Assembly (NCBI GenBank): GCA_903906305.1
Contig: CAIVJR010000007.1
Location: forward strand, 1 to 45,808
Source of the DNA: an uncultured bacterium
GTDB lineage: Bacteria; Patescibacteriota; Dojkabacteria; SC72
Length of the DNA: 45,808 bases
Reading direction: 5' to 3'
Every line of letters starts with the position of its first letter. Within the stretch, counting starts at the first letter, position 1. Below the pieces are notes generated by a model. That model worked only from the letters and a program-made list of their open reading frames with translations. It ran no database searches and was not told where the DNA came from. This document shows positions 1 through 45,808 of the stretch, piece by piece. The position numbers and the translations under genes were made by a program.

Positions 1-77
1 AATATTATTATCAATAAAAAAAAGAATTTGCAAAATAAAAACTTTCATAGGTAATTCTAACACGGAATTTGTATTGG

Positions 78-86
78 TGGTATACT
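78..86 (+). promoter_or_regulatory. Extended -10 promoter of the first gene, predicted leaderless
   Basis: TG (78-79), one base, then TATACT (81-86). Exactly six bases (87-92) separate the hexamer from ATG 93, so transcription would start on the A of the start codon. No good -35 is seen; the best is CTAACA at an 18-base spacing. The same geometry recurs at four or more genes in the window. Confidence 0.5.
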
Positions 87-92
87 TTTTGT

Positions 93-545
93 ATGACAGA
101 TACCATTTCTAAAATATTGAAATATGAGAAAGAGGGTTGTTATTTTCATGCTTCGCCTAATCCAGATATAACAGTTTTAGAACCAAGACAGGCAAGTGAT
201 GTTACGGATGAGAAATTTAATAGTGATTTAGCTGTTTATGCTTCCAATACTTCACAAACATGTATTAAAGGTATTGTTAGTGCAGGTCACAACTTAAATG
301 GAGTTTGGGGAATTTTCCCTGAGAAAGAAAATACTTTAGTAGCAAAAATTCCTAAATCATGGAAATCAGAAGTGGAGAAGAGTACTGGCTTTCTTTATAT
401 TCTTCCATCTGAATCATTTACTACTGATAATCCTGGAAATTGGCAAGTAAAGAGTAATACAAGTGTAAAACCAATAGACAAAATACCTGTTACATTTAAT
501 GATTTTATAGCATTGGGTGGAGAAGTAATTTGGACAGAAGAATAA
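93..545 (+). CDS. Small protein of unknown function (HxS...LEPR motif)
   Basis: 150 residues, soluble, with no signal peptide or membrane segment. I do not recognise the family with confidence. The N-terminal part reads FHASPNPDITVLEPRQ, then LAVYAS about 20 residues later. This layout is loosely reminiscent of proteins with an ADP-ribosyltransferase-like H-x-S opening, but that is only a resemblance by eye. ATG 93 is chosen over an in-frame TTG at 69 because the TTG lies inside the promoter -10 region. The stop lies two bases before the start of the ASCH gene, so the two are probably cotranscribed. Confidence 0.6.
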   Translation: MTDTISKILKYEKEGCYFHASPNPDITVLEPRQASDVTDEKFNSDLAVYASNTSQTCIKGIVSAGHNLNGVWGIFPEKENTLVAKIPKSWKSEVEKSTGFLYILPSESFTTDNPGNWQVKSNTSVKPIDKIPVTFNDFIALGGEVIWTEE

Positions 546-547
546 AT

Positions 548-892
548 ATGAAGCATGAGATGAAACTAAACTCTACCGCTTTTGGAGGAGTAAAAAAGGG
601 AATTCAGAAATATGAGACTCGGTTATTAGATGAAAAAAGAAGTAAGATCCAAATTGGAGATACAATCATTTTCTATAAACTTCCTGATTTAAAAGAAAAA
701 ACAGAAGTTAAGGTTACAAATATCATCAGAGCGAAGAATTTCAATGAACTATTTACAATGTTTCCAGTAACTGAGGCAAATTGGCCATCAAATTTCACTA
801 TAGAAGATTGTGCGAAATCAATGGAAAAATACTATTCAATTAAAGATCAAAATAAATACGGAGTGGTAGCTTTCAAGCTATTAATCTCCTAG
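548..892 (+). CDS. ASCH-domain protein
   Basis: 114 residues. The segment IQKYETRLLDEKRSKIQIGD (roughly residues 19-38) matches the ASCH signature in which a G(I/K)K-x-YE-x-RL-x-DEKR stretch is followed by IGD-x-I-x-F. ASCH is a PUA-like beta-barrel that binds RNA or nucleotides; some small ASCH proteins hydrolyse N4-acetylcytidine, but nothing here proves that activity. ATG 548 is preferred to an in-frame upstream start inside the previous gene. It sits two bases after the previous stop, so the two genes form a small operon ahead of the aspS promoter. Confidence 0.75.
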   Translation: MKHEMKLNSTAFGGVKKGIQKYETRLLDEKRSKIQIGDTIIFYKLPDLKEKTEVKVTNIIRAKNFNELFTMFPVTEANWPSNFTIEDCAKSMEKYYSIKDQNKYGVVAFKLLIS

Positions 893-911
893 TTCAATTT
901 CTTCCATATAA

Positions 912-920
912 TGATATAAT
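912..920 (+). promoter_or_regulatory. Extended -10 promoter of aspS
   Basis: TGATATAAT, a perfect TGnTATAAT element, lies 34 bases before ATG 955. The predicted start near 927 gives a leader of about 28 bases without a Shine-Dalgarno. The -35 region is weak. Confidence 0.6.
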
Positions 921-954
921 CTCCACATATAGATTATTTAATCAAACCATATTC

Positions 955-2316
955 ATGGAATTACTAGAAAGAACCCATATAGGGGAATTAGCACAACACA
1001 TAGGACAAGTTATTAGAATAAGAGGAAGAGTAGATACCATAAGAGATCAAGGCAAAATCATATTCATAATGGTAAGAGACAGATCCGGAATAGTACAAAC
1101 AGTAGCATGGTTTGGAGACGAAGAAGTATTCAAAACTGCAAAAACCCTAACCGCAGAATCAGTAATAGATATAACAGGAGAAGTAAAAGAAGCAAAACAA
1201 GTAGCATGTGGATATGAAATAGGGATAAAAACATTAAACATAGACTCATTAGCACAAACCCCATTACCAATAGCAATAGAAGCAGAACATACAGATAATG
1301 TAACCGCACTAGACAAAAGATTAGACTCAAGATGGATAGACCTAAGAAGTAAAAAGAACCAATTAATGATGGATGTCGCTACCACAATGGGAGCATCATT
1401 CAGACAATATTGTGTAGATAACGGATGTGTAGAAATCAATGCACCAAGAGTAATCAGTGCAGCAAGTGAATCAGGAGCAAACGTATTCGAAGTAAAATAC
1501 TTTGACAGAAAAGCATACCTAGCTCAATCTCCACAGTTCCACAAACAGATGGGAATAGCATCAGACTTGGAAAGAGTCTTTAACATGGGACCAGTATTTA
1601 GAGCAGAAAAATCATTCACAACTAGACACTTAACAGAATATACCAGCTTCGATGTAGAACTAGGATATATCGATTCATTCAAAGATGTATGTAAATATGA
1701 ACAAGAAATGATCAAAACCATGCTTACAAATGTAAAAGCAAAGTATGGAGACAAAGTAAAAGAAGTATTCGGTATAGATATCAAAGTACCAGAAGGAGAC
1801 TTCCCATACCTCACAGTAGCAGAAGCTAAAGAAAAACTAGCTCAAGCAGGTATAGAAAGTAAAGATACCGGAGACTTCTCCCCAGAAGAAGAAAGAGCAA
1901 TGGGAGAGATAATGGAGAAAGAAACAGGATGCGAATTTGTCTTTGTAATTGATTACCCACATGCAAGAAGAGCCTTCTATCATATGAAGAATGCAGAAAA
2001 TCCAAAACTAGCATTAGGCTATGACCTATTCTGGAAAGGTATTGAAATTACAACAGGTGCACAAAGAGAACATAGATTAGAAGAATTAAAGAAGAATGCA
2101 ACAGAGAGAGGAATGGAATTAGATGGACAGCTTAAAGATTACCTAGAATATTTTGAATATGGTTGCCCACCTCATGGTGGTTTTGCAATTGGAACAGAAA
2201 GAGTCCTAATGAAGATGTTAGGCTTTGGAAGTATCCTAGAAACCACATACTTACCTAACACTCCAAACAGACTAGGAAAACTACTCTCTAAAATTGCGGT
2301 TGAGAAGAAGAAATAA
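955..2316 (+). CDS. aspS: Aspartyl-tRNA synthetase, archaeal/non-discriminating type
   Basis: 453 residues. It charges tRNA-Asp, and possibly tRNA-Asn, with aspartate. The N-terminal OB-fold anticodon domain covers about residues 1-105. The class II core follows: motif 1 region near 120-170 (DKRLDSRWIDLR, then PRVISAASESG), motif 2 near 214-235 (FRAEKSFTTRHLTEY) and motif 3 near 405-420 (GGFAIGTERVLMKM). The short length and the absence of the GAD insertion found in the roughly 590-residue bacterial AspRS mark the archaeal type. Proteins of this type often also misacylate tRNA-Asn, with GatCAB completing Asn-tRNA, but GatCAB is not in the window. AsnRS is the alternative reading. Codon use is markedly A-ending compared with nusA and infB. 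Confidence 0.88.
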   Translation: MELLERTHIGELAQHIGQVIRIRGRVDTIRDQGKIIFIMVRDRSGIVQTVAWFGDEEVFKTAKTLTAESVIDITGEVKEAKQVACGYEIGIKTLNIDSLAQTPLPIAIEAEHTDNVTALDKRLDSRWIDLRSKKNQLMMDVATTMGASFRQYCVDNGCVEINAPRVISAASESGANVFEVKYFDRKAYLAQSPQFHKQMGIASDLERVFNMGPVFRAEKSFTTRHLTEYTSFDVELGYIDSFKDVCKYEQEMIKTMLTNVKAKYGDKVKEVFGIDIKVPEGDFPYLTVAEAKEKLAQAGIESKDTGDFSPEEERAMGEIMEKETGCEFVFVIDYPHARRAFYHMKNAENPKLALGYDLFWKGIEITTGAQREHRLEELKKNATERGMELDGQLKDYLEYFEYGCPPHGGFAIGTERVLMKMLGFGSILETTYLPNTPNRLGKLLSKIAVEKKK

Positions 2317-2337
2317 CTCGGTTATTCATCTTTCTAA

Positions 2338-2377
2338 CTCTTTGTGATATACTACTAATTGAAAGTAATACAAAGAG
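2338..2377. repeat. 8-bp inverted repeat spanning the nusA promoter
   Basis: CTCTTTGT (2338-2345) and ACAAAGAG (2370-2377) are perfect reverse complements, 24 bases apart. They bracket the -10 element and the predicted start. This could be an operator for a dimeric regulator. Confidence 0.4.
2345..2353 (+). promoter_or_regulatory. Extended -10 promoter of nusA-infB
   Basis: TGATATACT. The predicted transcription start is near 2360, giving a leader of about 94 bases that contains the hairpin at 2381-2411. If the promoter is inactive, nusA would depend on readthrough from aspS. Confidence 0.5.
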
Positions 2378-2380
2378 GAG

Positions 2381-2411
2381 GGTGGGGATGAAAATTCTCA
2401 CCTTTTTTTTT
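2381..2411 (+). terminator. Intrinsic terminator or attenuator in the nusA leader
   Basis: A nine-pair stem GGTGGGGAT (2381-2389) / ATTCTCACC (2394-2402), with two G-U pairs, closes on a GAAA tetraloop (GNRA type). Nine T follow (2403-2411). The stem plus T-tract is a textbook intrinsic terminator. Because it lies downstream of the promoter-like element at 2345 and upstream of nusA, it could end aspS transcripts, attenuate nusA, or both. Confidence 0.75.
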
Positions 2412-2453
2412 GAAAGAACTATTTTAAATATAATTTTTAATAATAATTAAACC

Positions 2454-3689
2454 ATGGCAATGACATCAGAATTTGTTTCTGCAATCAATCAAATAGCATC
2501 AGAAAGAGGCATTGAAAAAGAAGAAATCTTTACAGCCTTAGAATCAGCAATATTGGTAGCATACAAAAAAGAAAAATTCATGGATCTCAACCTCTCTCAA
2601 GAAGAGGAAGAATCTATGGGAAGTAACCTAACAGTAGAGCTTGATAGAGAGACAGGTGAGTTTAAACTCATAGCTACAAAAGAAGTAGTAAAGAAAGTAA
2701 CTGACGACAATACTCAAATATCAGTAACCGAAGCAGAAATGATCTCTCCAAACGTTGAAGTTGGAGACTCAATTCAATTAGAAATGCCTGTTGAAGATTT
2801 TGGAAGAATTGCTGCACAGACTGCAAAGCAGGTTATCTTACAAAAGATGAGAGAATCAGAGAAGGAAGCAGTATTAAGTGAATTTAGCGACAAGGTTGGA
2901 GAAGTATTCAGTGCTTTGATGCAGAGAATGCAAAAAGGACAGGTAATCTTCGAAATTGGAAAAGCTACAGCAGTAATGCCTCAGGAAGAGCAGATTTCTA
3001 ATGAATTCTACAGATTAGGTGAAAGATACAAGGTATTGTTGAAATCTATCGATGATTCCGAAGTCATTGTTTCTAGAGCAGATCCTAAGTTCTTAATTGA
3101 ACTTTTCAAATTAGAAGTTCCAGAAATTGAATCAGGAGTTGTTGAAATCAAAGCTGTTGCAAGAGAAGCAGGTTCTAGAAGTAAGATTGCAGTCGTATCT
3201 CATCAGGATGGTGTAGATCCAATTGGATCATGCGTAGGTCAGAGAGGTATCCGTATTGCAAACGTTATGAATGAAATTGGTGAAGAGAAGATTGATATCA
3301 TTGAATGGGATGAGGAACCAAGAAAGTTTGTTGCTAATGCATTAAGTCCAGCAAAGATTGACGGAGTAAACCTAAGTGAAGATACAGCTACTGTAACTGT
3401 TGATGAAGATCAACTATCATTGGCTATCGGTAGAGAAGGACAAAATGTAAGATTGGCATGGAAGTTAACTGGATTCAAGATTGATATTGTTGGAAATGGA
3501 GTTAGAAAAGAAGAAGCAGTAGCAACACCTATGGCAGATGAAGTTGCACCAGAGGTATTACCAAAAAAGAAAGCTACTAAAAAGAAAACAACAAAGAAGG
3601 ATAAAAAGGAAACTCCTGTTACAGAAGAAATAGTTGTAGAAGAGGTAAAACCAGAGGAAGTAGTAGAAGAAGCAGCTAAGGAAGAATAA
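2454..3689 (+). CDS. nusA: Transcription termination/antitermination factor NusA
   Basis: 411 residues. It binds RNA polymerase and nascent RNA to modulate pausing, termination and antitermination. An N-terminal polymerase-binding domain (about 1-130) precedes an S1 domain (about 135-200). KH1 and KH2 follow, with the signature CVGQRGIRIANVMNEIGEEK near 260 and the AIGREGQNVRLA loop near 322. The C-terminus is a lysine-, glutamate- and threonine-rich tail instead of the acidic repeats of proteobacterial NusA. infB follows after 19 bases. rimP, rbfA and the ylxR-like genes that usually accompany this pair are absent here. A leader terminator upstream fits autoregulation by NusA, but that is inference. 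Confidence 0.96.
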   Translation: MAMTSEFVSAINQIASERGIEKEEIFTALESAILVAYKKEKFMDLNLSQEEEESMGSNLTVELDRETGEFKLIATKEVVKKVTDDNTQISVTEAEMISPNVEVGDSIQLEMPVEDFGRIAAQTAKQVILQKMRESEKEAVLSEFSDKVGEVFSALMQRMQKGQVIFEIGKATAVMPQEEQISNEFYRLGERYKVLLKSIDDSEVIVSRADPKFLIELFKLEVPEIESGVVEIKAVAREAGSRSKIAVVSHQDGVDPIGSCVGQRGIRIANVMNEIGEEKIDIIEWDEEPRKFVANALSPAKIDGVNLSEDTATVTVDEDQLSLAIGREGQNVRLAWKLTGFKIDIVGNGVRKEEAVATPMADEVAPEVLPKKKATKKKTTKKDKKETPVTEEIVVEEVKPEEVVEEAAKEE

Positions 3690-3708
3690 TAACTTTAAGG
3701 ATTAAATA

Positions 3709-5250
3709 ATGTCTAAGAAAAGTCAGAATACAAATCAAGATGGTGTAAGGGTACCAATAGTGACTATCTTAGGTCATGTTGATCATGGTAAGACTACAAT
3801 ATTGGATAACATTCGAAAGAGTAATGTTCAAGGTTGTGAAGTTGGAGGTATTACTCAGAGGGTTTCTGTGTTTACAATATGTGCAAAAGGCGAGAACAGA
3901 ATTACATTCATTGATACTCCAGGTCACGAAGCCTTCGATCTAATGAGGTCTAGAGGTGGAAGTATTGCAGATATCGTATTGTTGATTGTTGCTGCAGATG
4001 ATGGTGTACAACCACAGACTAAGGAATCGATAGAGATCATAAACCGTTCTACAGCTAAACCAATTGTTGTCATTAACAAATGTGATTTACCAGATGTAGA
4101 TATTGCAAAGATAAAGCGAGAATTGGTTAGTAATGGAATGCAGGTAGAAGGATTAGGAGGATCAGTTCCTGTTATTGAAGTATCTGGAAAGACTGGAAAA
4201 GGAATTCCTGAACTCTTAGACCTAATACTTCTCGTTGCAGAAGTAGAAGGATTGCAAGAGAGAGATGAGTTGCCAAAAGGAGTTATAGGGAAAGCATTTG
4301 TTTTAGAATCAGTTAAAGATCAATCTAAGGGAAATGTATCCTCTATGGCCCTAATTAGTGGTCATATATGTGAAGGAGATCTCTTTGGATACAGAATAGG
4401 GAAGGAATATTTCATTGAAAAGGTAAAAGGAGTAATAGCTGAGGACAATGCAGACCTATGTCTCTTAGGTGGTGGATGTGGTGGAAAAATCTTAGGAATA
4501 TCCAATTCGTTAGAATTAGGTACAGAGGTATTTGTATTAGAAAAAAATGATGAGAAATTCTTAAAATCCTTGTACAAAGAAGTATCTACAGAAGCAATAA
4601 CAGAGGAAGAAGCATTGGACGATTTCTTTGGTGATCAGTTAGCAACTAATGACAAATTCTTTAATGTCATTGTTAAAAGTTCTTCAGAAGGGTCTTTGGA
4701 AGCATTGAAGAAGTCTTTAGGTAAGATTGAGGAAGATGGATATACAGCAAAGATAATTAAGTCTGGAGTAGGAAATATTACTCTTCAAGATGTAGAAATG
4801 GGAAGTCTTTCAAAAGCTATTGTATTAGGATTCGAAGTTGGAATGGAAAATGGTGTTAATGAATATGCGAAGAATAACAAGGTTTTGGTAAGAACATATG
4901 ACATTATCTACAAACTTCTTGAAGAGGTTAATGATGTTGTCTCCCTTATGTCTTTACCAAAGGATGTTGAAGAAGAAATCGGAAAAGCAATTGTTAAAAC
5001 AATATTTGTACTCTCGAATGGTACTAAGGTATTTGGTAGCAGAGTAGAGAGTGGAATAATGAAAAGAGACTGTAGATGTGATGTTGTAAGGAAAGATGAA
5101 ATACTTGGAAGTGGAAAGATTAAGTCATTAAGAATCAACAAAGATACTGTTACAGAGGCTAAAACAGGATTTGAATGTGGTATACAACTGGATGCTGATA
5201 TTGATATCCAAGAGGGTGATGAGATATATTGTTTCAAGGTGGTTAAATAA
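3709..5250 (+). CDS. infB: Translation initiation factor IF-2, short form
   Basis: 513 residues. This GTPase brings initiator tRNA to the 30S subunit and promotes subunit joining. The G domain starts almost immediately: G1 is GHVDHGKT (about residues 22-29), G2 GGITQ, G3 DTPGHEAF, G4 NKCD (about 122-125) and G5 SGKTG. Domains II, III and the C-terminal tRNA-binding domain complete the protein. The IF2N region and the long linker of typical IF-2 (700-900 residues) are missing, leaving only about 20 residues before the G domain. G4 and G5 are canonical, in contrast to EF-Tu and EF-G in this window. An AAGGA sequence before the ATG is one of the few plausible Shine-Dalgarno sites here. Confidence 0.96.
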   Translation: MSKKSQNTNQDGVRVPIVTILGHVDHGKTTILDNIRKSNVQGCEVGGITQRVSVFTICAKGENRITFIDTPGHEAFDLMRSRGGSIADIVLLIVAADDGVQPQTKESIEIINRSTAKPIVVINKCDLPDVDIAKIKRELVSNGMQVEGLGGSVPVIEVSGKTGKGIPELLDLILLVAEVEGLQERDELPKGVIGKAFVLESVKDQSKGNVSSMALISGHICEGDLFGYRIGKEYFIEKVKGVIAEDNADLCLLGGGCGGKILGISNSLELGTEVFVLEKNDEKFLKSLYKEVSTEAITEEEALDDFFGDQLATNDKFFNVIVKSSSEGSLEALKKSLGKIEEDGYTAKIIKSGVGNITLQDVEMGSLSKAIVLGFEVGMENGVNEYAKNNKVLVRTYDIIYKLLEEVNDVVSLMSLPKDVEEEIGKAIVKTIFVLSNGTKVFGSRVESGIMKRDCRCDVVRKDEILGSGKIKSLRINKDTVTEAKTGFECGIQLDADIDIQEGDEIYCFKVVK

Positions 5251-5253
5251 TCA

Positions 5254-5282
5254 TTGACCTAGATATTGTGAAGTGATACATT
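5254..5282 (+). promoter_or_regulatory. Promoter TTGACC-17-TACATT
   Basis: The -35 TTGACC (5254-5259), a 17-base spacer and the -10 TACATT (5277-5282) are joined by an upstream TG (5274-5275). It starts immediately after the infB stop and would give a leader of about 24 bases for the gene at 5313. Confidence 0.65.
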
Positions 5283-5312
5283 TTACATGTATAAATTTTA
5301 CTGCCTAAATAT

Positions 5313-6083
5313 ATGCCTGGAGTATCTGGAGAAAATGAATCTAATTATCAAAATGAAACATCATCAAATGAAACGAATCCTAGTCTTGTGGCTGCCGCAA
5401 GAAATGGGGAAATGAATTTTACTCATGATCCTGAAATGCTTGGAAGCGTTGCCCCTGATAGAGAAGATGGAATGGCAGAAGCAGCTTTTGAGGCTCAGCA
5501 AAATGCTGAAATTGAAAGACTTGCAGTGGAAGCTTCAGCAATTAGTCCTGATTTTGAAAATGGTATAAAGGTAGAATTACAGGAAACAGCAAAGGAGACT
5601 TTGAAAATGAAGATAGAGAGTAAGGTTTATGACTTCTTAACAACTGTGGAGAAAAAGATAGGGAAGAGTTTAGTTATGAAAGATATTCGTGAGAGTTTCG
5701 CCTTTCAAAAGTCGATGCAGAGGGAAACCGGAAGTGGATATTTTATTCCAGATGTAAGACTTGGAGAGAGGAATCTCAGATCTGGTAAGGAAGCCGTTGA
5801 TTTTGTTCCTGGTGGTGAAAGAATGAATGATTTTGGTGGCCTTAGAGATGCAAAAATAGCGGAGAAACCTACTGTGGATTGGGTAGGACAACTTAGTAAT
5901 AATATTGAGTCAGTACAAAAGATAAGTGGAAGTGTACGCCATGGAGCAAGTATTGCTGAACGTAATATTGAATCTTCTGCAATCATTAACAAACTAGAAG
6001 AATGGAGGGGAAATATAAAAGCAAGACAAGAAAGCGTAAGAGGAGTAGCTCAGTTAGTGAGTGCATATGGAACTGTAGCATAG
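5313..6083 (+). CDS. Conserved-looking hypothetical, helical, unknown function
   Basis: 256 residues, hydrophilic, no signal peptide or membrane segment, and not recognised. The first 60 residues are low-complexity and rich in Asn, Ser, Glu and Ala. A helical, charged central part (about 70-140) is followed by a region rich in Gly and Arg, and then a helical C-terminus. It has its own strong promoter directly after infB. A second unknown gene follows 27 bases downstream and probably shares the transcript. Its position between infB and rpsO (where truB, rbfA or ribF often sit) hints at translation or cell biology, but no enzymatic motif supports this. Confidence 0.6.
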   Translation: MPGVSGENESNYQNETSSNETNPSLVAAARNGEMNFTHDPEMLGSVAPDREDGMAEAAFEAQQNAEIERLAVEASAISPDFENGIKVELQETAKETLKMKIESKVYDFLTTVEKKIGKSLVMKDIRESFAFQKSMQRETGSGYFIPDVRLGERNLRSGKEAVDFVPGGERMNDFGGLRDAKIAEKPTVDWVGQLSNNIESVQKISGSVRHGASIAERNIESSAIINKLEEWRGNIKARQESVRGVAQLVSAYGTVA

Positions 6084-6110
6084 AAGATATAATTTATTAA
6101 AACCAATACA

Positions 6111-6524
6111 ATGACACCCGAAGCTTTAAAAATCAGAGAATATATCCTTAGTAGCGCAATCTCAGATAGTGCAAAAAATGAAATACTACCCTTACTTGGA
6201 GTCATAAGTACACCAGGAATAAAGGAAAGAATTCTTAAAATCTTAGAAATAGAAGGTAAGGCAGCTGATCTAGAAGAGAAATTTCTAAATTTGGATATAG
6301 ATAATCCCCAGGGAAATACTCAACAACAAGTCCCGGTAATGGCTCCTGTCCAACAAGCTCCTGTAGCTACACCTGTCGCACAAGTGCCACCAATGCCTAT
6401 GAATATACCAGTACAACAGCAAGGAACACCTGATATTGCTGTCCCAGCACCTGCACAAGCTAATTATGATACTCAGTCAATTAATCAGTTAGAAGATCAA
6501 TTGAGACAAATGCAACAGAAGTAA
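6111..6524 (+). CDS. Small hypothetical with Pro/Gln-rich tail
   Basis: 137 residues, not recognised. An N-terminal helical domain of about 65 residues, rich in Leu, Ile and Glu, is followed by a disordered segment (about 70-120) dominated by Pro, Gln, Val and Ala. A short C-terminal coiled-coil-like end (LEDQLRQMQQK) closes the protein. This head-linker-helix layout is typical of small adaptor or scaffold proteins, but no specific role can be assigned. It is probably cotranscribed with the unknown gene upstream and ends before a strong rpsO promoter. Confidence 0.6.
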   Translation: MTPEALKIREYILSSAISDSAKNEILPLLGVISTPGIKERILKILEIEGKAADLEEKFLNLDIDNPQGNTQQQVPVMAPVQQAPVATPVAQVPPMPMNIPVQQQGTPDIAVPAPAQANYDTQSINQLEDQLRQMQQK

Positions 6525-6558
6525 GAAGTATATATTAAGGTTATGCCAGTTGTAGCTT

Positions 6559-6587
6559 GACAGATGACCTATAAAATTATACAATAT
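6559..6587 (+). promoter_or_regulatory. Strong consensus promoter of rpsO (TTGACA-17-TACAAT)
   Basis: A perfect -35 (6559-6564), an optimal 17-base spacer and the -10 TACAAT (6582-6587). The predicted start near 6594 gives a leader of about 58 bases. This is the closest match to the sigma-70 consensus in the window. Confidence 0.8.
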
Positions 6588-6594
6588 TCTCTGT

Positions 6595-6609
6595 CCTTTT
6601 TTTGGACTT
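6595..6609 (+). other. 5'-terminal hairpin of the rpsO leader
   Basis: GTCC and GGAC flank a seven-T loop, placed at the predicted 5' end of the mRNA. It may protect the transcript end. The stem is only four pairs, so this is tentative. Confidence 0.3.
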
Positions 6610-6651
6610 CGCTTGTAATTAAGAATACATAATGATAATCTTAAACTAGAT

Positions 6652-6915
6652 ATGTCACTAACAATAGACGAAAAACTAAATACAGTAAGTAAGTACGCCA
6701 TTCACGAAGGTGATACTGGTTCTCCAGAAGTACAAATTGCATTATTAACTCTCCAAATAGAGAAGTTAAGCGAACATCTAAAAGATCACAGAAAAGATAA
6801 TCACTCTAGAAGAGGATTGTTACAAATGGTTGGTAAAAGAAGAAGATTGATACAGTACCTCAAAGATAGCGAACTCTCGAGATATACCGAATTGTCAAAG
6901 AAGTTAAAGGTGTAA
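6652..6915 (+). CDS. rpsO: Ribosomal protein S15
   Basis: 87 residues, full length. It binds the 16S central domain early in 30S assembly and forms a bridge to 23S rRNA. The family hallmarks are present: [13 protein letters not shown] near residues 21-33, [15 protein letters not shown] near 42-57 and [10 protein letters not shown] near 60-70. It lies next to pnp, as in many bacteria, but each gene has its own promoter here. A short leader hairpin is present, but no clear mimic of the S15 rRNA site was identified. Confidence 0.97.
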
Positions 6916-6923
6916 TAACCTTT
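6906..6923 (+). terminator. Weak terminator-like hairpin over the rpsO stop codon
   Basis: AAAGGT (6906-6911) and ACCTTT (6918-6923) pair around a six-base loop and are followed by three more T. The stem includes the stop codon region. It is short, so readthrough is likely. Confidence 0.35.
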
Positions 6924-6935
6924 TTTCCTCTTTCT

Positions 6936-6962
6936 TTGTAAAAACTTTCCAAAACATATAAT
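6936..6962 (+). promoter_or_regulatory. Promoter of pnp
   Basis: TATAAT (6957-6962) has TTGTAA (6936-6941) upstream at a 15-base spacing. The predicted start near 6969 lies inside the palindrome at 6963-6988, and the leader is about 51 bases. Confidence 0.5.
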
Positions 6963-6988
6963 ATTGATGACTGTATTATGTCATCGAT
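6963..6988. repeat. Nine-pair palindrome overlapping the pnp start site
   Basis: ATTGATGAC (6963-6971) and GTCATCGAT (6980-6988) pair over nine positions with one G-T, around an eight-base spacer. The element covers about -6 to +20 of the predicted transcript. It could be an operator or a 5' mRNA hairpin; PNPase is known to control its own mRNA through a 5' stem in E. coli. Confidence 0.45.
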
Positions 6989-7019
6989 ATATTTAAATTA
7001 TATTTTTTAATTAATTAAA

Positions 7020-9125
7020 ATGGTTTTAAACGAAATAAAACACGAATTTGAGATAGAGGGAAAGAAATGTACCTTTGAAACAGGTAAACTTGCTCTAAGA
7101 TCAGAATCAGCCATATTGGCAAGAATGGGAGATACAGTAATAACAGTAAATGTTAATACTGCAACACCAAAACAGGAATCAGATTTTTTTCCACTTTCAG
7201 TTGAATACATAGAGAAATTCTATGCTTCAGGAAAGATAAATGGATCTAGATTTGTTAAGAGAGAAAGATTCCCAAGTGATGATGCTGTTCTCAAAGCAAG
7301 AATGATAGATAGAGCAGTAAGACCTCGATTCCCTAAAGACTACAGAAATGATTTGAACTTGATTGTGACAGTAATGTCATATGATAGTGCATGTGATCCT
7401 GTACTTTTGGCAATCAATGCTGCGTCCGTTGCATTAATGTATTCTTCCGCTCCTTTCTCAGGCCCTATCGCAGGTGTCAGAATGGGAATGGTTGAAGGAA
7501 AAGCTGCAAGTATATCTAAATCAATGGATTTAACAACTCCTGAAGAAAAGATGAACTATGTTGTAGCAGGTGATGGTAAAACATTCACAATGATTGATGC
7601 AGGATGCTATGAATCTACAAATGAAGAGATAATTTCAGCAATGAAAGAATCTTTGAATTTAATGCAACCATGGATAGCTGCACAGAATGATTTCCTCAAG
7701 AAATTGGAAATGAAGGACAAAGCATATACATCATATGCAACTCCAGAGGAAGCAATCGATGGTGTTAAGGAATTCTTAACAGAAGCAAGAATCAAAGAAA
7801 ATCTTCAAAAAGCTAATGACAAGATTCATGAAGCAACAAAAGAAGAAATATTTACACAATTTGATGGTAAATTCTCTAAAGCAGTTTTAGCGGAGGCATA
7901 TGATTACCTTCAAAAGAAAGCTGCAAGGAAGATTGTACTTGAAGAAAATACAAGAGTAGATGGTAGAGCTATGGATGAAATCCGAGAGCTTTACACAGAA
8001 GTCGATCTCTTACCAAGAGTACATGGATCTGCACTCTTCACAAGAGGAGTAACTCAGGTTTTAACAATTACTACATTAGGTAGTATGAGAGATGCAAGAC
8101 TAGTAGATGATATGGAAGGTGAAAGAGAACAGAGATATATGCATTTCTATAATGATCTTCCATTTGTATATGGAATCTGTGACAGAATCAAATTCTCTCC
8201 AAGTAGAAGAGCAATTGGTCACGGAATGTTAGCTGAAAAAGCTTTAGTTCCTGTATTACCTACAGAAAAAGAATTCCCATACACAATGTTGGTAATGGGT
8301 GAAGTACAAGGTGAAAATGGATCAAGCTCAATGGCTTCAGTATGTGGATCTAGTATGTCATTAATGGCAGCAGGTGTTCCAATTAGAAAACCAGTTGCAG
8401 GTATAGCATGTGGATTAGTTGTAGCTGATGACGGTAGCTTCAAAGTATTAACTGATATGCAGGGTGTTGAAGATTTCTATGGTGACATGGACTTCAAGAT
8501 TGCTGGTACAGCTGATGGCGTAACTGCAGTACAGATGGATACTAAGACTCAAGGACTCTCTATGGAAATTGTTGAACAAACATTCAAACAGTCTACAGAA
8601 GCAAGAGCAAAGATTCTTGAAGCAATGAGTAAATCAATTGCCCAACCAAGAACCACTATGTCTGAATTCGCACCAAGAGTAGCTCAAGAGAAAGTAGCTA
8701 CAGACAAGATTGGTGAAATAATCGGGCCAGGAGGAAAGAACATTAGAGAACTTTCCGAGAGAACCGGTGCAGAAATCGAAATTGAAGAGGATGGAACAGT
8801 TAATATCTATTCCACATCTCAAGAATCTCTTGATGAAGCTGTTAAAGCAATCAGAAGATATGATTTCAAACCAGAAATAGGTACGATTTACGAAGGTAAA
8901 GCTGCATCTATAATGCCATATGGCGCATTTGTAGATTTGGCACCAGGTATCTCAGGTCTAGTACATGTATCTGAACTATCTGATGACTTTGTTAAAGATG
9001 TCCGTGACTTCATTAATGAAGGAGACATTGTTAAAGTCAAAGTCGTTGGTATAGATAACATGGGTAAGATCAAGTTGAGTATGAAAGGTTTAGATAAGAA
9101 CGAAGAAGTAACAGCAGTAGCTTAG
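7020..9125 (+). CDS. pnp: Polyribonucleotide nucleotidyltransferase (PNPase)
   Basis: 701 residues. This phosphorolytic 3'-5' exoribonuclease is a core RNA-decay enzyme. Two RNase PH domains (about 10-215 and 310-535) flank the helical linker. The second begins near 325 (RVDGRAMDEIRELYTEVDLL) and carries MAGEVQ-like and SMASVCGSSM motifs of the active face. A KH domain (IGEIIGPGGKNIRELSERTG, about 563-582) and an S1 domain (about 625-690) complete the usual architecture at normal length. The stop overlaps the stop region of the convergent methyltransferase gene by four bases, with no terminator between them. Confidence 0.97.
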   Translation: MVLNEIKHEFEIEGKKCTFETGKLALRSESAILARMGDTVITVNVNTATPKQESDFFPLSVEYIEKFYASGKINGSRFVKRERFPSDDAVLKARMIDRAVRPRFPKDYRNDLNLIVTVMSYDSACDPVLLAINAASVALMYSSAPFSGPIAGVRMGMVEGKAASISKSMDLTTPEEKMNYVVAGDGKTFTMIDAGCYESTNEEIISAMKESLNLMQPWIAAQNDFLKKLEMKDKAYTSYATPEEAIDGVKEFLTEARIKENLQKANDKIHEATKEEIFTQFDGKFSKAVLAEAYDYLQKKAARKIVLEENTRVDGRAMDEIRELYTEVDLLPRVHGSALFTRGVTQVLTITTLGSMRDARLVDDMEGEREQRYMHFYNDLPFVYGICDRIKFSPSRRAIGHGMLAEKALVPVLPTEKEFPYTMLVMGEVQGENGSSSMASVCGSSMSLMAAGVPIRKPVAGIACGLVVADDGSFKVLTDMQGVEDFYGDMDFKIAGTADGVTAVQMDTKTQGLSMEIVEQTFKQSTEARAKILEAMSKSIAQPRTTMSEFAPRVAQEKVATDKIGEIIGPGGKNIRELSERTGAEIEIEEDGTVNIYSTSQESLDEAVKAIRRYDFKPEIGTIYEGKAASIMPYGAFVDLAPGISGLVHVSELSDDFVKDVRDFINEGDIVKVKVVGIDNMGKIKLSMKGLDKNEEVTAVA

Positions 9126-10132
9126 TTCTTCTTTATCTTAGCTATGTAAAAACCCATCATCTTGCTGTTAGGAATGACTCTCAAAGTCTTCTTAACAGCG
9201 GGATTGAAGGTATTACCACTCCATTTTGTGATTCCCTTTGATGTAAATCCTTTTTCTCCTGCTAGATCGATATCAATATCTTCTACAGTAGCATTTGGGA
9301 AATGTTGTAAGAGGAAAGATATAACTCCCTCGTTCTCTTCAGGTTCCAACGTACAAGTAGAGTAGACCAACGTACCACCAGTCTTTAATGTTCTAAATGC
9401 AGATATAATCAAATCCTTTTGTAAGAAAGAATTCCTCTTAATCTTATCCAACCCCCAGAATCTCAAAGGCTTCTGACTATTCATATAGATCATACCCTCT
9501 CCACTACATGGCGCATCCAAAAGTACTCTATCAAAATATTCAGGATATTTTTTACCGAATTCAGCAGAATCACTGTATGTAGCCTTAGCGTTTTTTGCAC
9601 CAAACTGATACAAAACATTCTTTAAGGAAGAAACTCTGCTCATATCAATATCATTTGCCAATATCTTACCCTTGTTATTCATCAATGCTGCAATATGCGT
9701 AGTCTTACTCCCAGGCGCAGCACACATATCTAAAACGTATTCTCCCTCTTGAGGATCTAAAACCAATGAATCTAAAATACTAGAAAGATTTTGAATGTAG
9801 AATTTCCCATCTTGATATTCAAGTGATTGGGATACTTCAGATTTGTCATAGTTTAATACATAGTAACAGTTTTTAGCCCATGGAATCTCTACTAATTTGT
9901 ACTCCTTGTCTTCCAATGCTTTTTTAGTAGCTTCAACATTTCCTTTTAGAGGATTTAATCTAATTGTAGTAACAGCTCGAGAAGAAAAAATACCCATGAT
10001 CATAGGTTTAGGAACCATTAAGATACTAGCCATTCTAGAGATGAAAAGATTCTCCTTGGTAAAGAAAGTCTTCTTTTGATTAATAGGTTCTTTTCGTGGC
10101 TTTTTGTAGTTTGTTCTTTTAGACTTTAACAT
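9122..10132 (-). CDS. RsmB/RsmF-family rRNA (cytosine-C5) methyltransferase
   Basis: 336 residues. A NOL1/NOP2/Sun-type enzyme that transfers a methyl group from SAM to C5 of cytosine in RNA. The SAM-binding motif DMCAAPGSKT (about 134-143), the catalytic DAPCSGEG (motif IV) and STCTLEPEENE (motif VI) are all intact, including both cysteines. A short basic N-terminal extension precedes the catalytic core, and there is no NusB-like domain, so RsmF or a YebU-like single-domain enzyme is closer than RsmB. The start overlaps the rsmE stop (TAATG), implying translational coupling in a two-gene rRNA methylation operon. The exact target base cannot be read from the sequence. Confidence 0.9.
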   Translation of the reverse strand: MLKSKRTNYKKPRKEPINQKKTFFTKENLFISRMASILMVPKPMIMGIFSSRAVTTIRLNPLKGNVEATKKALEDKEYKLVEIPWAKNCYYVLNYDKSEVSQSLEYQDGKFYIQNLSSILDSLVLDPQEGEYVLDMCAAPGSKTTHIAALMNNKGKILANDIDMSRVSSLKNVLYQFGAKNAKATYSDSAEFGKKYPEYFDRVLLDAPCSGEGMIYMNSQKPLRFWGLDKIKRNSFLQKDLIISAFRTLKTGGTLVYSTCTLEPEENEGVISFLLQHFPNATVEDIDIDLAGEKGFTSKGITKWSGNTFNPAVKKTLRVIPNSKMMGFYIAKIKKN

Positions 10133-10860
10133 TATATTTCTTCCTTTATATACTTAATTATACTTCCAATTACTAACCCAGTAGTCTCTGTTCTTAAAAT
10201 ATTGCCTCGTAATTTAACAAATGTAAAATTCAATTCCTTAAATACATCTAAATCGGAAGAACTCCATCCTTTTTCAGGACCAATAGCTATGTATACAGGT
10301 TTGTTTTTTACATCTACTTCATTTAGAAATTTTGCATCGACATTTTCAGTAGCTAAACATATCTTAACTGCATCTTCTTCAAAATTGTATTCCAAAAGTT
10401 CCTTTATCCTAATTGGTTTTTCAATCATAGTAGGGAAGGTATTTCTAGATTGATCTGTAGCATCTCGAATTATCTTGTTCCACATACCATAGTCCTTGAT
10501 TGCTTTACTCTTACCTCTTAATGAATATCTTGTTTCTGTAGGTATGATTTTTTCAATTCCGATCTCTACACTTTTTTCAACAAAGTAATTGAATTTTGTA
10601 TCATTGCTTAATGCTTGTATGATTGAAATGCTTGGTACATATGAGTTTTCTCTAATACCACGATCTTCCAAAACTTGTATTTCTACAGAGTTTTTTTCCA
10701 TATCTGTAATTTGTGCAATGTATGTATTTTGGTATGTTTCTACCTCAATTACATCCTCAACCTGGAGCTTGTTCTGAGAGAGTATTAACTCGCTGTCCGA
10801 ATCGGATAGGTGGGTTATGTCTCCTACGCTTAATTTGTGTCTTACAAAATATTTTTGCAT
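10132..10860 (-). CDS. rsmE: 16S rRNA m3U1498 methyltransferase RsmE
   Basis: 242 residues, the usual length. A SPOUT-fold enzyme that N3-methylates U1498 of 16S rRNA at the decoding centre. A PUA-like N-terminal domain (about 1-70) precedes the trefoil-knot SPOUT domain. Its SAM-binding signatures are IAIGPEKGW near residues 191-199 and LRGNILRTETTGL near 216-228. First gene of a two-gene minus-strand operon, with its ATG six bases after a TGGTATAAT element, so the mRNA is probably leaderless. It diverges from the envelope-gene block across an 88-base gap. Confidence 0.95.
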   Translation of the reverse strand: MQKYFVRHKLSVGDITHLSDSDSELILSQNKLQVEDVIEVETYQNTYIAQITDMEKNSVEIQVLEDRGIRENSYVPSISIIQALSNDTKFNYFVEKSVEIGIEKIIPTETRYSLRGKSKAIKDYGMWNKIIRDATDQSRNTFPTMIEKPIRIKELLEYNFEEDAVKICLATENVDAKFLNEVDVKNKPVYIAIGPEKGWSSSDLDVFKELNFTFVKLRGNILRTETTGLVIGSIIKYIKEEI

Positions 10861-10866
10861 GTGCTG

Positions 10867-10875
10867 ATTATACCA
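10867..10875 (-). promoter_or_regulatory. Extended -10 promoter of rsmE, predicted leaderless
   Basis: On the minus strand TGGTATAAT is followed by six bases and then the rsmE ATG (10860). Transcription would begin on the start codon. A second TATAAT lies nine bases further upstream on the same strand. No -35 match is seen. Confidence 0.55.
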
Positions 10876-10901
10876 TTATATTTGACATATCTCCCATTAT
10901 T

Positions 10902-10930
10902 TTGTTTGATATATGTATATATATTAATAT
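10902..10930 (+). promoter_or_regulatory. Promoter of the envelope gene block (TTGTTT-17-TAATAT)
   Basis: TTGTTT (10902-10907), a 17-base spacer and TAATAT (10925-10930) give a start near 10937 and a leader of about 12 bases for the gene at 10949. The surrounding sequence is very AT-rich, so chance matches are likely. Confidence 0.45.
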
Positions 10931-10948
10931 TCGTATCAATCTGCTCAA

Positions 10949-13795
10949 ATGGGTATTAAAACACAAAAAGTATTAAGACTGATATCAAAAATAATATTGA
11001 TATTGGTAGGTGTAGGATTAATTGGTATTGCAGGATACTATGTTTACAAATCCATAGCGTTTAAACCCCAAAATGTTGTAGTTACAAATATAACGGATGG
11101 ATCTGCTACAGTGACTTGGACGACAGCTTCCCCTATGAAAGGTATTGTGTATGTTAAGAAAGACAAAGCATTACTTCCTGGACCTCTTGGAATTGTAGGA
11201 TCTAGTATGGCGTATGATGATAGGGATGTGAGTGATGCTCAAAAGGCTTGTGTTGATGCATTTAACAAGAAGGCTTCTGAAACTAAAGATTCTACATTTA
11301 GTGTAAGTGGTAGTAACTTTGATTGTGAGAATGCTAAGGTTTCTAAGATAGGATCTTACTACTCCCACAGTGTGACGATGACTAATTTAGATGAAAATTC
11401 TACATACAATTTTGTAGTTGGAGATGGTATATGGAGTTTTAAAGAGAGTTTTTCAATAGTTAAAACATTTACTGTACTAGATACTGTTGGAGAACCTATG
11501 CCTGTATTTGGAAGAATAACTGGTGATGATGGTACATATTCTAGAGATGCAATAGTATATATTACTTTTAATGATGGTAGTGAGGGTAAGGATAGTATTG
11601 TTTACAGTAGTGCTGTTAACGATGATGGTGGATGGTATGTGGATGCTTCTAGTGTTAGAGATGTGCAAGGGAATGTATTACCACTTGAAGTCACAAATGA
11701 TACCTTTAGAATAAGGGGAATATATTCTAATTATGGGAAGAGCGATGAGCAAAAGTTTATATTTGGATTTTTTGAAGTTACAACTTTTGATATCTTAGTA
11801 AAGAAAACACAGCCAGTAAGTAGCTCGATATTGGATAGGTTAGTTATGGGAGCTTATGCAAGCTGTGGAAAAAATACTTCTAACCAAACAGTCGCAGGCG
11901 TGGCTCCTGGGGGGTATATTTGCACTGACGACGAGGGAGGGTGGAAGAAAGCTACAGCAGCAGAATTGGCAGCGGAGGCATCTACAATTGGTGCTGGAAA
12001 TGTACTAAAATTAGCAGCAGCCGAAAATGGGGGAGTTGTACCCCAATCCGTCTTAAATACATTAGGAGTGTCTACAAATGAAGCAAAGTATATAACAAGC
12101 CAACAATCATCAGTGGCATATTGTAATGGAACGGAATATTGTTCGAATGGCAATTGCTCTGAAACTGAGGGAAAGTGTGGATATAAAGCCTCGAACCCAG
12201 CCCCAGGTTCGTCACCGTCACCATCTTGTTCCCCAGCTAGTTGTACGCCGACTAGCACTGCATCTTCAGTGATTTGTGTTGATGGAGTAGTTAAATCATT
12301 TCCGAATAGTACATGTGTGAGTACAACGAGTACCAGTGGCACAACATCTCCAACTCCTACATATGTATGTACAGAAGGCTCATGTAATTCTTCTAACCAG
12401 TATTGTTCGAATAATTCTTGGAAATTTATAAATGAAAAATGTGGATATTACACAGGTGCTAGTACCAGCGCAGTGTCACAGGAGAAATGCAGCATTGTCG
12501 GAAATTATGATGCAGAAGGCGGATTGCTAACATGCTCGATGTCATGTAACAATGGCAAATCATTTACGATGGGATTAAGCTCATGTAAAGCCATAGTATC
12601 TGAAGTAGTTCTTCCTCCTAATATTGCAGCAAGCGGTACACACCAGGAAATACCACACGACATAGTTGTGTCCCAGATTAAGATCTTAGAACTGAGTATT
12701 CCAAGAATAAAGAAATTGGCAGAAAATACAGATTCGATTAAAGATTTGTTAAAGGATGAAGTAGAAAAAATGGAAGCACAGAATCTTCCCAACTCAGGTC
12801 CTAATTCCACCCAATTTAATGGATATTGTGAAATAGCAGGAGGAACTTCTAATGCTCTTGCCTATCCATTTAAGTGTGATTTTTCTGGAACACAGAATAA
12901 AAATCCTTTTGTAGTTTCAAAAGTCTATGCAGCTGAAACAGCTACTGTAAATTCGTACGCACTGTATATGCCTGAGTATGGAATGTATAGCTTTGAATTG
13001 GGAGACTATACCATGTCTTCAAACGTTTCTGACGGTAAAACAATGTATCTCTTCTATGTAGAAGCAAACGATGTTGAAGGCTTCCAAATGCCAGCAGATC
13101 CAGATAATCCAACATCTGAGGAAGACATAGTTCTAAGCTCAAGTGCCTCAGAGATAACCTACAAACAAGAATCCACAGCTCAACAATATGTAATTAAAAA
13201 AGGAATAAACATCATATCCTTTGACTTTGTACCTGTATCAACAGACACAGGAGCATACACAGCAAAAGATGTCATATCCCAAGCTTTGGATAATGGTGTA
13301 GAAGTCCAATACATCTCAACCTTCGAGGGAGGAAGATGGAATAGTGGATATTCATGCTCAAGCGATACATGTACAGGAAATAATTTCACCATAGTTCCAG
13401 GGAAAGGATATTTAGTATATGCAACTCAGGATGGAACAGTAACAATACCCGGATACAACTTAACCTCCTCAGTACCAGTAGCATTCTCAGCAGGATGGAA
13501 CCTCATAGGAGTACACGGATATACCACAGCATACACAGCAAGATCATTCATAGATTCGATAAACAAAGTAACGGGGTTAACTGCAAACAATGTATCATGG
13601 TGGCCTACATCAAAGAGCAAGTATGAAGGAGTAGAGGTAGACAATGGAACACAATATGGATTAGATTTCTCAATAAGTCCAAATAATGGATATTTTGTAA
13701 GAATATCTAAATTTGCACCAACAGATACCAAGTGTAAATCCTTGATCTGGAATGCAGGTGGAAGTCTAAATGGAACTTGTGGAAATACAAAATAA
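10949..13795 (+). CDS. Large secreted/anchored surface protein with FN3-like domain
   Basis: 948 residues. One N-terminal hydrophobic segment (about 10-34) serves as signal anchor; the rest should be outside the membrane. A fibronectin-III-like domain of the purple-acid-phosphatase N-terminal type begins at about 39 (VVVTNITDGSATVTWTT). It carries a long cysteine-containing insertion and is followed by a carboxypeptidase-regulatory-like beta domain (about 182-240). A Cys/Ser/Thr/Pro-rich stretch (about 390-510) resembles disulfide-rich surface repeats. The last 220 residues contain two copies of a G(I/W)N-(I/L)-I motif. Codon composition changes abruptly near base 12,900. It heads the envelope block. 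Adhesion or apparatus surface component is the likely role; no enzyme motif is seen. Confidence 0.8.
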   Translation: MGIKTQKVLRLISKIILILVGVGLIGIAGYYVYKSIAFKPQNVVVTNITDGSATVTWTTASPMKGIVYVKKDKALLPGPLGIVGSSMAYDDRDVSDAQKACVDAFNKKASETKDSTFSVSGSNFDCENAKVSKIGSYYSHSVTMTNLDENSTYNFVVGDGIWSFKESFSIVKTFTVLDTVGEPMPVFGRITGDDGTYSRDAIVYITFNDGSEGKDSIVYSSAVNDDGGWYVDASSVRDVQGNVLPLEVTNDTFRIRGIYSNYGKSDEQKFIFGFFEVTTFDILVKKTQPVSSSILDRLVMGAYASCGKNTSNQTVAGVAPGGYICTDDEGGWKKATAAELAAEASTIGAGNVLKLAAAENGGVVPQSVLNTLGVSTNEAKYITSQQSSVAYCNGTEYCSNGNCSETEGKCGYKASNPAPGSSPSPSCSPASCTPTSTASSVICVDGVVKSFPNSTCVSTTSTSGTTSPTPTYVCTEGSCNSSNQYCSNNSWKFINEKCGYYTGASTSAVSQEKCSIVGNYDAEGGLLTCSMSCNNGKSFTMGLSSCKAIVSEVVLPPNIAASGTHQEIPHDIVVSQIKILELSIPRIKKLAENTDSIKDLLKDEVEKMEAQNLPNSGPNSTQFNGYCEIAGGTSNALAYPFKCDFSGTQNKNPFVVSKVYAAETATVNSYALYMPEYGMYSFELGDYTMSSNVSDGKTMYLFYVEANDVEGFQMPADPDNPTSEEDIVLSSSASEITYKQESTAQQYVIKKGINIISFDFVPVSTDTGAYTAKDVISQALDNGVEVQYISTFEGGRWNSGYSCSSDTCTGNNFTIVPGKGYLVYATQDGTVTIPGYNLTSSVPVAFSAGWNLIGVHGYTTAYTARSFIDSINKVTGLTANNVSWWPTSKSKYEGVEVDNGTQYGLDFSISPNNGYFVRISKFAPTDTKCKSLIWNAGGSLNGTCGNTK

Positions 13796-13819
13796 CTAAA
13801 TTAAATATATTTAAATAAC

Positions 13820-14152
13820 ATGGATACAATACCACCAGTATTTTGGATGATAATTGTTAGTGTCTTGACCATAATGGTATGTCTCATACTCTACTATGTA
13901 GCTATGCTCATAAAAGAGACTAGAACGACTGTAGCAGACGCAAGAGATACAATGAAACAGGCAACTAAGATGCTTCAACAATTAGAACTCATAGTCAATG
14001 ATGTTCAAAGCAGTGTTTCCACAATCAGAGGAACAGTTGAAGAAGTAAACCAATCAATATTAGCTCCAATTAGGAAAATAGCTGGAGGAATATTAACAGC
14101 ATCTGCATTCCTTGGAGGTCTTAAGAAAAAAGAATCAAGAACTGAAGAATAA
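13820..14152 (+). CDS. Small membrane protein, DUF948-like
   Basis: 110 residues. One transmembrane helix (about 7-30) is followed by an amphipathic, coiled-coil-like stretch (about 33-80) with evenly spaced hydrophobic residues. A second mildly hydrophobic segment (AGGILTASAFLGGL) and a charged tail close it. This layout matches DUF948-type membrane proteins, whose function is unknown. It lies between the two FN3-type surface proteins, 24 and 39 bases from its neighbours, and so is probably part of the same transcript and apparatus. Confidence 0.65.
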   Translation: MDTIPPVFWMIIVSVLTIMVCLILYYVAMLIKETRTTVADARDTMKQATKMLQQLELIVNDVQSSVSTIRGTVEEVNQSILAPIRKIAGGILTASAFLGGLKKKESRTEE

Positions 14153-14191
14153 CGTTGTATTTCTCCGTATTACTAGCTATTATAGTTATTA

Positions 14192-15814
14192 ATGAAGATT
14201 GCTCGTGTACCATCAAAAAAACGTAATATATTAACGTTAATAATACTAATTGTCGGATTACCACTTTTAGTTTATGCCTCATACCAAGCCGTGCAATTGG
14301 TGACTAAAGCAAGCGCGAATACTGAACCAAAGAATGTATTGTTAACCAATCTAACAACATCTTCCATAACTGTTACCTGGACCACAGATTCTCAAACAAG
14401 AGGAACCGTAGCTATTGTCAAAAACAACACGGAAGGAACACCAGTTATAGATACTAGAGGAAATACAAAAAGATATACCCATTTTGTAGAATTAACAGGC
14501 TTAGAACCTAATACAACTTACAGTTTTGTGATCACTTCGGATACAACAAAATACACAGCAACAACAGGTAACAGTAAATTTACATTTAAAACTGCAGCTA
14601 TAACTGCGGAGACACCAACACCCAACCCAATTCACGGATCAGTGGAGGATGTCTCTGGAGACGATGTTCTTGTTTTTGCAGTTCTAAAAGACAAATCGGT
14701 ATATCCTGTATCTGCAACCATGCCAAGTGGGGGAAATTGGATTATGGATCTATCAGCATTTAGAAAAATTTCGGACAATTCATTAGTAATATCAAATAGC
14801 GATACCAATATTGTTCTTGTAGCAATATCTGCAACTGGGAGTGGAGATATGTTCTCAGGCTCTTACTCAGAACTTTTTGATAGTAATGGGAAATTAAAGA
14901 GTACTCAGGCTTTCAATATTGGAGAAAATACAGAATTGTATTCATCTTTCCCGAATACGGCTATGTTACTTGCAGAAAATACTGTAGTTGAAGAAGACAA
15001 TGAAGATCCAGTTGTTGTTCCAGAAGAACCAGAAGAAGAAATTCCAACAGAGGAAGAACCTACAACAGGAGGACGTACCTTTAGATTAGTTAAAGATTTG
15101 TCATGGGAGGATATGGTTGTAGCTGGAGGACTAACATGGCCATACGGGGCAAGTACGGTACAAATAACGAATTTAACCGACACGGGATTTACAGTAATAT
15201 GGGCGTCACAGAAGAGCGAACAAGGATATATTAACTATGGTACAAGTTCGAGTGATCTTTCAAGCCAAGGAAATGATGAAAGAGATGGAGTAACTAACAG
15301 GGGCACATATTACATACACAGTGTATCTCTAACGAGGTTGCAACCTGAAACAAAATATTACTTTGAAGTAGTGTCTGGAACAAACAAATTTGATAACAGT
15401 GGAAAAAAATATACGGTATCAACATTTGCTACTTTAAGTACACCTCCTTCATATGTATCCATAACGGGAACGGTTAGTAATATGCCTGAGAGTGAAGAGG
15501 GGATTGTGGTTGGATATATTAAGGATATGGATGGTACAGGTACTGCTAATCAAGCTGGTCCGATCTCTGCAGTCTTAGATGAGAATGGGAAATGGATACT
15601 TTCCATAGCTGATAGTAGATCTTCTGATGGGAGTGTGTATTTTGAATATACTTCTGCAGATAGTATGTATTTTGATATTCTTAGTACAATACCATCGTTT
15701 ACACCTGTAGCTGTGTCTATGAATGGTATTACAGGGAAGGATATTGGGCTATCTATTAGTACAAGAGAAACTACAACTACGATACCTAAATTATCTAACT
15801 ATGGAGTTATTTAA
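14192..15814 (+). CDS. Membrane-anchored surface protein with duplicated FN3 module
   Basis: 540 residues. An N-terminal signal anchor (about 12-33) precedes an FN3-like domain (about 45-135, with VLLTNLTTSSITVTWTTDS) and a carboxypeptidase-regulatory-like domain (about 148-235). A very acidic Pro/Glu linker (about 265-295) leads to a second FN3-like domain (about 318-415, VQITNLTDTGFTVIWAS) and another regulatory-like domain (about 425-500). The FN3 plus regulatory pair is therefore duplicated and also resembles the N-terminal part of the 948-residue protein upstream. Purple-acid-phosphatase-type FN3 domains alone have no catalytic residues. Likely a structural or adhesive surface protein. 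Confidence 0.8.
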   Translation: MKIARVPSKKRNILTLIILIVGLPLLVYASYQAVQLVTKASANTEPKNVLLTNLTTSSITVTWTTDSQTRGTVAIVKNNTEGTPVIDTRGNTKRYTHFVELTGLEPNTTYSFVITSDTTKYTATTGNSKFTFKTAAITAETPTPNPIHGSVEDVSGDDVLVFAVLKDKSVYPVSATMPSGGNWIMDLSAFRKISDNSLVISNSDTNIVLVAISATGSGDMFSGSYSELFDSNGKLKSTQAFNIGENTELYSSFPNTAMLLAENTVVEEDNEDPVVVPEEPEEEIPTEEEPTTGGRTFRLVKDLSWEDMVVAGGLTWPYGASTVQITNLTDTGFTVIWASQKSEQGYINYGTSSSDLSSQGNDERDGVTNRGTYYIHSVSLTRLQPETKYYFEVVSGTNKFDNSGKKYTVSTFATLSTPPSYVSITGTVSNMPESEEGIVVGYIKDMDGTGTANQAGPISAVLDENGKWILSIADSRSSDGSVYFEYTSADSMYFDILSTIPSFTPVAVSMNGITGKDIGLSISTRETTTTIPKLSNYGVI

Positions 15815-15841
15815 TAGTTTACTAGAAACCATTATAATATC

Positions 15842-15850
15842 TGATATAAT
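15842..15850 (+). promoter_or_regulatory. Extended -10 promoter inside the envelope block
   Basis: TGATATAAT ends 11 bases before ATG 15862, predicting a five-base leader. A second TATAAT lies just upstream (15833-15838). It suggests that the genes from 15862 onward can be transcribed separately from the FN3 genes. Confidence 0.6.
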
Positions 15851-15861
15851 CAGGGACTTGC

Positions 15862-17169
15862 ATGTATACAGAACATAACCAAACAAAGAAAAACAAGAAA
15901 GCGTTATTACTACTCTTAGTACTTGGGGTATTTGGGTTTGTGGCGTTTAAATATACCAAGGTTAAGGATATTGTGGCGAAGGATAACAATATTCAAACTT
16001 CAAATTGTTGTGGAACAACAGTTGTAGATGAAAGTAATGAATACACATCTAAGTTTTTCCTGGTCGACGATAGTGGGGAAATATCTGATATAACTCCTGT
16101 AAAATCTCCATCTCAAAATACTGTACTAGGAGCATCCACAGGTGGATGTACAACAAATAGTCTATACTCGGGAAGTCTGGCATGTGTAAAGAGCAAGGAT
16201 AATCAATTTAGTATAAATGGAAAAACATTCTTGGCATCTGAGGTTAATATAACGATGGATTGGATTACTGCACCATTGATCCTCTTTTCAGGATCGAGTA
16301 AGTATGATATAGCGAATTCGAATAGGAATAACCCAGGAGTATATAAACCTGCTGGGGAACAATTTAGTAAAAAACAATCAGATGTTGTTACAACCCCAGG
16401 CGAAGGACACGATGAGGCCGAGGCAAGGTTGGCTAGTGCTCCAATAAAGAAAAGCTTTGGTACGGAGTATTCTATTACCACGTCCGATACGCCCAATTCA
16501 GAGCCACAGGGTGATATTGTAGTCAATAAATATGTCGAAAGTGATTGTGTAGAATGTGGTAACATTTCAAATCCTAATCCTAAGAAAACAAATGATTCCT
16601 CCGCTGTTTTTTCGGCAATCAATTTCAAAACTCCTGGATATATGGAAACAGATGATAATGTCATTGAAATTGAGGGACAATGTCCAGCATATCGTGATTT
16701 TAGTATGCTATCTATAATTAATCCGACCGTTTGTTCAAATCCGTGGAATATTCTGACAGGAACTTTAGCTTCCCTTTTTCCATCTCATGACTGGAACCAA
16801 TGTGATCCTGAAGAAGATACTGGATGTGTAAGCTCACAAAATTTAGTAGTAAAGATGAATCCAATTTTTAAAGAAACAAATTCATATATGGATGCTAGAA
16901 ATTCTTCTGCCATGGATCCTAAGACTGCAGAATTATATGTCCCTATATATGTTCTAACACCATGTACAGCCAGAGTAACAGGGAAATCTAGTTCCTTTGA
17001 CGTTAAAGTTAAATGCGTATGGGATATGTCATATCTATTTTATGAAAATGCTGCATCTGCCTATGATAGTAATCCTGGATCAGATGATACAATGAGTGAT
17101 GAACAGTTTATGGAATACTTAAAAACCGAAACAGTGAAAAGAGGATCAGAAACACTGATTTCAATGTAA
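15862..17169 (+). CDS. Membrane-anchored extracytoplasmic protein, unknown
   Basis: 435 residues, not recognised. A basic N-terminus and one hydrophobic helix (about 15-32) anchor it, and the rest is predicted to be outside. It contains many cysteines, including CC near residue 49, paired cysteines in ESDCVECGN near 230, and four more towards the C-terminus, which suggests disulfides. It directly precedes the VirB6-like gene by 26 bases and has a promoter of its own. By position it may be an accessory component of the same trans-envelope apparatus. No domain could be named by eye. Confidence 0.65.
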   Translation: MYTEHNQTKKNKKALLLLLVLGVFGFVAFKYTKVKDIVAKDNNIQTSNCCGTTVVDESNEYTSKFFLVDDSGEISDITPVKSPSQNTVLGASTGGCTTNSLYSGSLACVKSKDNQFSINGKTFLASEVNITMDWITAPLILFSGSSKYDIANSNRNNPGVYKPAGEQFSKKQSDVVTTPGEGHDEAEARLASAPIKKSFGTEYSITTSDTPNSEPQGDIVVNKYVESDCVECGNISNPNPKKTNDSSAVFSAINFKTPGYMETDDNVIEIEGQCPAYRDFSMLSIINPTVCSNPWNILTGTLASLFPSHDWNQCDPEEDTGCVSSQNLVVKMNPIFKETNSYMDARNSSAMDPKTAELYVPIYVLTPCTARVTGKSSSFDVKVKCVWDMSYLFYENAASAYDSNPGSDDTMSDEQFMEYLKTETVKRGSETLISM

Positions 17170-17195
17170 TAATTTAAATTAATTAAATATTTAAT

Positions 17196-18683
17196 ATGAG
17201 TTACGTATCAAAAACCTACGAATTTCTAGGAAAAGTTGAAAGTCTTTTTAATAGGAAGATGTTTAAAACTGCATTCATAGCAATTTCTAGCATGTTCCTA
17301 TTCTTTGGAGTTATGAATGTATATGCACAAGAAGGTGAAAAGATTTCTCCAAACTGGGAAGGGACGAAAGCATTTTACAACGAAGCAAGTGGAACAACAG
17401 CAGATGAAGATAACATGACAAGCCATTCGGGACAATTAGGACTAAATACTGCATGGGTCGTATTGGCTACATTGGCCCCAGAATATACTGAAGGTGGTAC
17501 GGTGGTTATGAACAATCCCGATATTCCTTCTGATTTGAAAATGGGACTATTAGGAATCTCAGACCAAGCATTAGCATTTGTGTATCGAAATCAGGGAAAT
17601 GTTAACGTCGTGGCACATTTGCAAGAAGAATGGGTTCCAGGATATAAAGAAGCAAATACAGGATTGTATGCAGGCAATGGAGATAATACAACCGGATATG
17701 AAAGCTTAATGCAATCAGGTATCTCACCATTGTGGAATCAAATGAGAAATATAGCGTATGTGTTTTTTATCGTGATAATGATTGTAATAGGGTTCATGAT
17801 TATGTTCAGAAGTAAGCTAGGGGGTCAGACAATGGTATCAATAGGGAACACAATTCCAAGTGTTATTGTCAGTTTAATATTAGTAACATTTAGTTTTGCA
17901 ATAGCAGGAGTGATTATAGATTTTGGGGGAGTAATAGTGAATTTACTTTACAATATATTTGATGAAAAAAGTGTTTCAATACAAAATATAGGGCAACTAT
18001 TTTCTGTACTTTTTAAAGGAATGGATACAGAATTAGTAAATGTCTTCAATGGAAGAGTTGCTGATGTATTAACGGGTTTCTCTTCATCTATCTTTGAAGG
18101 ATTTGTTAATCTCCTCTGGGAGATAGATAAATCTTTGTATATGGGTATTATAGGAATCCTTGCACTTCTAATCGGTATGGGTGTTGTTTTTGTTGGAGCT
18201 ATCAAACTCATCATAGTGTTGTACAAAGCCTACTTTGAACTTTTGTTAAATGTAGTAGTAGGACCAATAACTATAATGCTTGGAACATTACCAGGAAAAG
18301 AGAATATGAAGATGAACTGGCTTACAAGTATAGTCAGAAATGTTTTAGTATTTCCAATTGTGTATTTCATAATCAATATTCCAGTATATCTAATGCAATC
18401 CAGTGGTGTAGCATTACAGTTACCTGAGAAGTTAACTGGTGCGAATCTTGAGAGTGCGGTAGGAGATACTGCAACTATATCTTCTGAAGCAGGATATTGG
18501 GGACTTGTTATAGCATTTGTTCTTAGAGTATTTGTTCTCTACTATGCAGCTCAAGCTCCTAAATTTGCTGAAGCTATTGTGCCTGTATTAGAAACAAATA
18601 GAGCAGCTGCAGATGCTATGGCTAGTGCAAAGATGGGTATGGCAAAGATTCCTTTGATTGGTGGATTGTTCGCAGGGAAATAG
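17196..18683 (+). CDS. VirB6/TrbL-like polytopic membrane protein
   Basis: 495 residues. An N-terminal hydrophobic segment ending in an AQE signal-peptidase-like site (about 23-46) precedes an extracytoplasmic domain (about 47-180). Roughly six membrane spans follow, near 185-204, 219-252, 316-343, 346-365, 381-401 and 438-460. The order (N-terminal secreted region, then a hydrophobic core with a long loop) resembles VirB6/TrbL, the inner-membrane channel component of type IV secretion systems. The next gene encodes a membrane-anchored peptidoglycan hydrolase, a usual T4SS companion. No VirB4 or VirD4 ATPase is in the window. A holin or unrelated transporter is the alternative; confidence in the T4SS link is moderate. 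Confidence 0.65.
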   Translation: MSYVSKTYEFLGKVESLFNRKMFKTAFIAISSMFLFFGVMNVYAQEGEKISPNWEGTKAFYNEASGTTADEDNMTSHSGQLGLNTAWVVLATLAPEYTEGGTVVMNNPDIPSDLKMGLLGISDQALAFVYRNQGNVNVVAHLQEEWVPGYKEANTGLYAGNGDNTTGYESLMQSGISPLWNQMRNIAYVFFIVIMIVIGFMIMFRSKLGGQTMVSIGNTIPSVIVSLILVTFSFAIAGVIIDFGGVIVNLLYNIFDEKSVSIQNIGQLFSVLFKGMDTELVNVFNGRVADVLTGFSSSIFEGFVNLLWEIDKSLYMGIIGILALLIGMGVVFVGAIKLIIVLYKAYFELLLNVVVGPITIMLGTLPGKENMKMNWLTSIVRNVLVFPIVYFIINIPVYLMQSSGVALQLPEKLTGANLESAVGDTATISSEAGYWGLVIAFVLRVFVLYYAAQAPKFAEAIVPVLETNRAAADAMASAKMGMAKIPLIGGLFAGK

Positions 18684-18712
18684 CATAATTTGAATATAGA
18701 CTTAAATAGCTG

Positions 18713-21430
18713 ATGGGAAAGGGTAAGAAGCCAAAAGGTGAAGAAGAGGTATTAGGTCAAATATTTGACTTCATATTTAAGGAGGCTAAAAAGAAGCCGG
18801 GTAAAAGAAAACCAATTAAACCTACAGGAATATCTACATCAGGAGAGGTTGTTGATGGGCTGGCTGCAGCACTAGAACAACCTGGATTGTTTGTTAGCGA
18901 CCAAATTCTTTCAAGTCTGAATGATTCTTTAACTATAGAGTTTGGAAGAATCAAGGCGAATGAGTCGGGTTCTCAAAATGCTAAATTCACAACTACAAGT
19001 CTGATAAGCTTCCTATCTGATCCAAATAAGTTTTTTGATAAACCAAAAGAAGGAGCCAAAATGGGCATAAGAGATGCAATGAAAGCTGGATTTATGGGTA
19101 GAATTCAGCAAGAATTAATATCTAATGCATGGGCTAAAAAATATAATCTTGATCTAGATGCTAGAAAGGCAATTAGAGGCCATTATGAAGCTGAGAAGAT
19201 AGGTCGAGAAGCAGAAGCGCAGAGAGCTTTCGCAATGTCAGCAGGAGCTGCTATTGGTGGAGATGATAATTCCAGAAAAAATTATGTTATAAGCAGAAGT
19301 GCAAACCTTGTAGGAAAGGAAATGTTTGGAAGGGATGGATGGGAGTCCATGAGTGAGGCAAGGAAGATTGCTTTACAACAAGCAATCATTGGAGGAAATA
19401 TCGCTGTGAAAAAGTTTATGACTAGTACATATGGTGACCCAAGTCTCCGGATTGTGACTCCAAGCGCAAGACTTGGGGCAATTGCTTTATCTAAATATGA
19501 TAATTTGGTAGCAAGAGGTGGATTGAAAATTTCTCCGACAGGTTTCAATAATGGTGATAAGGGAATTAATCTTCTTGATTTAAATACTTATAACAAGTTA
19601 GAGATTGGAAATATTAAGGGGAGAATCCGTGATATGGAAATATATATCGCAAGGAATCCAGGACTAAGCATAAATGAGAAACAGAAAATTCAAATGGGGA
19701 TTGATAAACTGCAACAAGCAAGTGTAATTGTAACTGGAAATCATTTAGACCTGGATAAAGTTCAAGAATCGAAAATAGAATTGAGAAGGATGGTTGAGGA
19801 CTACAAGTCAAAACTTGAAGCTGCGAAGCGAGCTGGGGATCAAAATGGAGTAAGGTACTACAAAGATCAAATAAAAAATTTAAAAGAGGGAGATAGACAA
19901 CTTAATGCTTTAAATTTTTGGGGGAAAATAGGAAAAAGGGAAGGTCAAATTGATTCACTAAAAGATGTTCTTGGAGAAGGACTTGCCCCAAATGCACTAT
20001 TAAGTGTATTAAATGGATCTTTGTATGATAAAAACAGAAATAGCTTCTATCTTCCAATAAAAGAAGAAGAAATTAGTTTTGGATCTCATACATGGGATTT
20101 AAAAGATGAAACTGGAACAAAAAAACCAGAAACTCACGCTGAAGAAATTACATTCTTTTGTGCTGCTGATGGAGCTAACAAATTATCCTCTGCATATAAA
20201 GCTTATTTAACAAATATTTACTATCTTACTCCCAGATCTATTTTAAGAACGCTGTTTGTTAATGGAGAAGGTTTTGTATACCTTGCTTATCTTAAAAGAC
20301 AACGCTTTATTACGGAATACGGTGTACAAAATTTAGATTTCGTTAAGCTCTTAAAAAATGATAGTACTTTGCTTACAGAGTTATCAAGGAAGGGATTAAC
20401 GAAGGGTCACATTGCTAGTTTAAAATTTAGTGGAAGATTAGCACAAATCTTTTCTTTTGGACAAAGAAAAAGAGATATGATCAAAAACTGGATGGATGAT
20501 CATTTCTTCAAGCAAATGAGGCAAAAAATATATAACAGTTTGATAAAGAAAATCACAGATGCAGAAGCATTAGCATTACTGAAGACTTGGTTAGCAAAGG
20601 GTGGCTTTGAGATTGTAGCAAAGGCTATCGTTATAGGTATCCTTGATGCATTAGGAATTGCCGCTACTGGTGGATTTGGATCATTCATCGTCCCAATTTT
20701 AAGTGTTATTGTCGTCGATATATTATATGGTCTTGTTAAAATTGTAGTACAAGTAGTATTACTTGTAGCTCTGGGAATGATAGGCTTTATATTCTTTGTT
20801 TCTTCTGGTGCTAAAAAAGACTTTGACGCTCAAACCTATGCTTACACTAATGTTGTCCCTGGTGAAGTCGTTACTAATCCAAACTTTAAAGGAACAAGCC
20901 CAATTATCCAACCAGATGATCCAAGCAATATTGGAAACTTTGTAGGTGGGACTCTTCCAGATGGAGAAAAATGTCTCTTGGGCTCCGGAAGTTTCCATTG
21001 TACTCAGGGACCATATGGTAGTTATTCACACCAAAGGGTAGCAGCAGTAGATATAACAGGGGTGAACTATTTCTATGCTCCAGCTTTCTGTGGGAATAAT
21101 AACTGTAAAGTAACATATTCAGGATCTACATCCTGTACTAATGGTTATGCAGGAGGAATGATGATATTTACTGCCTCATATGGTGGAAATACATACGAAT
21201 TTAAGCTCATACATGTACAACCTGGTGCTGGAAGTGGAGCAACACTCTCTTCTGGGCAACGTGTTGCTAGAGTGATGACAGTTCAAGAAACTACAAATGC
21301 TTGTTCTTCCGGAATGCATCTCCATTTACAAACGAAGATGAATGGAAGTGTAGTGAATCCAAGAGATGTATTAAACAACAATACTTCAAGCGGAGGATTC
21401 TCATGTAGCGTAAGTGTATGTGATCCATAA
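18713..21430 (+). CDS. Large membrane protein with C-terminal M23 (LytM-type) peptidase
   Basis: 905 residues. The first 620 residues are hydrophilic, basic and partly coiled coil, with no signal peptide, so they probably lie in the cytoplasm. Hydrophobic helices follow at about 626-699. The C-terminal domain outside is an M23 zinc metallopeptidase: H-x6-D in SHQRVAAVDI (near 771), an LIHVQ stretch (near 830) and the HxH of GMHLHLQ (near 868). All expected zinc ligands are visible. M23 enzymes cut peptidoglycan peptide bridges. Fused to a membrane and cytoplasmic part and placed after a VirB6-like gene, it may open the wall locally for the apparatus. The cytoplasmic domain is not recognised. 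Confidence 0.78.
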   Translation: MGKGKKPKGEEEVLGQIFDFIFKEAKKKPGKRKPIKPTGISTSGEVVDGLAAALEQPGLFVSDQILSSLNDSLTIEFGRIKANESGSQNAKFTTTSLISFLSDPNKFFDKPKEGAKMGIRDAMKAGFMGRIQQELISNAWAKKYNLDLDARKAIRGHYEAEKIGREAEAQRAFAMSAGAAIGGDDNSRKNYVISRSANLVGKEMFGRDGWESMSEARKIALQQAIIGGNIAVKKFMTSTYGDPSLRIVTPSARLGAIALSKYDNLVARGGLKISPTGFNNGDKGINLLDLNTYNKLEIGNIKGRIRDMEIYIARNPGLSINEKQKIQMGIDKLQQASVIVTGNHLDLDKVQESKIELRRMVEDYKSKLEAAKRAGDQNGVRYYKDQIKNLKEGDRQLNALNFWGKIGKREGQIDSLKDVLGEGLAPNALLSVLNGSLYDKNRNSFYLPIKEEEISFGSHTWDLKDETGTKKPETHAEEITFFCAADGANKLSSAYKAYLTNIYYLTPRSILRTLFVNGEGFVYLAYLKRQRFITEYGVQNLDFVKLLKNDSTLLTELSRKGLTKGHIASLKFSGRLAQIFSFGQRKRDMIKNWMDDHFFKQMRQKIYNSLIKKITDAEALALLKTWLAKGGFEIVAKAIVIGILDALGIAATGGFGSFIVPILSVIVVDILYGLVKIVVQVVLLVALGMIGFIFFVSSGAKKDFDAQTYAYTNVVPGEVVTNPNFKGTSPIIQPDDPSNIGNFVGGTLPDGEKCLLGSGSFHCTQGPYGSYSHQRVAAVDITGVNYFYAPAFCGNNNCKVTYSGSTSCTNGYAGGMMIFTASYGGNTYEFKLIHVQPGAGSGATLSSGQRVARVMTVQETTNACSSGMHLHLQTKMNGSVVNPRDVLNNNTSSGGFSCSVSVCDP

Positions 21431-21447
21431 TTTGAAAAATATTGATA

Positions 21448-22425
21448 ATGGATAAAAAGAAAAAATTAATTCTGTTAGTAATTATAGGAATATTTGTAAT
21501 AGCCTTAATCATAGCCTTGTATCTTGTATTTAAATCTCAAACCAATCCATATCCTAAGGAAGCTATCAACCAGGAATCGCTTAATTCAACTACGGAAACG
21601 ATTGCTCTTGGAGATACCAATATTGAATCCTCAGATGGTTACCTATACACAGTTTCAAAGATGGTTATGGTTGAAAAAGTTGGAGAATTTGCATACAGCC
21701 TTAGCCCAAAACTAATACAAACAATCAATGAAAAAGGATCATACTATGAATGGCGTAATGGAGAGGATTATGTAATCTACGAACTTGAACAAAACACCGT
21801 TATCTTTGCTTTGAAACAAGGGATAACTTGGAATGAGGCAAGTATCAATGGATACTCCTTCACGCAATTTACTAAGAATTACTTTGGGGAAAGCTGGACA
21901 TATTCAACCTCTGAAAGCGAAAAACAACCAAGTGGAGAAACAATATACTATGCAAAAAGACAGATTGAGGGAATGAATGTAGAAATGGTTTTAAATAACC
22001 AATCTACCGACTATCTTGCGACAAAGAACGGTAAAATAGTATACGGCAAAATCCTACTATCAGATCTTGCAAAAGTAGAAGGTAAGCTCCCATTAATCAG
22101 CTCTGAAGACTTGGATAAATATCTCAATCTTGAAAGCTATCCAAAGGAAATATATCCAGAGTATGGACCAATACAAAATACAATACTCTCAGCAGTTGAT
22201 TACAAAAGCGAAGATTTTGATACAATAGTGAAAACTATCACAAATTGCAAAAGTTCATCTGCATCAATTATATATCTGTACAAATCTCTCACCCAAGGCA
22301 ATCTAACCCCTGTATACAAACTAGATTTACAGTGTGAGATAACATATAAAGATACAAAATACACAATTCCTGCAATCGGCTACGTTAATGCAATTGACCC
22401 AAAATATGTATCTACGGCAGAGTAA
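21448..22425 (+). CDS. Membrane-anchored extracytoplasmic protein, unknown
   Basis: 325 residues. A lysine-rich start and one helix (about 6-28) form a signal anchor, and the rest is outside. The body is rich in Tyr, Ser, Thr and Glu, with mixed alpha/beta character and two late cysteines (about 269 and 301). No family was recognised. ATG 21448 is chosen over an in-frame TTG six bases upstream. It is the last gene of the block, 17 bases after the M23 gene. A promoter-like element inside its final codons serves the next gene. Confidence 0.6.
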   Translation: MDKKKKLILLVIIGIFVIALIIALYLVFKSQTNPYPKEAINQESLNSTTETIALGDTNIESSDGYLYTVSKMVMVEKVGEFAYSLSPKLIQTINEKGSYYEWRNGEDYVIYELEQNTVIFALKQGITWNEASINGYSFTQFTKNYFGESWTYSTSESEKQPSGETIYYAKRQIEGMNVEMVLNNQSTDYLATKNGKIVYGKILLSDLAKVEGKLPLISSEDLDKYLNLESYPKEIYPEYGPIQNTILSAVDYKSEDFDTIVKTITNCKSSSASIIYLYKSLTQGNLTPVYKLDLQCEITYKDTKYTIPAIGYVNAIDPKYVSTAE

Positions 22426-22429
22426 ACTG

Positions 22430-22438
22430 TGATACAAT
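22430..22438 (+). promoter_or_regulatory. Extended -10 promoter, predicted leaderless
   Basis: TGATACAAT ends six bases before ATG 22445, so transcription should start on the start codon. There is no -35 match at 16-18 bases. Confidence 0.55.
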
Positions 22439-22444
22439 AGGTCT

Positions 22445-23617
22445 ATGAAATCACTCTTCAAACTCATCTTTACACTCCTCCTTTTGCTAATTCCAGCAAA
22501 GATTTTTGCATATACAATCAACACTGTAACAGATCAGAAATTTGACGCAACCATTGCAGACCAGACACAAACGAAATATGTAACTCCAACAACAATATAT
22601 ATATCCCAAATAACTACAACCTCACCCGAACTGCAGAAAAATCCATCACTTTGGGTTAAAACATTGTATTACTATTCCATAACCAGATTACATTTTGCTG
22701 ATATTCCATACAACTATCTTGTTGATACTAACGGTGCAATATATGTAGGACGAAGCGGAGGAATAGGCGCTAACCCTGAGCTCAGAGATGCTCAAGGGAG
22801 CATCCTAATTGGATATCTTTCCAATGACTCAATATTAACGAACAGAGCTTCAACATCACTCCGTAACCTTGTAGATTCAACTGCTTCAACATGGGGAATT
22901 TCAAGTCTTTCAATAGTAAAACTTACAATTTCTCAACAAGAAGGCCAATTAAGTAAATTAGTACCAGAAGAACTAAGCGGAGAATTCAAACAATCAGTAT
23001 TGGATACATTCTCAGGATGGACAGGATATACCTCTGAAAAATTACAATACAAAGCCAAGGTAGAAGAAGTTACATACAACAAAGAAGTAACCATAGGTTC
23101 AAAATTACATGTAACTGTTAAAGTAAAAAATTTAAATGATTTTACATGGTTAACAGACAAAAACCCAATATATATATCTGCGAAAGATGTAAAACAGAGT
23201 AAATTTGCCATAAATGGGGTATGGGATAGTTTTACTAAACCAACACATATCTCCGACAATGCAATTCTTCCAGGAGAAACAGCTACATTTGAATTTGACC
23301 TCTCAGCTCAAATAGCACCAGGCGAAACATTTGAAAAATTCGTAGTACAGAAATTTGATGCACAACCATTTGCAGACACGGAATTTGAAGTTAAGTTTAA
23401 CATTGTAAAAGGAGATAAAACATTAGTACAAGTCGCTTCATCAGAATATGGATTTGCGAATATTAGAGAATGCCAATGGTATAGCTGTAAGATAATAGAT
23501 ACAGTAGATAATGGAGTGGTATACATACTCCTTGCCGAGGAAAATGGCTGGATGAAGATTCAGTACACTGAAAATACAGTAGGATGGGTATTCTCTAGAT
23601 ACATGAAAAAGATTTAA
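22445..23617 (+). CDS. Secreted PGRP/amidase-2-like protein with C-terminal SH3 domain, zinc ligands apparently lost
   Basis: 390 residues. Signal peptide at about 1-22 (SPase-like AxA near the end). The region 45-130 keeps the scaffold of PGRP/amidase-2 domains, with DTNGAIYVGRSGG (94-106) and GSILIGYL (118-125). However, the HHT zinc motif position reads ISQIT (53-57), and the usual GYHF histidine is Asn (PYNYLV, 88-93). It would therefore bind rather than cut peptidoglycan. A beta-rich middle (about 200-310) and a bacterial SH3-like end (about 325-390, ending WVFSRYMKK) follow. A divergent amidase using other ligands is the alternative. Confidence 0.7.
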   Translation: MKSLFKLIFTLLLLLIPAKIFAYTINTVTDQKFDATIADQTQTKYVTPTTIYISQITTTSPELQKNPSLWVKTLYYYSITRLHFADIPYNYLVDTNGAIYVGRSGGIGANPELRDAQGSILIGYLSNDSILTNRASTSLRNLVDSTASTWGISSLSIVKLTISQQEGQLSKLVPEELSGEFKQSVLDTFSGWTGYTSEKLQYKAKVEEVTYNKEVTIGSKLHVTVKVKNLNDFTWLTDKNPIYISAKDVKQSKFAINGVWDSFTKPTHISDNAILPGETATFEFDLSAQIAPGETFEKFVVQKFDAQPFADTEFEVKFNIVKGDKTLVQVASSEYGFANIRECQWYSCKIIDTVDNGVVYILLAEENGWMKIQYTENTVGWVFSRYMKKI

Positions 23618-23620
23618 TCC

Positions 23621-23626
23621 TAAAAT
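23621..23626 (+). promoter_or_regulatory. Possible -10 of uvrD, leaderless geometry
   Basis: TAAAAT ends six bases before ATG 23633. There is no upstream TG and no -35. It is listed only because the spacing equals that of the better leaderless promoters. Confidence 0.25.
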
Positions 23627-23632
23627 CATATT

Positions 23633-25642
23633 ATGAAACTCGAAAAAATTCTTGGAGGTTTAAATCCAGAACAAAAAAAAGCGGTTCAATGTACAGATGG
23701 CCCCCTCCTTGTTTTTGCAGGGGCTGGGTCTGGAAAAACACGTGTAATCACAAGTAGAATTGCATACCTCATAAGTGAGAAAAATGTTAAACCAGAGAAT
23801 ATTCTTGCAGTAACATTTACAAAGAAAGCGGCAGGAGAAATGTTAGAAAGAATAAAAAGCATTTTAAAGGATATTAATGCAGATATTGAAGACCTCCCAT
23901 CTGTGGGAACTTTCCACTCAATAGGGGCACTATTCTTAAGACATAATGCGAAGGCAGTTGGTCTTACAAATAATTTCTCCATCTATGACTCAGATGATAG
24001 TGAAAACCTCATAAAAGAGCTAATGATAGAAAGACAGATAGATATAAAACAGATAAAGCCACAGTCAGTATCATATTTCATAAGTGCAGCAAAAAATGAG
24101 ATGGTCTCGCCAGAAACATTTGGCTCACACTATGGTGGATATATTGAAGATATTGTTGCCGATATATATCCAGCATATCAAAAACAACTTAAAATACAAA
24201 ATTCTGTAGACTTCGGAGACCTTCTGTATCTAACAGTAAAAATGTTGGAAGAAAATGAAGAAGTTCGAAAATACTACCAAGATAGATATCAATATCTTCT
24301 AATTGATGAGTACCAAGATACCAATCAAGCACAATACAAGTTTGCAAGATTACTTTCTGAAAAACATCAGAATATCTGTGTCGTTGGAGATGACGATCAG
24401 GGAATCTACGCATGGAGGGGTGCAGATATAAAAAACATTCAATCATTTGAAGAAGATTTTGCCAAAGTAACGGTAATTAAGCTCGAACAAAACTATCGTT
24501 CAACCAAGAATGTAATCTCAGCTGCAGTCGCAGTTATCCAACAAAACAACAAAAGAGTAGGTAAAAAGCTTTGGACAGACAATGAGGACGGAGAGAATAT
24601 CTCGGTATACCAAGCTAGAGATCAAGAGGACGAATCAGAATATGTAGTTGGAAAGATAGACCATATGCGTGATATGCATATCCCGCTCTCAAACGTTGCA
24701 ATATTGTACAGAACGAACTATCAATCCAGAGCAATCGAAGAAGCTCTACTTAAAACAGGAGTTCCATACAAATTAGTAGGAGGTTTTAGATTCTATGAAC
24801 GTAAGGAGATTAAAGATGTAATCAGCTATCTTAGATTTTTGTATAACATAAAAGATGAACTTAGCTTAGGAAGAATAATAAATGTGCCAACGAGAAAAAT
24901 TGGTCCTAAAACAGTAGCTTCCTTGCATGAGTTAGCCCGACAAGCAGATTGTGCAATAGGTGAGCTCTTGGTAGGAGCATATGCTTTAAGCCATCCAGAA
25001 AGCCAGCAAATCATTGATCTTGGAGGTGGACTATTAAACCGAGTCAATGAAGTATCTTCAGAACTCGGAAAGTTTGCATCTTTGATATCAACATTCGGAT
25101 ATCTGTATGTAGAAGCGAGAAAGAAAAATCTACTGGATATAATAGATATCATCCTTGAAAAGACCAACTATATTCAATGGTTCGATGATGGTACAGATCA
25201 GGCTCAGATGAAAAAGGAAAATGTAACTGAGTTGAAAAATGTAGCATATCAATATACCAAGAAATACCCGAATAAGAGCTTAGAGATGTTCTTAAATGAA
25301 ATCAACTTAATTGAACAAGAACAAGACAAAAATCAAGATGGAAGCGGATCATATGTTAATCTCATGACACTTCACTCATCGAAAGGTTTGGAATTCGACT
25401 ATGTATTTGTAATAGGAATGGAAGAAGGATTGCTTCCACATTCCAGAGCATTTACAGATGAAAATGAGCTAGAAGAAGAAAGAAGACTTTGCTATGTTGG
25501 GATAACAAGAGCGAAGCGTAAGCTAACCTTAACCTTTGCAGAAACAAGACTTACAAGAGAAGGATTTACATCTCAAATACCATCAAGATTCTTAGGAGAA
25601 ATACCTCAAGAGATTTGTGAATACTACAGCTGGAATGCTTAA
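23633..25642 (+). CDS. uvrD: UvrD/PcrA-type superfamily 1 DNA helicase
   Basis: 669 residues. A 3'-5' DNA helicase acting in nucleotide excision repair and fork maintenance. All SF1A motifs are present in order: AGAGSGKTRVI (motif I, about 29-39), LIDEYQDTNQAQ (II, about 223-234), GDDDQGIYAWRGAD (III, about 251-264), LEQNYRST (IV), LMTLHSSKGLEFDYVF (V, about 577-592) and EERRLCYVGITRAKR (VI, about 616-630). It is slightly shorter than the usual 720 residues, lacking most of the C-terminal tail that contacts RNA polymerase. It ends two bases from the convergent Rpf-like gene, with no terminator between. Confidence 0.95.
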   Translation: MKLEKILGGLNPEQKKAVQCTDGPLLVFAGAGSGKTRVITSRIAYLISEKNVKPENILAVTFTKKAAGEMLERIKSILKDINADIEDLPSVGTFHSIGALFLRHNAKAVGLTNNFSIYDSDDSENLIKELMIERQIDIKQIKPQSVSYFISAAKNEMVSPETFGSHYGGYIEDIVADIYPAYQKQLKIQNSVDFGDLLYLTVKMLEENEEVRKYYQDRYQYLLIDEYQDTNQAQYKFARLLSEKHQNICVVGDDDQGIYAWRGADIKNIQSFEEDFAKVTVIKLEQNYRSTKNVISAAVAVIQQNNKRVGKKLWTDNEDGENISVYQARDQEDESEYVVGKIDHMRDMHIPLSNVAILYRTNYQSRAIEEALLKTGVPYKLVGGFRFYERKEIKDVISYLRFLYNIKDELSLGRIINVPTRKIGPKTVASLHELARQADCAIGELLVGAYALSHPESQQIIDLGGGLLNRVNEVSSELGKFASLISTFGYLYVEARKKNLLDIIDIILEKTNYIQWFDDGTDQAQMKKENVTELKNVAYQYTKKYPNKSLEMFLNEINLIEQEQDKNQDGSGSYVNLMTLHSSKGLEFDYVFVIGMEEGLLPHSRAFTDENELEEERRLCYVGITRAKRKLTLTFAETRLTREGFTSQIPSRFLGEIPQEICEYYSWNA

Positions 25643-25644
25643 AT

Positions 25645-26568
25645 CTATTTTAACCAACTTAGTTCTCCATAGGTAGCTACGTACTTCTTGTATACCGCAG
25701 GCCACATATACTGAGGTTTGGCACCCGCTCTAAGTTTGTAAAGAGTCTTGGCAATTTGAATCTTTCCGTCAAAGATATTTTCGTTTGGAAATTGTTCATA
25801 CCATAGGCAAGGATCCCACTGGAACAATCCCTTGTAGTAACTTTTGTTGCTTTCTCCATTACATCCAGATTCCCACTTCATAGTAAATTTAAGCCATTGC
25901 TTTTCCTCGTCAGATGCTGAAACGCTACTATCTATATATGCTTCCCAATATGAACAGTTATATCCAATTTGTGGTACTTGGCTAGGATTGTCGTCGGGTC
26001 CTTCTAAAACAACAACCTCCTTAACAGGGTTTTTAATAATATCCTGGTTTATGATTTCAGATGCAACCAAATCTCCACCCTGATATGTTCTTTTAAAGGT
26101 TTGAGTCATTGCACCCAATACACCTTTTTGAGTAATAACCTGTTCACTTAGTTTTTGGCAAAGAGAGCCTCCTTGTGTAACTTTCTCATACGGAAGTGTG
26201 ATGGTGATATCCTCAATCACTGTTCTGTATGTCTGCAGTGTAATGTATGCGTTATTCGTTAACACATTTAATGGTGATGTTGTAAGTACTCGATTCATAC
26301 TACTTACCGAATAGCCATTTTCAATTAGAGCATCCATCGGGGTTGGAGCATTGGTTAGAAAATGCTGAATATCCCCGTCATTGTCTACAGTTATGAATTT
26401 CGTTGGTATCTCTGCTTGAGCCTCTTGCGCGTCAACTTCAAAAACTAATTTTGTCCAATTTGAATTCAATACAGGGATACTGGCTTGGTAATATCGGTTA
26501 TCTAAATTATTAAGTAAAAGAAAAATACTAATTCCTAATACGATTCCAAAGACTTTTGCGAGTTTCAT
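25645..26568 (-). CDS. RpfB-like secreted protein: DUF348-like, G5 and lytic transglycosylase-like domains
   Basis: 307 residues. An N-terminal hydrophobic helix (about 5-21) exports or anchors it. A DUF348/YabE-like ubiquitin-fold domain (about 56-110) precedes a G5 domain (about 113-190), which binds peptidoglycan or glycans. The C-terminal domain (about 222-307) looks like an Rpf/lysozyme-type transglycosylase, with a candidate catalytic Glu233 in KWESGCNG and YYKGLFQWD (244-252). The order equals that of actinobacterial resuscitation-promoting factor RpfB and of YabE-type proteins. It probably remodels peptidoglycan. It is divergent from the TPR gene across 59 bases. Confidence 0.75.
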   Translation of the reverse strand: MKLAKVFGIVLGISIFLLLNNLDNRYYQASIPVLNSNWTKLVFEVDAQEAQAEIPTKFITVDNDGDIQHFLTNAPTPMDALIENGYSVSSMNRVLTTSPLNVLTNNAYITLQTYRTVIEDITITLPYEKVTQGGSLCQKLSEQVITQKGVLGAMTQTFKRTYQGGDLVASEIINQDIIKNPVKEVVVLEGPDDNPSQVPQIGYNCSYWEAYIDSSVSASDEEKQWLKFTMKWESGCNGESNKSYYKGLFQWDPCLWYEQFPNENIFDGKIQIAKTLYKLRAGAKPQYMWPAVYKKYVATYGELSWLK

Positions 26569-26578
26569 AGGTAGGACT

Positions 26579-26587
26579 ATTTTAACA
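26579..26587 (-). promoter_or_regulatory. Extended -10 promoter of the RpfB-like gene
   Basis: On the minus strand TGTTAAAAT ends ten bases before the ATG (26568), predicting a leader of about four bases. It shares a 59-base divergent region with the TPR gene promoter. Confidence 0.45.
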
Positions 26588-26592
26588 CATAA

Positions 26593-26621
26593 TTGAGGGC
26601 AAGTATGATCTGTGATATATT
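26593..26621 (+). promoter_or_regulatory. Promoter TTGAGG-17-TATATT of the TPR gene, predicted leaderless
   Basis: The -35 TTGAGG (26593-26598), a 17-base spacer with TG at 26613-26614, and the -10 TATATT (26616-26621). Six bases then lead to ATG 26628. It is the only predicted leaderless promoter here with a recognisable -35. Confidence 0.65.
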
Positions 26622-26627
26622 CAAATA

Positions 26628-28085
26628 ATGAAAACTGCCTTCAATTTCAAAAAACTACTTCCGTGGATTATCCTTGTTCTTGTAATTGGAGGGCTTGCGG
26701 CCTGGTATTTTATTGCCAACCGTGTTACTACAGCTGAAAATGCCTCATATGATGCAAAGATAAAGGAAGCTGTGACAATGTATAACAGTAAAGAATATTC
26801 TACATCAATGGGATATTACTATGAAGCAGCAGATATGATTCCTTCCAGAGTAGAAGCATTTCAAGGAATTCTAACAATATTAATTGAAAAAGGAAGGCCT
26901 GATGATGCTCTCTCCATATTGGAGAAATCGGCACAGAAGATTAGTAATCAAGATCAAGCGATACTCTACACTTTGGTAGGAAATGCATATTACAAAGTTT
27001 CTAATTTTGATAAAGCACTTGAAACATTCAAAAAGGGACAAGGGGTAGGAGTAGGCAATCAAGATCTCGAACTGATAATAGGGAAGGTATATCTTAAAAA
27101 AGGAGATATTGATAGTGCTGCAAAACAATTAGAGAAAAATTCTTTCGAGGGGGATAACCTTTCTGAATCTAAGCTTCTTCTTTCATATATTCAATCCACT
27201 TCAGATGTAGATTCTGCAAAAAGTACTCTTGGAAGTGTATCTTCAACTGAAAAATGGAAAGCCTACTATGATGAATTCTCTACAGTTTTAGCATCCTTAA
27301 ATACAGATACAAAGTTTAATGCAACAAAACTTTCGAGGATATATATAAATAATGGAAATCCTGCACTAGCAGTTGCTATGTTACAGCCACTAGAAACGGA
27401 GATGTCAGAATATTTAGAAGGAATGTATTACTTGGGAAGAGCATACTTAGAAATGAAAGAATATGACAAAGCTTTAATTGAGTTAGACAAGTCAGTTACT
27501 TTGGGTGGACTCGAGGATACAATTCTTTGGACTAAAGCGCGAGCATATATGGGTAAGAACGATTTGAATAATGCAATCACTAACTACGGAAAAGCAATTG
27601 GATATCAAGGAAAAGAACCTTCAAGAGAATTAGTAAAAGAATATATGGATGTTCTTTTAGAAAACAACTTTACCTTGAAGGCAGATGAACTTTTACAAAG
27701 TATTTTGAAAGGTTCGAAGACTCCATATTTGTATATATATGGTTTGAAGATAAACTATGTGTTAAGTAATGTCGAAAAAATCAACTATTATATCTCCCTT
27801 TTGGATGCTTCTACATTAGATGGAGAAGATAAACTTGAATACCTGTATTACAAAGCTAAAACTTTGTTGGACCAAAATGGAGATATAGTACAGATAAATT
27901 TGGTATTAGATAGCTTGTTAGAGATTGATAGATATAACCCTAAATATTACTTTTTGTTAGGAAGATTACAGTTCGAGCAGGGTAATGCAACAGAGGCTTC
28001 AGACTCCTTAAAGAAGGCACTTGAGTACGACTTGGACTATGCAATTACAGAAGAAGCGAGCAAGCTGTTGTCTAGTGTTGATTAG
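26628..28085 (+). CDS. Membrane-anchored TPR protein
   Basis: 485 residues. A short cytoplasmic N-terminus and one transmembrane helix (about 12-31) precede a long array of tetratricopeptide-like helical hairpins that fills the rest. Clear repeats include AILYTLVGNAYYKVSNFDKA (about 108-127), YLEGMYYLGRAYLEMKEYDK (about 263-282) and a final FLLGRLQFEQGNATEASDSL (about 444-463). TPRs are protein-interaction scaffolds. By topology the array is outside the cytoplasmic membrane, which would suit envelope assembly or pilus-type machinery. It ends just before the fusA promoter. Confidence 0.85.
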   Translation: MKTAFNFKKLLPWIILVLVIGGLAAWYFIANRVTTAENASYDAKIKEAVTMYNSKEYSTSMGYYYEAADMIPSRVEAFQGILTILIEKGRPDDALSILEKSAQKISNQDQAILYTLVGNAYYKVSNFDKALETFKKGQGVGVGNQDLELIIGKVYLKKGDIDSAAKQLEKNSFEGDNLSESKLLLSYIQSTSDVDSAKSTLGSVSSTEKWKAYYDEFSTVLASLNTDTKFNATKLSRIYINNGNPALAVAMLQPLETEMSEYLEGMYYLGRAYLEMKEYDKALIELDKSVTLGGLEDTILWTKARAYMGKNDLNNAITNYGKAIGYQGKEPSRELVKEYMDVLLENNFTLKADELLQSILKGSKTPYLYIYGLKINYVLSNVEKINYYISLLDASTLDGEDKLEYLYYKAKTLLDQNGDIVQINLVLDSLLEIDRYNPKYYFLLGRLQFEQGNATEASDSLKKALEYDLDYAITEEASKLLSSVD

Positions 28086-28097
28086 TTCTGATATAAT
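28068..28097 (+). promoter_or_regulatory. Promoter of fusA (TTGTCT-18-TATAAT, extended)
   Basis: TTGTCT (28068-28073) and TATAAT (28092-28097), with TG at 28089-28090. It lies over the end of the TPR gene. The predicted start near 28104 gives a leader of about 52 bases ending in an AT-rich stretch without a Shine-Dalgarno. Confidence 0.65.
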
Positions 28098-28155
28098 CGC
28101 AACTGCGAGAGTGTAAACTTTCCTTTTTGTAACTGTTAAATTAATTAATAACTTT

Positions 28156-30255
28156 ATGGACAAATCTACATATAATATCAAAATGCCAATGGAACAAATC
28201 CGAAATATCGGAATCATTGCGCACATTGATGCAGGAAAAACTACTACAACAGAAAGACTTTTGTATTTCACTGGACAGGTTCACAAAATTGGAGAAGTAC
28301 ATGATGGTGCAGCAACAACTGACTTCATGGTACAAGAACAGGAAAGAGGAATCACAATCATGTCCGCTGCAGTTACATGCTTCTGGGATTACAACAACAA
28401 ACGACATCGAATCAATATCATTGACACACCAGGCCACGTGGATTTCACAGCAGAGGTTGAGAGATCTCTTCGTGTTTTAGACGGTGCAGCTGTTATCTTT
28501 GACGGAAGAAAAGGTGTAGAACCACAATCTGAAACAGTTTGGAGACAAGCAAACAAATATGGTGTTCCAAGAATCTGTTTTATGAACAAGATCAACTTAA
28601 TCGGTGGAGACTTCGAACATAGTTTCCAGACAATTAGAACTAGATTGAGTAACAAAGCAGTTGCAGTTACATTACCACTTGGAAAAGAACAACAGTTACA
28701 TGGATATGTAGACTTGATCAAAATGAAAGCATATACATACGATGGAGTAGATAATCCTGTATTAACGGAAGTTCCAATACCTGATGATATGAAAGATTCT
28801 GTCGCAAGTCATAGAGAACTTTTGCTTGAAGTATTGGCAGAACAAGATGACGTTTTGATGAACAAGTATTTTGAAGGAGAAGAATTAACATCTGATGAAT
28901 TGTACGCTGCATTAAGAAAAGGAACTTTAGCATTAAAGGTATTCCCTGTATTAGGTGGAGACTCTAGAACTGCAATGGCAAAAACATTGTTGGATTACAT
29001 TACAATATGTCTTCCATCACCAGTTGATATTGCATCTGTAAAAGGTGTGCATCCAAAGACAGGTGAAGAAGTCGAAAGACATGCAAAAGAGGATGAACCA
29101 TTCTCATCTTTGGTATTCAAGATTGTAAACGACCCTCATATCGGAACACTTTCATACTTTAGAGTATATTCTGGAAAAATAGATGCAGGAACATACGTAT
29201 TGAATTCAACAAGAAATATTAGAGAAAGAGTCAGTAGATTGGTATTGATGCACGCTGACGACAGAGAGGATGTTGAATTCCTCAAGGCAGGAGATATCGG
29301 CGCAATTGTTGGATTAAAAGATTCTACAACAGGAGATACACTTTGTGATGAAGCAAAGCCAGTAATCTTGGAGAGAATAACCTTTGCAGAACCAGTTGTT
29401 TCAGAAGCTATCGAACCAGCAACTAAATCCGATGAAGAGAAGCTAACAGATGCCTTGGGAAGACTTGTTAAAGAAGATCCTACATTTAGAGTAAGCACTA
29501 ATCAAGAAACTGGTCAGACAATTATCTCTGGAATGGGTGAGCTTCATTTGGAAATCATTGTAGATAGATTAAAGCGAGAATTTAATGTAGTAGCTAACGT
29601 TGGAAAACCACAGGTAGCTTACAGAGAAACTATTCGAAAAGTCGTTGATCAAGCTGAAGGAAGATATGTCAAACAATCTGGAGGTAAGGGTCAATACGGT
29701 CACTGTTGGTTGAAGTTAGAACCAAATGAAGTTGGAAAAGGATTTGAATTCAAAAATGAGATTAAAGGTGGTTCTATTCCTAAGGAATATATTGCTCCAA
29801 TACAGAAGGGTGTTGAAGAAGCTATGAAGTCAGGTGTTGTAGCTGGATATCCAGTAGTGGATATTAAAGTCACAGTATTTGATGGCTCATATCATGAAGT
29901 GGACTCCTCTGAGGCAGCATTTAAGATCGCTGGATCAATGGCTTTCAAAGAAGGATGTAGAATGGGAACCCCTGTATTGCTAGAACCTGTTATGAAAGTT
30001 GAAGTCGAAATGCCAGACCAATATATGGGAGATGTAACTGGATCATTAAGTAGCAAGAGAGGTCAGATTCAAGGATCTGAAAGTCTTGGAAACGGTATCA
30101 GTAAGATTGATGCTATTGTTCCTCTTTCCGAGCTATTTGGATACACCAGTGAGCTTAGATCTATCACTAGTGGTAGAGGAAGCGCAAACATCGAGCCATC
30201 TCATTATGCAGATGTTCCTAAGAATGTTGCAGAAGAGGTTGCGGGTAAGAAATAG
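28156..30255 (+). CDS. fusA: Elongation factor G with non-canonical G4 and G5 motifs
   Basis: 699 residues, five-domain EF-G of normal length. It drives ribosomal translocation and recycling. G1 AHIDAGKT (22-29), switch I EQERGITI (61-68) and G3 DTPGH (90-94) are canonical. The guanine-specificity motif NKxD reads NKIN (144-147), where nearly all EF-G have NKMD. The G5 loop, normally GSAFKN, reads GDSRTA (268-273), placing an Asp where Ser is expected. Domains II-V (for example RESVGKP-like [15 protein letters not shown] and the [12 protein letters not shown] end) look normal, so it is the main EF-G and not a decayed paralogue. rpsL and rpsG, which usually precede fusA, are absent. A strong terminator follows. 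Confidence 0.96.
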
Positions 30256-30277
30256 GTGTAATTTGCAAGGATTGAAG

Positions 30278-30306
30278 AAAAGGCTCTGGTAATTCAGAGC
30301 CTTTTT
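30278..30306 (+). terminator. Strong intrinsic terminator of fusA
   Basis: An eleven-pair perfect stem AAAAGGCTCTG / CAGAGCCTTTT around a six-base loop (30289-30294), with the T-run as its 3' arm ending at 30306. It separates fusA from tuf. The remaining 30307-30380 stretch is AT-rich and holds nothing I can name. Confidence 0.92.
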
Positions 30307-30380
30307 ACATCAATATGAAATATTTATTTATTTTGAAGAAATCATATACTTTAAAATATCGTTAAATTACTACAAAACAC

Positions 30381-30409
30381 TTGCAAGTCGGGCTACTTTT
30401 TGATAATAT
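30381..30409 (+). promoter_or_regulatory. Promoter of tuf (TTGCAA-17-TAATAT, extended)
   Basis: TTGCAA (30381-30386), a 17-base spacer ending TGA, and TAATAT (30404-30409). The predicted start is near 30416. The 67-base leader opens with a hairpin, GGTTTG (30418-30423) / CAAACC (30434-30439), then is AT-rich to the ATG. A second possible promoter, ATGACA-17-TAATAT (30430-30458), lies downstream. Confidence 0.65.
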
Positions 30410-30482
30410 CCATTGCAGGTTTGCAAAAGATGACAAACCGGTATATTAGAAATAATATAAATAATTTATTAACAATATATAC

Positions 30483-31655
30483 ATGGCAGATTTTAATAGA
30501 ACAAAGCCACACATGAATATCGGTACCATTGGTCACGTCGACCACGGTAAGACAACCTTGGTAAGAGGTATTCTAAACGCATTCTACCCAGAAGCAGATA
30601 GGGCAAGAATGATTGATAAATTAGATAAAGATCCAATCTCTAGAGCAAAATCTATAACTATTGCTGTAGCACATGTTGAATTCGAAACCGAATCAAGACA
30701 CTACGCATTGGTAGATTGCCCAGGACACAAAGACTACATTAAGAATATGATCACAGGTGCAGCACAAATGGATGGCGCAATCTTGGTTATATCCTCAAAT
30801 GATGGAGCTATGCCTCAGACTAAAGAGCACTTGTTGCTTGCAAAGCAGGTTGGTGTTCCTAAGATTGTTGTTTTCATCAACAAATTTGGTGAAGCAGATG
30901 AAGAAATTCTTGAACTTATCAAAGCAGACGTACAAGATGCATTGAAGAAATATGGATTTGATGAGAACGCACCAATAATTGTTGGTGATGCATTGAAAGC
31001 TCAAAAGGGTGAAGAAGAAGGATTGGTTTCTGCTAGAGAATTGATTAAAGCAGTTGATGAATATATCCCTATGCCAGAGAGAGATGTTGATAAGCCATTC
31101 TTACTACCTGTTGAAGATGTGTTCTCAATTGAAGGTAGAGGAACAGTTGTAACTGGAAGAATTGAAAGAGGTATTTTGAAATTAGCACAAGATGTTGAAG
31201 TATTAGGTATGGGTAAGAAACCTTTGAAAACAGCTGCTACAGGAATCGAAATGTTCAACAAGAGCATGAAAGAAGCTCAAGCAGGTGATAATGTAGGTGT
31301 ATTACTAAGAGGTTTGAAGAGAGAAGATGTTGAAAGAGGTCAGGTTATTGCTGCTACAGGTTCTGTAGAAACACATACTGAATTTAAGACTGAAGTATAT
31401 GTATTGAGCAAAGAAGAGGGTGGACGACACACTCCATTTGTATCTGGATACAAACCACAGTTCTATATCAGAACTGCAGATGTAACAGGAGAAGTAACTC
31501 TTCCTGAGGGTGTTGAAATGGTAGCACCAGGCGATCACACAGAATTCACTGTAAAGTTGGTTTCTGCAGTGGTTGTTGAAAAAGGATTGACATTTGCTAT
31601 CCGAGAGGGTGGACAAACAGTTGGTCAAGGTATTGTTACCGAGATTATTAAGTAA
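30483..31655 (+). CDS. tuf: Elongation factor Tu with non-canonical G4, G5 and switch I motifs
   Basis: 390 residues, three domains. It delivers aminoacyl-tRNA to the ribosome. G1 GHVDHGKT (17-24), G3 DCPGH (78-82) and domains II-III ([20 protein letters not shown], the [10 protein letters not shown] end) are canonical. The NKxD motif is NKFG (133-136), one residue shorter in the following loop, so the Asp that reads the guanine base is missing. G5, normally GSALKA, is GDALKA (168-173). Switch I is also altered: the usual ARGITIN reads AKSITIA (55-61). It is the only tuf seen here and sits directly upstream of the S10 operon. The reading is solid; the biochemical meaning is inference. Confidence 0.96.
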
Positions 31656-31664
31656 GTAATGTAA

Positions 31665-31691
31665 TGAGGCGGGGACCCAGTTCCCGCCTCA
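31665..31691 (+). other. GC-rich hairpin between tuf and rpsJ, no T-tract
   Basis: An eleven-pair stem (one G-T) TGAGGCGGGGA / TTCCCGCCTCA around the loop CCCAG. It is far richer in GC than its surroundings and begins ten bases after the tuf stop. With no T-run after it, it is more likely an mRNA stabiliser, processing site or pause element than an intrinsic terminator. Confidence 0.7.
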
Positions 31692-31720
31692 CTATGTAAT
31701 TAATTTAGCTCTTTTAAATA

Positions 31721-32029
31721 ATGGCTAGTACTGCAAAAATTAGAGTAAAGTTGAAAGGTTATGATTCAGTAGTAGTAGATAAGTCTGCTAGAAGCATCAT
31801 AGAGACTGCAATAAGCACAGGTGCTAAAGTTGCTGGCCCTATCCCTATGCCTACTAGAAAAAGAAAAATTGCTGTTAACAGATCGCCATTTATTTACAAG
31901 AGCTCAATTGAACATTTTGAGATAAATACGCATAAGAGAGTAATAGATATCATTGATCCTACTCCAAAGACCATAGATGCATTACAGCATCTACAAATGC
32001 CTGCTGGAGTTGGTGTCGAAATACAATAA
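31721..32029 (+). CDS. rpsJ: Ribosomal protein S10
   Basis: 102 residues, full length. A 30S head protein. The signatures [18 protein letters not shown] and [19 protein letters not shown] match the family. It is the first gene of the S10-spc-alpha series, which runs to rpoA with gaps of a few bases. No convincing promoter is seen directly upstream, so it may be transcribed from tuf through the hairpin at 31665. Confidence 0.97.
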
Positions 32030-32046
32030 TATATTTGATAAAAAAG

Positions 32047-32637
32047 ATGAAAGCGTTAATTGGAATTAAAAAAGGAATGACAAGAATATTCAACAAGGAG
32101 GGGAAAGTTGTCCCTGTAACAGTTGTTGATGTTAAGGACTGTGTGCTTTCATTTGTTGAACCTATGGGTTTTGAATTAGGAATTGGAGAGAAAAAGCATT
32201 CAAACAAAGCTTTAACAGGGAAATACAAAGAAACTAAGAAGGTTCCAGCACAAAGAAAATATTTTCAAGGGGAATTAGACATTACAGATATTAAAATTGG
32301 AGATGAAATTAAAGCTGAGATATTTGAAGCAGGTGAGAAAGTTGGAATAACTGGAATATCAAAAGGAAAAGGATTTGCAGGTGTAGTTAAGAGATACAGA
32401 TTTGCAGGAGGACCAAAGACACGTGGACAATCAGATAGAGAAAGACATCCAGGATCAATTGGTGCTGGTACAGATCCAGGAAGAGTATTAAAAGGAAAGA
32501 AGATGGGTGGAAGAATGGGTCAAGATACAATCACAATCAAAAAGAAAGAAATAGTTGATATTAAAGATACATATGTATTAATATCTGGACCTGTTCCTGG
32601 TTCCAATGGTGATTTAATAGCAATATATACTGAATAA
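32047..32637 (+). CDS. rplC: Ribosomal protein L3
   Basis: 196 residues. It binds 23S rRNA near the peptidyl-transferase centre and starts 50S assembly. ATG 32047 gives the standard MKALIGIKKGMT opening; an in-frame TTG 12 bases upstream is rejected. The central loop GISKGKGFAGVVKRY and the conserved RQSDRERHPGSIGAGTDPGR-type region (here GQSDRERHPGSIG) are present. Confidence 0.97.
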   Translation: MKALIGIKKGMTRIFNKEGKVVPVTVVDVKDCVLSFVEPMGFELGIGEKKHSNKALTGKYKETKKVPAQRKYFQGELDITDIKIGDEIKAEIFEAGEKVGITGISKGKGFAGVVKRYRFAGGPKTRGQSDRERHPGSIGAGTDPGRVLKGKKMGGRMGQDTITIKKKEIVDIKDTYVLISGPVPGSNGDLIAIYTE

Positions 32638-32639
32638 TA

Positions 32640-33254
32640 ATGGAAAAAACAAAAGTAACTACAACAACTAAAGAAGTAAAGCCAAAAGCACAAGAGGTAA
32701 AACTTAATCCAATTGTTTGGGAAGCACCTTACAATGGTGATTTAGTAGCTCAAGTTCTCTATGTTTACATGAGCAACGAGCGAAAGGGTACTTCTAATGC
32801 AAAAACAAGAGGTGATGTAAGAGGTGGTGGTAGAAAACCATGGAAGCAAAAAGGTACTGGAAGAGCAAGATCAGGTTCTACTAGATCTCCACTTTGGGTA
32901 GGTGGTGGTGTTACATTTACACCTAATGACAAGAACTGGAGTAAGAAGATTAACAAACAGATGGCAAGAAAAGCAACATGTATCATGTTGTCTGAAAGAT
33001 TAAGAAAAGAAGTATTGAATTTTGTAACTATGCCTAAGGAAGAGATCAGAAAAGCATTGGAAGAGAAGATAGGTAAGAAGGCATTGATAGTAACTGCAAA
33101 TGTTGATGTAAAGAAAAGTTTAGGTAATGTTGAGAACGTAACTGTAATTACTCCTGAAAAAGTAAATACAAAGCATTTGGTATCCGCAAGAAATATTCTT
33201 GTAGATCAGGATGCAGTTAATATTCTTGAAGAAAGACTATCAGATGGAAAATAA
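32640..33254 (+). CDS. rplD: Ribosomal protein L4
   Basis: 204 residues. It lines the exit tunnel and in many bacteria represses the S10 operon. The extended loop is intact: GDVRGGGRKPWKQKGTGRAR and SGSTRSPLWVGGGV. It starts two bases after rplC, and its end overlaps the start of rplW by 11 bases. The first 25 residues are Lys/Thr-rich, longer than in E. coli. Confidence 0.97.
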   Translation: MEKTKVTTTTKEVKPKAQEVKLNPIVWEAPYNGDLVAQVLYVYMSNERKGTSNAKTRGDVRGGGRKPWKQKGTGRARSGSTRSPLWVGGGVTFTPNDKNWSKKINKQMARKATCIMLSERLRKEVLNFVTMPKEEIRKALEEKIGKKALIVTANVDVKKSLGNVENVTVITPEKVNTKHLVSARNILVDQDAVNILEERLSDGK

Positions 33255-33537
33255 AGAAATACAATTACAACCTGTTGTTTCCGAGAAAAGCTATAACTTA
33301 GCTAATGCAAGTGGTAAGTACACATTCTTAGTAACAAGAGGTAATAATAAAATAGAGATTGGTAAAGCAGTTGAGAAGAAATATAAGGTACATGTTGAAA
33401 AGGTAAACAGTGTAGTAAGACCAGGAAAGTCACACAGAAATCCAAAAACTAACGGAACTCTTAGAAAGTCTGATTTAGTAAAGTTCGTAGTAACACTTAA
33501 AAAAGGTGATAAAATTGATGAATTCTTAAATATATAA
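33244..33537 (+). CDS. rplW: Ribosomal protein L23
   Basis: 97 residues. It sits at the tunnel exit, where trigger factor and SRP dock. PVVSEKSYNLANASGKYTF near the N-terminus is the family signature. ATG 33244 overlaps the rplD end by 11 bases; a longer in-frame reading from 33211 would add residues with no family similarity. Confidence 0.96.
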   Translation: MENKEIQLQPVVSEKSYNLANASGKYTFLVTRGNNKIEIGKAVEKKYKVHVEKVNSVVRPGKSHRNPKTNGTLRKSDLVKFVVTLKKGDKIDEFLNI

Positions 33538-33539
33538 CA

Positions 33540-34391
33540 ATGGCAGTCAAAACATTTAAAGCAACAACTTCGTCATTAAGGAATACCAGACTTGGGGATA
33601 GATCAGGCTTGTCCAAGAAAAAAGGTCCAAGAAGTTTAACAATTGCAAAAAATCAAAATTCAGGAAGAAACAGTCAAGGTAAAATAACTGTAAGACACCG
33701 AGGTGGTGGTTTCAAAAGAAGAATCAGAGTTGTAGATTACAAGAGAGAAAAATATGGAGTTCCAGCAAAGGTTGAAGGTTTTTACTTTGATCCTAACAGA
33801 ACTGCATTCTTAGCACTTTTGATGTATGCAGATGGTGATAAAAGATATATAATTGCACCTCGAGGAGTAAGTATCGGAGATACATTGGTATCCGGAGAGA
33901 AAGCAGATGTATTACCAGGTAATGCAATGCAGCTTAAGAATATTCCTTCTGGTACTCAAGTACATTGTGTAGAGAGTATCCCAGGAAGAGGCGCAGCATT
34001 TTGTAGATCAGCAGGAAATGTAATCACAGTACAAGGTATTGATCCAACAGGAAACTTCGTACAGTTAAAGATGCCATCAGGAGAAATCAGATTGGTAGCA
34101 GCAACATGTATGGCAACTATTGGACAGGTTGGAAATGAAGATAAGGTAAATGTAAAACTTGGAAAAGCAGGAAGAAGAAGAAACTTAGGATGGAGACCAA
34201 CAGTTAGAGGTATGGCTATGCACGCAGTTGAGCATCCACACGGTGGTGGTGAAGGTAAAGGTGTCATTGGTGGAGCTGCTAAGGACTTGTGGGGTAATAG
34301 AATTGGTACCAGAACAAGAGATAATAAGAGAACTGAGAAGTTGATAATTAAGAGAAGAAGGTCAAAGAATAGACCTTTTGCTAAGAAATAA
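33540..34391 (+). CDS. rplB: Ribosomal protein L2
   Basis: 283 residues, usual length. A primary 23S-binding protein needed for subunit association and peptidyl transfer. GRNSQGKITVRHRGGGFKRR at the N-terminal part and GWRPTVRGMAMHAVEHPHGGG near residues 219-239 (with the key His of the VEHPHGGGEG loop) are intact. Arg codons are almost all AGA, as elsewhere in the operon. Confidence 0.98.
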   Translation: MAVKTFKATTSSLRNTRLGDRSGLSKKKGPRSLTIAKNQNSGRNSQGKITVRHRGGGFKRRIRVVDYKREKYGVPAKVEGFYFDPNRTAFLALLMYADGDKRYIIAPRGVSIGDTLVSGEKADVLPGNAMQLKNIPSGTQVHCVESIPGRGAAFCRSAGNVITVQGIDPTGNFVQLKMPSGEIRLVAATCMATIGQVGNEDKVNVKLGKAGRRRNLGWRPTVRGMAMHAVEHPHGGGEGKGVIGGAAKDLWGNRIGTRTRDNKRTEKLIIKRRRSKNRPFAKK

Positions 34392-34408
34392 TTTAGAAAA
34401 ATCGAAAT

Positions 34409-34711
34409 ATGTCTAGATCATTAAAGAAAGGACCATATACAGACGAAAAATTGATGAAGAAGGTAACTAAGGCTAAAGAAAGTGGAAAGCTTTCTCCAAT
34501 AAAGACATGGGCTAGAGTATCTACAATTACACCAGAAATGGTTGGAATGAAGTTCTTAGTATACAACGGTAAAAAGCACGAAGAGGTATTGGTATCTGAA
34601 TCAATGATAGGACATAGACTTGGAGAATTTTCTCCTACTAGAAAGTTTAAAGGGCATGCTAAGAAGGGTAAGCTCTCACAAGTTTACGGTAGTAGCGGAA
34701 GATTTGAATAA
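34409..34711 (+). CDS. rpsS: Ribosomal protein S19
   Basis: 100 residues. A 30S head protein next to S13. It starts [18 protein letters not shown] and keeps the [19 protein letters not shown] signature (about 71-89). Gaps are 17 bases to rplB and 21 to rplV. Confidence 0.97.
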
Positions 34712-34732
34712 TAATTAAATAAAAATATTAAG

Positions 34733-35074
34733 ATGGAAGAGAAATTAGTAACAGTAAAAGTAAGAGACATAGCAGAATCACCAACAAAGTTGAGATTGGT
34801 AGCTGATGTCGTAAGAGGAATGAATGTTGAGAAAGCATTGAACTCACTTACATTGATAAATAAAAAAGGTACATTAACTGTTAAAAAAGCATTAGAATCA
34901 GGAGTAGCAAGTGCAAGAGATTTATTTAGTGCTGACAAAGCAAATTTGATTGTAAATAGTATATCTGTAGATGAGGGCAAGATACTCAAAAGAGCACAAT
35001 TTGCATCTAGAGGTAGAGTATCAAGATTAAATAAAAGAAGATCACATCTTAATTTAGAATTAAAAGTTAAGTAA
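34733..35074 (+). CDS. rplV: Ribosomal protein L22
   Basis: 113 residues. The long beta-hairpin reaches the exit tunnel. ESPTKLRLVADVVRG-like start (here AESPTKLRLVADVVRGMNVE) and the hairpin GRVSRLNKRRSHLNL at the C-terminus are present. rpsC begins one base after its stop. Confidence 0.97.
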   Translation: MEEKLVTVKVRDIAESPTKLRLVADVVRGMNVEKALNSLTLINKKGTLTVKKALESGVASARDLFSADKANLIVNSISVDEGKILKRAQFASRGRVSRLNKRRSHLNLELKVK

Positions 35075-35075
35075 C

Positions 35076-35723
35076 ATGGGAAGAAAGGTCAATCCAAACG
35101 CAATAAGAATGGGAATAAATAAAATCTGGGATGCAGTCTGGTATGCAGACAAAGCTCAGTTCCCTAAGATTTTTGCACAAGATTTGAAAATTGAAGAAAA
35201 AATTAGAAAAACATTGAAAGATGCAGGAGTTGATCAAGTTCAAATCATGAGATCTGCAAACAAAATTGAAGTATTGGTAAGTGTTGCTAGACCAGGTGTC
35301 GCTATCGGAAGAGGTGGAGAAGGAATAGACAAGCTACAGAAGGAAATGAAGAACATGACTAAGATGGAGATAGAAGTAAAGATTAAAGAAGTCAAGAAAG
35401 CAGATATGTCTGCAAGAATAATTGCAAGAACAATAGCTGAAGGTATCGAAAGAAGACAGCCTTCTAAGCTTTTAATGATGAGTGCAAAAGAAAAAGCAAT
35501 GATGGCAGGTGCAAAAGGATTGAGAATTTGGGTATCTGGAAGAATTAATAACGCAAGTCAGGCAAGAACAATAAAAACAACCGCAGGAACAGTTCCAGCT
35601 CAAACCTTGAAAGCAGATATTGATTTTGCAATGGATACAGCAAAAACATTGGATGCAGGATTGATGGGTGTAAAGGTATGGATATACAAAGGAACTAAGA
35701 CAGATTACCAAGACGAAGAATAA
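35076..35723 (+). CDS. rpsC: Ribosomal protein S3
   Basis: 215 residues. It lines the mRNA entry channel. The opening MGRKVNPNAIRMGI, a KH domain with GRGGEGIDKLQKEM (about 76-89) and the C-terminal GRINNASQARTIKTTAGTVP region are present. It starts one base after rplV. Confidence 0.97.
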   Translation: MGRKVNPNAIRMGINKIWDAVWYADKAQFPKIFAQDLKIEEKIRKTLKDAGVDQVQIMRSANKIEVLVSVARPGVAIGRGGEGIDKLQKEMKNMTKMEIEVKIKEVKKADMSARIIARTIAEGIERRQPSKLLMMSAKEKAMMAGAKGLRIWVSGRINNASQARTIKTTAGTVPAQTLKADIDFAMDTAKTLDAGLMGVKVWIYKGTKTDYQDEE

Positions 35724-35742
35724 ACTATTTAATTAGACTACT

Positions 35743-36159
35743 ATGAACTTACAACCTAAAAAAAGAAAATACAGGAAAGAATTTAGAGGAAGAATGGGTG
35801 GAGTAGCTACAGCTAATAATAAATTAGCCTTTGGAGATTATGGAATGAAAGCTATGGAAAATGGATGGTTGGAAGCTAGAGAAATAGAGTCTGCAAGAAA
35901 AGCAATCACAGGACATATTAAGAGAAAAGGGAAAGTTTGGATTAAGGTGTTCCCACAGAAACCATACACACACAAAACAGTAAACAGTAAGATGATTGGT
36001 GGAAAAGGTGCAATTGAAGGATATGTAGCAGTAATAGTTCCCGGTACATTACTTTTTGAAATGAGTGGTGTAGATGAAGCTACTGCAAAAGAAGCAATGA
36101 GACTTGGTGCACAGAAGTTGTCACTAAAAGCTAAGTTTGTAACAAAGACTGCAATATAG
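35743..36159 (+). CDS. rplP: Ribosomal protein L16
   Basis: 138 residues. It supports the A site and late 50S assembly. MNLQPKKRKYRKEFRGRM and GKVWIKVFPQKPYTHK are the family signatures; the usual RMGKGKG loop is relaxed to KMIGGKG. The next gene is rpsQ after 53 bases. rpmC (L29), expected here, is missing and the gap is too short to hold it. Confidence 0.96.
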   Translation: MNLQPKKRKYRKEFRGRMGGVATANNKLAFGDYGMKAMENGWLEAREIESARKAITGHIKRKGKVWIKVFPQKPYTHKTVNSKMIGGKGAIEGYVAVIVPGTLLFEMSGVDEATAKEAMRLGAQKLSLKAKFVTKTAI

Positions 36160-36212
36160 CTTGAGAATAAGATAAATAATTGATAGAATACAAGCCGTTA
36201 CCAAATAAAAAT

Positions 36213-36467
36213 ATGAAAAAAGAAATAGCAAAAATAACAAAGAAGAGAGAGATAAGCGGTGTAGTAGTCAGCAACAAAATGACTGGTACAGTTCGTGTTC
36301 AAATCGAGGAAATATACAGTCACAAAGAATACTCTAAAGTCATGAGAAGACAAAAGACATTCTTTGCTCATACAAATGAACCATTGGAAATTGGAGATAA
36401 GGTAACAATTAGAGAATCTAAACCATTCTCAAAGAATGTAAATTGGGTCGTAGTAAGCAAACAATAA
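36213..36467 (+). CDS. rpsQ: Ribosomal protein S17
   Basis: 84 residues. A primary 16S rRNA binder. [17 protein letters not shown] and [18 protein letters not shown] match the family. ATG 36213 is preferred to a TTG at 36180 because the 11 extra residues have no counterpart in S17. rplN follows one base after the stop. Confidence 0.96.
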
Positions 36468-36468
36468 C

Positions 36469-36840
36469 ATGGTACAAAGAGAAACACTATTAACAATTGC
36501 AGATAACAGTGGTGCCAAGATTGCCAAAATATTTGGTATTCCTGGAGCATCTAAAAAGAAATATGCACATATCGGTGATGTTGTTAATGTTGCTATACAG
36601 AAGGCATTGCCAAATAGTGGGGTTAAAACACATGAAGTTGGAAAAGCAGTAATCGTAAGAGTACATAAAGAATATAGAAGAAAAGATGGAACATACATTA
36701 GGTTTGATGATAATGCAGGAGTATTGATTGATCCAAAGAGTAAAGCACCTAAGGGATCAAGAATATTTGGCCCAGTTGCTAGAGAATTAAAAGAGAAAGG
36801 ATTTGATAAGATTGTTTCTCTTGCTCCAGAAGTATTGTAA
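36469..36840 (+). CDS. rplN: Ribosomal protein L14
   Basis: 123 residues. It forms intersubunit bridge B8. [17 protein letters not shown] at the start, then [18 protein letters not shown] (about 67-84) and [20 protein letters not shown] (about 96-115) are intact. It starts one base after rpsQ. Confidence 0.97.
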
Positions 36841-36856
36841 TTTAAGAAATAAGAAA

Positions 36857-37258
36857 ATGAAGATTAAAAAAGGCGATACAGTAAAAATATTATACGGTAA
36901 GGATAACGGAAAGACAGGCCCTGTTGTTGCTGTAGATCTTAAAAACAATATGGTTGTAGTAAGTGGAGTAAATGTTTCAAAGAGACATTTAAAAGGAGAT
37001 GGTAGAACTAGAACATCAGAAATTTTAACAATAGAAAAACCAATGGCAGTTTCAAAAGTGATATTGGTTTGTCCATTGTGTGGAAAAACAACAAGAGTTG
37101 GATTAAAGAGAGAAGATGGAAAAGTAACTAGAATATGTAAAAAGTGTGGAAAAGAAATAGCGGATAAGAAAGAAGAGAAAGTAGAAGTTAAAAAAGAAGC
37201 AGAAGTAAAAAAGACAGTTAAGAAAACTACAAAATCTAAAACTAATAATAAAGAATAA
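36857..37258 (+). CDS. rplX: Ribosomal protein L24 with zinc ribbon and basic tail
   Basis: 133 residues. It initiates 50S assembly. A KOW motif opens it (KKGDTVKILYGKDNGKTGPV). The C-terminal half carries two CxxC pairs, CPLC (about 73-76) and CKKC (about 95-98), forming a probable zinc ribbon found in C+ forms of L24. About 30 residues of Lys/Glu/Thr-rich tail follow, beyond the usual end near 105. ATG 36857 is chosen; the longer reading from 36803 overlaps rplN and has no family match. Confidence 0.95.
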   Translation: MKIKKGDTVKILYGKDNGKTGPVVAVDLKNNMVVVSGVNVSKRHLKGDGRTRTSEILTIEKPMAVSKVILVCPLCGKTTRVGLKREDGKVTRICKKCGKEIADKKEEKVEVKKEAEVKKTVKKTTKSKTNNKE

Positions 37259-37260
37259 AA

Positions 37261-37815
37261 ATGGCACGATTAAGCGAAGAATATAACAAAACAATAAAAG
37301 CAGAACTAATGAAAGATGGAAACTTCACTAATGTTATGGAAGTTCCTACTCTTAAGAAGATAGTTGTAAACATTGGTGCTGGAGAAGCAATCGCTAACAA
37401 AGGTGCTTTGGATGAAATCGTAAAGATGATTGAATTGATAACAGGTCAGAAACCAGTAGTAAATAAGTCTAAGAAAGCTATTGCAGCTTTCAAACTTAGA
37501 GAAGGTATGGAAATAGGAGTATCTGCAACATTAAGAGGTGAGAGGATGTGGGAATTTTTTGATAAGTTGATAAATGTTGTGTTCCCAAGAGTCAAAGACT
37601 TTAGAGGATTGAAAACTAAGTCATTTGATAAAGCAGGGAACTATTCAATAGGTATCGAAGATCACACAATTTTCATTGAAGTTGATCCTAACAATGTAAC
37701 AAAGATAAGAAGCTTGGAAGTAACAATAGTTACTACTGCTAAGGATGCGAAGAGTGGAAAATTACTTTTAGATAAATTTGGATTTCCTTTTATAAAAGAT
37801 GTCAACAGAAGCTAA
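37261..37815 (+). CDS. rplE: Ribosomal protein L5
   Basis: 184 residues. It binds 5S rRNA in the central protuberance. [37 protein letters not shown] and [20 protein letters not shown] are canonical. It starts two bases after rplX and overlaps rpsN by 17 bases. Confidence 0.97.
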
Positions 37816-37993
37816 AGAATACAAAGCAAGACAGTTAAAAATAAAGTCTAAATATACCACAAGGGTATACAACAGATGTGAATTATGCGGAAGATCAAGA
37901 GGATACATCAGACATTATGGAATTTGTAGAATATGTTTTAGACAGTTAGCTAGTGAGGGAAGAATCCCTGGTGTTCAAAAGTCAATTTGGTAA
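37799..37993 (+). CDS. rpsN: Ribosomal protein S14, zinc-binding short form
   Basis: 64 residues. A 30S head protein of the C+ short type, with CxxC pairs in CELCGRSRG and CRICFRQLA that bind zinc. The end [11 protein letters not shown] matches the family. The ATG lies inside the last codons of rplE, implying translational coupling. Confidence 0.97.
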
Positions 37994-38013
37994 TTTAATT
38001 ATATATAAATAGA

Positions 38014-38391
38014 ATGAACGATTTAATTGCTGATTTGTTAGCAAGAATGCAAAACTCAATAATGAGAAAAGAAAGAGTTGTTAACGTCATCAATACAAAG
38101 ATGAATAAAGAACTCTTAAGAGTACTTAAGGAAGAAGAGATGATAAAGGGCTTCGAAGAGAAGGAAAAGAACATTGAAGTAGAATTAGCATATGATGGAA
38201 ATGAACCAGTAATTGCTCACTTCACAAGAGTAAGCAAATTGGGTCAAAGAATTTATGTGTCTAAAAAAGAGATAACTCCAGTTATGAATGGAAGAGGTAT
38301 TGCAATAATCAGTACACCTTCAGGATTAATGAGTGGAGCAATGGCTAAGAGCAAGGGCTTAGGCGGTGAATTAATATGTAAAATCTGGTAA
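38014..38391 (+). CDS. rpsH: Ribosomal protein S8
   Basis: 125 residues. It binds the 16S central domain and in many bacteria represses the spc operon. DLLARMQNSIMRKERVV at the start and GIAIISTPSGLMSGAMA plus GGELICKIW at the end are canonical. Confidence 0.97.
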   Translation: MNDLIADLLARMQNSIMRKERVVNVINTKMNKELLRVLKEEEMIKGFEEKEKNIEVELAYDGNEPVIAHFTRVSKLGQRIYVSKKEITPVMNGRGIAIISTPSGLMSGAMAKSKGLGGELICKIW

Positions 38392-38396
38392 TTGAA

Positions 38397-38939
38397 ATGT
38401 CTAGAATAGGTTTAAAACCAATCACAATTGAAGATGGAGTAACAGTATTGATAAATGGAGCTGATATCACAGTTACAGGAGCTAAGGGTGAATTAAAATT
38501 TACTCTTCCTAAAGATATTAGCGTAGAGGTTAAAGAGAATTTAATATATCTATCTTCAGTAGAAGATACAAAACAATCTCACTCTAACCATGGTACATTT
38601 AGAATGTTAATTGCAAATGCAGTAGAAGGTGTAAAGAATGGATTTGAAAAGAAATTAGAATTGGTAGGTGTTGGTTACAGAGCAAGAATGGAAGGATTAA
38701 CATTAGTAATGAGCCTTGGTTGGAATCATCCTACAAAAGTTGAACCAGTAACAGGAATAGATATCGAAGTTCCTGATGAGACAAAGATAACAGTCAAAGG
38801 ATTTGATAAACAACAGGTTGGTGAGTTTGCTGCTAAGATAAGAGCAATCAGAAAACCAGAGCCATACAAAGGAAAAGGAATCAGATATGAAGGAGAATAT
38901 GTTAAGAGAAAGAGTTCTAAATCTAGTTTAGGTAAATAA
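38397..38939 (+). CDS. rplF: Ribosomal protein L6
   Basis: 180 residues, two homologous domains. It is located at the base of the L7/L12 stalk near the sarcin-ricin loop, where EF-Tu and EF-G dock. MSRIGLKPI opens it, and GYRARMEGLTLVMSLGWNHP and RKPEPYKGKGIRYEGEYV are the signature segments. Separated from rpsH by five bases. Confidence 0.97.
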   Translation: MSRIGLKPITIEDGVTVLINGADITVTGAKGELKFTLPKDISVEVKENLIYLSSVEDTKQSHSNHGTFRMLIANAVEGVKNGFEKKLELVGVGYRARMEGLTLVMSLGWNHPTKVEPVTGIDIEVPDETKITVKGFDKQQVGEFAAKIRAIRKPEPYKGKGIRYEGEYVKRKSSKSSLGK

Positions 38940-38941
38940 GA

Positions 38942-39265
38942 ATGAAAAATACGAAAGAACAAAAAAGAGCAAGAAGAAAATTGCATATAAGAAAGAATGT
39001 AAATGGTACTGCAACTAAGCCTAGAATTTTTGTATTCAAAAGCAACAAATTCTTCTATGCAGGTATTGCAGATGATGAAAAGAATATTGTTCTTAAGTCT
39101 GTAATGTGTAAGAAGAATGCAGAAGGAATCAAAGGAATGGCTACAACATTTGGAAAAGAAGTTGCAAAATTTGATAGTGCAGTATTTGATAGAAGTGGTT
39201 ACAGATATCATGGTTTAATCCAGATATTTGCAGACGAATTAAGAGCAAACGGAGTTAAAATTTAG
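38942..39265 (+). CDS. rplR: Ribosomal protein L18
   Basis: 107 residues. A 5S rRNA-binding protein. RRKLHIRKNVNGTATKPRI at the start and the end FDRSGYRYHGLIQIFADELR match the family. It is slightly shorter than the usual 117 residues. It starts two bases after rplF. Confidence 0.96.
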   Translation: MKNTKEQKRARRKLHIRKNVNGTATKPRIFVFKSNKFFYAGIADDEKNIVLKSVMCKKNAEGIKGMATTFGKEVAKFDSAVFDRSGYRYHGLIQIFADELRANGVKI

Positions 39266-39280
39266 TTTAATACAAAAGAG

Positions 39281-39910
39281 ATGGTAGATCTAAGAAGAAA
39301 CAACAAAGAAAGAAAAGAATTTGATAAGAAGTCTCTTGCAATAAGAAGAGTCGCTAAAGTTACCAAAGGTGGTAAAAGATTGCGATTCAGCACTATTGTA
39401 ATTGTTGGAGATCATAATGGTAGAGTAGGTATTGGACTTGGAAGAGGAGCTGATGTTAAGAGCGCAGTAGAAAAAGGAGAAAGATTAGCAACTAAATCAG
39501 TTACAACTATACAGTTAATTGGAGATACCATTCCACATGAAGTTGTTTACAAGTTTGGAGCAGCAGAAGTAATGCTAAGACCAGCAAGACCAGGTACAGG
39601 AGTAATCGCAGGATCTTCAGTAAGAACAGTTTTGGAATTAGCAGGAGTATTAAATGTATATGGTAAAATATTAGGAACACAAGAAGTAAACGCAAATGCA
39701 TATTGTACCGTTGAAGCATTGAAATCATTAAGAAGTGCAAGAGTTTTAAAGAAAATGTCAAAGATGAGAGATAGAATTGAGTTAAAGAATGAAATGGACA
39801 AAGAAAAGAAAGCTAAGGATGATGTAAAGAGACAGAAGAAATATGAAGCTAAGAAAGAAGCATTCAAAAAAGAAAATAAAAGAACACCTAAAGTAAATAA
39901 CAAAAAATAA
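39281..39910 (+). CDS. rpsE: Ribosomal protein S5 with lysine-rich C-terminal extension
   Basis: 209 residues against a usual 166. It guards translational accuracy in the 30S body. The double-stranded-RNA-binding-like N-domain (VAKVTKGGKRLRFS, then GDHNGRVGIGLGRG) and PARPGTGVIAG are intact. The last 45 residues are almost only Lys, Glu, Asp, Arg and Asn. Its stop overlaps the rplO start (TAATG), where rpmD (L30) would normally lie between them. Confidence 0.96.
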   Translation: MVDLRRNNKERKEFDKKSLAIRRVAKVTKGGKRLRFSTIVIVGDHNGRVGIGLGRGADVKSAVEKGERLATKSVTTIQLIGDTIPHEVVYKFGAAEVMLRPARPGTGVIAGSSVRTVLELAGVLNVYGKILGTQEVNANAYCTVEALKSLRSARVLKKMSKMRDRIELKNEMDKEKKAKDDVKRQKKYEAKKEAFKKENKRTPKVNNKK

Positions 39911-40353
39911 TGTATCTAGAAAACATACCAAAAAGAAACAATAGAACAATGAAGGGCAAGAGAATCGGAAGAGGATATGGATCCGGTGTTGGAGGTCACA
40001 CAGTTGGTAGAGGTTCTAAAGGACAGAAATCAAGAACTGGGCATAAATCATTGGAATTCTTTGAGGGTGGTAATGTTGCTTTCTATAGAAGAATGCCTAA
40101 ATATAAAGGTTTCAACCAGAGTAGAAAAATTGAAAATGATGCAGTAAATGTAAATACATTAGAGAAAGAGTTTAAAGCAGGTGAGGTTGTATCAGTAGAT
40201 ACATTGAAAGAAAAAGGTATTATCAAGAAGAATTCTCAGGGTGTAAAAATCCTAGGAAAAGGTGAAATCAAAATCAAACTCAACATTGAAGGTGTTGCAG
40301 TCTCCGCCGCTGCAAAAGAAAAAATCATGAAAGCCGGGGGAACTATTAAATAG
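39910..40353 (+). CDS. rplO: Ribosomal protein L15
   Basis: 147 residues. A late 50S assembly protein. GKRIGRGYGSGVGGHTVGRG and GQKSRTGHKS form the Gly/Arg-rich N-terminal part; FFEGGNVAFYRRMPKYKGF follows. It is translationally coupled to rpsE by a one-base overlap. secY starts 11 bases after its stop. Confidence 0.96.
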   Translation: MYLENIPKRNNRTMKGKRIGRGYGSGVGGHTVGRGSKGQKSRTGHKSLEFFEGGNVAFYRRMPKYKGFNQSRKIENDAVNVNTLEKEFKAGEVVSVDTLKEKGIIKKNSQGVKILGKGEIKIKLNIEGVAVSAAAKEKIMKAGGTIK

Positions 40354-40364
40354 CCTCTCAAAAA

Positions 40365-41630
40365 ATGACAAATCTAAAAGAGAAAATCCTGTCCCTTTTC
40401 AGGACAAAGGAGATTAGAAATAAAATCATATTTTCACTATTAATTCTTGTTGCATACAGAGTGCTTTCTGCTATCCCAGTTTCAGGTATACCAGCAGAAG
40501 CTTTAGTTCAATTATTCCAAGGTACTCAATTAGGTGATGTATTATCTACTGTATCAGGTGGTGTCTTAGAATCCGCTTCATTAGTAGCTATTGGATTAAC
40601 ACCATACATTAACGCATCAATCATATTCCAACTATTAGGAACAGTAATTCCAAAACTCGCAGAATTAAGGAAAGAAGGAGCTGATGGAAGAAGAAAGATT
40701 AGTATGTACACAAGAATCGCGACAGTACCTTTGGCAATACTTCAGTCATTCGTCATATATTCAACATTAAGGGGATTCGGTTTAATCGGAACATTAGGAA
40801 CATTAGAATTAGTTGCTATGTCTGCAGCTTTAACTGCAGGATCAATGATGATGATGTGGTTTAGTGAACTCATATCTGAGCAGGGTATTGGTGGAGGATC
40901 TTCATATCTAATTATGTTAGGAATCCTTTCTGGAATCCCAGGAACAGTTAGAACCAACTTCATAACTATGGATCCTACTCAGAAAATATTATTCTTCGTA
41001 GTCGCAATTGTATTAGTTGTTTCCACAATTATAATCACACAAGCTGAAAGAAGAGTTCCAATCCAATATTCAAGAAGGGTAAGAGAGGGTGGGGCTATGG
41101 ATAGCTATATCCCAATCAAGTTAACTCAATCTGGAGTTATGCCCGTAATCTTCGCAATGTCATTACTTTCATTTCCACAATTGATAGCAAAATTTGTAGT
41201 AAGTAAAAACTACTCAGAGGGTTTAACAACCTTTGCTAATAATGTGCAAACTTGGCTTTCGAATACCTATATCTATGAATCTATGGTATTTATATTCATC
41301 ATTGCGTTCGCACTCTTCTATCTAACAGTCGTATTTAATACTGATGAACTAGCAGAGAATCTCCAAAAGCAAGGAGCTTTCATACAGGGTGTTAGACCTG
41401 GTAATACAACTTCTGACTATCTGAAATCTACGGCATTAAAACTAACAGTTGTAGGAGCATTGTTCCTAGCATTGGTTTCTGTATTGCCAAGCTTCATGAT
41501 TCACTTTGGACTCATTACAGCAAGCGTAATAACTGGTACAGGGCTTTTAATTGTCATAGGAGTAATTCTTGATATGAAGAGACAAGTAGAGTCTATGATG
41601 GTGGTTAGAAGATACGACAAGTATCTTTAG
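40365..41630 (+). CDS. secY: Protein translocase subunit SecY
   Basis: 421 residues, about ten transmembrane helices. It forms the Sec channel for secreted and membrane proteins, including the surface proteins of this window. Signatures are VSGIPAEAL in the first external loop, GLTPYINASIIFQLL (about 77-91), QAERRVPIQYSRR in the cytosolic loop C4 (about 225-237) and the FNTDELAENLQKQGAFIQGV region (about 324-343). The operon is interrupted after this gene by a minus-strand transposase. Confidence 0.97.
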   Translation: MTNLKEKILSLFRTKEIRNKIIFSLLILVAYRVLSAIPVSGIPAEALVQLFQGTQLGDVLSTVSGGVLESASLVAIGLTPYINASIIFQLLGTVIPKLAELRKEGADGRRKISMYTRIATVPLAILQSFVIYSTLRGFGLIGTLGTLELVAMSAALTAGSMMMMWFSELISEQGIGGGSSYLIMLGILSGIPGTVRTNFITMDPTQKILFFVVAIVLVVSTIIITQAERRVPIQYSRRVREGGAMDSYIPIKLTQSGVMPVIFAMSLLSFPQLIAKFVVSKNYSEGLTTFANNVQTWLSNTYIYESMVFIFIIAFALFYLTVVFNTDELAENLQKQGAFIQGVRPGNTTSDYLKSTALKLTVVGALFLALVSVLPSFMIHFGLITASVITGTGLLIVIGVILDMKRQVESMMVVRRYDKYL

Positions 41631-41731
41631 TAAATAGGACGCCTGGCTGTACTGTAAACCTATGCTATATCAATCACTATATGGGCTTTCGGGGACGATT
41701 TAATATCTCTATCGGTTTCTAAAACACCTTC

Positions 41732-42208
41732 TTATCTATATTCCATGCTCTTTCTTGCTAAATAATTTTTAACAAGAAAACGATTATCGAAAAGCCATGG
41801 GTATGGAGAAATCTGAAATGTTGGGTTCTTGATTTTGTTAGGATTGTTTAGAATATATGCGTAAACAATAAGGAAGCTCCAAGTCCCAATAATCCATTTG
41901 CGTTTGTATACACCCTGAAACACATGCCCGCTTTTTCCATATTTTTGATTGTAGTATTTTGTATATTTGCTATCAATATTGTGCATTGCAAAACTAAGCG
42001 GTTTTTCTCCTGTTTGTATTGCTAAGATATGGTAATGTGTTGGCATAACGCAGAAGCACATCAATTCATAGTTTCTAACACCAAACGAAAATTTGATTAA
42101 TCCATATAGAAAATCGTAATCTTCGTTGTCATGCCCAAGTATCTCTCGATGATTCCCACGATTATATATGTGATAGATTTTATTTTTTCTTGGGGTTTTT
42201 GTCGACAT
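41732..42208 (-). CDS. Y1 transposase (IS200/RAYT type)
   Basis: 158 residues. A single-strand DNA transposase of the HUH family (Y1_Tnp). The opening PRKNKIYHIYNRGNHREILG and the HUH core VMPTHYHIL (about residues 54-62, both His present) are characteristic. The catalytic Tyr is probably in the YTKYYNQKYGKSGHVFQG segment (about 82-99). This shape fits REP-associated tyrosine transposases, which move or maintain short palindromic repeats. The frame is intact, so it may be active. It is inserted in the opposite direction inside the spc operon. No REP-like array is seen in the window. Confidence 0.88.
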   Translation of the reverse strand: MSTKTPRKNKIYHIYNRGNHREILGHDNEDYDFLYGLIKFSFGVRNYELMCFCVMPTHYHILAIQTGEKPLSFAMHNIDSKYTKYYNQKYGKSGHVFQGVYKRKWIIGTWSFLIVYAYILNNPNKIKNPTFQISPYPWLFDNRFLVKNYLARKSMEYR

Positions 42209-42214
42209 AGACTA

Positions 42215-42220
42215 ACTATA
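42215..42220 (-). promoter_or_regulatory. Possible -10 of the transposase gene, leaderless geometry
   Basis: On the minus strand TATAGT is followed by six bases and the ATG (42208). There is no TG extension and no -35, so support is weak. Confidence 0.25.
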
Positions 42221-42238
42221 TCTTTTTGAGATTAAATT

Positions 42239-42250
42239 TTGATTAATCAA
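42239..42250. repeat. Perfect 12-bp palindrome TTGATTAATCAA
   Basis: A perfect self-complementary dodecamer in the divergent gap between the transposase gene and adk. It could be a protein-binding site. AT-rich sequence makes chance palindromes fairly common. Confidence 0.3.
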
Positions 42251-42282
42251 CCTTATAATAAAGTTAAGTACTGCCCTTAAAC

Positions 42283-42300
42283 CCATATAGTCCTATATGG
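42283..42300. promoter_or_regulatory. 18-bp palindrome over the adk promoter, candidate operator
   Basis: CCATATAG (42283-42290), two bases, CTATATGG (42293-42300): a perfect palindrome. Its right arm contributes the TGG of the extended -10 of adk. A bound dimer would block the promoter. The left arm doubles as the inverted repeat of the putative insertion element. Confidence 0.55.
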
Positions 42301-42306
42301 TACAAT
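42298..42306 (+). promoter_or_regulatory. Extended -10 promoter of adk
   Basis: TGGTACAAT, with a weak TTAAAC at an 18-base spacing. The predicted start near 42313 gives a leader of about 32 bases. It restores transcription downstream of the inserted transposase. Confidence 0.55.
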
Positions 42307-42344
42307 GGTTCTTGAATAAGCTAAGCTGCTAGAAATGAATTATT

Positions 42345-42992
42345 ATGAAAACAATACTACTTCATGGTCCTTCTGGATGCGGAAAAGATACACAAGCAGA
42401 TCTCTTGGTTGAAAATTTCGGATTCGAAAAGATAGTGACGGGTGAGATGTTCAGAACTATGTACGATATGGCTGATATAGATGGTATTAAAGCACATGAG
42501 ACATGGGGAAAAGGAATATTTGTACCTGATGATATAACATATAGAATGTTACCAAAGTGGCTTGCGAGGTTTAATCCTATAAAAGATTGGATATTTGTAT
42601 CTGTTGTAAGAAGCCAAGGACAAATAGCATTATTTGACAACCTTTTGAAAGAATCTAATAGAACTCTTGATGCTTTTGTACATTTCAAGCTCTCAGAGGA
42701 AGCTGCAATTGAAAGGATGGCTTTGAGATGGGTATGTCCTAATTGTAATCAGATCTATCATGAGAAATACAAGAAAGAACGTGTCCAGGGCTTTTGTGAT
42801 GCCTGCGGAATGAAATTAACACAGCGAGAAGATGATAAGCCAGAAAGGATAAAAAGTAGGCTAGAGGAGTACAACAGAACCATACAACCAATATTAGATG
42901 AGTACAGAAGCAGAGGAATTCTCATTGAAATCGATGCAAGTCCATCGATAGAGGAGATACAGAAGGAAATAATCACTAAATTGAACTTGTAA
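42345..42992 (+). CDS. adk: Adenylate kinase-family nucleoside monophosphate kinase
   Basis: 215 residues. It interconverts ATP, ADP and AMP. The P-loop is GPSGCGKDTQ (8-17), against the usual GxPGxGKGTQ, and TGEMFR (32-37) matches the NMP-binding entry. The usual DGFPR motif is replaced by VSVVR (85-89), though the Gln four residues after Arg is kept. The lid carries four Cys, C131/C134 and C151/C154, a probable zinc site. The usual secY-adk neighbourhood supports adk, but the altered motifs leave nucleotide specificity open. map (methionine aminopeptidase), normally next, is absent. Confidence 0.85.
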   Translation: MKTILLHGPSGCGKDTQADLLVENFGFEKIVTGEMFRTMYDMADIDGIKAHETWGKGIFVPDDITYRMLPKWLARFNPIKDWIFVSVVRSQGQIALFDNLLKESNRTLDAFVHFKLSEEAAIERMALRWVCPNCNQIYHEKYKKERVQGFCDACGMKLTQREDDKPERIKSRLEEYNRTIQPILDEYRSRGILIEIDASPSIEEIQKEIITKLNL

Positions 42993-43067
42993 ATACCTTC
43001 ATTTTTTGATATCCTTACCCTGTTCCGTTGTATATCACAAGAATCTATATCAAAATAGCATTTTGTA

Positions 43068-43096
43068 TTGAAAGAACGTCACTATTCTGATATAAT
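43068..43096 (+). promoter_or_regulatory. Promoter of the infA-rpoA segment (TTGAAA-17-TATAAT, extended)
   Basis: TTGAAA (43068-43073), exactly 17 bases ending TGA, and a perfect TATAAT (43091-43096). The predicted start near 43103 gives a 31-base infA leader. Because the promoter covers 43068-43096, the longer TTG-initiated reading of infA is ruled out. The preceding gap (42993-43067) holds a 9-bp inverted repeat, TTTTGATAT (43004-43012) / ATATCAAAA (43047-43055). Confidence 0.8.
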
Positions 43097-43133
43097 TCCT
43101 GAGATTCATTTACATAGAAAGAAAGACTGTACT

Positions 43134-43370
43134 ATGATCGATAGCAAAAAAGTTTACGAGTTTGAAGGGATAGTCAAAGAATGTCTTCCTAATACTCAAT
43201 TCGTAATTGAGATCGATGTAAATGGAGCTAAGCATGATGTGATAGGGTACCTCTCTGGAAAAATGCGAATGCATTTCATCAGAATTCTCGAAGGAGATAA
43301 GGTAAAGATAGAAATGACACCCTATGACAAGGAAAAGGGTCGAATTACTTTTAGATCAATGAATAAATAA
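43134..43370 (+). CDS. infA: Translation initiation factor IF-1
   Basis: 78 residues. An OB-fold protein that binds the 30S A site with IF-2 and IF-3. [19 protein letters not shown] and the end [20 protein letters not shown] with [13 protein letters not shown] are canonical. ATG 43134 is fixed by the promoter upstream and by the family length (about 72 residues); an upstream TTG is discarded. rpmJ begins one base after the stop. Confidence 0.96.
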
Positions 43371-43371
43371 A

Positions 43372-43488
43372 ATGAAAGTCCAAGCTTCTGTTAAAAAGAG
43401 ATGTCCCGATTGTTATTCCGTTAAGAGAGGTGGAAGAGTTTTCGTTTACTGTAAGAAGAACGCTAAGCATAAACAAAGACAAGGTTAA
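43372..43488 (+). CDS. rpmJ: Ribosomal protein L36, zinc-binding form
   Basis: 38 residues, too short for routine ORF calling but unmistakable. It reads [20 protein letters not shown] and ends HKQRQG. Cys11, Cys14, Cys27 and His33 form the C+ zinc ribbon. It sits in its normal place between infA and rpsM, one base after infA and 29 bases before rpsM. Confidence 0.95.
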
Positions 43489-43517
43489 TTTAACTTTTTA
43501 GTTTTTACAAATTTAAG

Positions 43518-43901
43518 ATGGCAAGAATCGCAGGAATAGAAGTAACAAATGAAAAGAAAATATGGATCTCCCTCATGGGAATTTACGGTATTGGTACAAA
43601 GCGAGCACATGATATTTGTAAAGATACAAACATTGACGAAAATACTTTAGTTAAAGATCTCTCCGAAGCTCAATTAGATGTAATCAGAAAATACATCGAA
43701 GAGAAGTATCAGGTAGAGGGAGCTTTAAGACAAGGCATATTCAGAGATATTAAAAGATTAAAAGATATTAGATGCTACAGAGGAATCCGACATAAATTGG
43801 GATTACCTGTAAGAGGTCAAAGAACAAGACACAATGCACACACAAGAAAAGGTAAGACCAGAGCAGTTGGTGGTTTAAAGAGAGTACTAGCTAAAACTTA
43901 A
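43518..43901 (+). CDS. rpsM: Ribosomal protein S13
   Basis: 127 residues. A 30S head protein contacting the P-site tRNA and forming bridges to the 50S. MARIAGIEVTNEKKIWISL opens it; YGIGTKRAHDIC and the end GQRTRHNAHTRKGKTRAVGG are canonical. Confidence 0.97.
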   Translation: MARIAGIEVTNEKKIWISLMGIYGIGTKRAHDICKDTNIDENTLVKDLSEAQLDVIRKYIEEKYQVEGALRQGIFRDIKRLKDIRCYRGIRHKLGLPVRGQRTRHNAHTRKGKTRAVGGLKRVLAKT

Positions 43902-43919
43902 CATCATTTAAATATTTTA

Positions 43920-44345
43920 ATGGCAGATACAAAGACAGCAAAAACAGCAAAAGTAGTGAAATCAACAAAGGTTGTAAAGAAGAAAGCAAAAAAGACTGTA
44001 AATACAGGAATGGCTTTTGTTCAATCAACATTTAACAATACAATTATCACATTAACAGATGAAGCTGGAGAAGTATTAGGACAAGGTAGCCCAAGTGCAG
44101 TTGGATTCAAAGGTGCTAAGAGAAGCACAGCATTCGCAGCAACTAAGGCAGCTACTGAAGTAGGAGAAAGAGTTGTTAAGAAATATGGATTAAAAGAAGT
44201 TAAGGCATTTATAGCTGGACCTGGAGCAGGCAGAAATGCTTCAATCAAAGGATTGGATGCAGCTGGAATCAAGATAACAATGTTGGTAGACAGAACACCT
44301 ATTCCTCATAATGGATGCAGACCAAGAAAAATACCAAGAAAGTAG
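43920..44345 (+). CDS. rpsK: Ribosomal protein S11
   Basis: 141 residues. A 30S platform protein near the Shine-Dalgarno helix. A Lys/Ala/Thr-rich N-terminal extension of about 25 residues precedes FVQSTFNNTIITLTDEAG. The end DRTPIPHNGCRPRKIPRK is intact. Confidence 0.97.
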   Translation: MADTKTAKTAKVVKSTKVVKKKAKKTVNTGMAFVQSTFNNTIITLTDEAGEVLGQGSPSAVGFKGAKRSTAFAATKAATEVGERVVKKYGLKEVKAFIAGPGAGRNASIKGLDAAGIKITMLVDRTPIPHNGCRPRKIPRK

Positions 44346-44370
44346 TTAATATTTTTAGATTTATATATAG

Positions 44371-44982
44371 ATGGGTAGATATACCGGACCAAAAGAAAAA
44401 CTAAGTAGAAGAGAGGGTGTGAATCTTCACCTTAAAGGTGAGAGATCATTCTCAGATAAAGCAGGATCAGTTAGAAGACCTTTTGCTCCTGGTCAACACG
44501 GTAATGATAGGAAAGCAAGATTATCCAACTACGGAATCCAACTAAGAGAAAAACAGAAAGTTAAAAGAACCTATGGATTAAGGGAAAGAAAGATGAAGAG
44601 TGTATACATGGAAGCAGATAGAAGAGCAAAGACAAGAAATACAGATAAAGGTTTAGAACTTTTGAAGATGTTGGAATTGAGATTAGATAATGTTGTTTAC
44701 TTAGCAGGATTAACACCATCAAGAGGTGCCGCAAGACAAGCAATTGTACACGGAAATATGATTTTGAATGGAAAGAAAATGTCTATACCTTCATATGAAG
44801 TAAAAGAAGGTGATACAGTGACTTTGAAATTGGCAAAACTTGCACCAGCACAGCAATTGTTCCCAACTCCTACATGGATAGAGAGAAAGGACTTGAGTTG
44901 TAAGGTATCAAGAATGCCTGTTAGAGAAGATATTGATGAGGGTATTAGAGAAAACCTAATCATTGAGTTCTACTCTAGATAA
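44371..44982 (+). CDS. rpsD: Ribosomal protein S4
   Basis: 203 residues. A primary 16S rRNA binder. It starts MGRYTGPKEKLSRREGVNL, lacks the N-terminal cysteines of the zinc-binding form, and keeps the S4 RNA-binding domain (LELRLDNVVYLAGLTPSRGA, about 90-109, then RQAIVHGNMILNGKKMSIPS). In many bacteria S4 represses the alpha operon. rpoA starts 18 bases after its stop. Confidence 0.97.
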   Translation: MGRYTGPKEKLSRREGVNLHLKGERSFSDKAGSVRRPFAPGQHGNDRKARLSNYGIQLREKQKVKRTYGLRERKMKSVYMEADRRAKTRNTDKGLELLKMLELRLDNVVYLAGLTPSRGAARQAIVHGNMILNGKKMSIPSYEVKEGDTVTLKLAKLAPAQQLFPTPTWIERKDLSCKVSRMPVREDIDEGIRENLIIEFYSR

Positions 44983-45000
44983 TTTTATATATACATCTAC

Positions 45001-45808
45001 ATGGAAGCTTTTAAAGATATTAAAGTAGTAATTAAAGAAGAAAACGAGAACTATGGAATGTTTGAAATATCTCCTCTCCCAAGAGGATATGGTCATACAT
45101 TAGGCAATGCATTGAGAAGAATCTTGTACTCCAGTCTAAAAGGAACAGGAATCACTAGTGTAAAAGTCAAAGGTGTAGATCATGAATATTCAACATTGGA
45201 CGGTGTTAAGGAAAATGTTGTAGATATCATCATGAATCTTAAGCAGATCAAATTTAAAACAGGTGTAGATGAGAAATTTACATGTAAGATCTCTGTAAAA
45301 GGAAAGAAAGTTGTAACAGCAGGAGACATTGAAGTATCTGGAGACCTAGAAGTAGTAAACAAAGACTTGGTATTAGCAACATTGACAGATGCAGGATCAA
45401 AATTAGAAATAGAATTAATAGTAGAATCAGGTGTTGGTTACAGAGATGTTAAAAATGCAGAAAGAAAAGAAGTTGGATTGATTCCTTTGGATTGTGATTT
45501 CACACCAATCGAAAAAATTAGCTTAAGTGTAGAGCAAGCTCGTAAGGGACAGGAAACTGACCTTGATGCTGTATTGCTTGGAGTCACAACCGATGGTAGC
45601 ATTACACCTAAAGATGCATTAGTAGAATCTTCAAAGATTCTTCAAGAATTCGCAGGCAAAGTAATGATCGCTATGGGAATGTCTCAGAAGGAAGTTGTTG
45701 AATTAGCAGAAGAAGCAAACAAAGCTGAAGTCGTTGCAGAAACAACATCTGAAGAGAGTGATGAAATTGGATCATGGAAAGTTGAAGACTTACCAATTTC
45801 TAAGAGAT
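45001..45808 (+). CDS. rpoA: RNA polymerase alpha subunit (3' end outside the window)
   Basis: 269 codons are present and the gene runs off the window. Alpha dimerises to nucleate RNA polymerase assembly. The N-terminal domain is complete: ISPLPRGYGHTLGNALRRIL (about 24-43) and GVGYRDVKNAE with the following LIPLDCDFTPIEKI segment. The reading stops within the start of the C-terminal domain (EDLPISKR). rplQ, the usual next gene, is beyond the edge. Confidence 0.96.
   Translation, partial: MEAFKDIKVVIKEENENYGMFEISPLPRGYGHTLGNALRRILYSSLKGTGITSVKVKGVDHEYSTLDGVKENVVDIIMNLKQIKFKTGVDEKFTCKISVKGKKVVTAGDIEVSGDLEVVNKDLVLATLTDAGSKLEIELIVESGVGYRDVKNAERKEVGLIPLDCDFTPIEKISLSVEQARKGQETDLDAVLLGVTTDGSITPKDALVESSKILQEFAGKVMIAMGMSQKEVVELAEEANKAEVVAETTSEESDEIGSWKVEDLPISKR

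What the first reader, a model, noticed from the sequence alone, without database searches (positions are those of the whole stretch)
10949..22425. Possible new trans-envelope apparatus: FN3 proteins, VirB6-like channel and membrane M23 hydrolase
Seven consecutive genes on one strand all encode membrane or exported proteins: two FN3-type surface proteins sharing a duplicated module, a DUF948-like protein, a cysteine-rich anchored protein, a VirB6/TrbL-like polytopic protein, a 905-residue M23 protein and another anchored protein. A wall-cutting enzyme beside a VirB6-like channel resembles a type IV secretion core, but no ATPase, coupling protein or pilin is present. It may be a reduced system for DNA uptake, attachment to a host cell, or surface-layer display.
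Basis: inference. Interest (0 to 1): 0.65.

Follow-up and report, generated by a model that had tools for sequence, protein, structure and literature searches.

The report
Displaced half of a secretion machine
This gene cluster from an ultrasmall bacterium (Dojkabacteria) encodes the membrane channel, wall-cutting and surface parts of a known type IV secretion machine, the kind that a relative needs to live on its host cell, moved away from the motor genes and given extra surface proteins.

Summary
Seven of them keep their order across a whole Dojkabacteria (WS6) family, between rsmE/rsmB and pcrA. The 495-aa protein is a VirB6. Its best solved-structure matches are R388 TrwI/VirB6 chains, and outside Dojkabacteria its relatives lie within 15 kb of virB4, on the same strand, in 43 of 47 cases. 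The same genome carries PrgI(VirB3)-TrsD-VirB4 and a VirD4-family ATPase at other loci; VirB2-like pilins occur in 22 of 24 good relatives, and in this assembly their block appears to fall in a gap. In Microgenomatia one cluster runs pilins-VirB6-M23-anchored protein-PrgI-TrsD-VirB4, so the window operon is the displaced VirB6-M23-anchored-protein half of the known Patescibacteria type IV secretion system, plus extra FN3, Cys-rich and amidase-like/SH3 proteins. New points: the VirB6 that a 2025 survey found scarce in Microgenomatia; the split locus; an anchored component folded like YycI (not VirB8); the added surface module. Substrate and function remain inferred. Verdict: new variant of a known kind.

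The parts
10949..13795 (+). FN3A: 948-aa anchored surface protein, N-terminal TM, one FN3/Pur_ac_phosph_N module, Cys-rich linker (26 Cys), conserved C-terminal domain; optional member of the operon
   Evidence: absent in e.g. L024, L026, L028, L034, L074
13820..14152 (+). D948: 110-aa single-TM protein, probable coiled coil, DUF948-like (weak)
14192..15814 (+). FN3B: 540-aa anchored surface protein with two FN3/Pur_ac_phosph_N modules
15862..17169 (+). CYS: 435-aa Cys-rich anchored protein; in the phylum sample found confidently only in this Dojkabacteria family; no known fold
17196..18683 (+). VirB6-like polytopic membrane protein (495 aa), T4SS inner-membrane channel component
   Evidence: Pfam TrbL 6e-5; predicted fold matches R388 TrwI/VirB6 first; near VirB4 in other classes
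18713..21430 (+). VirB1-like protein: about 630-aa N-terminal region, TM segments, C-terminal extracellular M23 (LytM) domain with H773/D780/H834/HxH869-871
   Evidence: orthologue by profile and position next to PrgI in Microgenomatia
21442..22425 (+). ANCH: 327-aa single-TM anchored protein with YycI/YycH-like fold; conserved T4SS cluster member
   Evidence: model pLDDT 90.8; Foldseek 2o3o 5e-8; profile match to the protein next to PrgI in Microgenomatia 3e-11
22445..23617 (+). AMI: 390-aa exported protein, PGRP/type-2-amidase-like domain apparently without the zinc histidines, plus C-terminal SH3b; probable peptidoglycan binder

Best explanation
The operon encodes the envelope-spanning half of the chromosomal Patescibacteria (MPF_FATA-related) type IV secretion system, separated on the chromosome from the motor half. 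Shown by sequence, synteny and fold prediction: VirB6, a membrane-anchored M23 protein (VirB1-like) and a YycI-fold anchored protein form a conserved triad that in Microgenomatia sits in one cluster with VirB2-like pilins, PrgI/VirB3, TrsD and VirB4, while in Dojkabacteria the triad is 31-46 kb away (opposite strand) or on another contig and has gained FN3, Cys-rich and amidase-like/SH3 proteins. Inferred: VirB4/PrgI and VirB6 form the membrane translocon; the M23 domain opens the wall locally for the channel or pilus; the YycI-fold protein scaffolds or senses at the membrane-wall boundary in place of VirB8; the pseudo-amidase/SH3b protein holds the machine on peptidoglycan; the FN3 proteins are surface adhesins or spacers that help contact the host cell. 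As in Saccharibacteria, where a T4SS is essential for epibiotic growth, it most likely moves protein or another cargo between the cell and its host; the cargo is unknown.
For: VirB6: TrbL Pfam hit; top Foldseek hits of the model are TrwI/VirB6 chains 8rt9_F, 7o3v_G, 8rtd_L (prob 0.92-0.97, though E about 0.1). Guilt by position: in a phylum sample, of 47 same-contig VirB6-VirB4 pairs outside Dojkabacteria 43 are under 15 kb apart and all 47 are on the same strand. Profile-profile tests of 48 family pairs gave exactly the three expected matches: VirB6 (9e-51), M23 (2.7e-9), ANCH (3e-11), in the same gene order next to PrgI-TrsD-VirB4. VirB4 and VirB6 both in 24/24 relatives at least 90% complete. 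VirB4-PrgI-TrsD in the same genome at G000:C10, VirD4-family ATPase at C5. Pilin arrays in 22/24 relatives. T4SS essential for epibiotic growth in Southlakia (PMC10633639).
Against: No experiment links the two loci in Dojkabacteria; Foldseek E-values for VirB6 are weak (0.1-0.2) and the Pfam hit is under cut-off. The large N-terminal region of the M23 protein is not confidently matched in Microgenomatia (the profile match is through the M23 domain). No VirB8 found. Pilins are not in this assembly. Epibiosis of Dojkabacteria is not demonstrated here.
Confidence: 0.8

Rival explanations
1. A separate envelope/wall-remodelling or attachment complex that borrowed a VirB6-like protein and no longer works with VirB4 (for example a surface display or adhesion machine).
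For: The operon is 31-46 kb from, or on another contig than, virB4 in Dojkabacteria, on the opposite strand; five of its eight proteins have no counterpart in Microgenomatia T4SS clusters; ANCH has a cell-wall regulator (YycI) fold.
Against: No second VirB6 exists in the fully scanned genome, so VirB4 would lack its partner; VirB4 and VirB6 always co-occur in good genomes; the VirB6-M23-ANCH triad is part of the VirB4 cluster elsewhere.
Confidence: 0.12
2. A reduced DNA-uptake (competence-like) system.
For: T4SS-derived DNA uptake exists (Ced/Ted systems, cited in PMC12102498); a VirD4-family ATPase is present.
Against: No DNA-uptake protein (ComEC, DprA) lies in the operon; comEC is dispensable for epibiotic growth in Southlakia while the T4SS is essential (PMC12857230, PMC12102498); the system is not reduced.
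Confidence: 0.05
3. A remnant of a conjugative element (ICE) in decay.
For: Homology to MPF_FATA conjugation machinery (PMC12102498).
Against: Fixed chromosomal place between rsmE and pcrA across a whole family, intact reading frames, presence in 24/24 good genomes.
Confidence: 0.03

Closest known systems
Patescibacteria chromosomal T4SS (MPF_FATA-related clade; Quinonero-Coronel et al. 2025, PMC12102498; Southlakia SEML1_0006-0019, PMC10633639)
   Same: VirB4, PrgI/VirB3, TrsD, VirB6, pilin arrays; no VirB9/VirB10 layer reported; VirD4-like gene elsewhere
   Different: VirB6-M23-anchored protein moved 31-46 kb away from VirB4 with five extra surface/wall proteins; that survey looked within 20 CDS of virB4 and reported VirB6 as scarce in Microgenomatia and VirB8 as nearly absent
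pCF10 PrgK (VirB1 homologue of MPF_FATA systems; PMC12857230)
   Same: Large membrane protein with an extracellular LytM/M23 domain; the long N-terminal region ahead of the TM resembles its intracellular domain in layout
   Different: Only one hydrolase domain here (no muramidase or CHAP domain detected); about 630-aa N-terminal region; active-site residues lost in some relatives
YycI/YycH regulators of WalK (PDB 2o3o, 9a5d)
   Same: Single N-terminal TM and predicted extracytoplasmic fold
   Different: Encoded in a T4SS operon, no Pfam YycI match; a role in WalK control is not shown
R388 TrwI/VirB6 (PDB 8rt9, 8rtd, 7o3v)
   Same: Best structural match of the 495-aa protein
   Different: About 14% identity, extra N-terminal segment and its own conserved motif (GFMIMFR...GGQ...TFSFAI)

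Membership tests
Patescibacteria type IV secretion system | VirB4 ATPase in the genome | tested here: met
   G000:C10:25157-27580, P-loop_TraG 6.8e-29, CagE_TrbE_VirB 3.1e-5; not in the window
Patescibacteria type IV secretion system | VirB3/PrgI next to VirB4 | tested here: met
   PrgI 30.3 bits over cut-off 27
Patescibacteria type IV secretion system | VirB6 polytopic component | tested here: met
   window 17196-18683; Pfam just under cut-off, VirB6 chains are the best solved structures though with E about 0.1, close to VirB4 in other classes
Patescibacteria type IV secretion system | VirB1-like wall hydrolase | tested here: met
   M23 domain with conserved metal/catalytic residues in most family members; same gene position in Microgenomatia
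Patescibacteria type IV secretion system | VirB2-like pilins | tested here: inconclusive
   Arrays in 22/24 good relatives and both congeners; none in this assembly, where the whole neighbouring block, smpB included, is absent and the flanking gene lies at the edge of contig C6, so probably an assembly gap
Patescibacteria type IV secretion system | VirB8 (NTF2-like) component | tested here: not met
   The one candidate that was folded, ANCH, resembles YycI, not an NTF2 fold; VirB8 is also near-absent in the 2025 survey, so it does not define this clade
Patescibacteria type IV secretion system | VirD4-family ATPase in the genome | tested here: met
   TrwB_AAD_bind 36.6 bits, cut-off 20.5, at G000:C5:13362-15914; link to this T4SS unproven
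Conjugation system | Relaxase | not tested
   No relaxase search was run
VirB8 family | NTF2-like periplasmic fold (327-aa protein) | tested here: not met
   Foldseek hits only YycI/YycH and one uncharacterised protein (5coz) at E <= 0.001
YycI/YycH family | Single TM plus YycI-like extracytoplasmic fold | tested here: met
   2o3o E 5e-8, prob 1.0, TMt up to 0.48
YycI/YycH family | Linkage to or binding of the WalK kinase | not tested
   No walK/walR is in the operon; the genome was not searched for it
Catalytic type-2 amidase / PGRP | Zinc-binding His/Cys residues | tested here: inconclusive
   Fold region matches PGRPs (best 8e-4); no conserved His is seen where the first zinc ligand should be in alignment A6, by inspection

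The most novel reading that the evidence does not exclude
Patescibacteria T4SSs contain a previously unrecognised conserved core component with a YycI/WalK-regulator fold that takes the place of VirB8 and couples channel assembly to wall state, and Dojkabacteria carry a dedicated FN3/Cys-rich/pseudo-amidase surface module on this machine for binding and piercing a host cell.
Probability: 0.35. Interest if true: 0.7.

Novelty: new variant of a known kind. Interest (0 to 1): 0.5.

Why it matters
The T4SS is one of the few machines shown to be essential for a Patescibacterium living on its host. This work supplies VirB6 sequences in the class where a phylum-wide survey found VirB6 scarce, shows why a search within 20 genes of virB4 misses the Dojkabacteria components (the locus is split), adds two testable components (an M23 protein and a YycI-fold protein) to the machine, and names candidate surface proteins for host contact in Dojkabacteria. 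The family profiles can be used on other Patescibacteria.

Tried and rejected
VirB8 identity of the 327-aa protein: rejected by its fold. PDB sequence-profile searches with the Cys-rich, VirB6 and anchored proteins: no useful hits. NCBIfam: nothing above cut-off. Counterparts of FN3A, FN3B, D948, CYS and AMI in Microgenomatia T4SS clusters: none by profile-profile comparison. T4SS_pilin Pfam hits in the own genome: weak (0.0055, 0.044), inside other membrane proteins, rejected. A single-profile match between the whole M23 protein and its Microgenomatia counterpart was near decoy level, so only the M23-domain profile match is used. Search for YycI together with T4SS in papers: no relevant report; Dojkabacteria with T4SS: no paper. 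Viral structure library: nothing.
Full report
Observation. Searches confirm the seven ORFs and show an eighth (22445-23617) in the same tight array, followed 15 bp later by pcrA. One search shows N-terminal TM anchors for five of the seven, a polytopic 495-aa protein and a 905-aa protein with TM segments before a C-terminal M23 domain. FN3-type modules are in both surface proteins, two copies in the 540-aa one.

Source. The window is contig C7 of a 787-kb, 10-contig, 99% complete genome. Named relatives show that it belongs to Candidatus Dojkabacteria (WS6).

Conservation. The order [FN3A]-D948-FN3B-CYS-VirB6-M23-ANCH-AMI-pcrA, with rsmE/rsmB upstream on the other strand, recurs throughout the family. 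FN3A is missing in several genomes, and some have an extra gene before AMI; in one of these (L036) it is a UbiA-like gene. In two more distant loci (L083, L124) the core VirB6-M23-AMI-pcrA persists, but CYS was found confidently only in this family in a phylum sample of 193 genomes.

Identity of the 495-aa protein. Pfam TrbL/VirB6 hits at 6e-5, slightly under cut-off, and in only 2 of 15 family members. A model built on 53 homologues (mean pLDDT 80.6) finds R388 TrwI/VirB6 chains as the first six PDB hits, and among later hits a Dot/Icm protochannel chain. The E-values are weak (0.1 or more), the probabilities high (0.92-0.97) for the first three. The family profile also reaches long proteins across the phylum.

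Link to the motor. VirB4 with PrgI and a TrsD-like protein is at C10 of the same genome, and a VirD4-family ATPase at C5. VirB4 and VirB6 are each in 24 of 24 relatives at least 90% complete. Comparing the two phylum-wide searches (computed): outside Dojkabacteria 47 VirB6-VirB4 pairs lie on one contig, all on the same strand, 43 of them under 15 kb apart; in Dojkabacteria all pairs on one contig are on opposite strands, 31-46 kb apart (one paralogue at 57 kb). So the locus was split in this lineage.

Homology of the other parts. In Microgenomatia the VirB6 homologue sits in one cluster: pilin array - large protein - VirB6 - (opposite-strand gene) - M23 protein - about 320-360-aa anchored protein - PrgI - TrsD - VirB4. 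Not every fetched locus spans the whole row. Profile-profile tests of eight Dojkabacteria families against six Microgenomatia families gave exactly three significant pairs of 48: VirB6 (100%, 9e-51), M23 domain (96%, 2.7e-9), ANCH (97%, 3e-11, almost full length). The Microgenomatia M23 domain is independently above the Pfam cut-off (5.8e-12). FN3A, FN3B, D948, CYS and AMI have no counterpart there, so they look like a Dojkabacteria addition.

ANCH. The model (pLDDT 90.8) matches YycI (2o3o, 5e-8) and a WalK-YycH model (9a5d), not NTF2-like VirB8. The 2025 survey reports VirB8 as nearly absent in Patescibacteria (PMC12102498). I infer that this protein fills a similar place; its function is not shown.

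AMI and M23. AMI matches SH3b domains (4e-9) and PGRP/amidase folds (8e-4), and no conserved histidine is seen at the expected first zinc-ligand place, so it probably binds rather than cuts peptidoglycan. The M23 active-site residues are kept in most family members, including this one, and degraded or lost in several.

Pilins. A pilin profile finds arrays in 22 of 24 good relatives, both congeners included, but none in this genome. A scan of the entire assembly confirms this. The whole neighbouring block (smpB, a SpoIID-domain protein, pilins, a UvrD-like helicase, an AP endonuclease) is absent, and the homologue of the gene beyond it starts 1.1 kb from the end of contig C6. An assembly gap is the likely cause.

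Known and new. The system belongs to the published Patescibacteria T4SS (PMC12102498), which in Southlakia is essential for epibiotic growth (PMC10633639). That survey examined genes within 20 CDS of virB4 and called VirB6 scarce in Microgenomatia. New here: VirB6 relatives found in Microgenomatia and Dojkabacteria, the split locus, the YycI-fold component, and the Dojkabacteria surface module. I did not see the survey's supplementary tables, so some of these proteins may be listed there as unnamed families.

Mechanism. VirB4/PrgI/VirB6 as translocon, M23 opening the wall, ANCH as scaffold or sensor, AMI and FN3 proteins for wall anchoring and host contact, and pilins for attachment, is a reading from homology; cargo, direction and host are unknown.

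Noticed in passing
L032:6699-11145 (G013), L035:7626-15036 (G023), L094, L100, L102: A second VirB6 paralogue locus in some Dojkabacteria: a ~235-aa anchored protein, one or two VirB6 paralogues (584-899 aa) and a protein related to the N-terminal region of the M23 protein but without an M23 domain.
   Followed up: partly
L125, L126:9398-10043, L127:8258-9980, L128, L129: VirB2-like pilin arrays of Dojkabacteria, in the better-covered loci of about five genes between a SpoIID-domain protein gene and a UvrD-like helicase, in the same order in several genera.
   Followed up: yes
G000:C6:1-1137 (L140): Probable assembly gap: the block carrying smpB, pilins, a UvrD-like helicase and an AP endonuclease in relatives is missing from this assembly, which is nevertheless rated 99% complete.
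   Followed up: partly
window 25645-26568 (-): G5-domain protein (2.4e-8) on the opposite strand after pcrA; a gene of similar length lies at that place in many relatives.
   Followed up: no
window 41732-42208 (-): IS200-like (Y1) transposase gene inside the ribosomal protein operon region, between secY and adk.
   Followed up: no
window 7020-9125 and 23633-25642: Neighbours of the operon are housekeeping genes: a polynucleotide phosphorylase-like gene upstream and pcrA downstream, so the machine genes sit in a stable chromosomal region.
   Followed up: partly
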